Positions 1 to 64,000 of a stretch of DNA of 64,000 nt are shown here, piece after piece. Positions within the stretch are counted from its first letter, which is position 1. Every line of letters begins with the position of its first letter. A program made the translations under genes and the position numbers. Origin of the DNA: Akanthomyces muscarius (taxonomy: Eukaryota; Ascomycota; Sordariomycetes; Hypocreales; Cordycipitaceae); assembly GCF_028009165.1 (NCBI RefSeq), contig NC_079243.1, positions 1 to 64,000 on the forward strand. The letters run 5' to 3'. Below the pieces are notes generated by a model. That model was not told where the DNA came from, made no database searches, and worked only from the letters and a program-made list of their open reading frames with translations.

Positions 1-700
1 CTAGGTTTAGGTTTAGGTTAGGGCTTCTTCTATAGGGAACTTGAAAACATAGCTTAGGGTCTAGGTTTAGGTCTAGGTTAGGGTTTGAACGTGTCTTTTA
101 ACGCGAATTATTTCCGCTAGCGCGAAAATATAAGTCCTTTATAGTACTTTTAAATGTAGGGTCTAGGTTTGGGTTTAGGTTAGGGTCTCTTCTATAAGGA
201 ACGTAAAAAGTAGCTTAGGGTTTAGGTTTGGGTTTAGGTTAGGGTTTCTTCTATAGGGAATGTAAAAAGTAGCTTAGGGTCTAGGTTTAGGTCTAGGTTA
301 GGGTTTAAACGTGTCTTTTAACGCGAATTATTTCCGCTAGCGCGAAAATATAAGTCCTTTATAGTACTTTTAAATGTAGGGTCTAGGTTTGGGTTTAGGT
401 TAGGGTTTCTTCTATAAGGAACTTAAAATAATAGGGTAGGGTCTAGGTTTAGGTCTAGGTTAGGGTTGCTTTTAGAAGGATCTTAAAAATATAGCTTAGG
501 GTCTAGGTTAGGGTTGGACTTAGGGTTACTTCTATAAGGAATAGAAAAAGTAGCTTAGGGTCTAGGTTAGGGTTAGATATAGGGTGGCTTCTTTAAGGGA
601 CGTTAAAGGTAGTATAGGGTTTAGGGTAGGGTTAGACGTAAAGTGGCTTCTATAATATATAGAAGAAAGTAGTGTAAAGTATAGGGTAGGGTCTTATATA
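1..700 (+). repeat. Degenerate telomere-like tandem array
   Basis: About eleven units of roughly 59-102 bp, each carrying a telomere-like core (variants of CTAGGTTTAGGTTTAGGTTA ending in GGG), separated by spacers such as CTTCTATAAGGAACTT. A higher-order unit of about 220 bp, with a spacer containing ACGCGAATTATTTCCGCTAG, occurs at about 60-280 and again at 280-500 almost unchanged. Units decay rightward and merge into AT-rich DNA after about 700. The G-rich strand is the plus strand, so this is not the C-rich start expected at a left chromosome end. It is better read as interstitial or element-associated telomeric sequence, lying 5' of the retrotransposon. Confidence 0.85.
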
Positions 701-1213
701 AAATAAGATATAGTAGTAAGAAGAAAAGAAAGAACTATAAAGTGTAAGATAGAGTAAAAAGGTTTAATAATAGTATAGTACTCTACTAAAAAGAACTAGA
801 ATATAAGTAAAATAGGGTTTTATACTAGAATATAATAGTAAAGTAAATATAGAGTCTAGTTATATAGAATATAGTAAAGTAGTAAAAGGATCTCTTTTAT
901 TTCTCTATTAATAAAGAGACTATAATATAAAGATAAATACTAAAAATCTTTAAATTATATAGTATCTTAAATAGAAAAAAAGAACTACTATGAAAAATAA
1001 TAGAAAGTAACTAAATAGTATAATAAGATAAGGCTTATTTTATAGAAAAAGTCCTTTTTATATTTACTAGTATATAGAATAAGGTAGAATAGAAAGGTAC
1101 TTTTAGTATAGGGTAAGGGAATAAAAAAATAAAATAAAAAACTAGTTTAATTTAAAAAAGAAATAGAAATAGTAAATAGAAAAGTAATATAGATAGCTAA
1201 AAATAACCCTAAA
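700..1213. other. AT-rich decayed sequence without genes
   Basis: TpA-rich, CpA/TpG-poor DNA with stops in all frames. It looks like RIP-mutated continuation of the upstream telomere-like array. No gene seen. Confidence 0.6.
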
Positions 1214-1460
1214 AGAGTGTTAGTTACCTTCTAAGACAGGTAGGGGTCCTATAGGCGCTAGAAACAGGGGTCGAACTACGTGGGTAGCCCTGTACGACAT
1301 GGAGAGCCCTGTAGAGAGCTGAAAACAGGCCGGGAAGAGTGCTAGTTGCCTTCCGAGACAGGTAGGGGTCCTAGGGCGCTGGAAACAGGGGTCTAGTTAC
1401 GTGGGTAGCCCTGGGAGACATGGAGAGCCCTGTAGAGAGCTGAAAATAGGCCGGGAAGAG
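1214..1460 (+). repeat. Two tandem copies of a ~121-bp unit
   Basis: A unit starting AGAGTGYTAGTTRCCTTC and ending AAAAYAGGCCGGGA runs 1214-1335 and 1336-1456, with the start of a third copy after 1457. It contains internal short repeats (GGTAGCCCTG, GGAGAGCCCTGTAGAGAGCT). It is GC-richer than its surroundings and is probably part of the 5' region of the retrotransposon downstream. Confidence 0.7.
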
Positions 1461-1499
1461 TGTAAAGGCTGTGAAATTGCCTTGTGAGACTTAGAAGGG

Positions 1500-2390
1500 C
1501 CTAGATTCACCCTAGAAGACCTGTTAGAGTCTTTCCGAGGCCTTTCTAGCTATATAATACCTTTCTTTCCCTCTTTCTTCCTTCCTTCTCTCCCTTACAC
1601 ACACACTTCTTCTTTTCTTTGTTTTTCTACCTCTTCTAAGTAGTCTTTCTACTTACCCTCTTTCTTCTTAAAGAAAACATATCTTCCCTTTTTTACTAAG
1701 CACTTCTCTACTCTTTACTCTCTACCCTTTACTTCCTACTCTTTACTCTCTATCCTTTTTACCTCTTTACTTTTACTTACCTACCTTTACCTTATTATAA
1801 GGTCCTTTCTATTAGAGAATACTTTTATTCTCTTTAGATACCTTTCTCTACTAGAAGATACTTAGTATTTTCTACTAGATGTCCTATCTCTCTATAAAGG
1901 ATACCTAGTATCTTTATAGACGTCCTATCTATCTACTAGAAGTACACTTTAGAAGTCCTTTCTAGTAGATTTATCCAGTAGAGGCACACTTTAGAAGTAC
2001 CCTCTAGTATATACCTCTTTCTACTAGAAGAATCTTGGTTTTTCTAGTAGGTGGCCTCTCTCTTACCTACTTTTTAAAATACACTTTATAAGTGCCTTTT
2101 ACTAGTATACTGTCCTATCTTAGCCTTTCTAGCTATAAAGAAGTACCTAGTACTTTTAGTAGCTAAAAGGGTTCTCTTTTTACTAGAAGTACACTTTAGA
2201 AGTCCCTTCTAGTAGAAATCCTTTTCTTATAAGAAAGGCTGTGTTTTTTTTTATACCTTTTCCTGCTTTCTATAGTAACTACCACTATAAATAGCCCTCT
2301 AGAAGCCTTCTAGCACCTCTTATAGCTCTATCCACTATAACAGGTCTTAGAAGTGTCTTTAGCGGCCTCTTTCTAGTACTAGTACCTATA
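1500..2390 (+). other. Pyrimidine-rich 5' leader of the retrotransposon
   Basis: Strongly CT-biased sequence on the plus strand with recurrent CTACTAGAAGTACACTTTAGAAGTC-like motifs and TTCTAGTAG elements. No coding potential. Position and repetitiveness suggest the 5' untranslated region of the element that follows, but its border is not certain. Confidence 0.45.
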
Positions 2391-2411
2391 ATAGTAGCGC
2401 TAAGGCGTCCA

Positions 2412-2690
2412 TAACACACGTCGGCACACGTTGGCACACGCCAGCACACGCCCGGAGCCGCCAGCAGCCTTCCGGCACACGCCCGAAGCCGCTAGCAGCC
2501 TTCCAGCACACGTCGGCACACGTTGGCACACGCCAGCACACGCCAGCACACGCCTGAAGCCTCCAGCAGCCTTCCGGCACACGCCAGCACACGCCCGAAG
2601 CCGCCAGCAGCCTTCCGGCACACGCCCGAAGCCGCTAGCAGCCTTCTGGCACACGCCCATAGCCGCCAGCAGCCTCCAGCACTGGCCCAA
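2412..2690 (+). repeat. GC-rich minisatellite ahead of the retrotransposon start codon
   Basis: Imperfect tandem repeats built on CACACGCCCGAAGCCGCCAG, CAGCCTTCCGG and CACACGTYGGCACACG. The reading frame is open through the array for about 90 codons upstream of the first ATG at 2701, in frame with it, but only with a non-ATG start. This could be a translated extension or simply an open minisatellite. Confidence 0.75.
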
Positions 2691-2700
2691 GGCCGCTACG

Positions 2701-5700
2701 ATGGCAAAGGACAGGTGCCCGACCTGTAAAGGCTGGTACGCTGACTTGCTCGACCATATACGCAAAAACCACCCCCAAGCCCACTATACGGACCGTCAGT
2801 TGCAAATTACAGGCCTTGTTAGCTGCCCGGACTGTGGCACAGCCTGCCGTGGCCGCCACGGCGTGGCAACCCACAGAGCCAAGGTCCACGGCGTTAAAGG
2901 AACCTCCCAGGTCTCTACACTTCCACGGGTACACACACAGCCTATACAAGTCAAAGAGCCCTCCCCAACGCCCTCCAACGACTCGACCCTCCCTATAGAC
3001 CTCCTAGTACACCTAGAAGGCTCTATACAGGACCCGGAACCCTCTCCAACCCCCTCAGAAGGCCTCTACGACAGCCTAGAAGACTCCCTGGCACCCTCTA
3101 TCGAGCTAGGAGACGCTGGAAGCTGTACGCCAGCCTCCCAGGTCTCCTCCGTACCTGTGGAAGACTCTCCAGCGCCCTCTAGCGACCCTTTCGCCTCCGA
3201 AGACGACGTTCCAGCGCCTTCCCAGGCTATCCAGGTCCAAATAGGCACAAAAAGACGCCTATCAGGACCTTCAGAGGGTCCTAGACCTGCTAGAAGACCC
3301 GTCCCACCTGCAAAGGACGCCCCTAGCAGCCAGGAAGAGACAATCCGAGCCCCAGAGAGGCTAGCAGGCCTCCACAGCTCTATCAACACATCCCAGGCCG
3401 CTGCCTGGTTCGAACCACCCACCCCAGCACAAAGACCTACCCTATACATATCCTCCCCGAGCGCCCAGGAGGCCCACACGGCTACTCTAGCACCTATACT
3501 CGCCAAAACAGCTATACAGCAGCTACAACGCTTTATGAAGGTACCTATACCGACCTATAAGCTCCGACCTAGGCCTGCCCGGATCTTCCATCTAGTAGCG
3601 AACCGGCTTGCTGTAAAATTCGTCGCTAGGCCTTCGGAAACAACCCTCCTACACTTCCTACTACTCCCTAGGATCCTAGGGCTCGGGTTAGAGTAGGGAA
3701 ACCTCCCTAGGCTCTTAAAGGACTATCCAGACAACCTAGATACCCTAGAGGTCCCTACCTACCCTATACGAGAAGACACGTCCTTCTCTACCGCCGAAAA
3801 GAAGGCTACACACCTTCTAGAAGCCGGTTTCTTAGGAAGAGCGTCTAGGACGATAGTGGACAATTCGCCACTAGCGCCTATAGACGCCTCTACCCTAGAG
3901 ACCCTCCGTCAGAAACACCCTATAGGGCCTTCTGACCCCTTCAACTCCCCAACAAGCCCGTCTCCAGGCCAGAAGATCCCTATAGAAGCGATCCTATCCA
4001 CTATAAGCTCTATAAGCAGGGAAAAGGCCGCCGGACCGTCCGGCTGGACCCGGTACCTGCTAGACATCGCTATAGCGAAGGATTCAGCGGTCCTAGAGCT
4101 CCTACGGCTGCTGGCGGACATGATACGGCAAGGCACAGCACCTGGAAAGGACCTCCTAACGTCCTCACGGCTTATTGCCCTGAAGAAGAAGGACGGGGGT
4201 ATAAGACCTATCGCGATAGGCGATATACTCTATAGGGTAGCTACGAAAGCGATCCTAGCTACCCTATACCAGGACGGCATGCTCCTACCGAACCAACTAG
4301 GCGTTGGAAGCCCGGGAGGCGTGGAACCAGCGATCTTCCTCCTTTCAGAGGCAATTACAGGGGGGAATAAGCTAAAAGCACGCTCTATCGGCTCGTTAGA
4401 CGCCGAAAACGCCTTTAACGCCCTCCCTCGGAAGGCTATAGCGGCTGCTGTTAGCCTCTATGCCCCTGTATTTTACAGGTCAGCACAGTGGGCGTATAAC
4501 CACGCCGCGGTACTCTTCCTAGAGGACGGAAGCACTATAGCGAGCTCTTCAGGGGTACGCCAGGGAGACCCTCTTAGCGCCTTTATCTGGTCCCTAGCGT
4601 ACCGCCCTACCCTAGAGGCTGCACAGAAGGCCCTGCCAAAGGACGTCTTTATCTCGTACCTAGATGATACCTATATTATCTCTAGAGAGAAGGACCCTAG
4701 GGAAAAGGTCTTCCAGGCCTTCCACGGGTCCCCAATCAAGCTAAACCCCTACAAATCCACCTTTTATACCCTAGAAGAGGTCAGAAAAGAAGGACTCAAC
4801 GCCCTAGGAACCTATATAGGCCCCCTAGAGCAAAGAAGAGCCTTCCTACAGGGTAAGATAGATACTCTTAAGAGAGTCTTATCTACTCTAGAGAATATGC
4901 CTAAACAGCATGCTCTCCTTCTCCTACGAGGAAGTATTACCTTCCTACTTAGGCACCTTCTCAGGCAGCTAGCTCCTAGTGGCCTGGAAGACCTATACTA
5001 CGAAATCGACCGCCTTACCCTACACACCGTCGAAAAGCTCGCCTCGAAAGATCCCTCAGCACCTATCCAAGCCAACCAGGACCTTCTAGCCCTCCCAACA
5101 CGTATGGGAGGCCTAGGACTTACCCTATACGCGGAGATGCCTTACACACACTATAGCCACGCCCAGAAAGCGTCCTCTATAGTGCTCGACGGCTTCCAGA
5201 GAGGCCCCCTCCTCTCTAGCGCCCCTATAGCGCTCCCAACAGACCTCCCAGCGGACCTAGCGTCCTTCCCAGCGCCTAGCTGGGGCGTGCAGGTACCCCT
5301 GGAAGCCCCGGAAGGGCCCGGACAGGTCCGAATCCCCCCAGATAAGCCCTCTATAAAGGACATCAACCAGGGAAGGCTCCAGAGGGTCAAGGACCAGCTT
5401 ACCCTACACGGACAACGGGCCCTACTGGAAAATTCGACCTACCTTAGCCGGAAGTGGCTGGAAGTGCTGCCAACATCAAAACAAACCAAACTAGCAGACT
5501 TCCAAGTCACAGAAGGCCTTAGGGTACGTCTTATTCTTCCTGTACGCCCACTTAACGTACCCTGTACCTACTGTGGCTCTATAGTCACGATAGGACACGA
5601 GGATACCTGTAAAGGCGCTGAAAGGCACTGGCAAATCCGCCATAACGCCATCGTCAGGGCCCTGTTCAACGCAACCGTTGCTACCCTGGACCCAAAGCTC

Positions 5701-6705
5701 GAGCCGAAGCTCCAGGGTAACCAGGACCTCCGCCCAGACCTATCCACAACCTTAAATGGCTCGGTTAGGTACTATGACGTCCAAATTGTCGCTATAAACA
5801 AGGCGTCAGCACGAGAGGACCCCCAGAAGGCCCTACAGGAGGCTGCAGACGCTAAAAGGGCTAAATACAGGTCCCTAGGACCCCAATTTTACCCGATTAT
5901 TATCTCTGCTGGTGGCCTAATGGAAAAGGCAACCACAAAGACCTATAAGGACCTGCAGACCACTATAGGACCTGTGGCAGCTACCTGGCTGGACACAATG
6001 GTCTCTTTAGCGCTCTACAAGGCCCGGGTACACTCTAGCGCCTCTATCGCTAGGAAGCAGCCGCCTCCTAGCACCTCGTGGGCCGCTATACGCGAAGGGC
6101 TCCGGGGAGGACCTGCCACACAGACCCTCATGCCCCCCCAGCACGTCCAGCGGTCCTTTCAGCGCTCTTCAGCGCCTATAACAGCCGCCCAGCGCCCGTC
6201 AGTGCCTGCAGCAGCCGCCCAGCGCTCTTTAGTGCCTGCAGCAGCCGCCCAGCGCTCTTCAGTGCCTGTAGCAGCCACCCAGCGCCCGTCAGTGCCTGCA
6301 GCAGCCGCCCAGCGCCCGTCAGTGCCTGCAACAGCCGCCCAGCGCCCGTCAGTGCCAGCAACAGCCGCCCAGCGCCCTTCAGAGCCTACAGCAGCCGCCC
6401 AGCGCCCCACGGGCGCCTCCCGGTACATGCAGCACCTGTTAGAAGGAACCCAGCGCTCTCTAGCGCCTTCAGAAGGCTCCCAGCCACCGGAAACCTCGTC
6501 CCAGCGCTTCCAGAGGGAATACAAGGCTATGACAGCCGCCCAGAAGGCCCGGAACAGAGCCGCCAAGGGCCTGCCGGACCTCCCCTCCCCGCCGCCGCCC
6601 CTCCGGCGCTCCCAGCGCTCTACAACAGCCTCCCAGCAGCCACCCCAGCGCTCCCAGCGGTCAACCAGCTCCCCAACTGCCTCCCAGCAGCTCCTAGGCA
6701 GCTAA
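2701..6705 (+). pseudogene. Retrotransposon polyprotein: zinc finger, reverse transcriptase, RLE nuclease (one in-frame stop)
   Basis: The first ATG (2701) begins a frame of 1335 codons with a single internal TAG at 3694-3696; the frame is the same on both sides. Counting codons from 2701: two C2H2-like fingers lie near residues 6-60 (CPTC...H...H and CPDC...H...H). The RT follows with the first catalytic Asp in LDAENAF (about 567), the RQGDPLS block, and YLDD at 653-656. The endonuclease part has CX2CX7HX4C at 955-971, RHN at 980, RPD at 1011-1013 and Asp at 1026 (12 residues after RPD). A proline-rich tail carries 10-residue repeats. Everything needed for target-primed reverse transcription appears present. 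The lone TAG, a likely CAG to TAG change, either kills the copy or is read through. Leu CTA codons are unusually common. Confidence 0.85.
6164..6406 (+). repeat. 30-bp in-frame tandem repeat in the polyprotein tail
   Basis: Eight copies of a 30-bp unit encoding ten residues of the form QRPSVPAAAA lie downstream of the endonuclease domain. Differences are scattered substitutions (Ser/Leu/Pro, Val/Glu, Ala/Thr). The array is open in other frames too, which produces spurious ORFs. Likely a disordered linker or tail of variable copy number. Confidence 0.9.
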
Positions 6706-6760
6706 GAGCCACTATAACGCCCCTCTACCCACTATAACACCTATAGTAACACCCTCTACC

Positions 6761-6967
6761 AGCTAGAACACACATTCTAGCACCTTCTAGCAGCTAGAAC
6801 ACACACTCTAGCGCCTTCTAAGCAGCTAGAACACACGCTCTAGCACCTTCTAGCAGCTAGAACACACACTCTAGCGCCTCTAGCAGCCAGAACACGCGCT
6901 CTAGCACCTCTATCAGCTAGAACCCACGTCCTAGCACCTTCTATAGCTAGAACACATATTCTAGCAC
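6761..6967 (+). repeat. 31-bp tandem repeat in the retrotransposon 3' UTR
   Basis: About seven copies of a unit resembling CAGCTAGAACACACACTCTA followed by GCACCTTCTAG start about 55 bp after the stop codon. Each contains a short CTAGAA...TTCTAG palindrome. A role as 3'-UTR recognition sequence for the element's reverse transcriptase is only a possibility. Confidence 0.85.
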
Positions 6968-7129
6968 CCCCCCTCCACCTACCCTATACCACCCACCCTA
7001 TACTACCTACCCTATACTCTCTTTCTTAGGACACTCTCCTCTTTACTTTCTTTCCTTACTATTACTTTCTCTAAATGTATTATTAGAAAATTCCCGAGCG
7101 AGCTAGCTTAGATAACTCAATTTACAGTT

Positions 7130-7330
7130 TCTAACCCTAACCACTACCCCCACCCTCCAAAAATTTATACTTCAACCACAACTTCAACTTCAACTTCAAC
7201 TTCAACCTAACACTAACTTCTCAACCTCACTTCACTTTCTACACAAACTACACTTCAACTTCAACTTCACTTTTAACACAAACTACACTTCAACTTCAAC
7301 TTCAACACAAACTACACTTTCAGAGGTTAA
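7130..7330 (+). repeat. Telomere motif and CTTCAA microsatellite
   Basis: CTAACCCTAACC at about 7130 (C-rich orientation, opposite to the array at 1-700) is followed by runs of the hexamer ACTTCA/CTTCAA to about 7320. No genes. This marks the probable 3' flank of the retrotransposon. Confidence 0.8.
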
Positions 7331-8480
7331 GAGGCTAAAAGGCTAAAAGGCAAGAAAGTAGAAAAGGTAAAGAGCTAAAAAGCTGAAGAGGGAAAGAGGT
7401 AAAGAGGCACAGACGTAAAGTAGTAGAGACGTAAACAGGCTCACTACAGCTCCAGCTCCAGAAGCACAAGCCCCGCACGTTGCACCAGCCGTACTCCAAC
7501 CTCCTGTGTGAAGAAGCCGTCTGCTAAGGAAAAAAGCAGCAAAAGGCTTGCCTCACACCTTGTCCACCCACAAGAAAGGAAAGAGAAGCGAAAGGGTGGG
7601 AGGGCGGAAGTGAAGGGGGAGGGCGCTCTCGGCAACGAGTTGCGAAGACAGGCGTAGGCACTGACACTCTTAGGACCAGTCCTCTACACAACCCTTGACC
7701 CTACTCTAGGCATAACTTACACTCAGGGTTGGTGTTAGGGTACGCCAGGGTTAGGGTTCTGTTAGGGTTGTCCGTTGAGAGTAGTGACTAGGTCTCTGCT
7801 TCAACTTGTAGCTCCAAAAACACGCGCTTCCCGTTCCAGCGAAGATGTACTGGTCCCGCCTCCAGTGCCCTAAGCTCTGTCACCGAGGAAGAAGGACAGA
7901 GAGCGAAAGACTCTCCTCGCACGCTGTCCACCGGAAGGAAGAAAGGAAGGAAGAGACGTAAGAGGGTCGGATGGTTAGTGTCTAGACTGTTTCAGCGAGG
8001 GGTTACGAAGAGAGGGTCAAAACAATCCTCCGTCTTCCCCTTCACCCTGCTGCACGCACTTTGTCTCGCAGCGCCCTAACCCTAAGTGGAAGGGTTATGG
8101 TTGGTGTTGGTGTTGGCGTTACGGCTCGGGTGAGGGTGAGGCTGAGGGAGAAAGGGAAGGAGGGGCGGGTAGGGGCGGGAAAGGAAGAGGAACAGGACAG
8201 CAGCAACGAAAGGAGTAACTAAAAAAAAATGGTAGAGTTTAGTTAACGAGAAAAACTAAACAGGCAAAAAAAAGAGAGGGACCGGGACTGAGACAAAGAA
8301 CTGGAAACCCAAAAAAAAAGGGGGGGGAAGAAAAGAAGAAAAGGAAAAAGAGCTGAGCAGAACAGGCTACTAGAATATACTCTTAGTCCGTGCATTATGA
8401 GTCTTTCGTGAAGACTGTCCTACTTCACCAACTAGTTTTCATCAACTCATTAACTGCTACACCGAACCCTACCCTGCAGC
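7330..8480 (+). repeat. Diverged duplicated subtelomeric segment with interstitial telomere motifs
   Basis: Two related stretches, about 7440-7800 and 7800-8150, share order: a GCTCCA start, a GTCCACC...GAAAGGAAGGAAGAG-type purine run, an AACGAGTTGCGAAGA / GCGAGGGGTTACGAAGA block, then telomere-like G-rich motifs. The first ends in CAGGGTTAGGGTTCTGTTAG; the second has CCCTAACCCTAA followed by GGTTGGTGTTGG. No convincing coding sequence. A purine-rich, homopolymer-containing tract follows to about 8350. Confidence 0.55.
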
Positions 8481-9010
8481 ACTTATACAGTTACGATCTG
8501 CTTATTGGTTGGCATAATACGAAGCGCCTCGCTGCGCCATGCCGCGTGGTTTGAATATTTGCTCTCGCCATGTTTTTTTTTCATCGCTAATCCATACCCG
8601 GGCCGTAACGAGCCAGGCCCGCTGCCTGGCGCCGTCCTCCCGATCAGATTCGGCTCAAAGCAGCTTCGCTTGATTTTCTTTTGGGACAAGATACTTAGGC
8701 AGTTGGGTTGGAGGCGTTGTACAGAGTATTGTAGAGGGTCTATTGAAGAATCCCATTTGAGCTCTTGAATGTAGTGGCCTTCCCTATATCCACCATGCTT
8801 TTGTTTGTAGTACGAACCTTTGGCTCATCCGCATTGCGATCCTGTAGATTATTCGCAGCGCAGCTTTGCGCCCTATGCCTGGCCATACCCTGAACTGGAC
8901 ACAATACTCAGAGAATCACAGCTTGGCAACAGCTTTGGTCTAGATGCCAGCTCAGCGGTGCGGCTCTATATCACACAATCGATGTTTTTTAAAAACCCTT
9001 TTCTTTTAAA
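8480..9010. other. Intergenic, downstream of the SET gene
   Basis: GC-normal sequence. Short ORFs on both strands show no recognisable domain. A lost or unrecognised 3' extension of the SET gene could lie here, but no convincing splice-compatible exon was found. Confidence 0.4.
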
Positions 9011-10017
9011 TCAACCATCCGCTGAAAACTCCTCTTTGGCTGGGGCAACTGCTTGCAACTCGGCGCCTTCTTCTGCTTCGCATTTGCTGCACGAACAGTG
9101 AAACCCCCACAACGAGCGTAAATGCTGGCGGCGTGATTGGAGGGCCATCGCGGGCTGCAGATACGATATTGTGATTTCTGTCCCGGCGAAAATCGTCGTC
9201 GTAGCCGTCACATATTGCGTAAGGGAAGCCACATCGAAATGATATGCAGCGTTGGGCCCGCAGTCGTGGTTCAGCATCTTCCATAGGTCAGCGTCTGAGT
9301 GGTGCTAGATCTCGCGCTAGCCTGTCAGTGTGGTGCGCCACGTACTGAAATATCCGGGAAAACGGCGTGGTATGCCTTGTCCCCGACCATCACCGCAAAC
9401 GCGTTGGTTCGAATCCGATCCGTCAAGGCGTCGACTTGCCCAGCACCGTCTAGCTGCCAAAACATGGAGCGCGTTCGTAGAGGCAGTGCGGCGACCGCCT
9501 CGTGGTGAACCTCCACCCACTGCGCCCTGTCCAGGTCTGTGTACACGTCCAAGTCAAGCAGCAGCACCGGCCGACGAGCCATGACTACATCTCCGCGCTG
9601 CAGCGTCCGCGTAGCGATCAGACCGCGGCCCCGGCCGGGAGTGTTGACCACGTCGAGCAAGCCGGCCTCTTCCGTGTTTTGCGTGGAAAAAGCATCTTCT
9701 TCATAAAACGCCGCTAGTCGTCCAAGGTAGTCGGCCTGGTCGGCTGTTCCCAGTACGCCTATGCCGCCGTGACTTCCAAACTCGTGCGAAGAATATAGAT
9801 GAAAAGAGCCTAAGGACTTTTGCAACCTGGCCGGTAGCGCCTTTCGCCCTAGTGTTAGACGTCGCAGCACGCCCGGCGCTGGGCAATTGGTCCCCTCGGC
9901 TTGCCGCGCATAGGGCCATCCGGCCGACAGAAGCCGTGGCGCCCACAAGCACGCTGTACAATCACGTACCTGATCTGTGAGCAGCAGCAAAGAAGGCAGC
10001 AGTCCCGAGAGCTTCAT
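9011..10017 (-). CDS. Secreted-type SET-domain protein
   Basis: Two exons, 10017-9346 and 9277-9011, joined across a 68-nt phase-0 intron (GTACGT donor, CTGAC branch site, AG at 9278); 312 residues. The Met at 10017 gives a hydrophobic leader (MKLSGLLPSLLLL). A longer open extension to 10146 lacks this leader. The SET core starts with TPGRGRGLIATR and RGDVV, continues with IRTNAFAV and FPDIS, and the splice joins this to MLNHDCGPN, the SAM/substrate pseudoknot motif. It ends in GTEITISYL and a post-SET-like WGFHCSCSKC. This matches a family of ascomycete SET proteins with an N-terminal signal sequence, so the substrate may not be histone. It stops soon after the post-SET cysteines, earlier than I would expect for the family, so the C-terminus may be truncated. 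Confidence 0.8.
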
Positions 10018-10543
10018 GTCTGGCAGACGAAATGCATCCGCGCACGAGCGTACGTTGACGCTCTTTTCATGGTACGGTCGGAAGGGAGGAGACATCGGAA
10101 AGGACTGTATCGTCCGTCCGGACCGCCATACGAGCCACCTTGACACGGCTTCATCTTACGGTGGCGCCGGTGGCCTACCCCACCACGCCGTTGAGCGCTA
10201 ATGCAGACTTGTATGGAAGCTTAGCTTAAGCTTGTCCTAGTGGCGTACAGGGCTTAGGTAGCCCTGCAGCCTGATTTTTTCCGTGGTAGCATGCGCTTTT
10301 GCTACGCTGGTGGCGCGTGACTGTTGTTCTTGTCATAGCCTCGTGAAGCCGAGACGATCGATGGCCTGCTCATTTCCCGATGGGCCTATACAGTCATATA
10401 CAGGGCGGGGCGTGTGGTGCCAGGTCTGACCAGGGTTGTCCATTGGAGTTTGGAAGCAGAGCGAGTGTGGCATGAAAATAAAGTCTGGACGCCGAGCCCC
10501 GAGCCTTTTCCTCTTTCTTCCCATCACCGCCACGCGATACGAC
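10018..10543. other. Divergent intergenic region
   Basis: About 0.5 kb between the divergently transcribed SET gene (-) and the small-protein gene (+). It contains a CT-rich stretch (CCTTTTCCTCTTTCTTCCCA) just before the ATG at 10544, as is common in fungal promoters. No further gene seen. Confidence 0.45.
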
Positions 10544-11112
10544 ATGGGAAAGATTCTCAACTTCACACTCGGTGATCCTCTTGCGGTAAGTTCAATTGGC
10601 TGTCATCCGGCCGACGGCGTAGAGCTGACGCTCGGCAGATCCAACAGTCATGGGTGTTTGACAGAGTCGCTTGCGGGCGTCTACCTGAAGAGTATCACTT
10701 GCCCATATTGTGCCGAGCCACGTTTTCTGCGAAGGAAAGCTCCGATGCTAGCCCCTATCCACTAGGTGCTGGGGATGAGTGGGAGTTGCTCCGGCCCTGC
10801 TGCCCCTTGGATCCTGACACCACGCAAGGCATAGCAAACAGATACTACACAGAGTATAATTGCATATCGAAATACTGTGCTACGTCAAACCAGACGCTCG
10901 CGGAAGGCTGGGAGGATTGTGCCAAGGCTGCGGTGCAATCAGGGGCGAAGAATTCGACGCCCATAACCGTCGACAGTAGGTGTGAATGGGTTGACTATGG
11001 CCTGGTGAAGAAAGGCCGAGAGGCGGAGGGCCAGGGCGCGAGCTTCCGGACTACAAAATCACGGGGCGTGGTGTTTTCGCTCGTGGTGGCTCTCGTGGCT
11101 TACATGGTATAA
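10544..11112 (+). CDS. Small cysteine-containing protein with C-terminal hydrophobic tail
   Basis: Exons 10544-10585 and 10639-11112 with a 53-nt intron (GTAAGT donor, CTGAC branch, CAG acceptor, phase 0); 171 residues. The start was chosen for its CGACATGG context. An in-frame upstream ATG at 10472 would add a weak leader (APSLFLFLPITA). The mature part has about eight cysteines, including RPCCPLDP and YNCISKYC, and an Asn-rich ATSNQT region. The last 15 residues (GVVFSLVVALVAYMV) are hydrophobic, like a GPI-attachment signal or tail anchor. If the 10472 start is used, this would be a GPI-anchored surface protein. I do not recognise the family. Confidence 0.65.
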
Positions 11113-11755
11113 ATGAAAGTGGATCCATCATAGTTAGGTCGTTGACGGAGCCCGCTCGTAGCGGCCCTGTACAACGACTACGAGCTGCCCTGTCTAGACT
11201 AGGAAGTAATACTACATACACATTCTAAAACCACTATTACTTCCCGGTAGAATAAGTCTTCTATCATACTCCTCACTTCTTCTTCATGACATCTTCCTGT
11301 GACCCATTTTGGGGTGAGATTTATTCACGATGCACCGAGATTCTGCGCCTGCATGGCGTGACACCAGCTCAGCAATCCACGCTTCCTCTTTTTCCACAGG
11401 CAAGAAACAACAATACTTCACGCCGTCTTCAGAAAAGGGACAAGTACCGGCGTCTCCAAGGCAGCAGCCTTATAGACCAAGGTACGCCGCCAAGTCTTTC
11501 ATGGAGACTGGCACGTCACGCGTCATGCACGCCGCCAATAAAATATCATAGTGCTCGCACATAATGCAAACAAATTGGTTGGTTCTACCCTAATCGGCGC
11601 TAGCTGATGGTCGTCCAGACTTTATTGTAAGCCACTACGCCCATTTGCCTAAACCCACTTGCCTGAAATGTCAAGCTTACCTCTCTAGCCAGATAGACCA
11701 GACTTCACACTGGCGAAGCCAGGCAGTCTCTTGATGGCCCTCGACTAAAGCAGAG
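11113..11755. other. Intergenic, no gene recognised
   Basis: Convergent 3' space between the small-protein gene (+) and the 410-residue secreted protein gene (-). A short plus-strand ORF at 11286-11564 has no recognisable features. Confidence 0.45.
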
Positions 11756-13177
11756 TTACTCGGGCGCTGGAGGAACGCCCCCAATACACTCGTCCTCTCC
11801 ATCACCGTCCGGGTCCGGAGTGTTGCAAATAGACTTGTAGCTCGGATGTTGCTGATCCATTGGCTTCATCACTCCATCTTGCCACTCGTACCCTAGTATT
11901 GTTAGTATGAGCGTATAGAAAAGAGCATGAAGAATAAACAAGGACAAGAAAACGGAACGTACGCAGTGCCCACAGAGCAGAAGCCTCGCCGTCGACGAGG
12001 TAGGGCGAAATGCTGCACTTGTCTGTGAGAGTTTCGACATCGCCCTTGCAAGCCGGCACGCTTCCGCCTTTTCCGACAATCTGCAGTTCTGACTTCTTCT
12101 TGGAGATGGTGCCACAGCTTTCGATCAGTTTTGGGAAGAAGACCCATCGCGTCCACATCTCTGGGTCGGCCGCTGGATCAGCTGTGCGCTCGATGGACTC
12201 CATTTTAGCGGAACCATGGCTCCCTATACGCTGATAGTTAGTATGAAGCCCTCATCATGATTCGATAGGGGAGAAAGGCAGACTGACACTCATATGTAAC
12301 ACCTGCTCCGAACACTTCCTTGACCACACCTTCGAGACCGGCGGAGAAGCCTTGGCTGATAGACGTCTCTTTGCCCTTGGTCAAGGCCAGTGCCTGGCCT
12401 GGCGGCTGCGACTCTCCGGCCTCGCCAGGTGCCCGTGTCTCTGGTCCAAGCAGGCCGGTACGTTTCTGCTCGCAGAAGGTCTGGCACGAGTTCATGTTGG
12501 GCCGAATCGGACCGCAGGATCCGTCTTCGTTTAGCGTGATGCCCTCGGGCCTGGGACAATCGGTGCGCGACTTTCCAAAAAAGCTGACCGGGCAATCTGT
12601 TGCGGTCTCGTCGGCCCGGGCACCGAGAGGGCTGTCGCCCACAAACTCGAGCCAGCTTCCTCTGCCGCGTTTTCTCACCGAGCCTGGCGTGTCAGGTGGG
12701 TTCTTGCCGCCAGGTGGCTTGATGTTGATGCCGGCAAAGATCCCGTACGCGGCAAAGGTGAGGTTGTTGACCACGTGCACACCTGTGAACGTCCCAAGCT
12801 TGTTGCAGTCCTTGAATAGCTGGGCGATGCCACGCTTCACCTCACCCTGGGTAATAGTGCGGTTACGCGCGCTGCCGTTGCAGATGGACATGATGGTGGT
12901 GTTATGGCGCTTGTACGCGCATTCATTCATGGCCATGGGCAGTCCCGCTGGGGTAGCGGCCAGGTTCTCCTCCAAGAATCGACCGGCTTCATTGAGATCC
13001 TTCTGCTCCAGACTGTCGCTTGTAAGTTTGCATAACCGATTTTGTATCTGCTAGACGCTTGAAAATAACGCACCCTCTGTCTGCATAGCATTCGCTGTAA
13101 GAGTCGCTGTGGCGTGGTTCTGCAACAGAGCCACATACGACGGAGCTAAGTCCAAGAAGGACGAGAAAACCACGCAT
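11756..13177 (-). CDS. Secreted 410-residue protein of unknown function (four exons)
   Basis: Exons 13177-13074, 13018-12288, 12223-11963 and 11892-11756 join in one frame (1233 nt). Introns are 55, 64 and 70 nt; two carry perfect TACTAAC branch sites and the donors are GTGCGT, GTCAGT and GTACGT. Residues 1-20 are a signal peptide (MRGFLVLLGLSSVVCGSVAE). The body has scattered cysteines, NGSARNRT glycosylation-type sites, a CQTFCEQKR motif, a Gly/Ala-rich GFSAGLEG...FGAGVTYEW stretch, then WTRWVFFPKLIESCGT. The tail is acidic (DPDGDGEDE). This resembles a group of fungal secreted proteins I associate with chitinase/killer-toxin-like loci, but that link is from memory and weak. No catalytic motif was seen. 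Effector, cell-wall or defence roles are all possible. Confidence 0.8.
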
Positions 13178-14911
13178 TTTAAGACCAAACAGGAGCGTTC
13201 GGTAGGAGAAATGCTATTACGCTGCTGATATGAAAGAGAAGCATAAGGGATTCCTCGTCTCTAGGTCAGCGCGGCGAGTATTTATACCTAGCTTTCACGA
13301 TACTGTTGGCCTCTAATCGTATGTTGACAGCTATGAACCATTTCACTAACCTGATCTGTGTACTTACGCAGGAAAAAGTACCATGCTGACGGAGCATGCA
13401 TGACTATATTTCGCGCGGTGGCTTTATGCAGCGGAAAGGCGTCGCCATCGTCGATTATTATGGTCATCTTGCAGGTTCTTTATCCCCGTCGTCGCTCGCG
13501 TAGTAGTATAAGCCACGTACACTGGGCCGGCTGGGGTTTTAGAGCGTACTCTACGGTGAGGTGGATCGTGGCAAGGCTGCTGGGATGGAGATGAACTTCG
13601 AGGACTTTCTTCGTGATCTGTGCTATTGGTGTACCTTGGCGCCACCAATGCGGCGCTAATGCCGCCAAGGCTCAGAATTTGTGTGAAGTGTGACCGTTGC
13701 CAGAGTGCGCTAGGCTGCGCAGCCTGATTTGGACCCATGGCGGCGTCCAGGAGGAGCAAGCCTGGCGGAGGCCGCCATTTATAGCGTATGGGGCTGAACG
13801 AACATAGCTCCGTCCGCCGCTCCGATGGCATGTCACCCAAGGGCATGTTGTGAGGCCGCAACGAGCGACTGGTCTACTACTACTTTATATGCGCGTATCC
13901 ACAATCTACGCTCTGCTAATTTGTCACTTGTTTGAGGATATAGCGGCTTGCTGTTAGATTCCCTTTCTTTCTTAATTTTCCGAATCAACTGGTAGTGATA
14001 GAGTGCCCGTTGGAAGCGGCCCTCTATGAAGGGTCTTAGCTGGACTTCGTTGTCAAGTCGATGGTTGGCATGATATTTGCTATGCTTGAGGCTTATGCTA
14101 AACCACGGCCTGCCTTACTACTCGTAACTCGAAACCCTGTCCAAGTAGTGAGCCATTCCCTGCGCACGTACCCTCCTAATTAGATCCACACGGAAGAATA
14201 TTACGATTAAATGTGTTACCGTGGGCGGATACCTCTTGGCAGGAAGACAATAGTTAAGAGTCCATGGTTGACTTGCTTTACATCGCTCGCTGCACGCTGC
14301 GAAGGATATCCCGCCTCTACCCGGGGCCACAGTGGAAGTCAGGCCAAGTTCACACGCAAGTGCCAGAAGACTGGCAGCCTCTCCCACCTGTGTTGAGGAA
14401 GACCGCGTCTGAATCTAGTACGGTCGGCCAAATAAGGCGCAAGTGAGGACACCGAAGCAATAGCAGGCGGCGACATTGTCGACATCACGTCCCCGTCAAA
14501 CTAAACAAGAACCAGGTTACCAGGGCCGTTTGGCCAATTTTCCTTGCTCACCGCCTAGATAGCGGCGAATTTTAAATGGTCAGCTATGGGTATGCCTTGA
14601 CGAAAGAGCAGATCCAGGATGCCGAGGAGGAAATCTCGCGGGAGGAATCCACATACAGATTCGCTAGACAAGTGGACAGGCCATCCATCGGGCGTCAGTT
14701 AACCAACTAAACAAAAGCCCGACCAATATCGGCCTCTCGTCGACGTAAGGGTTCGTTGGTTCCAACATCAGCTTAGTCGACTGGTCTGGGCGAGGTCACG
14801 GCGGCAGCGTCGGCCGCGTCGGCCGCGTCGGTAGTCGCGACGCCTCATGAACTTGTCACGCGGGAGTAGCGGTACATGGAAGTAGTATTAGCAAATCGTA
14901 TGTTCTTCGCT
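13178..14911. other. Intergenic region without a convincing gene
   Basis: GC-normal DNA. A minus-strand ORF (13861-13424) is open for 145 codons but is Pro/Ser/Arg-rich without domain signals or clear splice partners. A GTCGGCCGCGTCGGCCGCGTCG microrepeat lies near 14810. Most of this may be promoter of the secreted-protein gene and 3' flank of the large gene. Confidence 0.4.
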
Positions 14912-17900
14912 CTATAGACTTGCGTCACTATTGTCGCTTTCAGCACCGGCAGTGCTGTTCCCACTGCTGCGCTCTATGTCTTCGTCTTCGTCCGCGCTCT
15001 CGTCACCCTCGTGTAGAGCCCTATCGTCAACATATCTATACGTCTGAGGTGCTTCTGCTTGGTCTAGAAATTCGAAAAGTAGCCGATCATCACCTGACCC
15101 GTTATGCATGCTCTTGATTTCTTCTAAGAGTCTAAGTTTGGTGATAATCAGGCTCCGTTTACCTGAAGGGTCCTCAAAGAGCTGCTCAATAACGTTAACA
15201 AATTCTTGGAGACGGCATAGCTCACCACGGGCTTGGGCAGACGGCGGTTCGGTGAGCAGAGGCATGGCACCAACGGCAGCTCGGCTGGCGTGCCGCAGAA
15301 AATTCAGGACAGGTAGTGTGGGCAGGATCACGGTCGGCGTCGCCCCCCCATGCGGCGAACCACTCTCGACCGGCACCTCCCACAGCTGAAGGTCGATCGA
15401 ATCCGGATCATTGAAGTTCCAGAAGCCAGATGGTGGACTCCCTGGCAAGCTCAAGTGCCGAGGTCCGGCCACCCGCAAGAGACATGCAAAGCACCTTTGA
15501 AGATCACCAGCCAGGCGCACCACCGTATCCAATGGTTGGCGAGCTACCCAGCCTGTTGTTATGGACAGTCCGCGCACCGCGCGGAAACTTTGGACGAGCT
15601 CTGCATTTCTATAGTGAAGCGCCTGATATGCTCTTTTCCACTTCGGTGAAAGAGGGAAAGCCGTTTTTTTAATCTAGACGTTCGCGTCTTAGTATAATGC
15701 TGAATCTACTCATGACCATCTACGTACCTCGAACGTGTCCGCTAAGTACCGGTATGGGTTAATGAGGGGAGCCCAGAATTGTATGCGAAAGAATGTTGGC
15801 AGATGGTTATAGCAGCAGCTCCGTCCGTGGCTTACGCTCATCTCTTTCGTCCGGTCTGGATTGAACATGACGGTGATGTAGCGACCGATGGTGTCCCGAA
15901 ACAGGTTGCCAAATGGGACCGCGTCCGGGTGGCGCGCTGCGTTGTATAGATCGCGTAGTCGCTCGTAGAAGACCCGGAACGCGTTCCCGGCCCATGTCAC
16001 TTTGTTCGGCGTCTCGAACAGTGTGTCGAACACATTTCTGCTCCATAGCTGCTCTTTGGGAGCCCGTTTTGCCATCCAGTTTGGTAGGCCCGTAGGGAGG
16101 TGTGGTGTGCTGTCCGGCGTCCCTGCGAGCTGCCGAATCTCCCACGCCTCGTCCAGAATATCCAGTATAGTATGCGGGGTGACCATGCGCCCAGTAGGAG
16201 TTTGAATGGACTCGAGAGCTGTCGCGAGCGAGTTTGGTCCATTGGGATACTTACGCCGTATTTGGCTGTTCTTTACTTGGTCGTATTCCTCCAATGCCTT
16301 ACGCCAATACAGCAACAGCTTGCTCAGCATGTGGAGCCCGTATTCTCTTGCCACCTCCTGCGCTGCAATGTGAACCGCCGTTTTTTCGTCCGTTATGGCT
16401 ATGTGTAAGCTGGCTCGGTCGTGTTCGCGTAGATGTGCTGCTTTGAGCATTAGGTCTTCGATGATGTACGCAGCCGACACGTTACTACACGCAAAAGCCC
16501 GGACACTAGACTGGGCTGCCCATTCCGGGTGCAGAGGATTGCGAGGTATGTACAATTGCAGCAGCTTCGGAATGGACAGGTGACCGTGCATCCAATCGAG
16601 CTGGTCTAGTCTGAGCCAGAGAAGGCCTAAGTCGCAGACCGTTTCGCGTAGGCCGAGTCCACGTCGTGTGTACTGGACACGCCGTCCATCTTTGATCTGC
16701 TTCAACTGCCATTGGTTCTCCCATATCCATTTGTCGGCGAAGTAGTCCCTATCGCTATTTAAGGACGACACGAGCAGTCGCAGGAAAAGCTCGGCGGTAT
16801 AGAAGCACACGAGTGACCGTGAGCTCCGCTTGGCATGGGAAGATGCCTCGTCTTTCTCGCCGCTGTTAGCGAAAATATAGTCGAGTGGTTTGACAAACCG
16901 GCGCGCCATGGTGCAGACAAAGTCATTCACGTCTGCTGTTGGCAACACCCAAAAAGGCTTATGCTCAAGATCTCCCACGGACGTACAAGAGGCACCACCT
17001 ACAGTTTGGTGGTCTAAAGTCCCGTCCTGCTCCCCTCGGTTAAACTTACCACCATGAAGCATCGTGAGGATGGCGTCAAGCCGAAACGTGATCTCTTTGC
17101 GGACGGCGTACCCGTTCGTGGGCGCGTCGTGGTCTGCTACAGCATCAAGATGGCGTTTATTGGCTTCCCACGCCCCCACCAGCTTCCGCCTCTGTGGCGC
17201 CCCGGTAATGGCGCTGGCACGGTCATGGCCCGCAGTGAAAACATCTTTCATCATGGTGTCTGTCAGTGCCAGGGCTGCAAGCGAAGGCGCGGCAAAAGGC
17301 CGGTAATCACTGGCAATGACAGAGAATCGTTCTTTATCACAGTTGTACGCCTTCGCATGGACGACACCTAGTTTTGGACAGCTGGGGTGGCCAGGGTCGG
17401 TTGGTTGGGGCACACGCGCCGCCACACTTCGCACTTTGGCGTCGTAGGTAGCCGCATCACGAAGGTGGTACGTGCGAAAGTACTCGGACTGGAGCCCCAT
17501 ATCTAGCGAAATGTCTCGAAGATCAGCGTGAAATTTCTCTAGACATCGTTTCTTCCACAAAAGTGTGACGGGGACTTCGTCCCGACCCTCTGTGGTGGAC
17601 GCCGTGGCCAGATCGCGGAGCCCGATATCCAACCAGCAGGACCGGAAGTCGAGGAACATCGGGTTGAGTGCGCGCATCACATTGCTCACAAAAAGGTCCA
17701 AGGACTGACCAAGAGTCGGCTGCGCAAAGCTGTTCTTGGTGTCATGGACCTGGAATAACAGTTTGGGGTTCTGGAAGTAGGCAAATGCAGATGCGCCGTT
17801 TATGACGGAAATCCTGATTTGAGCGCATCTTGCCTGGAAGGCCTGCCAAAATTCGCCAAGGTACTGCCCTGGAACGGTGTAGCGTAAGTGGGCGGCACGA

Positions 17901-19930
17901 GAGCTGTCGTCTGCCGACCAGCGGTCCGTCGCTGGTTTCTCCTGATAGGATTTGCACTTGGCATTGGCGATGGCAAATGTGGAAGGCATTTCTTGTCGAA
18001 ACAAAGCCGGTAGCGTGGACTGGACGGCTGGCAAGATAGCACCGTTCACCAGTTCCTCCTGGCGCGCGAGCGACAGGGTGTAGGGAGACTTGGCGGCACG
18101 TTGCTGTCGTGCTCGCTGTGGCTTTACCGGCTTGCCATCGTTGGTGTTGGGGAAAAAGACAAACACGTCCATAGGAATGCCGCCGGCGACGAACGAACCG
18201 AGCAGCGTGTGTCGTGTGTGGCCCAGGTCGACGCCATGCGGCGCGATGATCTGATTCCCCGCGATGGACCGCGTATAGGGCGGGTTGAAGGAGAGCCGGA
18301 ATGAGTTGTTGTCAGGCCGGATGGCGGCGAGGCTTGTGGGGCCGAGCCAAATACTGTCCACATCCCATGCTCTCGTGATGCGCACGTCGTGTATGCGGAT
18401 GTCGCACTCCGACTTGGACAGCGACAGCGATGCTGGTGGTTGGGCAAGAAGTGACTGCCATTGTCGACCCTCGGTTCGCTCGTGCTGCGGTTCCAGTGCA
18501 GGCTCGAGCCTATCTCGGATCCACTGTGTCATTTCCTGTATGGAAAAGCAGTCCCGGTCTACATCAGGCGACTGCTGATGGGGCTCTTGACCTATATGCT
18601 CCGTCAGCTCTGCAGATATGTTGGTATGTAGAGGATACATACAAGCGCAGCGACCAGACAGCGTCTCTTGGAATATGCGCAGGTAGGCATCGGATTGACG
18701 TGAGAGAAAGGTACGACCGGCGGTAGACTCAGCCGACTCAATGGCGGCAACAATCTCATCAAGAGGATGGGGAGCAACGGATGATGCTGACCCAGCTTCA
18801 GTGGGTAGTGCGTGCTGAGGTCCGTCTGGAGAGGACAAAGTCTCGACGCACGGCGTAGAATCGTCCCCAACATACCCCTCCACACTGAGATCCCAACTCT
18901 CATCCGACACAAACAAGCCGGACTCATCTCTCGCACTGCATTCTGGCTCAGAATGGTTGTCTTGGTGCTCACCCGCGCAGTCGCTGACCGTCTCGTTCAC
19001 GTTTTTCGTCTCGTCGGCGGCGGACGGGTGGTCGCGTTCTTCCTCGTCATTCTCTGCGGTGGTACCAAAAAAGGTCTCGCCCGTCGACACAACAATCACC
19101 GATCGTACAAGCGTGGCGTCCGCTCCATTAGCTTCCTCTGCAGTGTGCTCATCGCCCGGGTCGGGCGGGTCGGCCGCTGTGGGGAAGGTCGCACTTGTCG
19201 ATTCGACTGGCGGTTCAATCGGAGCGGGTGACAGGATACGCACTTGACTCTGGGGTGTGTTTGCCTCGTCGATGTGCTCCTGCCAGCGCGTAATGCGCTG
19301 CCTGGCCCTGTGTTGCTGGACTCGACGGGTGGAGGAAGATGTTTTGGTCGCCGACAGTGTAGGTGGAGCGTCTTCACCTCGCTTATCCGGGATAGAGACA
19401 CTGCCAGTAGCAGGCCGTAGAGCAAGGCAAACAGGTGCGCTCTTCACCGTTGTTTTCTCGTGCTCTCTTGAGACTTTCGTTGTTTGGTCTGAGAGGAAGG
19501 CGTTCGGCGTAGGGCTCTTGCGCTCACGGAGGTTGTATCGTTGCTCGGGTGCTGTCAGACATGGTGGACTCTGCCTCGTCAAGTCAGTTGTTTCAACGCG
19601 GCCCAAAGCAGCACTATGAAGACCATATGTCTCGCATGACTTTTGAAGTTCGTTCTTCGAACGGCTTTGTTGGTCTTGCCGTTGACCATCGTCGGTGTCT
19701 GGGACATTGTCTTGTCCGGCATGTGTTGACGCCGCGTTGTCTCTGATCTGCTCTTCAGCATGATCGACTGTGTTTATAATGCTGATGGCAGGTTCTTGCG
19801 CCACATCGGCAATGGTTTGGTCTCGTCTTGCTTGTGCAGCGGCTTGTCGTCGACGGAATGACCGCTGTCTCTCCAATTCCCGCCGAAGTTGTTGCTCTTC
19901 GGAGGTGAGACTCACTTTTCGCCGCGTCAT
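14912..19930 (-). CDS. Large 1654-residue protein of unknown function
   Basis: Two exons, 19930-15728 and 15673-14912, joined by a 54-nt phase-0 intron (GTACGT, TACTAAG, CTAG); 4965 nt. The ATG at 19930 starts a very basic, probably helical N-terminus (RRELERQRSFRRRQAAAQAR). Residues of about 40-400 are low-complexity, acidic and Ser/Thr-rich. The remainder looks folded, with conserved-looking blocks such as VDSIWLGPTSLAAIRP, PHGVDLGHTRH, VFVFFPNTN, CWLDIGLRDL and PFWVLPTADVNDFVCTMARR. The C-terminus is acidic (ADEDEDIERS). No transmembrane segment, nuclease or transposase signature was seen. I believe similar large proteins recur in accessory or subtelomeric regions of other ascomycetes, but I cannot name the family or a function. 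The frame is fully intact, with no RIP damage, despite its position beside the RIP block. Confidence 0.75.
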
Positions 19931-20700
19931 GACAATCCTTCAAGTCACGTAGTTGGGTACCTGTATACACGTTTTATTTTCCAACTTGGTTATTATTATA
20001 GCAAGAGAGGATAGAGATGGCTGTGTTGGGTCCTATTGCAACCGCATCCTTTTATCTAGGGTAGTGCCCCCGGGCGCAGACAGGAAAGAATGTGCGACGA
20101 CACCACCGCTTGGCCATTGTTGTCTCTTTCCACCCCCTATTCTGCGCCTGTGCACTCGCCGTAAAAAGAACGAGCGGGTGCAGTGTGATAACGCGTCGCA
20201 GTTGAACAGATCATCTCTTCTTTGTTTACACATGGCCGTCACAATCACACGAGGCTGAGCTATGGACAAGGGGTCCGACCAAGCATTTCGACCAACGGGA
20301 GGTACTGTGGCTTTGACAGGGGTACCGACCATCCATTTCCATGGTCTGCATTGGCTGCCTTGCCCTCGGTGGGGAAAACGCGCTCGCCAGAAGCCGGGAT
20401 GTGTAACGCTGCGGCCCGTGCCGTATCGCAGCTTGACATCTGCGTCGTCTCGAGTCAGATCTGCTTCTGCTCCATCCTACCGCACGTTAACAGGAAGATG
20501 GCATGCGCAATCCGGAATACCACTGATTTGCAGTCTAAAATCTTCGTAGAGCCGACCAAAATGTCCATTACAGCCTGCTGCAGTCAGCTATCAACTTTTA
20601 AGAGCGTGCATCTTTACCGCCCGTTCGCTGTTCCCACCTCTTGCTCTTACTCTTGCTAGTCACTTCACTTTTTTTTCTGCCAAGTTTTTTTCTATTTGCT
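19931..20700. other. Promoter side of the large gene and edge of the AT-rich block
   Basis: Upstream region of the 1654-residue gene. Plus-strand ORFs here lack domain signals. GC content falls abruptly after about 20690, where T runs lead into TpA-rich sequence. Confidence 0.5.
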
Positions 20701-20840
20701 ATCTAACTGTCTAACCCGACCCCAAACCGCCCTCTAATCTAAGAAGACTTTTTTTAGGGTTTATTATTTTCTAAACTTATAGTAAATTTATTAGCTTTTA
20801 AATTAGTATTAGCTTAATTAATATCTATTAAAAGAGAGGT

Positions 20841-21606
20841 AATATAGTTAATAAGTAGGTAGTATAAATAAGTAAGTAGTATATTTTACCCTACTTATTC
20901 TCTAAAAGTAAAATAACTTTATAAAGATAAAATTAAAATAACTTATCTTTTTACTAAAATGTAATAAAATATTAAGCTTTTTATAAAAAGATAATATTAA
21001 TTATAAATAAAAATAAGTTCTACTTATATAATAGTTAAAAATAATTAAGTTTAATTCTTTTTATAATTCTTTTTAAAATCTATATTTTTTAATTTAAAAT
21101 AATTAAAACTTTATATTTATCATAATAGGCTTTATTTAATAACTTCTTATTTATATAAACTTAAAAATAAAGTATAATTAAAAGTTTTAATAAGTTAATA
21201 AAAAAGTTTAAAGTTTAAAGTTTAAAACTAATTTTTGGTTTTTTATTTAACTTATTAAAAAGATTAATTATATTTATTTTATAATTTTTATAATTAATTA
21301 AAGATTATAAATATACTATAAATTATAGTTTAGTCTTTTAGTTAATAAACTAAAAGAATTATTAATTCTTAAAAGAAATAAGAAAAGAATTAAATTTACT
21401 AACTATTAAATTAGTTATTATAAATTAAAATAATTATATTAAATACTTTATTTCTATATAAGTAATTTAATAGTTTAATAAACTCTATTTATAAATATAA
21501 CTAATTTACTTTTATAATTATTTAGTTATTTTAAAAATAGATAATAAGTAGAGTAAAATATATTATTTACTTATTTATACTACTTGCTTATTTACTAGTT
21601 ATATTA
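20841..21606. repeat. TIR repeat copy A (~766 bp)
   Basis: The ends form imperfect inverted repeats of about 60 bp: the left starts AATATAGTTAATAAGTAGGT and the right, reverse-complemented, reads AATATAACTAGTAAATAAGC. Both continue into AGTATAAATAAGTAA and a TATTTTACYCTACTTATT block. A second copy, split by an LTR element, lies at 32963-33016 plus 39945-40658. No coding capacity is left, so it may be a non-autonomous DNA transposon (MITE) or a RIP-ruined one. Confidence 0.7.
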
Positions 21607-22369
21607 TATATAAACTTATATTTTTTAATATAAACTTATATTCTTTAATATAATATCTATTTTACTTATATTTAAAATAAGTACTAAATTCTTATTATAA
21701 TTATATAACTTTTTATAAAGTTTATAAAACTTATTTTTACTTTAAGTTACTTTAAATATTATAAGTTATAATTAAAAAAGGTATTAAAAGTATATTAATT
21801 TCTATTATAATAGAATCCCTTTTATAGTTAATATACTATTAATTTCTCTTATTTAAAGTAATCTTAATATTACTTTAATTTAGTAGAATTTTAAATTAAC
21901 TATAAGACACTATAACTACTATATAATAGTATTATAATAACTTTTAGAAACCTCTTAATTAATAGTAAGATATCTTAAAATATTTAAAAGTATAAGATAA
22001 AGTTTATTTCACTTAGTTGTATTTATTTATAATAAATCTCTCATTAAAGTTAGTTATTATTTAAAATAAATTTAAAATTTAAAAAAAGACTTTTATTCTT
22101 TTTATTATAATTAACTAATTTTTATTTAAAGTAAGTTTCTATTAATATAAGTTATTAAATACTTTATTTAAATAGTAGAGAAAATTATAAAGATTAGTAT
22201 TACTATATTAGCTACTCTTCTTAAAATATATAATAACTATTTATTAAATAGTTAAGTTATAATTATTCTAAATATATATAAATTAGGATTTAAATAGGCT
22301 AATAAAGTCTATATTAATTTTTAATCTATACTTAATTACTTTTTTTTAACTTTAAAATAAATCTAATTA
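21607..22369. other. AT-rich filler between TIR repeat and LTR element
   Basis: Strongly TpA-rich with stops in all frames. No recognisable element boundary or gene. Confidence 0.5.
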
Positions 22370-22762
22370 TTATGAATAAAGAAAGAACAGAAGTGAGTAT
22401 AGGAGCGGCCTAAGGCAGCGGCCTATAGGCGTATATAGATTACCCGATTAGGACAGGCAGTTACATGACCAATTACCTCGCCCACTAGTAAGCGTAGTAA
22501 GCGGCGCGCACTATAATCACAGGTAAGCAAGGTAAGCTAAAGAATATAATAGAGAGATAGGTAAGTACTTAAAAAGGAAGTATTCTAGTAGCTAGGTAGT
22601 CTAGATCTCTATTAATCAATCTAAGTAATAGTTTTACTATTAAGAGTTCTACTCTTAACGACCGTTTATAATACTACTTAACATGCTACCCTATAGCTTT
22701 TAGCCTAACTTACTATCTAAGAAATAGACCTACTATAACTTAGTAAATAAGCTATTATTATA
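22370..22762 (+). repeat. 5' LTR of the Ty3/gypsy chromovirus
   Basis: About 390 bp starting near TATTATGAATAAAGAAAGAA and ending GCTATTATTATA. It matches 28736-29174 with scattered C/T and G/A differences and the reverse complement of 43680-44080. The ancestral ends were probably TG...CA: the third copy ends in GTTACA. Shared internal marks include GCGGCCTA...AGCGGCCTATAGG and CTACTATTAAGAGTTCTACT-like text. Confidence 0.8.
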
Positions 22763-25700
22763 TTTTAATTAATCCTATTTAGTAAGTTACCCTAAAACCT
22801 TAAGTAGTTAATATATCTACTATAAGTAAAAGAACTACTAACCCTAAAATAGAGATCTAGTAACTTATAGCTAAGATTACTAAGCTTAAAAAGTAGAACT
22901 AAAGCCTTCTCTCTTATACTAATACCCTCTATAAGACTATAAAATAATATAAGAACTAAATTACTATCTCTAGAATACCTAAAAGGGCTTAGGTAAATAA
23001 ACCTAAATTTCCTAAACCTAAACTATTTAATAGTTATAAGGGAGATATAAGGAACTTCCTTACCTAAGCCTAAGCTTACCTTTAAGTTAATAATAAGACA
23101 CTTAATACTACTAAGAATAGAATCCTCTATATTAGTAACCTCTTAACTAGAAAAGTAATAGAATAGTAGGAACTTACGCTATAGGCGTACCTAAAGTATA
23201 GCACTAAAGCTAGTATAGACGTTATCTATATCTTTTCGGATTATAAAACCTTTAAGGACTAACTCCTTAGTGCTTTTAGAAACCCTAATAAGTATAAAGA
23301 AGCCACTTAATAGCTTACTCGCCTCTAGTAAACTAGATCCGCTACTTATTATATATAAGAGTTTAAATAGATTATAGCTAAACTTAACTAAAGATAAGAA
23401 GCCTTAATTAAAATCTTCTACTAAGGCCTTAAAGAAGAAGTTAAAGATAATATCTATTAAGAAGAACGACTAGAACTATTTAATACCTTTATTAAGATAG
23501 TTATTAAAGTAGATAACTAGCTATATAAATAATATTAGGAAAAGATAGGTAGATAGAAATATAATAACTATATAAAGTTTAATAAACCTAATATAGGTAA
23601 ATCTTAAAGAACTTCTATTACGTATAGATACTATACTAGACTAATAGAACTTAACGCTATATATAAAGAAAAGGGGAAATACTATAACTATAATAAAACT
23701 AGACACTTTATAAATAAGTGCTAAGCCCTTAAGAAATAATAGAAGCTTATTAAAGAAGGACGAAAGCTCTATATAGCTAACTATAAAGAATTACCTACTT
23801 AAAACCTTAGTATAGTAAATAGTAAAGAATATGTCTTTAAGCCTAAACGCTACTACTATTTAGTAGATAATACTAGCTTAGATAAAGACTAGGAATTTAG
23901 AACCTAACTAGTACCTAATAAAGACTATAGCCTTATATATACTAGATTAGATATAAAGGAAGCATTTAATTACATTCTAATAACACTAGAACCCGAAGGT
24001 ATCTTAGTTAGTGCCCTATCTATAAGAGAAGGAGACTCTAAACTAATTATAGTTATAATTAATAGATTTAATATATCTAACCTAACTATATTAATTTACT
24101 AACTCCTTTTAGTAGAAGATAATACTACTATATAAACTAATAAAACTACTTTACTTTATCTAGCACTTAACCCTATATACTAAGAATATATAATAATCTC
24201 TTAGATATTATACTTATATAATAATTATAAATAATACCTATAAAAGAAACTTAAGTATAGATAGTTCCTATATTATAGTACTACTACTAACTATAGACCC
24301 TACCTTAAAACTAACCTTAGGTACTAGAAGATCTAGAAAAGAACTAGCTCTACCTTACTCTTTAAGAAAAATAAAAATAAGATATACTATATTAAAGATA
24401 ATAACGCCTATACTATCTATACTATAACCTTACACTATAAGGAAGGAGGAAATAGTATAAGAATAAGAAGTGTACTTAGCTTATATTTAATTAATATAGA
24501 AGGCAGATAACCTAACTATTACTAAAGCTCTAATAAAAGAAAACTAACTATCTTTAAAATATTCTAAAAGATAGACTAATAAGAGGAAGATACTAAATAG
24601 AAATTAAAAAATAATAGCTATTATTATAATTAAGACTAATTCCTTAATAGAGATCTAATAGGTCTCTATATACTATAAATATTAATAATATAACACACCT
24701 TATAATTACTATAAAAATTATAAAAAGAAAGATCTAAGTAATAATTAATAATAGAGTATAAAGAAACTTTATCTTATTAAATCTTATTAATAAATTATAA
24801 TTACCTTAGACTATAAAAGATAAGCCTTACTAACTTATAACTATAAAAGGATATATAGTAAAATTTAGCTAAAAAGTAGTTAATATAAAAGTAGTATAAC
24901 TTCTAATTAATATATAAGGTATAAAATACTATATTACCTTAGATATTATAGTAATTTTAAAATATAATATTATATTAGGGATATCCTAGTTATAAGTAAG
25001 TAATCCCTAAGTTAACTAAAAAATAGGCTAACTCTAATAGGATCTACTAAAATATAATTATAATACTAAAAGTAGCTTATAAAAAACACTTTAATTAAAT
25101 TAAGATAGGCTTTTAGGAATATATATAATTACTAGAGAGCTTAAAGCTAGTATAAAGGAGATTCCTAAAGAATACTTAAAGTATAGTAAGCTATTTAGTA
25201 GAGAGCTAGAAATAGGACTACTAGAGTATTTACACTAAGACTATAAGATTAAGCTCTAGCCTAGTACTAAACTAACATTTAATAAAATATATCCCTAGAA
25301 CCCTATATAAGATAAAGCTCTTAAAGAGTACCTAAATAAGATGTTATAGAAGGGATATATATAACTATTAGAGTCCCGAGTAGGATACCTAATCCTATAG
25401 GTATTAAAAAGAAATAGGAAACTATAACTATATATTAACTATTAGTAACTTAATAAGATTATAATTAAGAACTAATACTTATTACTACTTATTATAGAGA
25501 TATAAGATAAGTTTAGATAAGCTAAATAGTTTACTACCCTTAACCTAAAAGGAGCTTATAATCTAATTTATATAGTTAAAGGTTATAAGTAAAAAACCGC
25601 CTTTTAAACTATAAGAGGACACTTTAAGTATCTTATAATACTATTTAGCCTTACTAATATACCTATAATATTCTAAACTATAATTAATAATATCTTATAG

Positions 25701-28700
25701 AAATAACTTAATAAATTTATTATTATCTATCTTAATAATATCCTTATATTTTCTAACACCCTTAAGGAATATAAGAAATATATATATAAAGTACTATAAA
25801 TACTTTAAGATAATAAGCTTTTTACTAAAAAGGAAAAAAGCAAATTCTATTAATATAAAGTTAAATTCCTAAGATATAAAATCATACTAGGATAAATTAG
25901 GATAAGTCTATCTAAGATTAAAGATATTTAGAACTAGCTTATACTAACTAATATTAGAGAAGTAAGAGGATTCCTTAGATTTATAAACTTCTATTAATAC
26001 TTTATTTACGGATTTAGAGAAATTACGATTCCTCTTACTAACCTTATAAAGAAGGATAATAAATTCTAATAAATAAATAAGGAAGCTAATACCTTCTAGA
26101 AACTAAAAGAGAAAATCCTAAATAAGCTAGTTCTACTTATAGCTAATCCTAATAAACTATTTAAAGTTAAAACTAACACTTCTAACTATACACTTAGTAG
26201 ATAACTTAGATAATAAGATAATAAAGATTAACTTTACCTAGTTATATTCTTTTTTAAAAAACTTTATAGACTAGAATTAAACTATAATATATATAATAAA
26301 GAACTTATAGCTATTATTAAAGCCTTTAAGGAATAAAAGTATTATCTAAAAGAAGTAAACTATAAGGTTAAGGTCTATACTAACTATAAGAACTTAACCT
26401 CCTTTATAACTATAAAAGATCTAAATAAATAATAGATTAGATAATATAAAACCCTAATAGATTATAATTTTAAAATTATATATTATAAAAGATCTAAAAA
26501 TAAAAAGGTAGATATACTTAGCTAAAAAGAGGATTTAAAAACAGAATAGTAAGTAGATAATATACCTTTACTATACTAAACTAAGGATAAGAACCTTATA
26601 CTAGGCACCTAAGAAATTAATATAACTTAGTAAGTATAACTAGATAACATCTAGCTATAAAAAATTAAGTTAAGAATCTAAAAAGACTATCTAACTAACA
26701 CTTAGAGATCAACTCTATTTCTTATATAAAAAGAAAATAACTATTTTTATAATAATTAACTATACGTCCTAACTATACTATAAAAACAGCTTATAAAAGA
26801 AATATATATATATCTATTATATAGATATTAAGGTGTTATAAAAACAATTAGTTAACTATAAAGATTATATAACTTCCCTAAGAGTAGGAAGATCGTATAG
26901 GAAATAATTAAGAAATATAATGTTTATAATAAAGTAAAGTTAGTATAATATACACCTTATAGCGAATTATAACTAATACTACTACCTAAAAGAGTATAAT
27001 AGACTATTATTATAGACTTTATTATTAAGTTACTAAAGTCTAAAGAACTAATAATAAGAGTACTCTATAATAGTATCTTAGTTATTATTAATAAACTTAT
27101 AAAGTACGCCTACTATATTCCTTATATAAAATCTAGTAATACTAAAAACTTAGTATATATATTTTTTAAAATAGTTATTACTTAATATAGATTACTAATA
27201 AAACTTATATTAGATTATAATAAATTATTTATATTAAACTTTTAGAAATGCCTTATAGAAATAATAAAGATTAAGTAAAGCTTATCTATAATATTCTATT
27301 TATAGTTAGATAGTTAAATAGAAATTCTAAACTAAATACTAGAATAATACCTATAAAGCTATATTAACTACTAATAAGATAATTAGGTAAAATAGCTACT
27401 ACTTATATAATAGGCTTATAATAGCTCTAAAAATATAAAGATATTACTATTTAAAGCGAATTATAGATTTAATCTTATTATTAAAACATATATAATATAG
27501 AATATAAATATACTAGTAGCTATAGTATATATAGTAATAATTATAGATATATAAAAACACTTATAATAAGAATAGATATTTTTATAAAACTATATAAAAC
27601 ACTATATAGATAAGAAGAGATTACTAGTACTAATCCTAAAAGAGGGATATAAAGTCTACCTTATATATAAAAATATTAAAATAAAATAACCTAGTAATAA
27701 GCTTAACTAAAAGAAAATTAGACTATTCTTTATTAAATAAAAAATATTAAGTACTAACTATAAACTATCTTTACCTAATAGAATATAAATCTATCCTATA
27801 TTCTATATCTTATTACTAGAAAAAGTACTAAATAATATTATAGTTACTATAGATATTATTATAGAAAATAATAATAAATATAAAATTAAGAAAATACTTA
27901 AAGTATAAGGAAATATTAAGAAATATAAATATCTTATTAAATAAAAAGGATACCTAAACTCTAAAAACACCTAAGAACTTATTAGTAACCTTATAAATTA
28001 CTTAGATCTATTCTAGTAGTTTAAAGAGTAATATTTTATTTATTAAGCTCCTTTATAGGTATCTATAAACTATTAGAAAACACTATAGTTTAGTCTACTA
28101 TATTAGACCTACTAACTATATAAGTATTAGTTATAGCCTCTAACTTAAATAAAACGAGATTAGTAGGAGAAACCTTTACTACCCTATCTTCCTAATCTAA
28201 CTCTACTATACTATAATAGAATAACTCCTTCTTTTTAGAATAAAAAAGCTACTTTTATTTTTAAAGATAAGTTAGACGACCTAAGGTTTCTACTACGTCC
28301 TAATAAAGAGCTAAAGCCTTTTCCTAAGCTTTAGCTAGTATATTCTCCGCTTCTAGTTCTTAGATAGACACTTTATCTAAAGCTATAATAACCCTCTCTA
28401 ATAAAACACTAATAAAGACACTATTATAAAGATAGCTATATTAGGTATACTTAGAATAATAGTTCTTATTACTAACTATTATATATTATATATTATAATA
28501 AAAATAAGGAGTATAGGGTATAATATCCTACTAAGAATTAGTACTATAAAGTTTAATATATTATAATAGGCGAAAATACTTAATAGTAGTGTTATATTTT
28601 ATAGATTTCTATAAGCGTGATTTTTTAATATAACTAGATATAGTAAAAAGATATAATAATATAGGAGGGAAGTTTAAAACATACTAATTAAGCTAAGATA

Positions 28701-28735
28701 ATAGGCCTTAAGGATAAGACTAATAGGGGAGGAGT
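22763..28735 (+). pseudogene. Gag-pol remnant of the chromovirus
   Basis: Coding remnant with domain order gag, protease, RT, RNase H, integrase, chromodomain. The stop density (several per 100 codons), mostly from CAA/CAG and TGG codons, rules out expression of a functional polyprotein. Relatives of the intact element would encode capsid and replication enzymes for copy-and-paste transposition. Confidence 0.85.
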
Positions 28736-29174
28736 ATTATATTATAAATAAAGAAAGAATAGAAGTGGGCGTAAAAGCGGCCTAAGGTAGCGGCCTATAG
28801 GCGTATATAGATTACCTAATTAGGACAGGTAGTTACGTAACTAATCACCTTACCTACTAGTAAGTATAGTAAGTAGCGCGTACTGTGATTATAGGTAAGT
28901 GTAATAAGTGGTATGTACTATAATTATAGGTAAGTATAGTGAGCTAAAGAATATAATAGAGAGATAGGTAAGTACTTAAGAAGGAAGTATTCTAGTAGCT
29001 AGGTAGTCTAGATCTCTATTAATTAATCTAAGTAATAGTTTCACTATTAAGAGTTCTACTCTTAATGACTATTTATCACCTACTACTTAAGAACGTGCTA
29101 CCTTATAGCCTTCAGCCTGACTTACTCTCTAAGAAACAGACTTACTATAACTTAGTAAATAAGCTATCGTTATA
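28736..29174 (+). repeat. 3' LTR of the chromovirus
   Basis: Starts near TATTATATTATAAATAAAGA and ends GCTATCGTTATA. It contains an extra short duplication relative to the 5' LTR: GTAAGTATAGTAAGTAGCGC is followed by a diverged repeat with GTAAGTGTAATAAGTGGTAT (about 28860-28930). Less AT-rich than the 5' LTR, so RIP was uneven. Confidence 0.8.
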
Positions 29175-29379
29175 TAAAGCTATTTACACTTTCTAGTAAT
29201 TTAGAAAGAACTGATTCTTATAAACTAGGCTTATAACTATTATATAGGGCAGCTATTAGTTATAAAAGGAAGCAGTTAATTAATTAAAGCTAGCTATATA
29301 GGCGCTAAGACGCCTAGAGACACCCTAAGGGGGTAGCTCCCGTAAATTACAGATAAATACATAATAAAAAACAGCTTTT

Positions 29380-31740
29380 ATAGGATAAAGGCCCTAGTAC
29401 GGTCGTAGGCAGTCCTAGCTGCGTAACATCTATACCCGGGATCTCGCTTAGTCGCAGCACGCCGCGCTTCTTAAACGCCGCGTCCCAGCTCCTAGCGATA
29501 CGCCATTCGTCGCGCGCTTCCTGCCACAGCTGCCCTTTATTAACTCCGCCAAACTCGCTAGAGATAACAGCCTTTTCCAGGTAGCCCTCGTAGCGATTAG
29601 GCCCCTGCTAGCCGCCCGTATTGCCGCCTAGGTCGCTAAACGATATAAAGAATTCCTCACAGACGTTAGTAATTTTTCAGTGCTTTATTTATTTACTCTC
29701 AAAATTATTCTAACTCCCTTTCCACCATAAAGCGCAGCATTACTGTGATTTAAATTTACGCTTTTCAGCTATCTTAAGCAGCACGCTTACCTAGTTATCC
29801 CACTATTTCTTAGAAGACGGCGGCCAGGTCGCGTCCTATACTTACTTGTGTATTTTTAAATGTATAAAGGACGATACTTACCTCTAAATTTAGCTCAGGG
29901 CCCGCTATTAGATTATCACGCCCCGCTCTCTCAGTATTATATTACCTGTATCCCTATAGACCGACTATTCTCTGCCAAGCCAGCGTAACTACTAGCTGAG
30001 AGTAGACAATACGCTAAAGCCACAGGGGCGGAGCTCTAGCAGGCTTAGCTGGCTCCCAGCACTAAGCAGTCCAAACATAGTATGAGCCAGGGCTAAGTCT
30101 ATCGCTGCCTGTCTATAGATACCCTAGATAGAGGAAGCTCTTATTAGGTTAGTGAGGTCCCTAGTATCTAAGAATTAGAGCGCAGGTTTGCTATTATAGA
30201 AAAGGTAAAGAGTTAGTCTTCTAAGATACGGTAAAGTACTAATAGAATGATATATTACTATTTCCTGTTTATCGCCAGGAGTCCTAGCTATATGTAGCTC
30301 TAGTTCTACAATCTAAAGACACCTCTACGCGAGTTTACCAGCAACTACTATAGAAATAGTAAAAGGGGGCTTTCCATTAAGCCGTCCACCATCAAAACAT
30401 AACCTTTATAGCGTATCTACATGATATATTGTAATCGCGTAAAATGATTTATCCTAAACGGCTCCTCGAACATATAGCTCCTATAAGGGATAAAGGGCAG
30501 CAAGCAGCTTAGCGGCTAGGGGATCCGCGTCCACTTCTCTTTCACCGAACCTATAAAAGACCCTAACATTAATCTCTAAGGATAAAAGCGCCGTAAACGA
30601 GTTTTAGAGGGCCATCTGTGTTAGATGCTTTACTGCTACTAAGCTGACGCTGGATTTAAGCGTAAGCGACTATAACTACTTAAAATCCGTACAAGTAGTC
30701 TATTAGGTAAGCTTCTTAACCCCGATCCCGGAATTATATAGTGTTAAATTATAGAGACGTCCTTACAGTCGATTTCCTGGCAGACCACCACGTTTAGATC
30801 GTAGAAACCCCTGAAAGGGCGGACATAGAACTGTTATCATAGGCCCCGGCGTCGCTTAGACAATAATTAGTAGCAGATAGACATTTTTAAGCCGCGGCGC
30901 CAGACCATTCACTATTTCTATAATAGCTTCTTCGTTATAGTCCACAGTTTAATAGCTTCTATATTAGGCGGTAGCGCTTACGATACTATAGAGGTAAGGA
31001 GATATTGCTAGCATAATATCGTCCGGATGTATAGGCTGCGTATAGAGTTCTAAGTGAATAAGGCTGTGGAGACTAAACTTGTGTATATATAGGCGGCATT
31101 TTGGATAATTACTATAAAGGTACGATAAGAGGCAGCTCGGAAATAGGCTGGCGCTCGTGAAGACTAGGTCCTTAAGCCTAGGAAGCTCTTTACAGAATTC
31201 AATAAGGGGCTGCCACGGTTTCTTATCCGGCCACTAAACTGACAGCAATAGTTCCCCTCCTAATGGCCCTTTGCGGTCCATACTAATAAGCAGTCTTGGC
31301 TCTTCTTCCTCATCTCTGTCGTTTTCTATAAAGATCGGGTGTCCTATCTACTGTACATTCTAGCGAAGTTCTTTTAGTATGTCTCCCCTATGAGACTCTT
31401 TATCTTCTCCCTCCTAGGATATCGTCTATCCTGTTAATTTAATCGCTCGAATAAGTGCTAGGCGCTCATCTCTCTGCACTGACTGTCGCTAGCTCTAGAT
31501 ATCGCGCCGCATTTTTTGCGGCCCTCAGATTATTAGGTTTAATTAACGAAATCGTTAAGCATCTACAGCTTTGCAACATCTCTTACTAGCTAATACAAAT
31601 TTTCTAAGGCTGTGTTTCGTTCTTAGCTCATACTAGGCAAGCTAGTCGTAGATTTTAAGAAGTAGTTCCACAGGCAAGCTTTCAAGCCAAGACTAAGGCA
31701 GGAGGGAACTTTTTGTGCCTATAAAAGACATTTCTAATAA
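29380..31740 (-). pseudogene. F-box/LRR-type gene ruined by RIP
   Basis: Read from about 31740 leftward, a protein with an F-box-like N-terminus can be followed (KIYD.LA.YELRTKHSLRKF, VLASKRCCKAVDA). A leucine-rich body follows (LPRLKDLVFTSASLFP, CLLSYLYSNYPKCRLYIHKF, HSLIHLELYTQPIHPDD, DYNEEAIIEIVNGLAPRLKN) and then a C-terminal block (EEFFISFSDLGGNTG, SSEFGGVNKGQLWQEARDEW). Many TAG/TAA codons stand where Gln or Trp is expected. The intermediate GC content and identifiable protein suggest a host gene duplicate caught by RIP between two retroelements rather than a transposon gene. F-box proteins recruit substrates to SCF ubiquitin ligases; this copy cannot be functional. Confidence 0.65.
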
Positions 31741-32962
31741 ATCAATAAGAAATTTAAAATCGGAATAGTGAAGACTAGGGATTGACTATATATTCCGAAA
31801 TTATCTAAGGCTATCTTTAGAAGCAATATAAAACGCTTTTATCCTATTAAATCAAGCGCTTAAGCGAACTTAGGGAGTGGGGAAGTGATACAAGGCAGCG
31901 CTAGGCGCTCTTATATGTCTTTAGTCTCGCAGCCTACACGTGCTTATAAGCATCCTTATAGCCACATCGCACACCAAGCGCTCTCATACCAAAGACTACC
32001 TTCTTAGAATCGGCAAAGAGACATAGCTACTAAATAGTCTCCCTCGTTTAAAATCTATCTTTATCATTAATATACTGATTTACTTAAGCAGCTATAGGGA
32101 ACGGCTGTGGACAAATCTTAGAAGAATCACAAAATATTACAGGGGTTACATTATATGGCTTATATAACATCCCACGTATAGGATTTTAAATTATACCGCT
32201 TTAAGGCCTAATAATAAAACTAACGTAATAGCGTTTTTCGTTATTTTTACCGGGGCTATGGAGCTCGTGGTACAACCACACACAAATTTTGGCTATAGAA
32301 GTACCGAATCTCCCCCTGCTCGGTAGCCTTATTCCCCCCCGCCTTCTCGCCTTAAGCCGACGAAAGTCCGAGCTAAAGGGCGCTCCTTAGGCCCTAATTA
32401 TAAGAGTGCGACTCCTACGACTAGAGGTGACTTAGTCTTATAGAGTGATAATTATTACCAAATAAACTATAGCGCGCTTACTAAAAGTTATATAGAGTTT
32501 ATATAACTTAAAGATAGAAGTACTATTTTATAGGGGTCTTAATAGCTACTTAAAAAGGGTTAGTATATACTTTTTCTACTATTTTTAGGCCTAGTCTTTA
32601 TAAGTTTAAGTCGCGTCTAATTTAAGTGTAACTTAGAACTAAGTTATAACTATAATAAAAACCCCTACTAAATTAAGCTATTATAGACCTATTAAATAAA
32701 GAGTTAAGTAAGGTTATTTATAATATAATAGCCTCTAATATAGCTAAAAGAGCTATTAAAGTGTTAGTAATAGGTAAAAAAATATTACTTTTAGTATATT
32801 ATATTATTAATAGCTTAAAATCTTATTTCATTTAATAATATTAAAACTAATAGTAATAATATAGCTTTATTTTAGTAATATAACTTCTTTATAATAGAGA
32901 TTTATTATTAAAATAGTAGCTTTTATAATTATCTTAATAACTATTATTACCTTATTAAAGTT
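31740..32962. other. Flank of the ruined F-box gene, no gene recognised
   Basis: Intermediate GC to about 32450 (including CCCCCCCCGCCTTCTCGCCT near 32335), probably the promoter side of the F-box remnant. After that it is strongly AT-rich. Stops in all frames. Confidence 0.45.
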
Positions 32963-33016
32963 AATATAGTTAATAAGTAAGTAGTATAGATAAGTAAGTA
33001 GTATATTCTACCCTAC

Positions 33017-33209
33017 TATAAGGTGCTATTAGCAAAGAGCTTTAGTTACTAGATAATCCTTAGGTTTTTAGAATAATAGTAGAATTATTACTACCTCCTT
33101 ACTACTCCCTTATTAGTAGCTTATAGCTATATAGTAGCTTCTTCACACATAATACCTCTAGTTGCCTATAACCTCCTACTAACTAGTATGCCCTATAGGT
33201 GCCCTAATA
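33017..33209 (-). repeat. LTR of the second Ty3/gypsy element (left copy)
   Basis: 193 bp from TATAAGGTGC to CCCTAATA, nearly identical to 39752-39944. Flanked on its outer side by the target duplication CCTAC (33012-33016). The ancestral termini would be TG...CA after reversing RIP changes. Because the pol genes are on the minus strand, this is the 3' LTR. Confidence 0.9.
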
Positions 33210-36200
33210 GGCTACCCTTCCTTCTTATACGCTATCTTAGTATAAAGCCTTCTCTCCTTTTACTTCCCTATATATATATAGCTAGTATACTATTACTCTA
33301 TACTACTTCTATTTTAGAGGTCCGCCTTTTATATAGTTATAAGGCTAGGGTTTACTTTATAATTTACTTTTCTCTTAGTAATATTATTACTACCTATATA
33401 TTACTACTTATATATTATAGAGTTAAAGCTTCTTTATAGTAAGCCTATTATTTATTTAACTTAGTTTTAATACCTTTTAGCCTTTTTTATAATAAGCTTT
33501 ACTTTATTTTTTATATTATATACTATTTATCTTATATTATAGTGTTAACCTATATCTCTACTATATACTCTATATATATATATAGTAACTTATCTTTATA
33601 TTATTACTTCCTTTTTATTTTTAAGTTTAGCTACCTTTTACCTTTATTCTTATATTTTTAGCTACCTTATTAGTCCTAATAAGCTTTTATAATAATAAAT
33701 AGCTACTAAAAACTTAATTTCTTACTTCTTCTTTCTTTCTTCTTTTAATAACCTTAAATTATATATTCTAATATTATATTTATATTTATTTTATATATTA
33801 TTATCTTATTTATTACTAACTTAATTTATAGATTATTAAGTTTAGCTACTTTATTACTACTATTTCTTTTATATATTTACTTATTACTTAGTTTAGTAAT
33901 CTTATAGCTAATTTATATATAGAATTAAATAACTTTTTTTTTTCTTTTTTTTTTTTAAAAGAAATTATTATATAGGTTTACTACTTCCTTACTAGGTGTT
34001 TACTAACTTTTTATAGGTCTACTATTCTTACTATAGCCCCTTTCCCCCTTATATAAGTCTATATAAGTTTAAAGTAGGTTTATAGCTAACTTACTACTTA
34101 GTACTATATAGCTTTATATAAGTAAGAATAAGAAGGGTCTATATATTATTAGCTTATAAGTGTTTCCTTATTATATTATTTTTATTATTAACTTATATTA
34201 AAGTTAAGATATTAGGTATTATTATTACTTTAAGTAGCTTATTAATAAGGGTGTCCCTTATTAATATTTATAGACTAATAGTAAGTACCTTTTTCCTTAC
34301 TAATTCTTTATAACCTAATTATAAGCTAAATAAGTTATAAAAGTATTTTTACTATTAAGATAGTAGTAAATCTTATATTATACTTACTATAAGTAAGTAG
34401 TAAGTTTTTAACTTACTCTAAGCTACCTATTATTATAGCGATTTAGTAAGTAGTTCTTTTTCTCTCTTCGCTTTTACTACTAACTTACTATTAGGGCCCT
34501 ATTCTTAAAGGTCTTTTAACCTAGGCTTAGAAGGTGTTAGGTTATACTAATAAGGTTATTATAACCTTATAGGGTTTAAAACGCTATACTAATACTACTA
34601 TAAACTAGGGCGCTTATACTAACACTATTATACGTGTATAGATTTTTTATATAAAAATAGCTTACTATTAGGGTATTATTATTACTACTATAACTATAAG
34701 TTTACTACCTTCTTATAGTGTCTTTAAAGCTAATTTATATATAGGTAGATCTTAATATTAAGGTCTTACTAGTATTAGCTTTATTAGATTTTAGTTAGGA
34801 TAATAAAGAGGAGGAGGAGGAGTAAGTATTATACTCTTATTATATTATTACTAGCTTTTAGATAAAAATGTTTTTATAAGAAAAGTGGAGTTTTAATACT
34901 ATAAGCTTAATTTAAGCTTAAACTATCTTTATAGTATATTTATAAATTTATTAATAAAAGTTACTATTTTCCTTACTTCTTTTATACTTCTCCTTTATAT
35001 TTTTTACTTTATAAACTTAATTTATAGTTAAAGTTATAATCTTAGTTTATACTCTTAAGGTATTATTAGATTTATAAAGTTACTATACTTAACCTAAAAG
35101 TTCTCTATATTACTATATCCCTTTTATTTTACTTTAAAGAGTCTTTATTTACTATTATATTTATACCCTATAATTTCTTTAACTATATACTTATTATTAT
35201 TCTTATATAAGGCTTATATATTTAATACTATACTCTTATAGTAATTATATAGTTTAAGGCTAGATATATTAAATATATTATAAATTCTTAAGCCTTAAGG
35301 TAGGTCTAATTTATATACTTATTTAGCTATCCTAATTACTAAGATAATCTAAAAAGGTCCTATATACTTCTCTATAAGTTTATAGGTAGGTTATATTAGT
35401 TTTAGATTTTTTATTAACAGTAATACCTAGTCCCTTACCTTATATTCTTTAAGCTATTTTTTATTATTATAATATCTTATATACTACTTATTAGCTTCTT
35501 ATATATATTTTATAGCGTTTTTATATATAATAAGTATTTCTTTTATATATTCCTAGGCTTATATATTACCTATATTTAGGGTAGGTACTAAAGGGTAGGT
35601 AGGTATATAGCCTAGTAGTAACTTTATAGGTATATTATAAATTACTACTTACTAGCTTATATTATAAGTAAATTATATTATAGATAGTTTTTTAACCTAA
35701 TTAGTCTATTTAGTGTTATAAAATACGTGTAGGTAGTATTCTAGTTCCTAATTTATATATTCTATTAGGCTATCTATTTATAAGTAGAATATAATACTAA
35801 GTTACTACTTATATACTATAAGGTAGTAAAAGCTTCTTTAAAAGCTAGATATAAAGATACTATCTTAGTCTAAGATAATACCTTTAAGTGCTCTATATAA
35901 TATAATAATTTTCTTATAGAAGATTTCTATAAGTTTATTACTAAATAGGTATATATTTATAGTAATATAAATATTATATTATATTACCCTATTTATTATT
36001 ACTAATATTATATTATATTTATTATATTACCCCTATTATTCTAGTAATTTAGTAATAAAGTCTATTAATATTTCTTTAAATAGGTAAGATAGTAATAGTA
36101 ATAGTATAAGGAGACTATAAAGTTAATATATTTTAGGTTTTATTATTTAATATATATAATAGTATTTTATATATATATTAATATTATATCTTATTCCCTA

Positions 36201-39200
36201 CTAGAAGAAAAATATAGCTACTTTATATAGTATCTAGTAAGTTCCTTAGTGTCTTATAGTAAGGTTATTATAGTATAGTTATAAGATCTCTACCCTCTCT
36301 TTAAGTAGTATATAGATTCTCCCCCTATTTACTAAAAGACTTATTATATTTACTATCTAATAGACTCCCTAAATTCTTAAGTCTTTCTTACTACTATTAT
36401 ATAGTACTTTCCTAGTTCGCTTAATAAAGACGTCTCCTTATTAGGCTACTAGTAGCTACTCTTATAGTGTTTTTTTACTTAATATATTATCTATATTATT
36501 ACTACTTCTTTATAGTATATTCTCTAACTACTTATCACTCTTAGCTACCTAGGTACTCCTTTAGCTTACCCTAGTATAGTAAATTCTTATATTATACCTA
36601 TTATTCCCTATTTATATAAAATAGTTTAAAAATTATAATAGTAATTATTCTATATATAGCTTATTTATATCTATTTTATAGTCTACTTAGTATAATAAAG
36701 TATCTATAAGGTTCTACTTACTTAGTCTAAAAATAATTCTAAAGTTATATAAAGATAGTTTATCTATTACTACTACTTACCTATATAATAGTGTCTTCTT
36801 CTCTATAAGATAGTTATAGTTTAAATAGTCTATAATAATATTAATAGTTACTATTAGGTAGACTAGGTAGTATCTCTATTAGTAGAATACTACTAAAATT
36901 ACTAGTATCTCTATATCTAGTATTTAGTAATTTAGTTTAACTCCTTATAACTTCCTTAATAAAAATATTATAAGATATTAGTAAGTTCCTTATAATTATA
37001 ATAGTATTACTCTAATTATAAAGTCTAATATATCTATTTTTATATATATATAAGCTTTTAGATTAAACTATATAAGTATAGGCGCTTTCTTAAATAATAG
37101 CTTAAAGTACTAAAATGCCTATAATTTATAGGTATTTAGTATAAATTTTACTAGTATATCTCTTTTTATTTTTTCTATTAAAGGCGCTATAATCTTACTA
37201 AAGTTCTTAATAAATCGCCTATAGAAATTTATAAACCCTATAAATACCTAGATTTCTTTAATAGTAGTAGGTTATAGCTAGTTCGCTACTCTTTTAATAT
37301 ATTCTAAATCTATTTTAATTTTATCTAGTTTAATAATAAAGCTAAGGAATTTAACTATATTTATATTAAACTTATACTTTTCTAAGTTTAAAAATAGTCT
37401 AGTCTTATATAGCTTTATAAAGACCTAATAAATATACTGTAAATAGTCTATAAGGTCCCTACTAAAAACTAAAATATTATCTAGGTATATAATATAAATA
37501 TAATTAATATCCTTATATAGGGTAGTATTAATATATTCTTAAAATAATATAAGTGCTCTAATTAGCTTAAATAGTAATACTAAGTACTTAAAGTGTCTAA
37601 ATTAATAGTAAAATACTATCTTCTACTTATTACCTTTATAAATTCTTAGCCGTCTATATATATCTTTTATATCTAGCTTAGTATAGAACTTAGTGCCTTA
37701 TAATTAATTAATTATTTCTATAATTAGGGGTAGTAATACCCTATTTTTCTTAGTAATTTAATTAAGGCTATAATAATTAATATATAAGTAAAGTTTTCCC
37801 CCCTTTTTTAGTATAAATAAGATAAGAGCTCTTATTAAGCTAGTAGATCTTTTAATCTATCCTTATTTTAGCCCTTTATTAATAAAGTTATATAACTTAT
37901 ATAGCTCTCTTACTATAAGAGGGTAGATAGGTCTTTATAGTAGTATCTTACTATCTTCTAGTTTAATAGTATATATAGGCCTATATAATAGTAGTAACTT
38001 TATAGCTTTTTTAGGTAAAAAGAGCTCTATAAATTCCTAGTATTCTTATAGTAACCTTATATATATTCCTTTTATAGTTATAGTAGGTAAGTCTAGCTAG
38101 CCTCCTATTAGTATTATCCTAAATTTAGTGTTCTTTATAGCTCTTTAAGCTCTTTTTAAGTTTAATACTATCTTAATATCTTTTATATTAATATTATAGT
38201 TCTAATAGTCTAAGCTATTATAAATTAAAATATTTTATTTTCTAATCTATTACTAACTAAGAATAAAGTCCTCTAAGGATATTATAATTAAAAAGGGAAC
38301 TTATATCTCCTTTCTATACCTAAGGTTATTTATAACTTATAGTGTTTTTATAACTTCCCTATTTACTTAAACTCCTTTTTTAGTTAAAAGATATATTAGT
38401 ATAGTTAGTTTAAAGAAGCTATAGACTTCTAATCCTTTAACTATATACTTATTAATAATATTTAGATTACTCTTTATATTAATTATTACTATTACTTCTT
38501 TCTAACTATATCTTATTTACGCCTTTATTATAACTTTATATTAAGGGTAGATTTAATAGTAGACCTTATCTTATTATATCTCCTCTATATAGCGGTTTTT
38601 AATTAGGCTATTATTTAAGTATATTATTATATCCTTACTCTAAGCTACCTACTTTACCTTAATAATATTTAGCTAATCTTTATACTTATTAATAATATAA
38701 CTTCCTCTTTTATAAATAGTATAATTATTTATAAAGTAGTTTCTTTATAAGTAGTTACCCTTATATTTAAAATATCTTATAGAGAAGTCCCTACTAATAT
38801 ATAATATATCTATAATATTCTAGTTACTTTATAGTTTATTTTTATCTAATATAGTAGATTAAGGCCTTAGGATTATCTTAGTTTATAAGGTTATACTTAT
38901 TACTCTTTTAGTGTTCTCTATATAGAACTCTAGCTCCTTTTATATTATAGGATTACTATTACTACTTATTACTATTTAGAGTTAATAGCTAAGTCCTTTT
39001 AGGGCTATTATAATTTAAAAGCTAAGAGATAGAGGATCTAATAGCTTTATTATAGTATTCTCTATATAATATAGATATTTCCTTACTAGTTTATTAGTAT
39101 TATACTTATACTTTAAGAGGTTATAAGTTACTTACTATACCTTAACATTTTTATCCCCTAGTTCCTCCTTATACTATAAGTTAAAGTCTTTTTAGGCGAC

Positions 39201-39751
39201 TTCTCTATAAGTTCCTTATAATATTATAGTAAAGTAGTAAGCCTATTATATCTATATATCTCCTTAAAGGCACTATACTAGATATATTACCCTATTAAGG
39301 TTATCTATATAGTCTTCTATATACGCCTAGAAGTGTGTCTATAAGGTAACTATAAAGCTTATATACTTTTAGAATAATCGTCTAGTTAATACTATACTAG
39401 GGAGCTTTATTATTACTATATATTTCTTATAAATTAGTTCTTTTAAGAGGTTTTCTAATTTTAGAGTTACTATAATTAGATACCCTTTTACTAGCTACTT
39501 ATAGTATACTACTAGCTATACTTACTTTTATTCCTTTACTACTTTCTAAATACTAACTTATATCTTCTTTACTATTATTAAGCTAATAGCTATACTTATT
39601 ATACTATCTAGTAGGTTAGACTAAACTAGTAATATTATTTATTATATACTTATAGTAGTCTCTCTATTTACTTATAGTAAGGTAATAATTTATTTAGTTA
39701 TAGTACTATAAGTAGTTTAGCGTTTTATATACTAGGTAGTAGTAATAATCC
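33210..39751 (-). pseudogene. Gag-pol remnant of the nested gypsy element
   Basis: Internal region with pol on the minus strand (RT upstream of integrase). No frame longer than short chance ORFs remains; one 83-codon plus-strand ORF at 33188-33439 is antisense and partly in the LTR. Non-functional. Confidence 0.8.
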
Positions 39752-39944
39752 TATAAGGTGCTATTAGTAAAGAGCTTTAGTTACTAGATAATCCTTAGGT
39801 TTTTAGAATAATAGTAGAATTATTACTACCTCCTTACTACTCCCTTATTAGCAGCTTATAGCTATATAGTAGCTTCTTTATATATAATACCTCTAATTGC
39901 CTATAACCTCCTACTAACTAGCGTGCCTTATAGATGCCCTAATA
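39752..39944 (-). repeat. LTR of the second Ty3/gypsy element (right copy)
   Basis: 193 bp, same ends as the left LTR, followed directly by the target duplicate CCTAC (39945-39949). It is the 5' LTR relative to the minus-strand pol. Confidence 0.9.
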
Positions 39945-40658
39945 CCTACTTATTCTTTAAAAGTAAAATTACTTTATAAAAATAAAGTTAAAATAAGTTA
40001 TCTTTTTACTAAAATATAATAAAGTATTAAATTCTTTATAAAAAAATAGTATTAATTATAAATAAAAATAAGTTCTACTTATATTATAGTTAATAATAAT
40101 TAAGTTTAATTTTTTTATAATTCTTTTAAAAATTATTTTTTTTAATTTAAAATAATTAAAACTTTATATTTATTTTAATAGGCTTTATTTAATAACTTTT
40201 TATTTATATAAACTTAAATAATAAAATATAATTAAAAGTTTTAATAAGTTAATAAAGAAATTTAAAATTTAAAACTAATTTTTAGTTTTTTTTATTTAAT
40301 TTATTAAAAAAGTTAATTATATTTATTTTAAAAGTTTTATAACTAACTAGATATTATAAATATATTATAAACTATAATTTAACCTTTTAACTAATAAATT
40401 AAAAGAATTATTAATTTTTAAAAAGAATTAAAAAAGAATTAAGTTTACTAACTATTAAATTAGTTATTATAAATTAAAATAATTATATTAAATACTTTAT
40501 ATATAAGTAGTTTATAAGTAATTTATTAACTTAGTAAACTCTATTTATAAATATAACTAATTTACTTTTATAATTATCTAGTTATTTTAGAAATAAATAA
40601 TAAGTAGAGTAAAATATACTACTTACTTATTTATATTACTTACTTATTAACTATATTA

Positions 40659-40918
40659 TACTAGAAGTATATTTTATTATTATATTTAAGATATTAAAAG
40701 TTATATTTTTATAACTAGTTAGCTAGTTATAAAAGAATATAACTATTAAGTTAACTTAATAGCTTTCTCTTAGTTATAAAGTTATAATATTCCTATAAAT
40801 CTATATATATAATAACCTTTAAAGGAATACTATAAGAAGGTTCTTTATTAACTAGAAATATATATCTAATATCTTTTAAGAGCTTATAAGACTTATAAGG
40901 TAATTATATTATAATATA
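40659..40918. other. AT-rich spacer
   Basis: RIP-affected sequence between the TIR repeat and the Fot1-sized element. No gene seen. Confidence 0.5.
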
Positions 40919-42765
40919 GTTTATAAGTGAGTAGGCTATCTAAGCGAGTAGGCCACTTTCTAGGACCTTATAATAAAAAATATACTTTAATAAACTAAAA
41001 TAAAATCTAGTTAATACAAATTAATTATAATTATCTAAAGAAGTGATTTCTATTACCTTTTTATATATCCTAGAATTATAGCTAATTTCACTATAATTAC
41101 TATAGTATTAATAGTATAAATTAGGCTATATTAATAGACCTAGACTTTTAGACTTATTATATCTTCTTTTACCCTTCCTTTATAACTAAATAGTTAAATC
41201 TTTTTAGTTTTTAGAGTAAGAGATCCTCTAGTTTATAAGTGTTTTTTCTTTATATATTAATACTAAAAGAGTTATATATTTACTACCTCTAGCTTATTAA
41301 TTTATTCTTATATTAGTACTATCTATTATATTACTTTTATTATACACTTTAATAACTAAGAGATATTTATAATAATTTCACTTAAAGAGCTACTCTAATA
41401 GATCCTTATCCTTTTTTTAATATATTCTATTTAAGATAGAGTCTCTATTAGGTTATTAGGGGTTTTTAAAAGTTAAGGAAGTTCTTAACTACTAGTAGTG
41501 TTAGGTAATAGAGTTTATAACTTTATATTAAGCTATAAAATAATATATTCTAGATTAAAAGGATAAATCTTAGCGTTTTAAAAACCACTAAGAATATTTA
41601 ATTTAGTTATAAAAGCTTTATATACTGAATAAACTATAAGGAAAAATTCTTTTTTAGTATTATAAGTGATTTTAGTATATATTAGATTATTAATTATATT
41701 ACTATATATATACTTTAATAGCTAAAAATAGGTAATATCTAATAGTTAGAGTATATATAATAAATAAGTAGGTATATATAATATAATTATATTATTTACC
41801 TTATAATATAACTTAAAATCTATAAAGTAATAGCTTTTATACCTATTAAGGATTAATAGCCTATATTTACTAATTCTTTTAGTTTTTATATATAGATTAA
41901 AATACTTAAGCTATTTTAAGTACTTCTTATTTATAGTCTATTTATTTTTAATAATAGAAATAGTTTAGTTATAAGGTAAAGGGCTATTTTTATACTAAAA
42001 AGAGAGATAGGCTTTATTTATAATAATAATAAATAGAGGAATAATAATACTAGCTATACTAATATACTCTATTATTATTACTTAAGTATAATTTCCTTAT
42101 TATATTTTCTAACCTTTTTAATATCTTTTTATACTTATAATAACTATTTTAGATAATATTTAGCCTATTATAAAGCCTATCTTATTAAAGTTATAAATCT
42201 CCCCCCTTTATATACTATATTTTATAATAGTATTTTCTACTAGCTAAAATTAATCTTAATATTACTTTAAATCTTTATATTAGACTCTTTAATAGTTAAT
42301 TTAATATAATAAATATATAATAAGTTCTAAGTATTACCTAATAAAGTTTATAGACTAGTATCTCCTAACTAGAATATTATGTTTAAGCTCTAGTAGGCGG
42401 TTAGCTATAACTTCTATATTATATAAGTAAGGTAGCTAAGATTATATATTTAAATTAAAAATATACTAAATAAGGAGATCTTTTTATTTATTTATTAATT
42501 TTTAAGAGTATATTATTATATTAGCTTAGCTTAGTTATTCTTATTAATAATATATTAGTATTATTTATAGTATATTATAAATATAAGCTATACTTTAAAG
42601 TAATAGTATAGGGGTTTTTTTTAAACCTTTAAGGGTATTAATAATATCTCTTTTATTTAGAGTTAAAACTATTTTATCTTATTAAGTTAATAGAGTTTAA
42701 ATATAGTTAATTAAAAAATAATATAAAGTGGCCTACTTATTTAGGTGGCCTACTCGCTTATAAAC
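40919..42765. mobile_element. TIR DNA transposon of Fot1/pogo size, RIP-inactivated
   Basis: The ends are inverted repeats of about 45 bp: left GTTTATAAGTGAGTAGGCTA, right (reverse complement) GTTTATAAGCGAGTAGGCCA. Each is flanked by TA (40917-40918 and 42766-42767), as expected for TA target duplication. The length of 1847 bp and TIR length fit fungal Fot1/pogo elements, which encode one DDE transposase. The internal sequence is too damaged to show the catalytic residues, so the family call rests on size, TIRs and the TA site. Confidence 0.7.
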
Positions 42766-43679
42766 TATATTACCTTTATATACTAGCTACTAGTATTATA
42801 TATATTACTATAAGTTAAATTAAATAATATCTTCTAGTAGTTTAGTAGTACTATTAGTACTATTAATAGTATATATTCCTTTTAAAAAATAGTAGAAATT
42901 CTAGTAAAGGAAAGGTATATTAACTTAGAATATACTTATAGTAATAACTTTTAATAGTCTCTTTTTATTTATATTAGTAGGTATTAAAGGCTTAATAAAT
43001 AACTTAATATTAATACTAATAGCTCCTAATAGAGGCCTTTAAATTCTAGCTAGTTACTTCTATCTTAAGGATATTAGGTTTAGGACTAAATAAGGTCTCC
43101 TAATATCTTTTAATATACTTTATTATTAAATACCTAATTATAAGAAGTCTAATAAGAACTTTACTAATTATAAAAGTACTAGACTTTAGCTTATTATTAT
43201 AACTAAAATAGTATAAATTAGGTATTACCTAAGTAGACTTTAAGATAACTTTATACTAACTTTATATAAAACCTAAACTACTATAAAATAAAAAGACTTA
43301 TCTTTTTCTTATTTTTTCTTTTTGTTTTCTTTAAGAGAGTTAATAAAAATTATAATACCTAAATACCTATTTATAAACGCTTTAAGACTAGTCTATAATA
43401 ATTAACTCTTTTTATTAAAGAATATAAAATAGAAAACTACTAACCTTATAAAAAGCCTTTAAATAAGTACTATTCTCTTAAAAAATAAAATAAAGTACTA
43501 TAAAAATAAAATACCCTTATATAAGCTTAAATAAGAGTAATATAAGAATAACTTTAAGCCTTATAGGCTATAAAGAACCTACCTTATTATACCACTTAGT
43601 CCCCTTTAATCTAATTAGAAAATAATACCTATATACTTAAAAGAAAACCTCTCCTATAAGAAGTATAATAGTAAATTAG
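42766..43679. other. AT-rich sequence without recognised element
   Basis: TpA-rich, stops in all frames. A CTTTTTCTTATTTTTTCTTTTT low-complexity run lies near 43310. Nothing recognisable. Confidence 0.5.
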
Positions 43680-44957
43680 TGTAACAATAGCTTATTTACT
43701 AAGTTATAGTAGGTCTGTTTCTTAGATAGTAAGTCAGGCTGAAAGCTATAGGGTAGCACGTTAAGCAGTATTATAAACGGTCGTTAAGAGTAGAACTCTT
43801 AATAGTGAAACTATTACTTAGATTAATTAATAGAGATCTAGACTACCTAGCTATTAGAATACTTCCTTCTTAAGTACTTACCTATCTCTCTATTATATTC
43901 TTTAGCTTACCTTATTTACCTATAATTATAGTGTGTGCCACTTACTACGCTTACTAGTAAGTGAGGTGATTAGTTATATAACTGCCTGTCCTAATTAGGT
44001 AATCTATATACACCTATAGGCCGCTATCTTAGGCCGCTCCTATACTTATTTCTATTCTTTCTTTATTTATAATATAATACTCCTCCCCTATTAGTCTTAT
44101 CTTTAAGGCCTATTATCTTAGCCTAGTTAGTACGTTCTAAACTTCTCTCCTATATTATTATATCTTTTCACTATATCTAGTTATATTAAAAAATCGTGTT
44201 TATAGAAGTCTATAGAATATAATATTACTACTAAGTGTCTTTATTTATTATAATATATTAAACTTTATAGTACTAATTCTTAGTAGGATATTATACCCTA
44301 TACTCCTTATTTTTATTATAGTATATAATATATAATAGTTAGTAATAAGAACTATTATTCTAAGTATACCTAATATAGCTATCCTTATAATAGTGTCTTT
44401 ATTAGTGTTTTATTAGAGAGGGCTATTATAGCTTTAAATAAAGTGTCTATCTAAGAACTAAAAGTAGAGAATATACTAGCTAAAGCTTAGGAAAAGGCTC
44501 TAGCTGCTTATTAGGATATAGTAAAAGCCTTAGGTTATCTAACCTGTCTTTAGAAATAAAAGTAGCTCCTTTATTTTAAGGAGAAAGAGTTATTCTATTA
44601 TAGTATAGTAAAGTTAGATTAGGAAGATAGGGTAATAGAGGTTTCTCCTACTAATCTTATTTTACTTAAGTTAAAAGCTATAGTTAATACTTATATAGTT
44701 AGTAGGTCTAATATAGTAAACTAGATTATAGTGTTTTCTAATAGTTTATAGATATTTATAAAGGAGCTTAATAAATAGAATATTACTCTTTAAACTATTA
44801 GAGTAGATCTAAGTAATTTATAAGGTTACTAATAAGTTCTTAGGTGTTTTTAGAGTTTAGGTATCCTTTTTATTTAATAAGATATTTATATTTCTTAATA
44901 TTTCCTTATACTTTAAGTATTTTCTTAATTTTATATTTATTATTATTTTCTATAAGA
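43680..44957 (-). mobile_element. 5'-truncated, inverted copy of the chromovirus (3' end plus LTR)
   Basis: The reverse complement of 44080-44957 matches 27860-28735 of the first element, starting inside the chromodomain region. 43680-44080 is its 3' LTR, ending GTTACA. It is in opposite orientation to the full copy. The internal end at about 44957 coincides with the abrupt return to GC-rich DNA (GATTCCGCGGGCCAAC), so the rest of the element was lost at this junction. Confidence 0.85.
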
Positions 44958-45059
44958 ATCTGATTCCGCGGGCCAACTAAGCCTATTTAGGAAGACAAAA
45001 CCCACGCACCCAGTGGGAATTTTCCACATGTTGCTGTACGATTTTTAGGCATCAACTTT

Positions 45060-45930
45060 CACACCACTGACCGCCTTCCTCTTCCACGCGTCGCAGCTTC
45101 CTCGTACACACCGCCTGCCATATCCGTAGCCGTTAGCCGCCATCGCGTCGAGAGTACTCACCGCTTTCGTCACCGCCTTCGTAAAATGCCCAGACCACGG
45201 CCGGGTTTTCACCGTCTGCCTTTAACGGTTAAGAAGACTCCACGCGGCTGCTCACCACCTGCCTTTTGAAGAACAACCACAGCGAGACACCGCCTACTCT
45301 TTGCAGACCTACTGACCGTCAAGCTTCACCGCCTTCTTTTCTCACTTGACGCAGCTTCTACAGCCACAACGCTTCCAGCTTCACCGCCTGCTCTTTGTAG
45401 CAGTCTCGCTGGTATCGTTGTTGTCACCGCCTACCATGTTGGGAGCTACGAGCTACCGTTGTCTACCGCCTACTGCTTATAGTTACGGAGTTTTCACCCC
45501 CTACCTTTAACGGTTAGAGAATCCTCCGCGCGAAGTCCTTCACCACCTGCCTTTCGGAGAACAACTAGCGAGACACCGCCTACTCTTCACGGGCATCCTG
45601 GCTGTGAGTCTTCACCGCCTTCTTTTCTCGCTATTAACGATGCGTCTACAGCCACACCGCCCAGACATTCTCTGCGTCACCGCCTGCCATTTTGGGAGCT
45701 GCAAAGCACCGTTGTCTACCGCCTTCCCCTTTTAGTCTGCAATGCTTCCTTGACTTCCACCGCCTGCTGCTTATAGCGAAGAGGTGCTGCCTACCACCTG
45801 TCTAAGGCCTTTTCTTGTCAGTTACCGCCTGCCAGTTTGGGCTGGAGAGCACCTCATCTCCTGCTGACCGCCTACCTTTTATGAATGCACTAGCTCTATT
45901 CACCGCTTACCTGGTTGGGCAGTCCTAGTT
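45060..45930 (+). repeat. Array of ~22 spaced YACCGCCTNC motifs
   Basis: The core CACCGCCTGCC / CACCGCCTACC / CACCGCCTTC recurs about 22 times in 870 bp, at a mean spacing near 40 bp, mostly exact at CCGCCT and always on the same strand. Spacers repeat less well, but a ~300-bp block recurs: 45195-45440 resembles 45490-45700, with ACGGTTAGARRA, GAACAAC...AGCGAGACACCGCC and TTGGGAGCT. No ORF fits. It lies directly beside the RIP block. Confidence 0.8.
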
Positions 45931-47130
45931 AGGCTCATCGTAAGATGACTGAAGAGCCCAGTAATTATCACTAGTTTTTTTACGCACCCTGTTATAGGAT
46001 GCGCTGTATAAGTCTGTGATGGCGCCCTTTCGGCTACAGTCAAGACGGTCATGCCCTAGTGTGATTGACGAGGAAAGGCAGCCCACTCCGTAGAAATGGG
46101 CCAGATTCAGAGGTGGGAGCAAACATGGAAGCCAGAAATAGAAGCGCGGCAAAAGTGGAAGAGCAGCACTTTTCACCGGTGCCACAATAGGAAGTGCTAG
46201 GTTTGGCCCACGACACAACGCCAGGAAACGACTAAGCCCACCAAGAAATGGGATGACAAGCCGCTGCCCGGATAGAATTGCAAAGAAAAGGCGGTAACGA
46301 GCAAAAAGTAACGAAATGAAGAAGTGAAGCTTGCTCACCCATCAGGCCTGGGAGAGCCAGAAAGTCATTAGCCCGAACCGATCTTCTAAATAATTTGCTC
46401 GGCAGTTTTGGGCAAAGAAAAACAGCAAATGGACTGGTGTACAAGCAAGAAGCTGCCCTCGGCAAAGGAAAGGCCGAAAAGTCACAAGCGATCAACCCGC
46501 TCGTCAAGACGCTTTTGGGCGGGAAAGCAATAAATAGTTCGGGAAATAAAAGAGCAATTAGATGAGGAGAAAGCCGCCATCAGGCCAGGAACGACGAGAC
46601 GCTTATGGCACAGCCAGGAAGCCGCTAAGTAACTAACGTAGTGCATCAAGAAAGCTGCAGGCAGAAGGCGGTGATGGGTCAAGCACAGATGAAAAGTGGA
46701 CGGGCGGCGAGGCCAAAAGATGGTGTGGACTACTAACAGTTTAGCCAAAACTGGCTGCGCCACAAGCCACCAACGGAACAGAAAGATCAGAACGCCGAAC
46801 AGCCAAGAGTGACTGTCTTCCAAACCGCCCACCCGAAAAAAAAAGAGAAATCTGCATGATTTATTATATGTGCATATTATAATAATTTACCCCTATGTTG
46901 GTTTGATCATCGTTGCCTATTTCGCACGTACTCTCCTCGCGTGCATGGCTATGTCGGAATGCCTGAAGCTGAGTAACCCGCCAACGCTAAACCGGATTTA
47001 ACGACCCGCCAACAAAGCGAGACCTCCCCAAACTACGCACCACCATTCTCGCGAAGACAACACCTAGGACCAATCGCCTGCTAATAGCATCAACAGAGAC
47101 TTGAAACTCTTTCTAAGCGCGAGCTGCATC
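45931..47130. other. GC-normal region with degenerate repeats, no gene
   Basis: Minus-strand ORFs (46338-45925, 46832-46482) are open but Leu/Ser/Pro-rich without domains. The plus strand shows recurrent GCCAGGAA...GAGA and GGCCA motifs. Some recur at 49.28-49.6 kb (GCCAGGAATGATGAGCAGGCC against GCCAGGAACGACGAGACGCT), so the two zones share a dispersed repeat. Confidence 0.45.
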
Positions 47131-48573
47131 ATGATCTCCAAAACGAAAAAGCGTTCGCGTGCAACAGTAGAGGACAAGCGCGCTGACTGCCCTTTCGAAC
47201 TTCACGTTGCCTCGTTCCCTGTAGCACGTACCGGGAAGAATGGAAGGCCCTCGAAGAATAGGAGTAAGCCTGTGAATAGGAACGACGAAAAGACCACCAA
47301 GGCGAATTCGTTGTTTCAGCCCCCACTGTTTGCGCCTACTGGCAAATTTCGCTCTGACGCGACAATGGGCGTCTACTACCACATCGAGCCACGACAGGAC
47401 TGGACTAGCATGACCCGATACCATAGCTTCGTTCGTAAGCCTCTAATCTCGCCATTATTTATTACTGTGCTATAGTAACTAATTTGTGCTGTCGCAGTGA
47501 ACAGTGTGAAATATCTAAGTGGTGAATTTGTCTTTGTGGCCAATGACAATTGTATAGCGCGAGGTAAACTAGGGGAAGATCTGAATGCGCAAGTTGGACT
47601 ATGCAATGTCTGGGTCGCACAGATCCTCGAAGTTCGCGCCCTAGACGAGCGCCATGTTATGCACGCGTCTGCTGGATGTACTCCCCCGATGAGCTGCCTG
47701 CAGGACGTCGGCCGTACTACGGCAAGAACGAAATCATTCTAACCCTAACCCTCGAATCACCGTATGTGGGCGACTATAGCAACAGAGGCCTTTGCGCTAA
47801 CTCATGTAGTGGATATTATCAATGTTTTGAGCATAGTCCACCATGCTAAAGTCAGCCAATGGATCGAGGCTGACGACGAGGAAATCCCGGATGGCTTGTA
47901 CTGGCGCCAGGCGTTCGACTGTGGCACATCACAGCTGTCTGTATGCACAAGCAACAATCCCCGAGAAAGACATCACTAATCGGCCTAGGCTATTGCTCTC
48001 ATTTGCACATGTCGAACACCCGCCCACCCTGACAAGACGCTTGTCGGCTGCACGAACAGCGACTGTGGAGAGTGGATGCACATTGACTGTTTACGTGAGG
48101 ATGTGTTAAAGCGTGTGCACGACCGATTAGGCGGCGACAAGCTACACATACCTGCAGTGAAGATGAGCTTGACTGATACATATATGACTATGGAGCGACA
48201 GTCTGCCCAAGCACCACTAAACGCAGTCACGATGGAAGATGAGCGGCCCTCCGACACAATTTCCGGACAAGCCGAGACAAACACTGGTGTACTGGCAAAG
48301 TGCCGCGAAGAAAGTGATTCACGGTCGGCGGAACGGTCGCCGCCAGCGATATCACAAACCGCCAGGCACAGTAAATGTCTGCCCGGGCAGAAAACGGGAC
48401 GCCCACGGGAGTCTGAAGCGAAACCATACCTTGAGCTCTTCCAGGCAACACTGCGCATGAACGATGGACCAATGGTTTGGGAGATCAAGGATTTACGACC
48501 TAGCTTTGCTGGCAGTGCGAAGACGTGGTCAGAGTCAGTATTATGTCTGCTATGCGGCGCTGATATGAAATAA
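47131..48573 (+). pseudogene. BAH-PHD chromatin-reader gene, disrupted
   Basis: Exons 47131-47434, 47498-47761, 47810-47940 and 47989-48573, with introns of 63, 48 and 48 nt. A basic N-terminus is followed by a BAH domain (YYHIEPRQDW, YLSGEFVFVAND, VWVAQILEVRA, WMYSPDELPAGRRPYYG, LYWRQAFD) and a PHD finger (CTCRTPAHPDKTLVGCT...CGEWMHIDC) starting near 48010. BAH-PHD proteins bind modified histones; Neurospora EPR-1, which reads H3K27me3, has this architecture. Two lesions break exon 2: one base is missing in CATGTTATGC (about 47655), and CTAACCCTAACCC is inserted at 47739-47751. The unshifted frame stops at TAA 47740-47742. Together the lesions are frame-neutral, so exons 3-4 remain in frame. 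Probably a subtelomeric paralogue. Confidence 0.75.
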
Positions 48574-48721
48574 GAACGAGCCACTACGGAACAAAGTCTT
48601 TCCACTTACCTCCAGAAGCCTTTGAAACCTTAAGGTCGGTAGAAGAAGCCAGATACGATAGATAGCATGACTTTCCAGTACGTGTTCAGCCTCTCAAGGC
48701 CCACACGCCTCTGTGGGTCCG

Positions 48722-49204
48722 GTTTACTCAACGGTGGCTTGCCATCTCTGCCGCCAAATTGAGCATGACCTCGAGGCCAGGCGTGCGCCATATGGCCCGT
48801 CCGTCAATCAGATCTACGAATCCTACACACTGATAGCGCTCGGCGCGGTCTATGTGAAGCGCTAGAAGCTGAAGGAGGCGGAAGCCATATTGGTTCGTGC
48901 TGTGATTGGTTTCCAAACACGGAGCGGAGAGATAGACACGGGGATTCCGACCACGGCTTTGAGGGCCGGCGGCGTGTATAAGGGTTGCAGATGCTCTCAC
49001 GTGCGATGCGGTGTACCATATGGCCCTGCCAGAAGCGGAGGAGTCGTACATTTTCGTGATGCAGGAAATGGAAGAGGCAGTAAGAAAGGGTTCTATCGAA
49101 TCCGTTATCCTGAAACTCGAGTTCAGAGTCTTACATCGAGATGTAAGAGACTCGACGTTGCCGATACTCCCAGAAAGAGCAGCTGGATTTACGACAACGG
49201 CTAG
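48722..49204 (+). pseudogene. TPR-like gene remnant
   Basis: A plus-strand frame reads IYESYTLIALGAVYVKR, a TAG at 48863-48865, then KLKEAEAILVRAVIGF, the spacing and residues of a tetratricopeptide repeat. Further right another frame has ALPEAEESYIFVMQEMEEAV (about 49020-49090). The TAG sits where other TPRs have Gln or Arg before the KL(K/E)EAE helix. At least one frameshift and one stop mark it as dead. It may be the TPR tail of an NLR or kinesin-light-chain-like gene. Confidence 0.4.
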
Positions 49205-51796
49205 GGAGCAGAAAGGAAAAAAAAAATGAACAAATAGACAAATGGACAAGCTGTTGGCGGAAAGGCGGCATCCTGCCATCTTGCCAGGAATGATGAGCAG
49301 GCCATGATACAGTCAAAAGGCCACTAGCGCCTTGGCCAAGAGTTCGTGTGTCTCGGTGAAAAGCGTGGCATTTCGAGAAAGTAAGCTACGTAGCAGACCT
49401 TCTAGCCACAACACGGCTTTCGGCCACGACACGACTTTCGGCTACAGCATGACCTTTGGCCACAACACGACACCAGGAAACGCGGTGCAAGAATACGCCA
49501 GCGTGCTCTGGGCAAAAAGGATCAAGTGAGCAAATGCACAAGTGACAAGCCGAAAGCGACAAAGGCCGCCAGGAAATGGGATGCCGAGCCAGGAGCACTG
49601 CGCAGAAACAATTGGCAGGCTCGACAGCTCATCCCGGCGACCACCGTCCCAACGGATCCTGAGGAGCGCCCGCGTTACGCACAACTACGACCTCATCTAT
49701 TGCTGCAGAAAATAACCAGGAAGCATCATTCTGGATTTTCAACCAGCACCCGAAGTGCTAGGCATAACTTTAAACTTTACTCATATAGCAGACCGCCCGG
49801 ATGCGGAGTGCCCTGTCGATACTGTGCCTACCATGCAAGCACAGCCAACTGGTGCCCTAGGTGGCTTGCATCAAGATGTGGACGCAACCAAGCCAGGGAT
49901 GCTTAGCAAGATCAAGGTGGAGGATGAATAATAAGAGTATTCATATAATATTTTTGTTGTTTCTGGGAGAGACTTACCAGTAATCACTGTTTTATTTTTG
50001 CTCTTTTTCGGCTATTTTTGTGTCTGTTCTGGTAATTCTTTCATTCTTTTTCTTAGATCGACAAGAGCTATGCCGCTGCTTGACGTTAGTTGCACAGAAA
50101 ACGCTAATTTCATATCCTATAAAAATTATCACACAGTTGGAAGCAATACCAACGGAGTTCCGATTTGTTCTATTGTGAACTCTGGCCAATTACCTCACCA
50201 CGACAACGCCGCCCTCTTCAATGCCAAAGTCAACCGTGGCCTCTCCACCAGGACTTGAGCTCCCGTGACATCGGCACCAGTGTTGGTGCGATTGCGATGT
50301 CTAAAGTTTCAAAGAAGGACAGGTTGTGGGCATTGTGAAACTTTTTGTTCTGTGCATTCAATACCACCTTTGCACGTTTCTCGGAACAGCGTTCGCAGGC
50401 GATCCAAACTTGGGGCTGTCGTTGAAGCATGAATTTATCTCTGAAAGGAAAGCTAAAAGGACAACGCCAACGTAATAGAGGTTTGGGACGAAATGTCTTG
50501 TAGCATTTCATTGTTCCAACTGCCCCAGAGTTACGGAGTGCCTACGCAGCGTGCACACCACTGGTTCATGTCGGCTAGCGTGAGTAAAACACCAAAATGG
50601 CCTCGACAGAGGTTTAACATCCTGGGTATTTCAGTGCCTGCTCGATCTTCAGCGGCTAAATGCAGAGAAAATTCCAGTTGCAGGGATTGTTTACTTACAC
50701 CGGGCCGTTTTTTATATCCCTTAGTCCTCACTGCATGCTGGAAAATGAATAGAAGCCCCGGATCACTAATGAGGAGGCCACTTACATGCCGCTCTGCAGT
50801 GGATAGAAATGACAGATTTGGCTCTTGTAAGGAGGTAGTCAACATTACAGCATGATCACGTACTGCACGGTTCCGCGGCAGCGGCGGAGAGCGAATGGAC
50901 TGAGGCTGTAACGGGGGATACCGAGCGGAACAAGAATCCGGGGTTGACCTAAATCTGGTACAGTGGGAAATGTGATATATCTGTACGGTACAGCAAGTCT
51001 GAATTGCACACGAGATATTGAACCGGCAAATACCCATGCCACTCTCTTTTGCATTATTACTGGAACACACGATGAAGTGAGAACAAGGTATTTAATACAC
51101 TCAAACAAAAGAGAAGTTCAACTATAGACTATGTACATATATTAAGATATCCCCTATTTCGCGGAAGGAGGGGTGAGGTTCTGAGTCTTCTCAATCTTAG
51201 GCACAACCCCGAATCGCTGGTTACCTTGGTCCCAAAGTTTAAGGTGTGTAAGCTGTGTCTTGTATCTCGATAATGGACGTGGAAGGCCTTTCAGGTAGCT
51301 ACGTTGAAGACTGCAGAGTATGTTCAATGTTGTTGGTACGAGACAGTAAAGAGTCAACAAGGAAGTAACAAATGTTTGAAGAGCACGTTGGAGTGTATAA
51401 GAGAGGAGTGGGTGGGATGAGCTCGCGTTGAAGGAGACGAGCAGGCAGGGAGGTGAGCCGCTTAATAATGGGACTGACGTAAAAGTTACCTAAGCTGGGA
51501 AACGATTAAACTAAATAAAATAAAATAAAATAAACTAAGAGCGAATGACCTCGTTGAAGGGGGTGTGGAAAGAAGATAGAATACGCCATTCATCGATTAG
51601 ATTGGGTGTGCAGCGGCTAGCAAGCGTAGATCCGAATTATGGGTTTCTGCTTCGTCGAAAAAAGAGGCGTGTTGGTCACAATTGGCATTGTGTCGGATAA
51701 CGCTGTATCTGATGGCTCAGTACGTGTGAGGGAAGCAGGGGTTTAATGAGCGCCCCACCTCGAATACATGTAAATTAGCTTCAGTGAGAGCTCTCC
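49205..51796. other. Region without a convincing gene
   Basis: GC-normal DNA with several ORFs of 60-180 codons on both strands; none has domain signals, good starts and splice partners together. Features: a tandem GGCCACGACACGACTTTCGG-like repeat with four units near 49400-49475, AT-rich stretches near 49920-50030, and an AAATAAAATAAAATAAAATA run near 51510. Confidence 0.4.
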
Positions 51797-52153
51797 TTAG
51801 GAAACTCTCCTTTTCTCCTTGTGAACAATCAATTCATCCAAGCCGCACTCGACCTTGTTCGTGCCTTGTACCGTCACAGTACGCAAGCGTTCTGCCTGGG
51901 TGGCAAATTTGTCGTAACACTGCTGCCTGGCAGGCAGCAGTTTTCTAGACGTATTTAATGCCGGACTGTTAAGTTTAGGGAAGGAAAAGGACAAGCTTTT
52001 CAACAATAACAGAATCAATGACAGCTAACTGCCTCACAAAACGTGACACATTGTAGGTGTATGAGTCTGAATCGAGGATTCCTGCGACGTCGGAAGGAGC
52101 CAAGTATAAAGCAGACCCATGAGTAGCAAGCAGTGACGAATAAAAAATGCCAT
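51797..52153 (-). CDS. Possible small secreted protein (90 aa)
   Basis: A candidate two-exon gene: 52153-52050 and 51965-51797, with an 84-nt intron (donor GTGTCA, acceptor TTAACAG) that keeps frame exactly. The N-terminus MAFFIRHCLLLMGLLYTWLL is a strong signal-peptide-like segment. The mature part is about 65 residues, basic, with only two or three cysteines, ending KEKRRVS. The donor is weak and no homology is recognised, so this could be chance. If real, it would be a small secreted, effector-like protein. Confidence 0.3.
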
Positions 52154-52930
52154 GACATCAGAAATGGTCGGCTGTAGCTGGAAAGCCGCAGTAACCATGA
52201 TTTGAAATGGTGACATCACTGCTCCTCCTTTTGTTTGCCTGCCTTCTTCGGAGCTCGATCCGGATGACTGTGATTGGCTACATTCGGTACGTCACAGATA
52301 TCACGGCAAGGGCAGCCAGGCTCTAAGCATATCGTAGACGTCAGTTTGCTTGTTTTCTTGTATTTCATGACTGAATGAATGCCATTCAAGCGCTGCTGGA
52401 GCTTAGACAAGCAGACAAGCTAACGCTTCCCCCACCCCCCGAGTGGCAGCCCTGTGCCAATCTCTCTAATCCATATTCCATATTCCATTTAGATGGTTTT
52501 TCCTATGGATTAAGGTATTAAGAAGGGGTATTTGGCAGCAGCCACGCATACGGGGGGTTGCGTATGCTAGGCGCTAGCCTAATGCCATGGTCGATCCTCT
52601 TTACCATTAGAGAGGATAGACCTATATGTACCGCCTTGCTGATCAAGTGTCTGGGAGAGGTGGTGTCGTGATAATGATGCTGTTGATGCATATCAAACTT
52701 GCATAACTAACCGTAACTCGTATCCAACGAATTTGGACAAAAAGAAAAGAGGGGCTTCCAGACCGGCATAGTCGACTACATCGAACCCCGAGCTTCGACG
52801 ACTTGCGCTGCCAGACCTCGGCCTCGTTGCAACCTAACCGTCGCAGAAATCGAAGATGGAGCATAACCAGCAGGACAAAAGTACGTCATCTAGACCGAAG
52901 GCCTCAAGCATATGTAAACCGGTACTTTCT
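52154..52930. other. Intergenic, no gene recognised
   Basis: A minus-strand ORF (52410-52216) with CPCRDICDVPN and a second (52864-52643) are open but unsupported. Poly-C and short direct repeats (CCATATTCCATATTCCAT) occur near 52470. Confidence 0.4.
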
Positions 52931-52933
52931 GCC

Positions 52934-53000
52934 TTCTCAATACTCGTGCCACGCCCCCACTTTAAGATGAAAAGTGGAGGCGTGGCACGAGTATTGAGAA
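52934..53000. repeat. 30-bp-stem inverted repeat (hairpin)
   Basis: The left arm (52934-52963) begins TTCTCAATACTCGTGCCACG; the right arm (52971-53000) is its reverse complement with one mismatch. The loop is AAGATGA. As a minus-strand RNA the mismatch becomes a G-U pair, giving a fully paired 30-bp stem. There is no U run after either arm, so it does not look like an RNA polymerase III or bacterial-type terminator. It could be a transcribed hairpin (milRNA-like precursor) or the remnant of a palindromic element. Confidence 0.9.
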
Positions 53001-54080
53001 ATCAAGCTCTGTTCTGACTCTGAATTCTCCTCACGACTGAACTGTAGGACCAGCGGCGGCCGATTTGTTGTAAATGATGTTCCCACTGCATTGTTGGACG
53101 TGGTTTCGATCATGCTGCCGAGAATCAGAGGCAAGGGTGTCGTGCTTGCCAAAAGCGACTTATGTGGTGCCAAGTGCCAAACCTCATAGGACTGGAGCCG
53201 GTGTGCGTCACTTGAAAGCATACGTACTCACTCTACCCTTGTTTCAACGCATGCAAAGAGCCTTATTGAAGCCCTCTATTTTAAAGAAACAAAACAGGCT
53301 GCTGCATACGAGCTAGCCCTGCGTCAGACAACCACTGCGAATGTACTTAGCAGTTGAAAGTCCAACACTTCCCGATGATGTGCTTCATCTGCCGTTATTG
53401 GCTATAATCTAACACATGAAGATGCTGCCGCCTCCGGATTGACTCTCCGTCCCATGTTATTGGCCATTGCGTGCTGATCAGGTCGGTCGCCGAGCCACCT
53501 GCCCCGCCAGGGCGCCCCTTTATTTATTCTGGGCGAATGGCCACTGCAACCCACTCTTTTTTTTTTTTTCGCTGCTGGCTGCACGCCAGTTTGGTTGGCT
53601 GTCGCTTTCTTCCGGATAATTGCAATAGCGGCTGCATCATTCCCTTCCCTGAAAGGGGCCAAAAAAAAGTGGCTTCTTGCCTTCGCGTCACCCGGCATGG
53701 GGCAGTCGAGGCCTTCGGTCAACGGCGACACCGGCAAGCCCAAGGCCGAGAAGCCTTTTCACAGGGCGCAGACGACACATGTATACATGACAACAAACAC
53801 AAAAGAAACCACACCATCTCGATACTATCTGTACGTAGTATCTTATTGGCAGCGACGGACGCACTAACACAAAAATCTAATCGTGCGCTATCTATAAATC
53901 CCTGCCTCTGCTACTGCTAGAAGCGCGCTCGAGGTCGCCGAAACTAAAGCCTGCTAGTGTACATTGTACTATTTGAAATATAAAGCGGCTCAATTCAACT
54001 TTATCACCAAATCTAGCATGACTAGCACAACATCCAGAAGAGCCCAAGCTTACCACCTCGCCTGCAACCGCAACAGCATC
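53001..54080. other. Upstream region of the arrestin gene
   Basis: No gene recognised. T11-12 run near 53559. The last few hundred bases before 54081 probably include the arrestin promoter and leader, with an in-frame upstream ATG at 54018. Confidence 0.4.
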
Positions 54081-56144
54081 ATGTCGGTCCGCTCCGTCAA
54101 TCCCGCCGTTAGCTCCGTCGTCACCGAGGTGCTCAAGCCCATCGCTTCCGGTAGCGGCGTCTCCTGCTCCATCCTCCTCACAGAGCCCAATATTTTCCTC
54201 TCCGGGCTCGACCACAACAGGCGCGTTCAGCGCGAGAGCCAGAGCGGCACCGCCCTGCTGAGAGGCAGGCTGCGAATTGTCGTCAGCAAAAACACCAAGA
54301 TTAAGGCCGTACAACTCAAGCTGTTGGGTCGCGCTCGCACGGAGTGGCCGGGGGGGGGTCCCACCATCGAAGCAGGAGATTTTCGAGGAGAACACCCTGA
54401 GGACCCAGGTTCTTACCTTTTTCAACGCCATGAATAACGATTGGGCGACTGAGTATGGGAACCAGTGCACCTACGAGCTCAAGGCTAGCTCGGCCAGCTC
54501 GGCCAGCTCGAGCAGCACTAACTCGACAGCTCTGCCACGAGATGGCAGCTTTGCTTCTCCGGTCTCGCAGAAGAACGGCCTGACGGCCAAGGAGCTTAAG
54601 CGACTCTCCTTGCAAAGCGCCCAGTCGCGTAGCTTCGGCAAGGGCGACTACGGCGTCGATGTGACTACCCAAGCCAAGGGATTCAAGGTCTTCTACCCCG
54701 GTACCTATAACTATTCCTTTGAGCTCCCTATCGATCACTACCAGCTCGAGGTCATAAAGCTGCAGTACGGTTCTGTAAAATGGGAGCTCCACGTGAGCGT
54801 CATTCTCGCTGGCATCTTCAAGCCGAATCTGCACGGTATGAAGGAGGTGTCCATTGTGCGGTTGCCGGACCCGATGTCGCTCGAGACGACAGCCCCCATC
54901 TCTATCAGTCGCCAGTGGGAGGACCAGTTATACTATGATATCATCATCTCGGGGAAGAGTTTCCCTATTGGGTCAAAGATACCTATCGCTTTCAAACTCA
55001 CGCCCTTAGCAAAGGTTCAAGTCCATAGTGTCAAAGTGTACGTGACCGAATCCATTGAATACTGGACTGAGGACAAGCTCGCCACAAGAAAAGACCCGGA
55101 GCGCAAGATTCTTCTGTTCGAAAAATCCGCCGGCAAAGCCCTGGACCCGACATGGGCCTCCTCAGAAATCAACACGCTCTGTGGCGGCGAGCCGAGCGCA
55201 CAAGAGCGGCGCGAGGCACGAGGAATTGCGCAACAAAGACGGAACGTTGAAGCCTCACGAGCGCACACATCACCCGAGCCATTGCCGGAGCCGACTACGA
55301 GTCTACTGGGCGACCTTGACTTAGGGCTTGAGGGTCTGTGGGGATCAACGGAGATTGAGGTCAATGTGCAGATCCCGACTTGCAAGATGATGATCAAGAA
55401 CAGGGACCTGAGGCTGCATCCGGACTGCAGCTGGAAGAATGTTAATGTCTACCATTGGTTAAAAGTAGGTTCTGTGTAGCACTTCCCGCAGCTCAGGCCG
55501 GCGTGACTGACCAAACGGCGCAGATTGCCATGCGGATTAGTCGATTGGATCCTGAAGATTCCACGGGAACCAAGCGACGACGTTTTTCAATCAGCACTGA
55601 CTCTCCTTTTACAGTCCTCAATTGCCGGGCCACACAGGCTAATATCAACGTGCCCGCATACTCTGACCTAACTGGCCACTCAGCGCCACATCAGTCAGCA
55701 TGCGGCTGCCTGGATGCCGCTTCGATCGCTATGGACAGTTCTCTAAACCGGCACACGGGGACACAGACTAGTGCTGATATGGTCAACGACGTGCTACCTG
55801 TTCCTCATCAAACTGCGCATCTATCTAACTCGACCATTATTCCTGCCAGCGAGCCGCAAAGCCTAATAGATGCGACTGTGATTGGGCTTGGTATTCGGGG
55901 AGAGCCTCGGCCGATTCATCTGCTTCGAGCCCCGAGCTTCAGCCCTCCGGCCTTTAACAGCGATATAGCGCCGCCACCTGCCATTTTCATTCAGAATACC
56001 GTTGCTACGGAGACTCCAGTAGTTTCGCCACCTCCACAGTACGACGTCGTGATAAGGTCTCATTTTTTGTTGAGCCGGATCGACACTTTGTTCCTCTTTC
56101 CACTACGTGACATTGTGCTTGAAACCTACCCTTCTTCGTGTTAA
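54081..56144 (+). pseudogene. Arrestin-domain protein (alpha-arrestin, ART-type) with G-tract frameshift
   Basis: The N-terminal arrestin fold starts at the Met of MSVRSVNPAVSS (54081; an in-frame ATG at 54018 would add 21 residues). It includes ILLTEPNIFLSGLDHN, LLRGRLRIVVSK and KIKAVQLKLLGRARTEWP, where a run of nine G (54350-54358) shifts the frame. The other frame continues at once with PPSKQEIFEENTLRTQVLTF. The C-terminal arrestin part has GFKVFYPGTYNYSFELPIDH, SISRQWEDQLYYDI and GSKIPIAFKLTPLAKVQVHS. A 59-nt intron (55465-55523; GTAGGT, CTGAC) joins VYHWLK to IAMRISRLDPED. The tail has PPPQYD, a PY-like motif of the kind that recruits Rsp5/Nedd4 ubiquitin ligases. Alpha-arrestins direct endocytosis of nutrient transporters. 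Apart from the G run, the frame is intact, so sequencing error is possible. Confidence 0.8.
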
Positions 56145-56885
56145 ACATTATAGCTCGAGTTCCCTTGCGACATGTTGCGGTTCGATTGCGTCACGGAAGA
56201 ACAAATTCGAAAAGAAGAACGTGAGGAGACAGAGAGAGGAATTTGTCGTTCTGTCATAGTTCCGTCGTTCTCACTCAATACGCATGGCAAAGAGCCCATG
56301 GGAGCAAGGCACTCGACGGCATCCCATTGATGACTGCGACCGTCGCAACCAATACGGCGAAAAACGCCTCGCAGCCTGCAAATAGAGCTAAACAACTCCT
56401 ATGTGGAACTCCAGATAAGGCAGAAAGGCAGATAGACCGTAGCCGTCGCATGCAGCCCGGTAGCCGCTTCAGCCGAGAAACGCGAGTGACAAAGTGCAAT
56501 ATCCCGAGACATCTATTTTGGCGATGCATAATGACATGATCCTGCAAGGCTAAATGCCTGCTGCGCTGACCCGGTCATGTCTGTGTGCTCAATCGACGAT
56601 TGCAGCTGAATTCTCATCACGCAGCCACTGAGAAATCTTTTTTTCACATTCTAGCAGGTTCTTCGACGCCACCAAAGAAAGAGACTCAGTCTAGAAGTTG
56701 GCGAGAGAAATGTATTCCGCGCCAGGTCTAACACTTCTTGTCGAGTGTTGCAAAAGTTCCCTGGTCTGGCATTTAAGACCCACACCACAACCATGACAAC
56801 CGTATAAAGCTTCAACTATTTCTCTCTCCCTCGCCATGCTTTTGCATATTGCAACGTGTGCTATAGAACCAGTCGCTACACTACC
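56145..56885. other. Intergenic, upstream of an F-box gene
   Basis: No gene recognised. CT-rich TTTCTCTCTCCCTCGCC lies about 50 bp before the F-box ATG. Confidence 0.4.
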
Positions 56886-57467
56886 ATGAGCGCTGTTGCG
56901 TCCGAACTGGTTCACCTCGAGATACTACCAGCCGAGATACTCCTTTCTGTAGTCCAGTATCTGCATGTCAATGAAGTAAAGCAACTTTATGGCACCAGCA
57001 AACGGCTCAGGGAAGTTTGTCGACCATCCCTCTTCGCCCATGTGGGGTTCGAATTTGCTCAGGATGAGGCCCAAAAGCTAGAACGTCTTTTGGTATCAAG
57101 CATTTGCAAGCATGTCGTTTTGTTCACCTGCAGAGTAAAAAAGCGACTGAGACCCGGTATGTATGTGTACACGCTGGCTGAACTGACGCTGACATACGCC
57201 ATGGGACTCATAGTCTACGAACTTTTCGATCCCCAGGAATGCTTCGTTGATTTCATGTCATTCGGCAAGGCATACAAAGAGCTGTGGAACACATTCGAAA
57301 AGCAAAACGATACCGAAAATATCGGTCCACTATTGTCCAACGTTTTCTGCGCACTTCCCTGTCTGAAAGGAGTGAGGCTGGTTTTCTGCGAAACGCCAGA
57401 TCTTGGCGACTGGTTCTCGGAAGCCGAAATTACCATCTCAAACGATTTTTATATTGTCACCAAGTGA
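56886..57467 (+). CDS. F-box protein, short
   Basis: The ATG at 56886 (CTACCATGAGC) begins 193 residues. The F-box occupies about residues 10-50 (LEILPAEILLSVVQYLHVNE, VKQLYGTSKRLREVCRP). The rest (HVGFEFAQDEAQKLERLL, a central CALPCLKGVRLVFCETPD block) resembles the downstream region of fungal F-box/LRR proteins. Such proteins are usually several hundred residues long, so the stop at 57465-57467 probably cuts the protein. Another frame stays open to 57681 (HLATLLSDPEIFLTES), suggesting a frameshift or an unrecognised intron near 57440-57490. Likely a degenerating or truncated SCF substrate adaptor. Confidence 0.6.
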   Translation: MSAVASELVHLEILPAEILLSVVQYLHVNEVKQLYGTSKRLREVCRPSLFAHVGFEFAQDEAQKLERLLVSSICKHVVLFTCRVKKRLRPGMYVYTLAELTLTYAMGLIVYELFDPQECFVDFMSFGKAYKELWNTFEKQNDTENIGPLLSNVFCALPCLKGVRLVFCETPDLGDWFSEAEITISNDFYIVTK

Positions 57468-57789
57468 TTTTGGTGAGTTAAAACTCCAGACCCATCTAGC
57501 AACTCTCTTGAGTGACCCAGAAATATTCCTAACCGAAAGCAACTACACATGCCAGGGGGCCCATTTCCATCAAAGCCAAAAGTACACAAATCGGCCTGGA
57601 CGACACGTTCGACAGCGACGTTATTCCCTAGTCAAAGGTAGACCAGCACTTGCTTTTTCTGTTGAAGGCGTATGCAGATAACTGTACCTTATTCGAGAGC
57701 TAGGAATGAAGCAAACTTCTAGCCAACTGATTATTTAAAGAAGTATTTTTCCAGGCGTCAAACTTAACAAAGTTATTAGAAATAGAGAG

Positions 57790-57861
57790 AAGAAACTACT
57801 CTAAAGCTATTACGACAGCCTCATAATCGTTCTCGACGGCATGTGAGAGTGGTGGCCTACC
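57790..57861 (-). pseudogene. Untranslated remnant of ankyrin repeat 16
   Basis: After the stop codon of the NLR gene, the same frame continues as GRPPLSHAVENDYEAVVIALE and then another TAG. It is a recognisable ankyrin repeat beginning exactly at the stop, where sister repeats have Gln (KDNQGRT, KDRQGRT). A CAG to TAG change therefore shortened the protein. Confidence 0.8.
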
Positions 57862-60800
57862 CTACGTGTCCTTAGCATCAACATCGACCTTATCCATCGC
57901 CAGCAGCAGCTTGACAACAGCCTCATGGTCGTTCTCGGCTGCATGCGAGAGCGGTGTTCTATTCTCATCATCCTTGGTATCAACATCGACCTTGTCTGTC
58001 GCCAGCAGCAGCTTGACAACAGCCTCATGGCCGTTCTCGGCGGCATATGAGAGTGGTGTCCGGTCCCAGTTGTCCTCCGCATCAACATCGACCTTGTCCA
58101 TCGCCAGCAGCAGCTTGACAACAGCCTCATGGCCGTTCTCGGCGGCATACGAGAGCGGTGTTCCATTCTCATCATCCTTGGTATTAACATTGACCTTGTC
58201 CGTCGCCAGGAGCAGCTTGACAACAGCCTCATGGCCGTTCTTGGTGGCATACAAGAGCGATGTTCTACTCTTGTCATCTTTGGCATCAACATCGACCTTG
58301 TCCGTCGCCAGAAGCAGCTTGATGATAGCCTCATGGCCGTTCTCGGCGGCATATGAGAGTGGTGTCCGGTCCCAGTTGTCCTCCGCATCAACATCGACCT
58401 TGTCCATCGCCAACAGTAGCTTGACAGCAGCCTCGTGCCCGTTCTCGGCGGCATGTGAGAGTGGTGTCCTACCCTGCCTGTCCTTCGCATCAACATCGAC
58501 CTTGTCCATCGCTAGCAGTAGCTTGACAATAGCCTCCCACCCGTTCTCGGCGGCATATGAGAGCGGTGTTCTATTCCCATCATCCTTGGTATCAACATCG
58601 ACCTTGTCTGTCGCCAGGAGCAGTTTGAAGACAGCCTCATGGCCGTTCTCGGCGGCATACGAGAGCGATGTCCTACCCTGGTTGTCCTTGACATCAACAT
58701 CGACCTTGTCCATCGCCAGCAGCAGCTTGACAACAGCCTCACGGCCGTTCCCGGCGGCATACGAGAGCGGCGTCCGATCCCAGTTGGCCCTCCCATCAAC
58801 ATCGACCTTGTCTATCGCCAGCAGCAGCTTGACGATAGTCTCATGGCCGTTCCCGGCGGCATATGATAGCGGCGTTCGATCCCAGTTGCCCCTGGTATTA
58901 ACATTGACCTTGTCCGTCGCCAGGAGCAGCTTGACAACAGCCTCATGGCCGTTCTTGGTGGCATACAAGAGCGATGTTCTACTCTTGTCATCTTTGGCAT
59001 AAACATCGACCTTGTCCGTCGCCAGAAGCAGCTTGATGATAGCCTCATGGCCGTTCTCGGCGGCATATGAGAGTGGTGTCCGGTCCCAGTTGTCCTCCGC
59101 ATCAACATCGACTTTGTCTGTCGCCAGCAGCAGCTTGACAACAGCCTCGTGCCCGTTCTCGGCAGCATACGAGAGCAGTGTCCGGTCCCAGTTGTCCTTC
59201 GCATCGACATCAACTTTGTCCATCGCCAGGAGCAGCTTGACAACAGCCTCGTGCCCGTTCTCGGCGGCATACGAGAGCGGTGTCCGGTCCCAGCTGTCCT
59301 TCGCATCAATATCGACCTTGTCTATCGCTAGTAGCAATTTAATAATAGCCTCATAGCCGTTCTCGGCGGCATACGAGAGCGGGGTCCGACGTACGTCATC
59401 CTCTTGGTCTATATTCTGCCAATCCTGGAGCAGTTTGCTTACTGCTTGTTGAACCCCGAAGTATGATGCTAAATGAAGCCCTGTCACTCTTCTTGGAACG
59501 ATTTGGCTCCAGTTGGAACCCCATGAGCTTTTAACAGCCATTAAGGCCTGGCTTGATGCCTCCACTTTCGGCGCATCGTTTAAAAATTGTATAACGCTAG
59601 GACAGCCTGTTGAAGCCTCGCGAGTATGGTGGCCCCAGTTGTGTGCGGCGTATTTGTAGAGCTGATTTGACTGTAGCCGTTCTTCAAACGCGGCGTCCGT
59701 CTGACAAAACCCGCTCTCGAAATCGCTGAATGAGAGGTAGGTGACGCAAATGATCGCGAAAATTTTGTGAGCCGCAGCCATGGCACTGGCATTCTTTTCG
59801 TCGTCTACTTTCATAGGGTCCTCTACAATTGTGAGGGCTTTCTGAGGTCTAATGCAATGCATATGGCTCGCGAGGTATTCCCTCGTTGTTTCATGGACCA
59901 AGCGAATAATACCGCTATCTGCATCGACAGTCACAAGACCTGCACACACAGAGACAATAATACTCGTGTGCTCTCGCTTAGTTTTGTCAAGTGTTAGATC
60001 ACCTTCCGCTACTGCAAGAGCCTCTTGGAGCTCCAAGGTTGTGAGCTGTCTTTTGGCGCAGGTGAGCAATATGAGGACCATCTCGGCAAGGAATCGAAAA
60101 CCGGGTTGCTGGCTTCTGATCCTCTCCATATTTAATCCATAAGCTTGAGCTAACGCATTCTGCCCTCTCGGAAGCGATTTCAGCGCGGTGCACAGCTCAG
60201 ACTCCGTTGTCTTGTCGGAAAGGGAGGCTAGGTGAAGTCGTGCAAGGAGAAACCTGCAGTAGTGTTAACATCCTAATTGGATCTGTGATTTGATATGAAC
60301 AACTTACATGCCATCGACGCATTTGATAAGCGTAGTCTTGATTTCTTTTTTAAGGTCATCTTTCCTTTTCTCCGTCAGACCCTCATTTTCTTCGTCCAGT
60401 AACGGCAGCGTCTTCATGTCGATGTCCAGGCATTTCTCCACATCTTCATCTCTGGCACTGATGTTTGCTATCTCGCTTCTGCCTTCAAATTTCTTCCTGA
60501 TTAATTCTATGGGTCGCGAGGTTGCCAAGACATTTGCTGTAGTGCTTGCTTGGAGGCCGAACAGCTGTGACAGGAGTTTTGACATGCATTCCTTCTCGCA
60601 TTCATCAAGCGCATCCACAACAATAAAAATCCTCGAGTATATCCTAGCCACCGATTGGAGGCCTGCGACGATTTCATCAACAGATGGCCTTGTCTGTTTG
60701 TCCTTATGTTTATCGTGGAGAGTGGTCAGCTCGTCGGGCAGAGACGGCCGACGTTGAGCCAGCTGCCTCAGCAGACTGGCAAGGAGATCGTCGAAGTTCT

Positions 60801-62262
60801 GCTTGTCTTGCCTCTGGAAGTTGCAGTATAAGTATGCAATACCGACTTCCTGGTCATTTTCGAAGCGAGAAAAGAGATCCTCGACAACGATCGATGCAAG
60901 TATTGTCTTTCCGGCTCCGGGAATGCCTGGACAGAACAACGTTTGTTTCTGTGTGCCCAGCCACGTCTGATACTGCGCTGAGTCCAGAAACCATTGGCCT
61001 GTTCCTCGTCGTCGCACCTTCAAGAGGTCGCTATACTGAGAACCATAGCTGATTGGCGTCAACCAATCGAGGATTTTGTTATCTTTGTCTTTGACTATGG
61101 TGGACTCGATACGAATAACGGCTTCACCTGTTGTTTTAACAGCCTGGGAGACTGGATCCGTCAGAGATCGAGCTCCAATCAGCATTCCCGCCCAAGAGCG
61201 ACATCAAATAACTGAATATTGCTCACCGTCTTCTACCAGTTCACTGAGCTTCTTCTCCGCTTCCACTTTAGTGGGCGAAATCCTCTTAAGAAGGTCTTTG
61301 GCATATGCCGCTGCTGTCATTGCCGCGTAGCCTTGCCACTCCTTGTTTTTATGCGTGTCAGAGTAGTCGCATATCCCTCGAATGACCAGACACGGAAAGT
61401 GATTCATCAGCCCGCCCGCTTCCATCTCGAAGCACAAGACTTCTTTTTCCCTCGCAAATTCATCTCGAAGCTTGGCATCTTTCATCAGTTGGTTCGCTGA
61501 CGCGATCAATCCATAGTGTATAACTGGATCATCTTCATCCTCATCTCGGACAGTGCGCACAATCACAGACGGCGCGTCGCTGCCACAGCCACTCAGGCAA
61601 GATACCTCGCTCAGTGGATGAGCAACGTGTGATTGGTACAGCCGATCTGTCGCTGAATCAGGGCGGCCGTACTTCTTTTGTAGCCTTTTTTTGGCGGCTA
61701 GACAAGCTTTCACGTTTTCTTGAATCGTATGGCCGTCGATCTCGTATTTAGCCTTCAGCCCACTGATTGCTGTGAGCAATACTGAGGGCGGCGGGGCCAA
61801 AAAGCGCGTGCTCTGGAATGGCTGATCTTGGATATTCTTGCCAAAGTCATATTGAAACACGCCTCCTAGCCCATTCTGTGGCTCGCTCACGACAACATCA
61901 CCAAGTCGAATATCGTGTCTTGAGCTCGGTGCACCTCCACCAATACCGACCATTAACCCAATTCGTATGTTGGGGAAGGTATGGAGCATGTCGCGAGCTA
62001 CCCCAGCAGCAGATGCTGTGCCGTATTCTCCGCCAGGAAGAACGGCAATAGCAACGTTGTGTTCGCCGACGCGCCCGAGGGTGTAGTCGTTATTGTCATG
62101 AGTGGCGGTATGCCTAGGCTGGCCATGTTCGTAATCAAGGAAGACTTGCGCCGCGACGTATTCGGTAGTCAGGGCGCAAATCCAGCCCACTGTATAATCC
62201 TCGTTGGCAAGCTGCAGTAGTTCGGGCCTCTGGGTATCGGCAGCGCTGGGTGCTGACGCCAT
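57862..62262 (-). CDS. NLR-type protein: PNP_UDP - NACHT - ankyrin repeats (1430 aa)
   Basis: Exons 62262-61227, 61172-60308 and 60253-57862; both introns are 54 nt (GTGAGC and GTAAGT donors). Residues about 20-325 form a nucleoside-phosphorylase-like domain ([37 protein letters not shown]...[10 protein letters not shown]). NACHT follows, with Walker A GIPGAGKT at 428-435 and Walker [11 protein letters not shown] near 527-536. An [12 protein letters not shown] / [10 protein letters not shown] helical region comes next, then from about 918 fifteen 34-residue ankyrin repeats that are nearly identical. This is a classic fungal NLR layout, linked in the literature to non-self recognition and programmed cell death. 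The PNP part could cleave nucleosides. The frame closes with a TAG that interrupts a 16th repeat. Activity cannot be judged from sequence. Confidence 0.9.
57866..59400 (-). repeat. 102-bp ankyrin-coding tandem array
   Basis: Fifteen units of 102 bp with consensus [20 protein letters not shown] plus (M/T)DKVDVDA. Repeats 4-5 and 11-12 form a duplicated pair (EDNWDRT.../[19 protein letters not shown]...KVNVNT) that differs at very few residues. Such identity implies recent unequal exchange or gene conversion. The position just before the conserved TPLSYAA core is the most variable (SWD, NWD, NQG, DKS, DEN, RQG, DGN). Confidence 0.9.
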
Positions 62263-63253
62263 GCTGCCATGTAATGTCAGGGCTGATCAGGATGTATTGT
62301 CAAGGTTGATCGGGATAATGCAGGAGACATATATGCTGAGCGATAATACTTCCATGAGACCATCTTACCTGCCTTAGTTTTTGTTTTGCAGTCAGAGACG
62401 GCCTTACCCGTCAGGAGGGGAAAGCGGGGTAGGGGCGCGCGGTAGCACTATGCTGCAGATGCTGATGCAGAGAGGAAAATCAACCGGGCATTAAATTGAC
62501 TTATGGGCGTCACTCTGACTTTGGCACTCCATTATCCCCTCCGATCAATGAAGATCCGTCCCGAACCGCCTAGGCGGAGAGTTCTGGAGCCTCCTGCTCC
62601 AATCAAAAGTGAAGGCAGGCAACGATCACGCTTTGGTGGCGGAAAGGCCGAAGGCTGGACGGCAAACGTCTGAGGTGAGCCAAAGCGACCGCAGATGGCC
62701 GCATCGATTTCACATGGAGGGGAAAAGCAGATTGGCAAAATACGAGATACTTTTGAAGGAATCATTCTAGTAATATATATTGAAATTCCAGTCGCAAAAA
62801 TGAACAAGAAGTACGGGAACTTAGTCAGCACCTCGTCAACACATGAGGATAGGGAGACAACAGTGATAATAATTCTAATTAGCTGTTAGATGATTATCCT
62901 AGAATGTTAGTGACAGGTGCAGGTCAAGCCATAATTTTGGTAATGCAGCCTGAAGATTCATAGCTGGGAACTGACAGATTCATGTCATGCTTGACAGCCC
63001 ACGCGTTCCAGGCTCCACTGGAGACCCACCAGCCTCCCAGTTCCTTATCTCAAGCCCAAATGTTAGAACACTGCCGAGCAACAAGTCCTTTTGCAACTAC
63101 CATGAATTCATTTCGGCATTTGCGCGGCTTTTGACACAAGAAGCATTATAAATTGGTGCTAATTGCTGCTACTTATTACTTGGCTTTTACGTCTACTGGT
63201 TTGTGCATGGCAAGCAGCCTGGCTAGTCTGTAGTATAGATAAAGACAACGGAA
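62263..63253. other. NLR promoter side and intergenic DNA
   Basis: Upstream region of the NLR gene. No gene recognised; short ORFs at 62532-62831 (-) and 62695-62889 (+) have no domain signals. Confidence 0.45.
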
Positions 63254-63709
63254 TCATGCTGCTTGGCGGGGCTGGAGCTGTTCGGCGCGACCCCGCACTT
63301 CTTCCGAAAGCAACACATCATCCTGCGAAGTAATTGACTTCGTGAATCCTGTCCTTGCGCAGTCAAACATTTGATGTAAACGATACTGCGCTTCATGTTC
63401 CGCAACACGAGCAAAGTCCTCAAAGGGCCGAATACCGCAGAGCGCCCGAACCGCGATGCGCCATGTGGAACGGGCTTTGCCGCTATCCTCGACCAGCTCC
63501 CACTGAAGAGCTACATTTGCGTCTCCACCTGAAGTCATGACTTTCATCTGGTTCAAGAACCCAGTGGTCTCTGAATAATCCAACCAAAGTTTCTCTGTCG
63601 CCCCGCGAATACTGTACACAATGTCGAAATCCTCCGAGTACCAGTCTGCTATCACGCAGTCTGTTCTTGTCTGCACCCCAGATACTTGCCGAACTGCCAA
63701 CAACCGCAT
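63254..63709 (-). CDS. Hypothetical protein, possibly the last exon of a longer gene
   Basis: A 151-codon frame with balanced composition (DWYSEDFDIVYSIRGATEKL, WLDYSETTGFLNQM, LQWELVED) and no transmembrane segment. It can be joined in frame to an upstream open stretch (63935-63722, Pro/Ser-rich, NIPTVNPGAANADSN) through a possible intron with a poor donor (GTCTGA) and a GTGCAG acceptor. That would extend the gene toward the window end. No family recognised. Confidence 0.4.
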   Translation of the reverse strand: MRLLAVRQVSGVQTRTDCVIADWYSEDFDIVYSIRGATEKLWLDYSETTGFLNQMKVMTSGGDANVALQWELVEDSGKARSTWRIAVRALCGIRPFEDFARVAEHEAQYRLHQMFDCARTGFTKSITSQDDVLLSEEVRGRAEQLQPRQAA

Positions 63710-64000
63710 CTACAACTCAGACCTTGCTGTTCTGGGCACGTACTGGTCTCCTTACATTGCTGTCGGCATTGGCGGCGCCTGGATTGACGGTTGGAATATT
63801 GAAGGTATTGCCGGTGTTGTGATGAACCCGCTGCAGGGGCCTGGGGGCTCGGCTAGAAGACGAATGAGGTTGCGGTGCGTGCGTACTGGGCTGATGGCGG
63901 CTTCTCGTACATTCTGGAGAACCGTCGGTGGTCATTATTTCGTGACTCTGCTCGGCTTCTCTCTCGGCATTGTTGTTGTGCTTGCTTTCTGGGCGCTGGG
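63710..64000. other. Window end, possible partial gene
   Basis: A plus-strand frame stays open to the window end (WSPYIAVGIGGAWIDGW, then near the end YFVTLLGFSLGIVVVLAF), with a membrane-like hydrophobic stretch but no start codon seen. The minus strand is also open. The direction of any gene here cannot be settled. Confidence 0.3.

Follow-up and report, generated by a model that had tools for sequence, protein, structure and literature searches.

Positions 1-7142 of the window, a stretch of 64,000 nucleotides from Akanthomyces muscarius, hold one copy of a long element located at a contig end. This element, which carries a reverse transcriptase (RT) and a restriction-like endonuclease (RLE), is called E here. 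Its RT-less relative with the same ends is referred to as the short partner, and the subtelomeric block that flanks E in the window is termed the duplicon. The genome searched was the window's own assembly (36.2 Mb, 24 contig ends), and the analysis concerns the assembly of a single strain. The features of the locus are as follows.

1-7130, + strand: telomeric RLE-type non-LTR retrotransposon E, without its 5' terminus and with an in-frame stop
1-700, + strand: 5' part of the element, a TTAGGG-like variant array with ~59/220-bp periods and the G-rich strand on +; on C6R, C7L, C9L and C10R, an array of this kind comes after the 5' boundary
2415-2696, + strand: leader minisatellite, 5' of the first in-frame ATG
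2701-3693, + strand: N-terminal part of the ORF, with two C-x2-C...H...H motifs (2716-2784 and 2824-2889)
3694-3696, + strand: in-frame TAG stop, codon 332
3697-6705, + strand: RT and restriction-like endonuclease part of the ORF, stop codon included
4183-4809, + strand: Pfam RVT_1 match, with YLDD at 4657-4668
5563-5778, + strand: CCHC finger (5563-5610), RHN (5638-5646), RPD (5731-5739) and the following D (5776-5778)
6160-6407, + strand: coding 30-bp tandem repeat, 8.3 copies, giving 10-residue tail repeats
6755-6968, + strand: 3'-UTR tandem repeats
7059-7130, + strand: 3' end common to the long and short elements, the presumed RT recognition end
7131-7142, + strand: telomeric CTAACCCTAACC at the 3' junction, an interstitial telomere
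7143-20738, no strand assigned: flanking subtelomeric duplicon, outside E, with a constant right end and differing right flanks

The RT is recognised by the Pfam model RVT_1 (E-value 4.9e-14) and contains YLDD, while the endonuclease shows the motif C-x2-C-x7-H-x3-C-x9-RHN followed by RPD-x12-D. Both had been named in a sequence-only reading of this DNA, and both hold. The zinc fingers that it described correspond to the two C-x2-C...H...H motif matches at the N-terminus, for which the Pfam zinc-finger models remain below their cut-off. The same reading placed all the domains in one frame, which is in fact interrupted by the in-frame TAG. Its phrase 'nearly complete' is apt for the length of the copy but not for its function, and the 5' terminus is missing. 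The tail repeats and the 3'-UTR repeats are present as described.

The minisatellite had been taken for a coding leader. Since it precedes the first in-frame ATG at 2701 and also occurs in the short partner, which gave no RT match, it is read here as a non-coding 5' leader, and the coding version is rejected. The flanks had been called telomere-like on both sides. This stands for the repeat at the 3' junction, and the upstream 700 bp are indeed enriched in TTAGGG-like extended words (32, where 500 dinucleotide shuffles gave 1.1 on average and never more than 5) as well as in plain TTAGGG (16, where the shuffles averaged 3.5 and reached at most 9). However, this array is part of element E and not an outside flank. 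It is inverted relative to a left-end telomere; the true 5' boundary is absent from the window but visible on other contigs, where telomere repeats lie beyond it. The description as a whole is thus partly confirmed, with the frame, the minisatellite and the array corrected. No G-quadruplex match with loops up to 7 was found in the window copy, and no stable conserved RNA fold was obtained for the shared 3' end (z +0.82 and -0.02).

The affinities of the enzyme were examined through a tree of the RT, built by a quick method with R2 as outgroup and with MoTeR1, Fusarium and Kwoniella proteins among its rows. E groups with those of MoTeR1 and Fusarium in a clade of 25 rows with an SH-aLRT support of 100; an RT placed outside the RLE clades, which would have spoken against the earlier reading, was not observed. 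Its nearest named relatives are found in Cordyceps and Lecanicillium. The RLE motif (CCHC, RHN/D, R-x-D-x12-D/E) is also present in MoTeR1 and in the proteins P0001, P0003 and P0041, and its residues are invariant or nearly so in 65 aligned rows. For the predicted fold of the RT/RLE part, the top matches are R2, an element that targets rDNA and shares 18% identity with E. An NCBIfam scan yielded no more than a weak match to a group II RT. Among the matches listed in a homologue search with P0119, most were unnamed proteins, two came from sponge, and neither CRE nor SLACS appeared. Cnl1 of Cryptococcus is known for its telomeric habit; the comparison with this group was made through its relatives in Kwoniella, whose proteins match E at a low 30-31% identity and branch outside the ascomycete clade. 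By tree, endonuclease motif and predicted fold, E is grouped with MoTeR1, the Fusarium elements and R2-type enzymes.

A pattern search for the 3' end of E in the genome returned 32 hits, of which one (C1 at 4.02 Mb, with 3 mismatches) is a chance hit and 31 are real. All 31 are joined to CTAACCC, are at most 62,924 bp from a contig end (on 16 of the 24 ends) and have the 5' end pointing outward, toward the chromosome tip. No dispersed internal copy of the 3' end was found in this genome-wide search. Further copies do occur near contig ends on telomere repeats, and the view of E as a telomere-associated RLE-type non-LTR retroelement is supported by both placement and tree. The proximal telomere tracts at these junctions are short, mostly of 2-3 units. 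The 29 junction flanks that were read fall into 17 distinct classes, all of which share a single register of the telomere repeat, although this register could alternatively stem from a CTAACCC tail encoded by the element. The classes are not all independent insertions, since four of them (C1R 7415028, C2L 31075, C4L 24748 and the first site of C7/C8/C9) run into another piece of E or the short element, and at least two run into the duplicon.

The copies themselves are a mixture of shared and diverged sequences. A full or nearly full RT/RLE match occurs at 17 loci, and 11 of these carry the 1002-aa stop-interrupted frame, the commonest form; the protein is identical at 10 of the 11, and nine have a common flank. 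At nine contig ends, E is joined to the same subtelomeric block with ~100% identity over many kb, which could be due to recombination or to assembly through a repeat consensus. Diverged copies are found at C1R, C4int, C8int, C10R, C7L and C10int. The differences between C1R and the window copy are concentrated at 5910-6021, a pattern expected of gene conversion. This pair shows 9 synonymous and 0 other changes, but because of the clustering they are not taken as a sign of selection on the stop-bearing copies, a reading that is rejected. Among the open copies C8int, C10R and C7L, omega is 0.06-0.10 over 788 codons, but these values are not independent because the copies exchange sequence.

The short partner consists of the 5' region of E (~3.4 kb shared) and its 3' end around ~0.7 kb of unrelated DNA. 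Two of its copies have the 5' boundary and one is 5'-truncated. The short and long elements also occur in a tandem array, short then long, with telomere repeats and CCCGGA repeats between them. The duplicon has 14 different right flanks, and 5'-truncated copies of E of varying length adjoin its right end. It was considered whether the duplicon is an independent mobile element with fixed ends, either Helitron-like with a CTAA end or an RNA-primed block. This idea was set aside because capture mediated by telomere tracts, together with insertion of E, explains most of the 14 right flanks; those at C3L, C3R (proximal) and C4 at 43 kb are poorly explained in this way. No homologues of the duplicon's 1409-aa ORF were found.

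It may be asked whether E is now mainly a passenger, carried along in subtelomeric blocks when break-induced replication between telomere tracts spreads them, with little or no retrotransposition. The block shared by nine ends, the conversion-like pattern at C1R and the abundance of the stop-bearing frame are consistent with this. However, the 17 junction classes among 29 read, the truncated copies of different length beside the block, the low omega of the open copies and a partner in which nothing but the two ends of E is kept suggest that transposition has taken place too, so that the passenger account is a possible but rather doubtful one. It is very unlikely that the assembler's repeat consensus created the many terminal copies: the near-perfect identity at nine ends and the contigs cut at one base would fit, but the diverged copies and the junction classes are incompatible with a single consensus.

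On the outer side of E, the 5' boundary occurs seven times and is preceded by CCCGGA repeats in every case, the last unit being CCCGAA in four and CCCGGA in three, which represent one haplotype. Genome-wide, (CCCTAA)4 is present at only five contig ends, and all five adjoin the E 5' boundary; from the tip, the order is (CCCTAA)n, CCCGGA repeats and E. Several contigs begin inside E, and C1L, C3L, C5L and C6L do so at the same base. As four ends share this base, and on C2L, C2R and C3R the duplicon lies in front of it, such starts are more likely assembly cut points, and their reading as natural chromosome tips was set aside. In Drosophila, HeT-A and TART lie with the 3' end inward and the 5' end outward at the tip, an orientation partly like that of E, but E differs in its RLE-type endonuclease and in a genome that has TTAGGG caps and a telomerase domain. 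Although E lies directly beneath the telomere at every telomere-capped contig end and several contigs begin within it, the replacement of telomerase by E is rejected as extremely improbable, given the true (CCCTAA)n caps, the telomerase RNA-binding domain (PF12009, E-value 1.2e-23) and the block that precedes the shared start base elsewhere.

The closest parallels are found in other fungi. Over 927 columns, MoTeR1 of Pyricularia (protein P0037) is 42% identical to E (49% over 93 aa at the N-terminus) and likewise combines RT and RLE with an N-terminal finger region. According to passages of PMC7367193 and PMC8381367, MoTeR elements point their 5' end toward the tip and carry a telomere-like tract there, in which the unit bordering the element is TTCGGG; the partner has the same two ends but a middle of unrelated sequence, and the elements form head-to-tail arrays with telomere repeats in between. 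As far as these passages go, E resembles them in the outward 5' end, the TTCGGG border unit, the same-ends partner and the array. The variant unit is TCCGGG in E and TTTGGG in MoTeR1, and the endonuclease has RPD in place of RAD. E is further set apart by a ~2.7-kb leader with TTAGGG-like and minisatellite arrays. The 5' sequence common to both partners is ~3.4 kb here and 860 bp in MoTeR2, per a passage of PMC7367193, and the partner middles, compared by length and plan, measure ~0.7 kb and 786 bp.

FoTeR of Fusarium oxysporum, as described in the main text of PMC12857005, is like E in placement, orientation, type of RLE motif and upstream tandem repeats, whereas its motif reads RAD. The same text reports RIP in some strains, places MoTeR and FoTeR in the CRE clade (CRE1/2, SLACS, CZAR) and states that FoTeRs are frequently neighbours of telomere-linked helicases; among the seven duplicon frames scanned here (five and two), none showed a helicase. 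That main text does not use the terms MoTeR2, non-autonomous, TTTGGG and 'variant telomer-'. E had been proposed as a new family; it is a new member, but of a kind already known from MoTeR and FoTeR.

Taken from the sequence evidence, E is very probably a telomere-targeted, RLE-bearing non-LTR retrotransposon of the MoTeR/FoTeR kind. Its proposed mode of movement is as follows. The endonuclease would nick the G-rich strand of the telomere at ...GGGTTAG, or a chromosome 3' end of this form would serve as the primer. From there, the RT would copy the element RNA outward, starting at the conserved ~72-nt 3' end. The new DNA would end in the telomere-like TTCGGG(TCCGGG)n, seeding telomerase, and the inserted copy would become the new subterminal chromosome end. 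The short element may be mobilised by the RT of E. The leftover interstitial CCCTAA tracts would act as sites of end-to-end recombination, spreading subtelomeric blocks, including the one with the window's stop-bearing haplotype of E.

With E, another fungal lineage is added to the few with telomere-targeted elements, and the MoTeR1/MoTeR2 plan, in which an element that encodes the enzyme goes with a partner that lacks it and with a telomere-mimic tract, extends beyond rice blast. More tentatively, E might be self-capping, its outer mimic TTCGGG(TCCGGG)n being extended by telomerase and its copying starting at a fixed telomere register. This design, with the shared ~72-77-nt 3' end and a similar RT-less partner, might be an old trait common to the Pyricularia and Hypocreales elements. 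If so, each insertion would rebuild a usable chromosome end, and the design would not be peculiar to rice blast. Set side by side, TTCGGG(TTTGGG)n and TTCGGG(TCCGGG)n, along with the single register of the 17 classes, make the cut site and the extension by telomerase directly testable.

The genome searched comprises 36,193,312 bases in 12 contigs (C1 to C12) with 24 contig ends (L, left; R, right), and the window covers the initial 64 kb of C3. With the protein of the element at positions 1-7142 of the window, here termed E, the search returned 29 rows from 27 scored candidates, and the RT/RLE part was covered fully or nearly so at 17 loci. Further, a 20-base piece of the E 3' end matched 32 places with up to 3 mismatches permitted, one of which (C1, 4.02 Mb, 3 mismatches) is a chance match. 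The 31 real 3' ends, the window's included, were all found again when CTAACCC was added to the search pattern. None lies farther than 62,924 bp from a contig end, and the polarity is uniform, the 5' end of E pointing outward in all 31 (18 forward at left ends, 13 reverse at right ends). The sequence-only reading, which took E for a telomere-associated RLE-type non-LTR retrotransposon and proposed a search for further copies on telomere repeats, was right in its central claim. E 3' ends are present on 16 of the 24 contig ends. Eight ends (C4R, C7R, C8L, C9R, C10L, C11R, C12L and C12R) may be assembly breaks, because no telomere repeat array was found in their outermost 240-300 bases.

At all the 3' junctions read, the element ends in ..CAGTTT or ..CAGTGT and is followed by CTAACCC in one and the same register; the telomere tract mostly runs for 2-3 repeat units before other DNA begins. 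The 29 readable flanks among the 31 places fall into 17 junction classes, and these classes, rather than places, are the counting unit, since the largest holds 9 places and two others hold 3 each. Four of the classes lead into another piece of E or of a shorter element, and at least two lead into the block to the right of E:

7143-20738: subtelomeric duplicon

The exact CCCTAAGTAACCC occurs at 10 sites in the genome, nine at E 3' junctions or duplicon borders and the remaining one at C11:98469. A 10-bp variant, CCCTAAGTAA, adjoins telomere repeats at 3' junctions, for example at C6:3851318-3851340.

Four tandem CCCTAA units are found in the genome only at C6R, C7L, C8R, C9L and C10R (39 overlapping matches). 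From the tip inward, all five capped ends read (CCCTAA)n, CCCGGA repeats, GGGTCACCCTAACCTTTGTATTTACTAGG and then the element, with one CCCTAA unit lying within the CCCGGA repeats on C7, C8 and C9. The element 5' boundary occurs seven times, twice within C4L, and CCCGGA repeats precede it every time; the final unit is CCCGAA in four cases and CCCGGA in three, the latter being the near-identical copies of C7, C8 and C9. As the MoTeR1 tract is printed as TTCGGG(TTTGGG)n in the available text of PMC7367193, the two elements have the border TTCGGG in common, whereas the repeated unit is TTTGGG in MoTeR1 and TCCGGG in E.

E also has a short partner with which it shares both ends. On C6R, the 5' boundary, arrays and minisatellite are as in E; next come an unrelated stretch of about 0.7 kb, the final ~72 bases of E and telomere repeats. 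This middle occurs three times, at C6R, C4L and C1R. The C1R copy is 5'-truncated and adjoins a long element, while on C4L a short and a long element stand head to tail with CCCTAA-type and CCCGGA repeats in between. Similarly, according to the available text of PMC7367193, MoTeR2 has 860 bp on the 5' side and 77 bp on the 3' side in common with MoTeR1, around an unrelated middle of 786 bp. Directly inside the C6R short element lies a DUF3723 gene piece (PF12520, E 3.3e-32; L055:1-1146, minus strand).

A telomerase domain is present in the genome. In the mechanism we propose, the G-strand would be nicked, or its end used, at GGGTTAG, and the element RNA would be copied outward. Telomerase would extend the inserted end from TTCGGG(TCCGGG)n, and the short partner would use the enzyme of E.

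A 1002-aa frame, as in the window, is present at 11 of the 17 RT/RLE loci, with identical protein in 10 of them. In the five read directly (window, C1L, C1R, C2R and C5R), the frame that starts at the ATG is interrupted at codon 332, in C5R already before it. An uninterrupted frame is present at five loci: the inner C8 copy (1334 aa), C10R (1354 aa), C7L (1344 aa), C8R and C9L, the last two matching C7L in open-frame length in the protein search. The inner C4 copy carries four stops. Among the three distinct open copies (inner C8, C10R and C7L), omega is 0.06-0.10 over 788 codons, in pairs that are not independent because E copies exchange sequence; these values speak for past selection for a working enzyme. 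Relative to C10R, the inner C10 copy shows 48 changes of the C>T/G>A type and 17 in the reverse direction in 1525 bases, and 33 of the 48 are at CpA, as repeat-induced point mutation (RIP) would give.

Near-identical duplicon copies, whole or partial, are present at ten ends (C1L, C2L, C2R, C3L, C3R, C4L, C5L, C5R, C6L and C11L), nine of which have E directly before the duplicon, and diverged copies are present on C4, C7, C8 and C9. All 16 right ends read finish in CCGCCC(T/C)CTAAT, and 14 different sequences adjoin them, often CTAACCC or E pieces of varying length. In our reading, chromosome ends were captured repeatedly via an interstitial telomere tract, and E then inserted into this tract. 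That nine ends are nearly 100% identical over many kb can reflect either true homogenisation or a repeat consensus made by the assembler. On C2L, C2R and C3R, the duplicon leads into base 1 of a window-type E with two bases between, so the window's left edge (C3L) is probably not the chromosome tip. For the 1409-aa ORF of the duplicon (15713-19939, minus strand), neither a Pfam match nor, in the protein search, a homologue was found. Beyond the duplicon, an AT-rich island at 21001-45000 has a GC content of 11-42% per kb and lacks any stop-to-stop frame reaching 120 aa; it looks like RIP-degraded repeats. Further along, adjacent minus-strand frames at 57865-62286 carry PNP_UDP_1, NPHP3_N/NACHT and many ankyrin repeats, the latter in a 102-bp array of 15.4 copies; these frames resemble an NLR-type (STAND) locus whose repeat domain has been homogenised.

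Among the best 120 of 361 protein matches, the best named one, from Cordyceps fumosorosea, matches at 62% over 61% of the query. The figures for Pyricularia oryzae MoTeR1 are 43% over 78%, and one further protein matches at 79%. A 51-row tree places E with MoTeR1; it was built by a quick method with two R2 segments as outgroup and SH-aLRT as the sole support measure, and the program flagged long branches in it. One clade (100) unites E and the 79% protein with Cordyceps and Lecanicillium; it is nested in a clade of 25 rows (100) that also holds MoTeR1 and Fusarium proteins, and the Kwoniella, Wallemia and Tilletia rows fall outside this larger clade. The placement makes a hypocrealean fungus the probable host. 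FoTeR is described in the available text of PMC12857005, and the prior work drawn on, likewise as available, includes PMC7367193, PMC8381367, PMC5576322 and PMC10088271. Among the literature matches listed, which mostly leave out subscription journals, no title describes an element of this kind from Cordyceps, Beauveria or related fungi. E is a newly found representative of an already known element type, and its most informative new details are the partner element and the variant tract that mimics the telomere.
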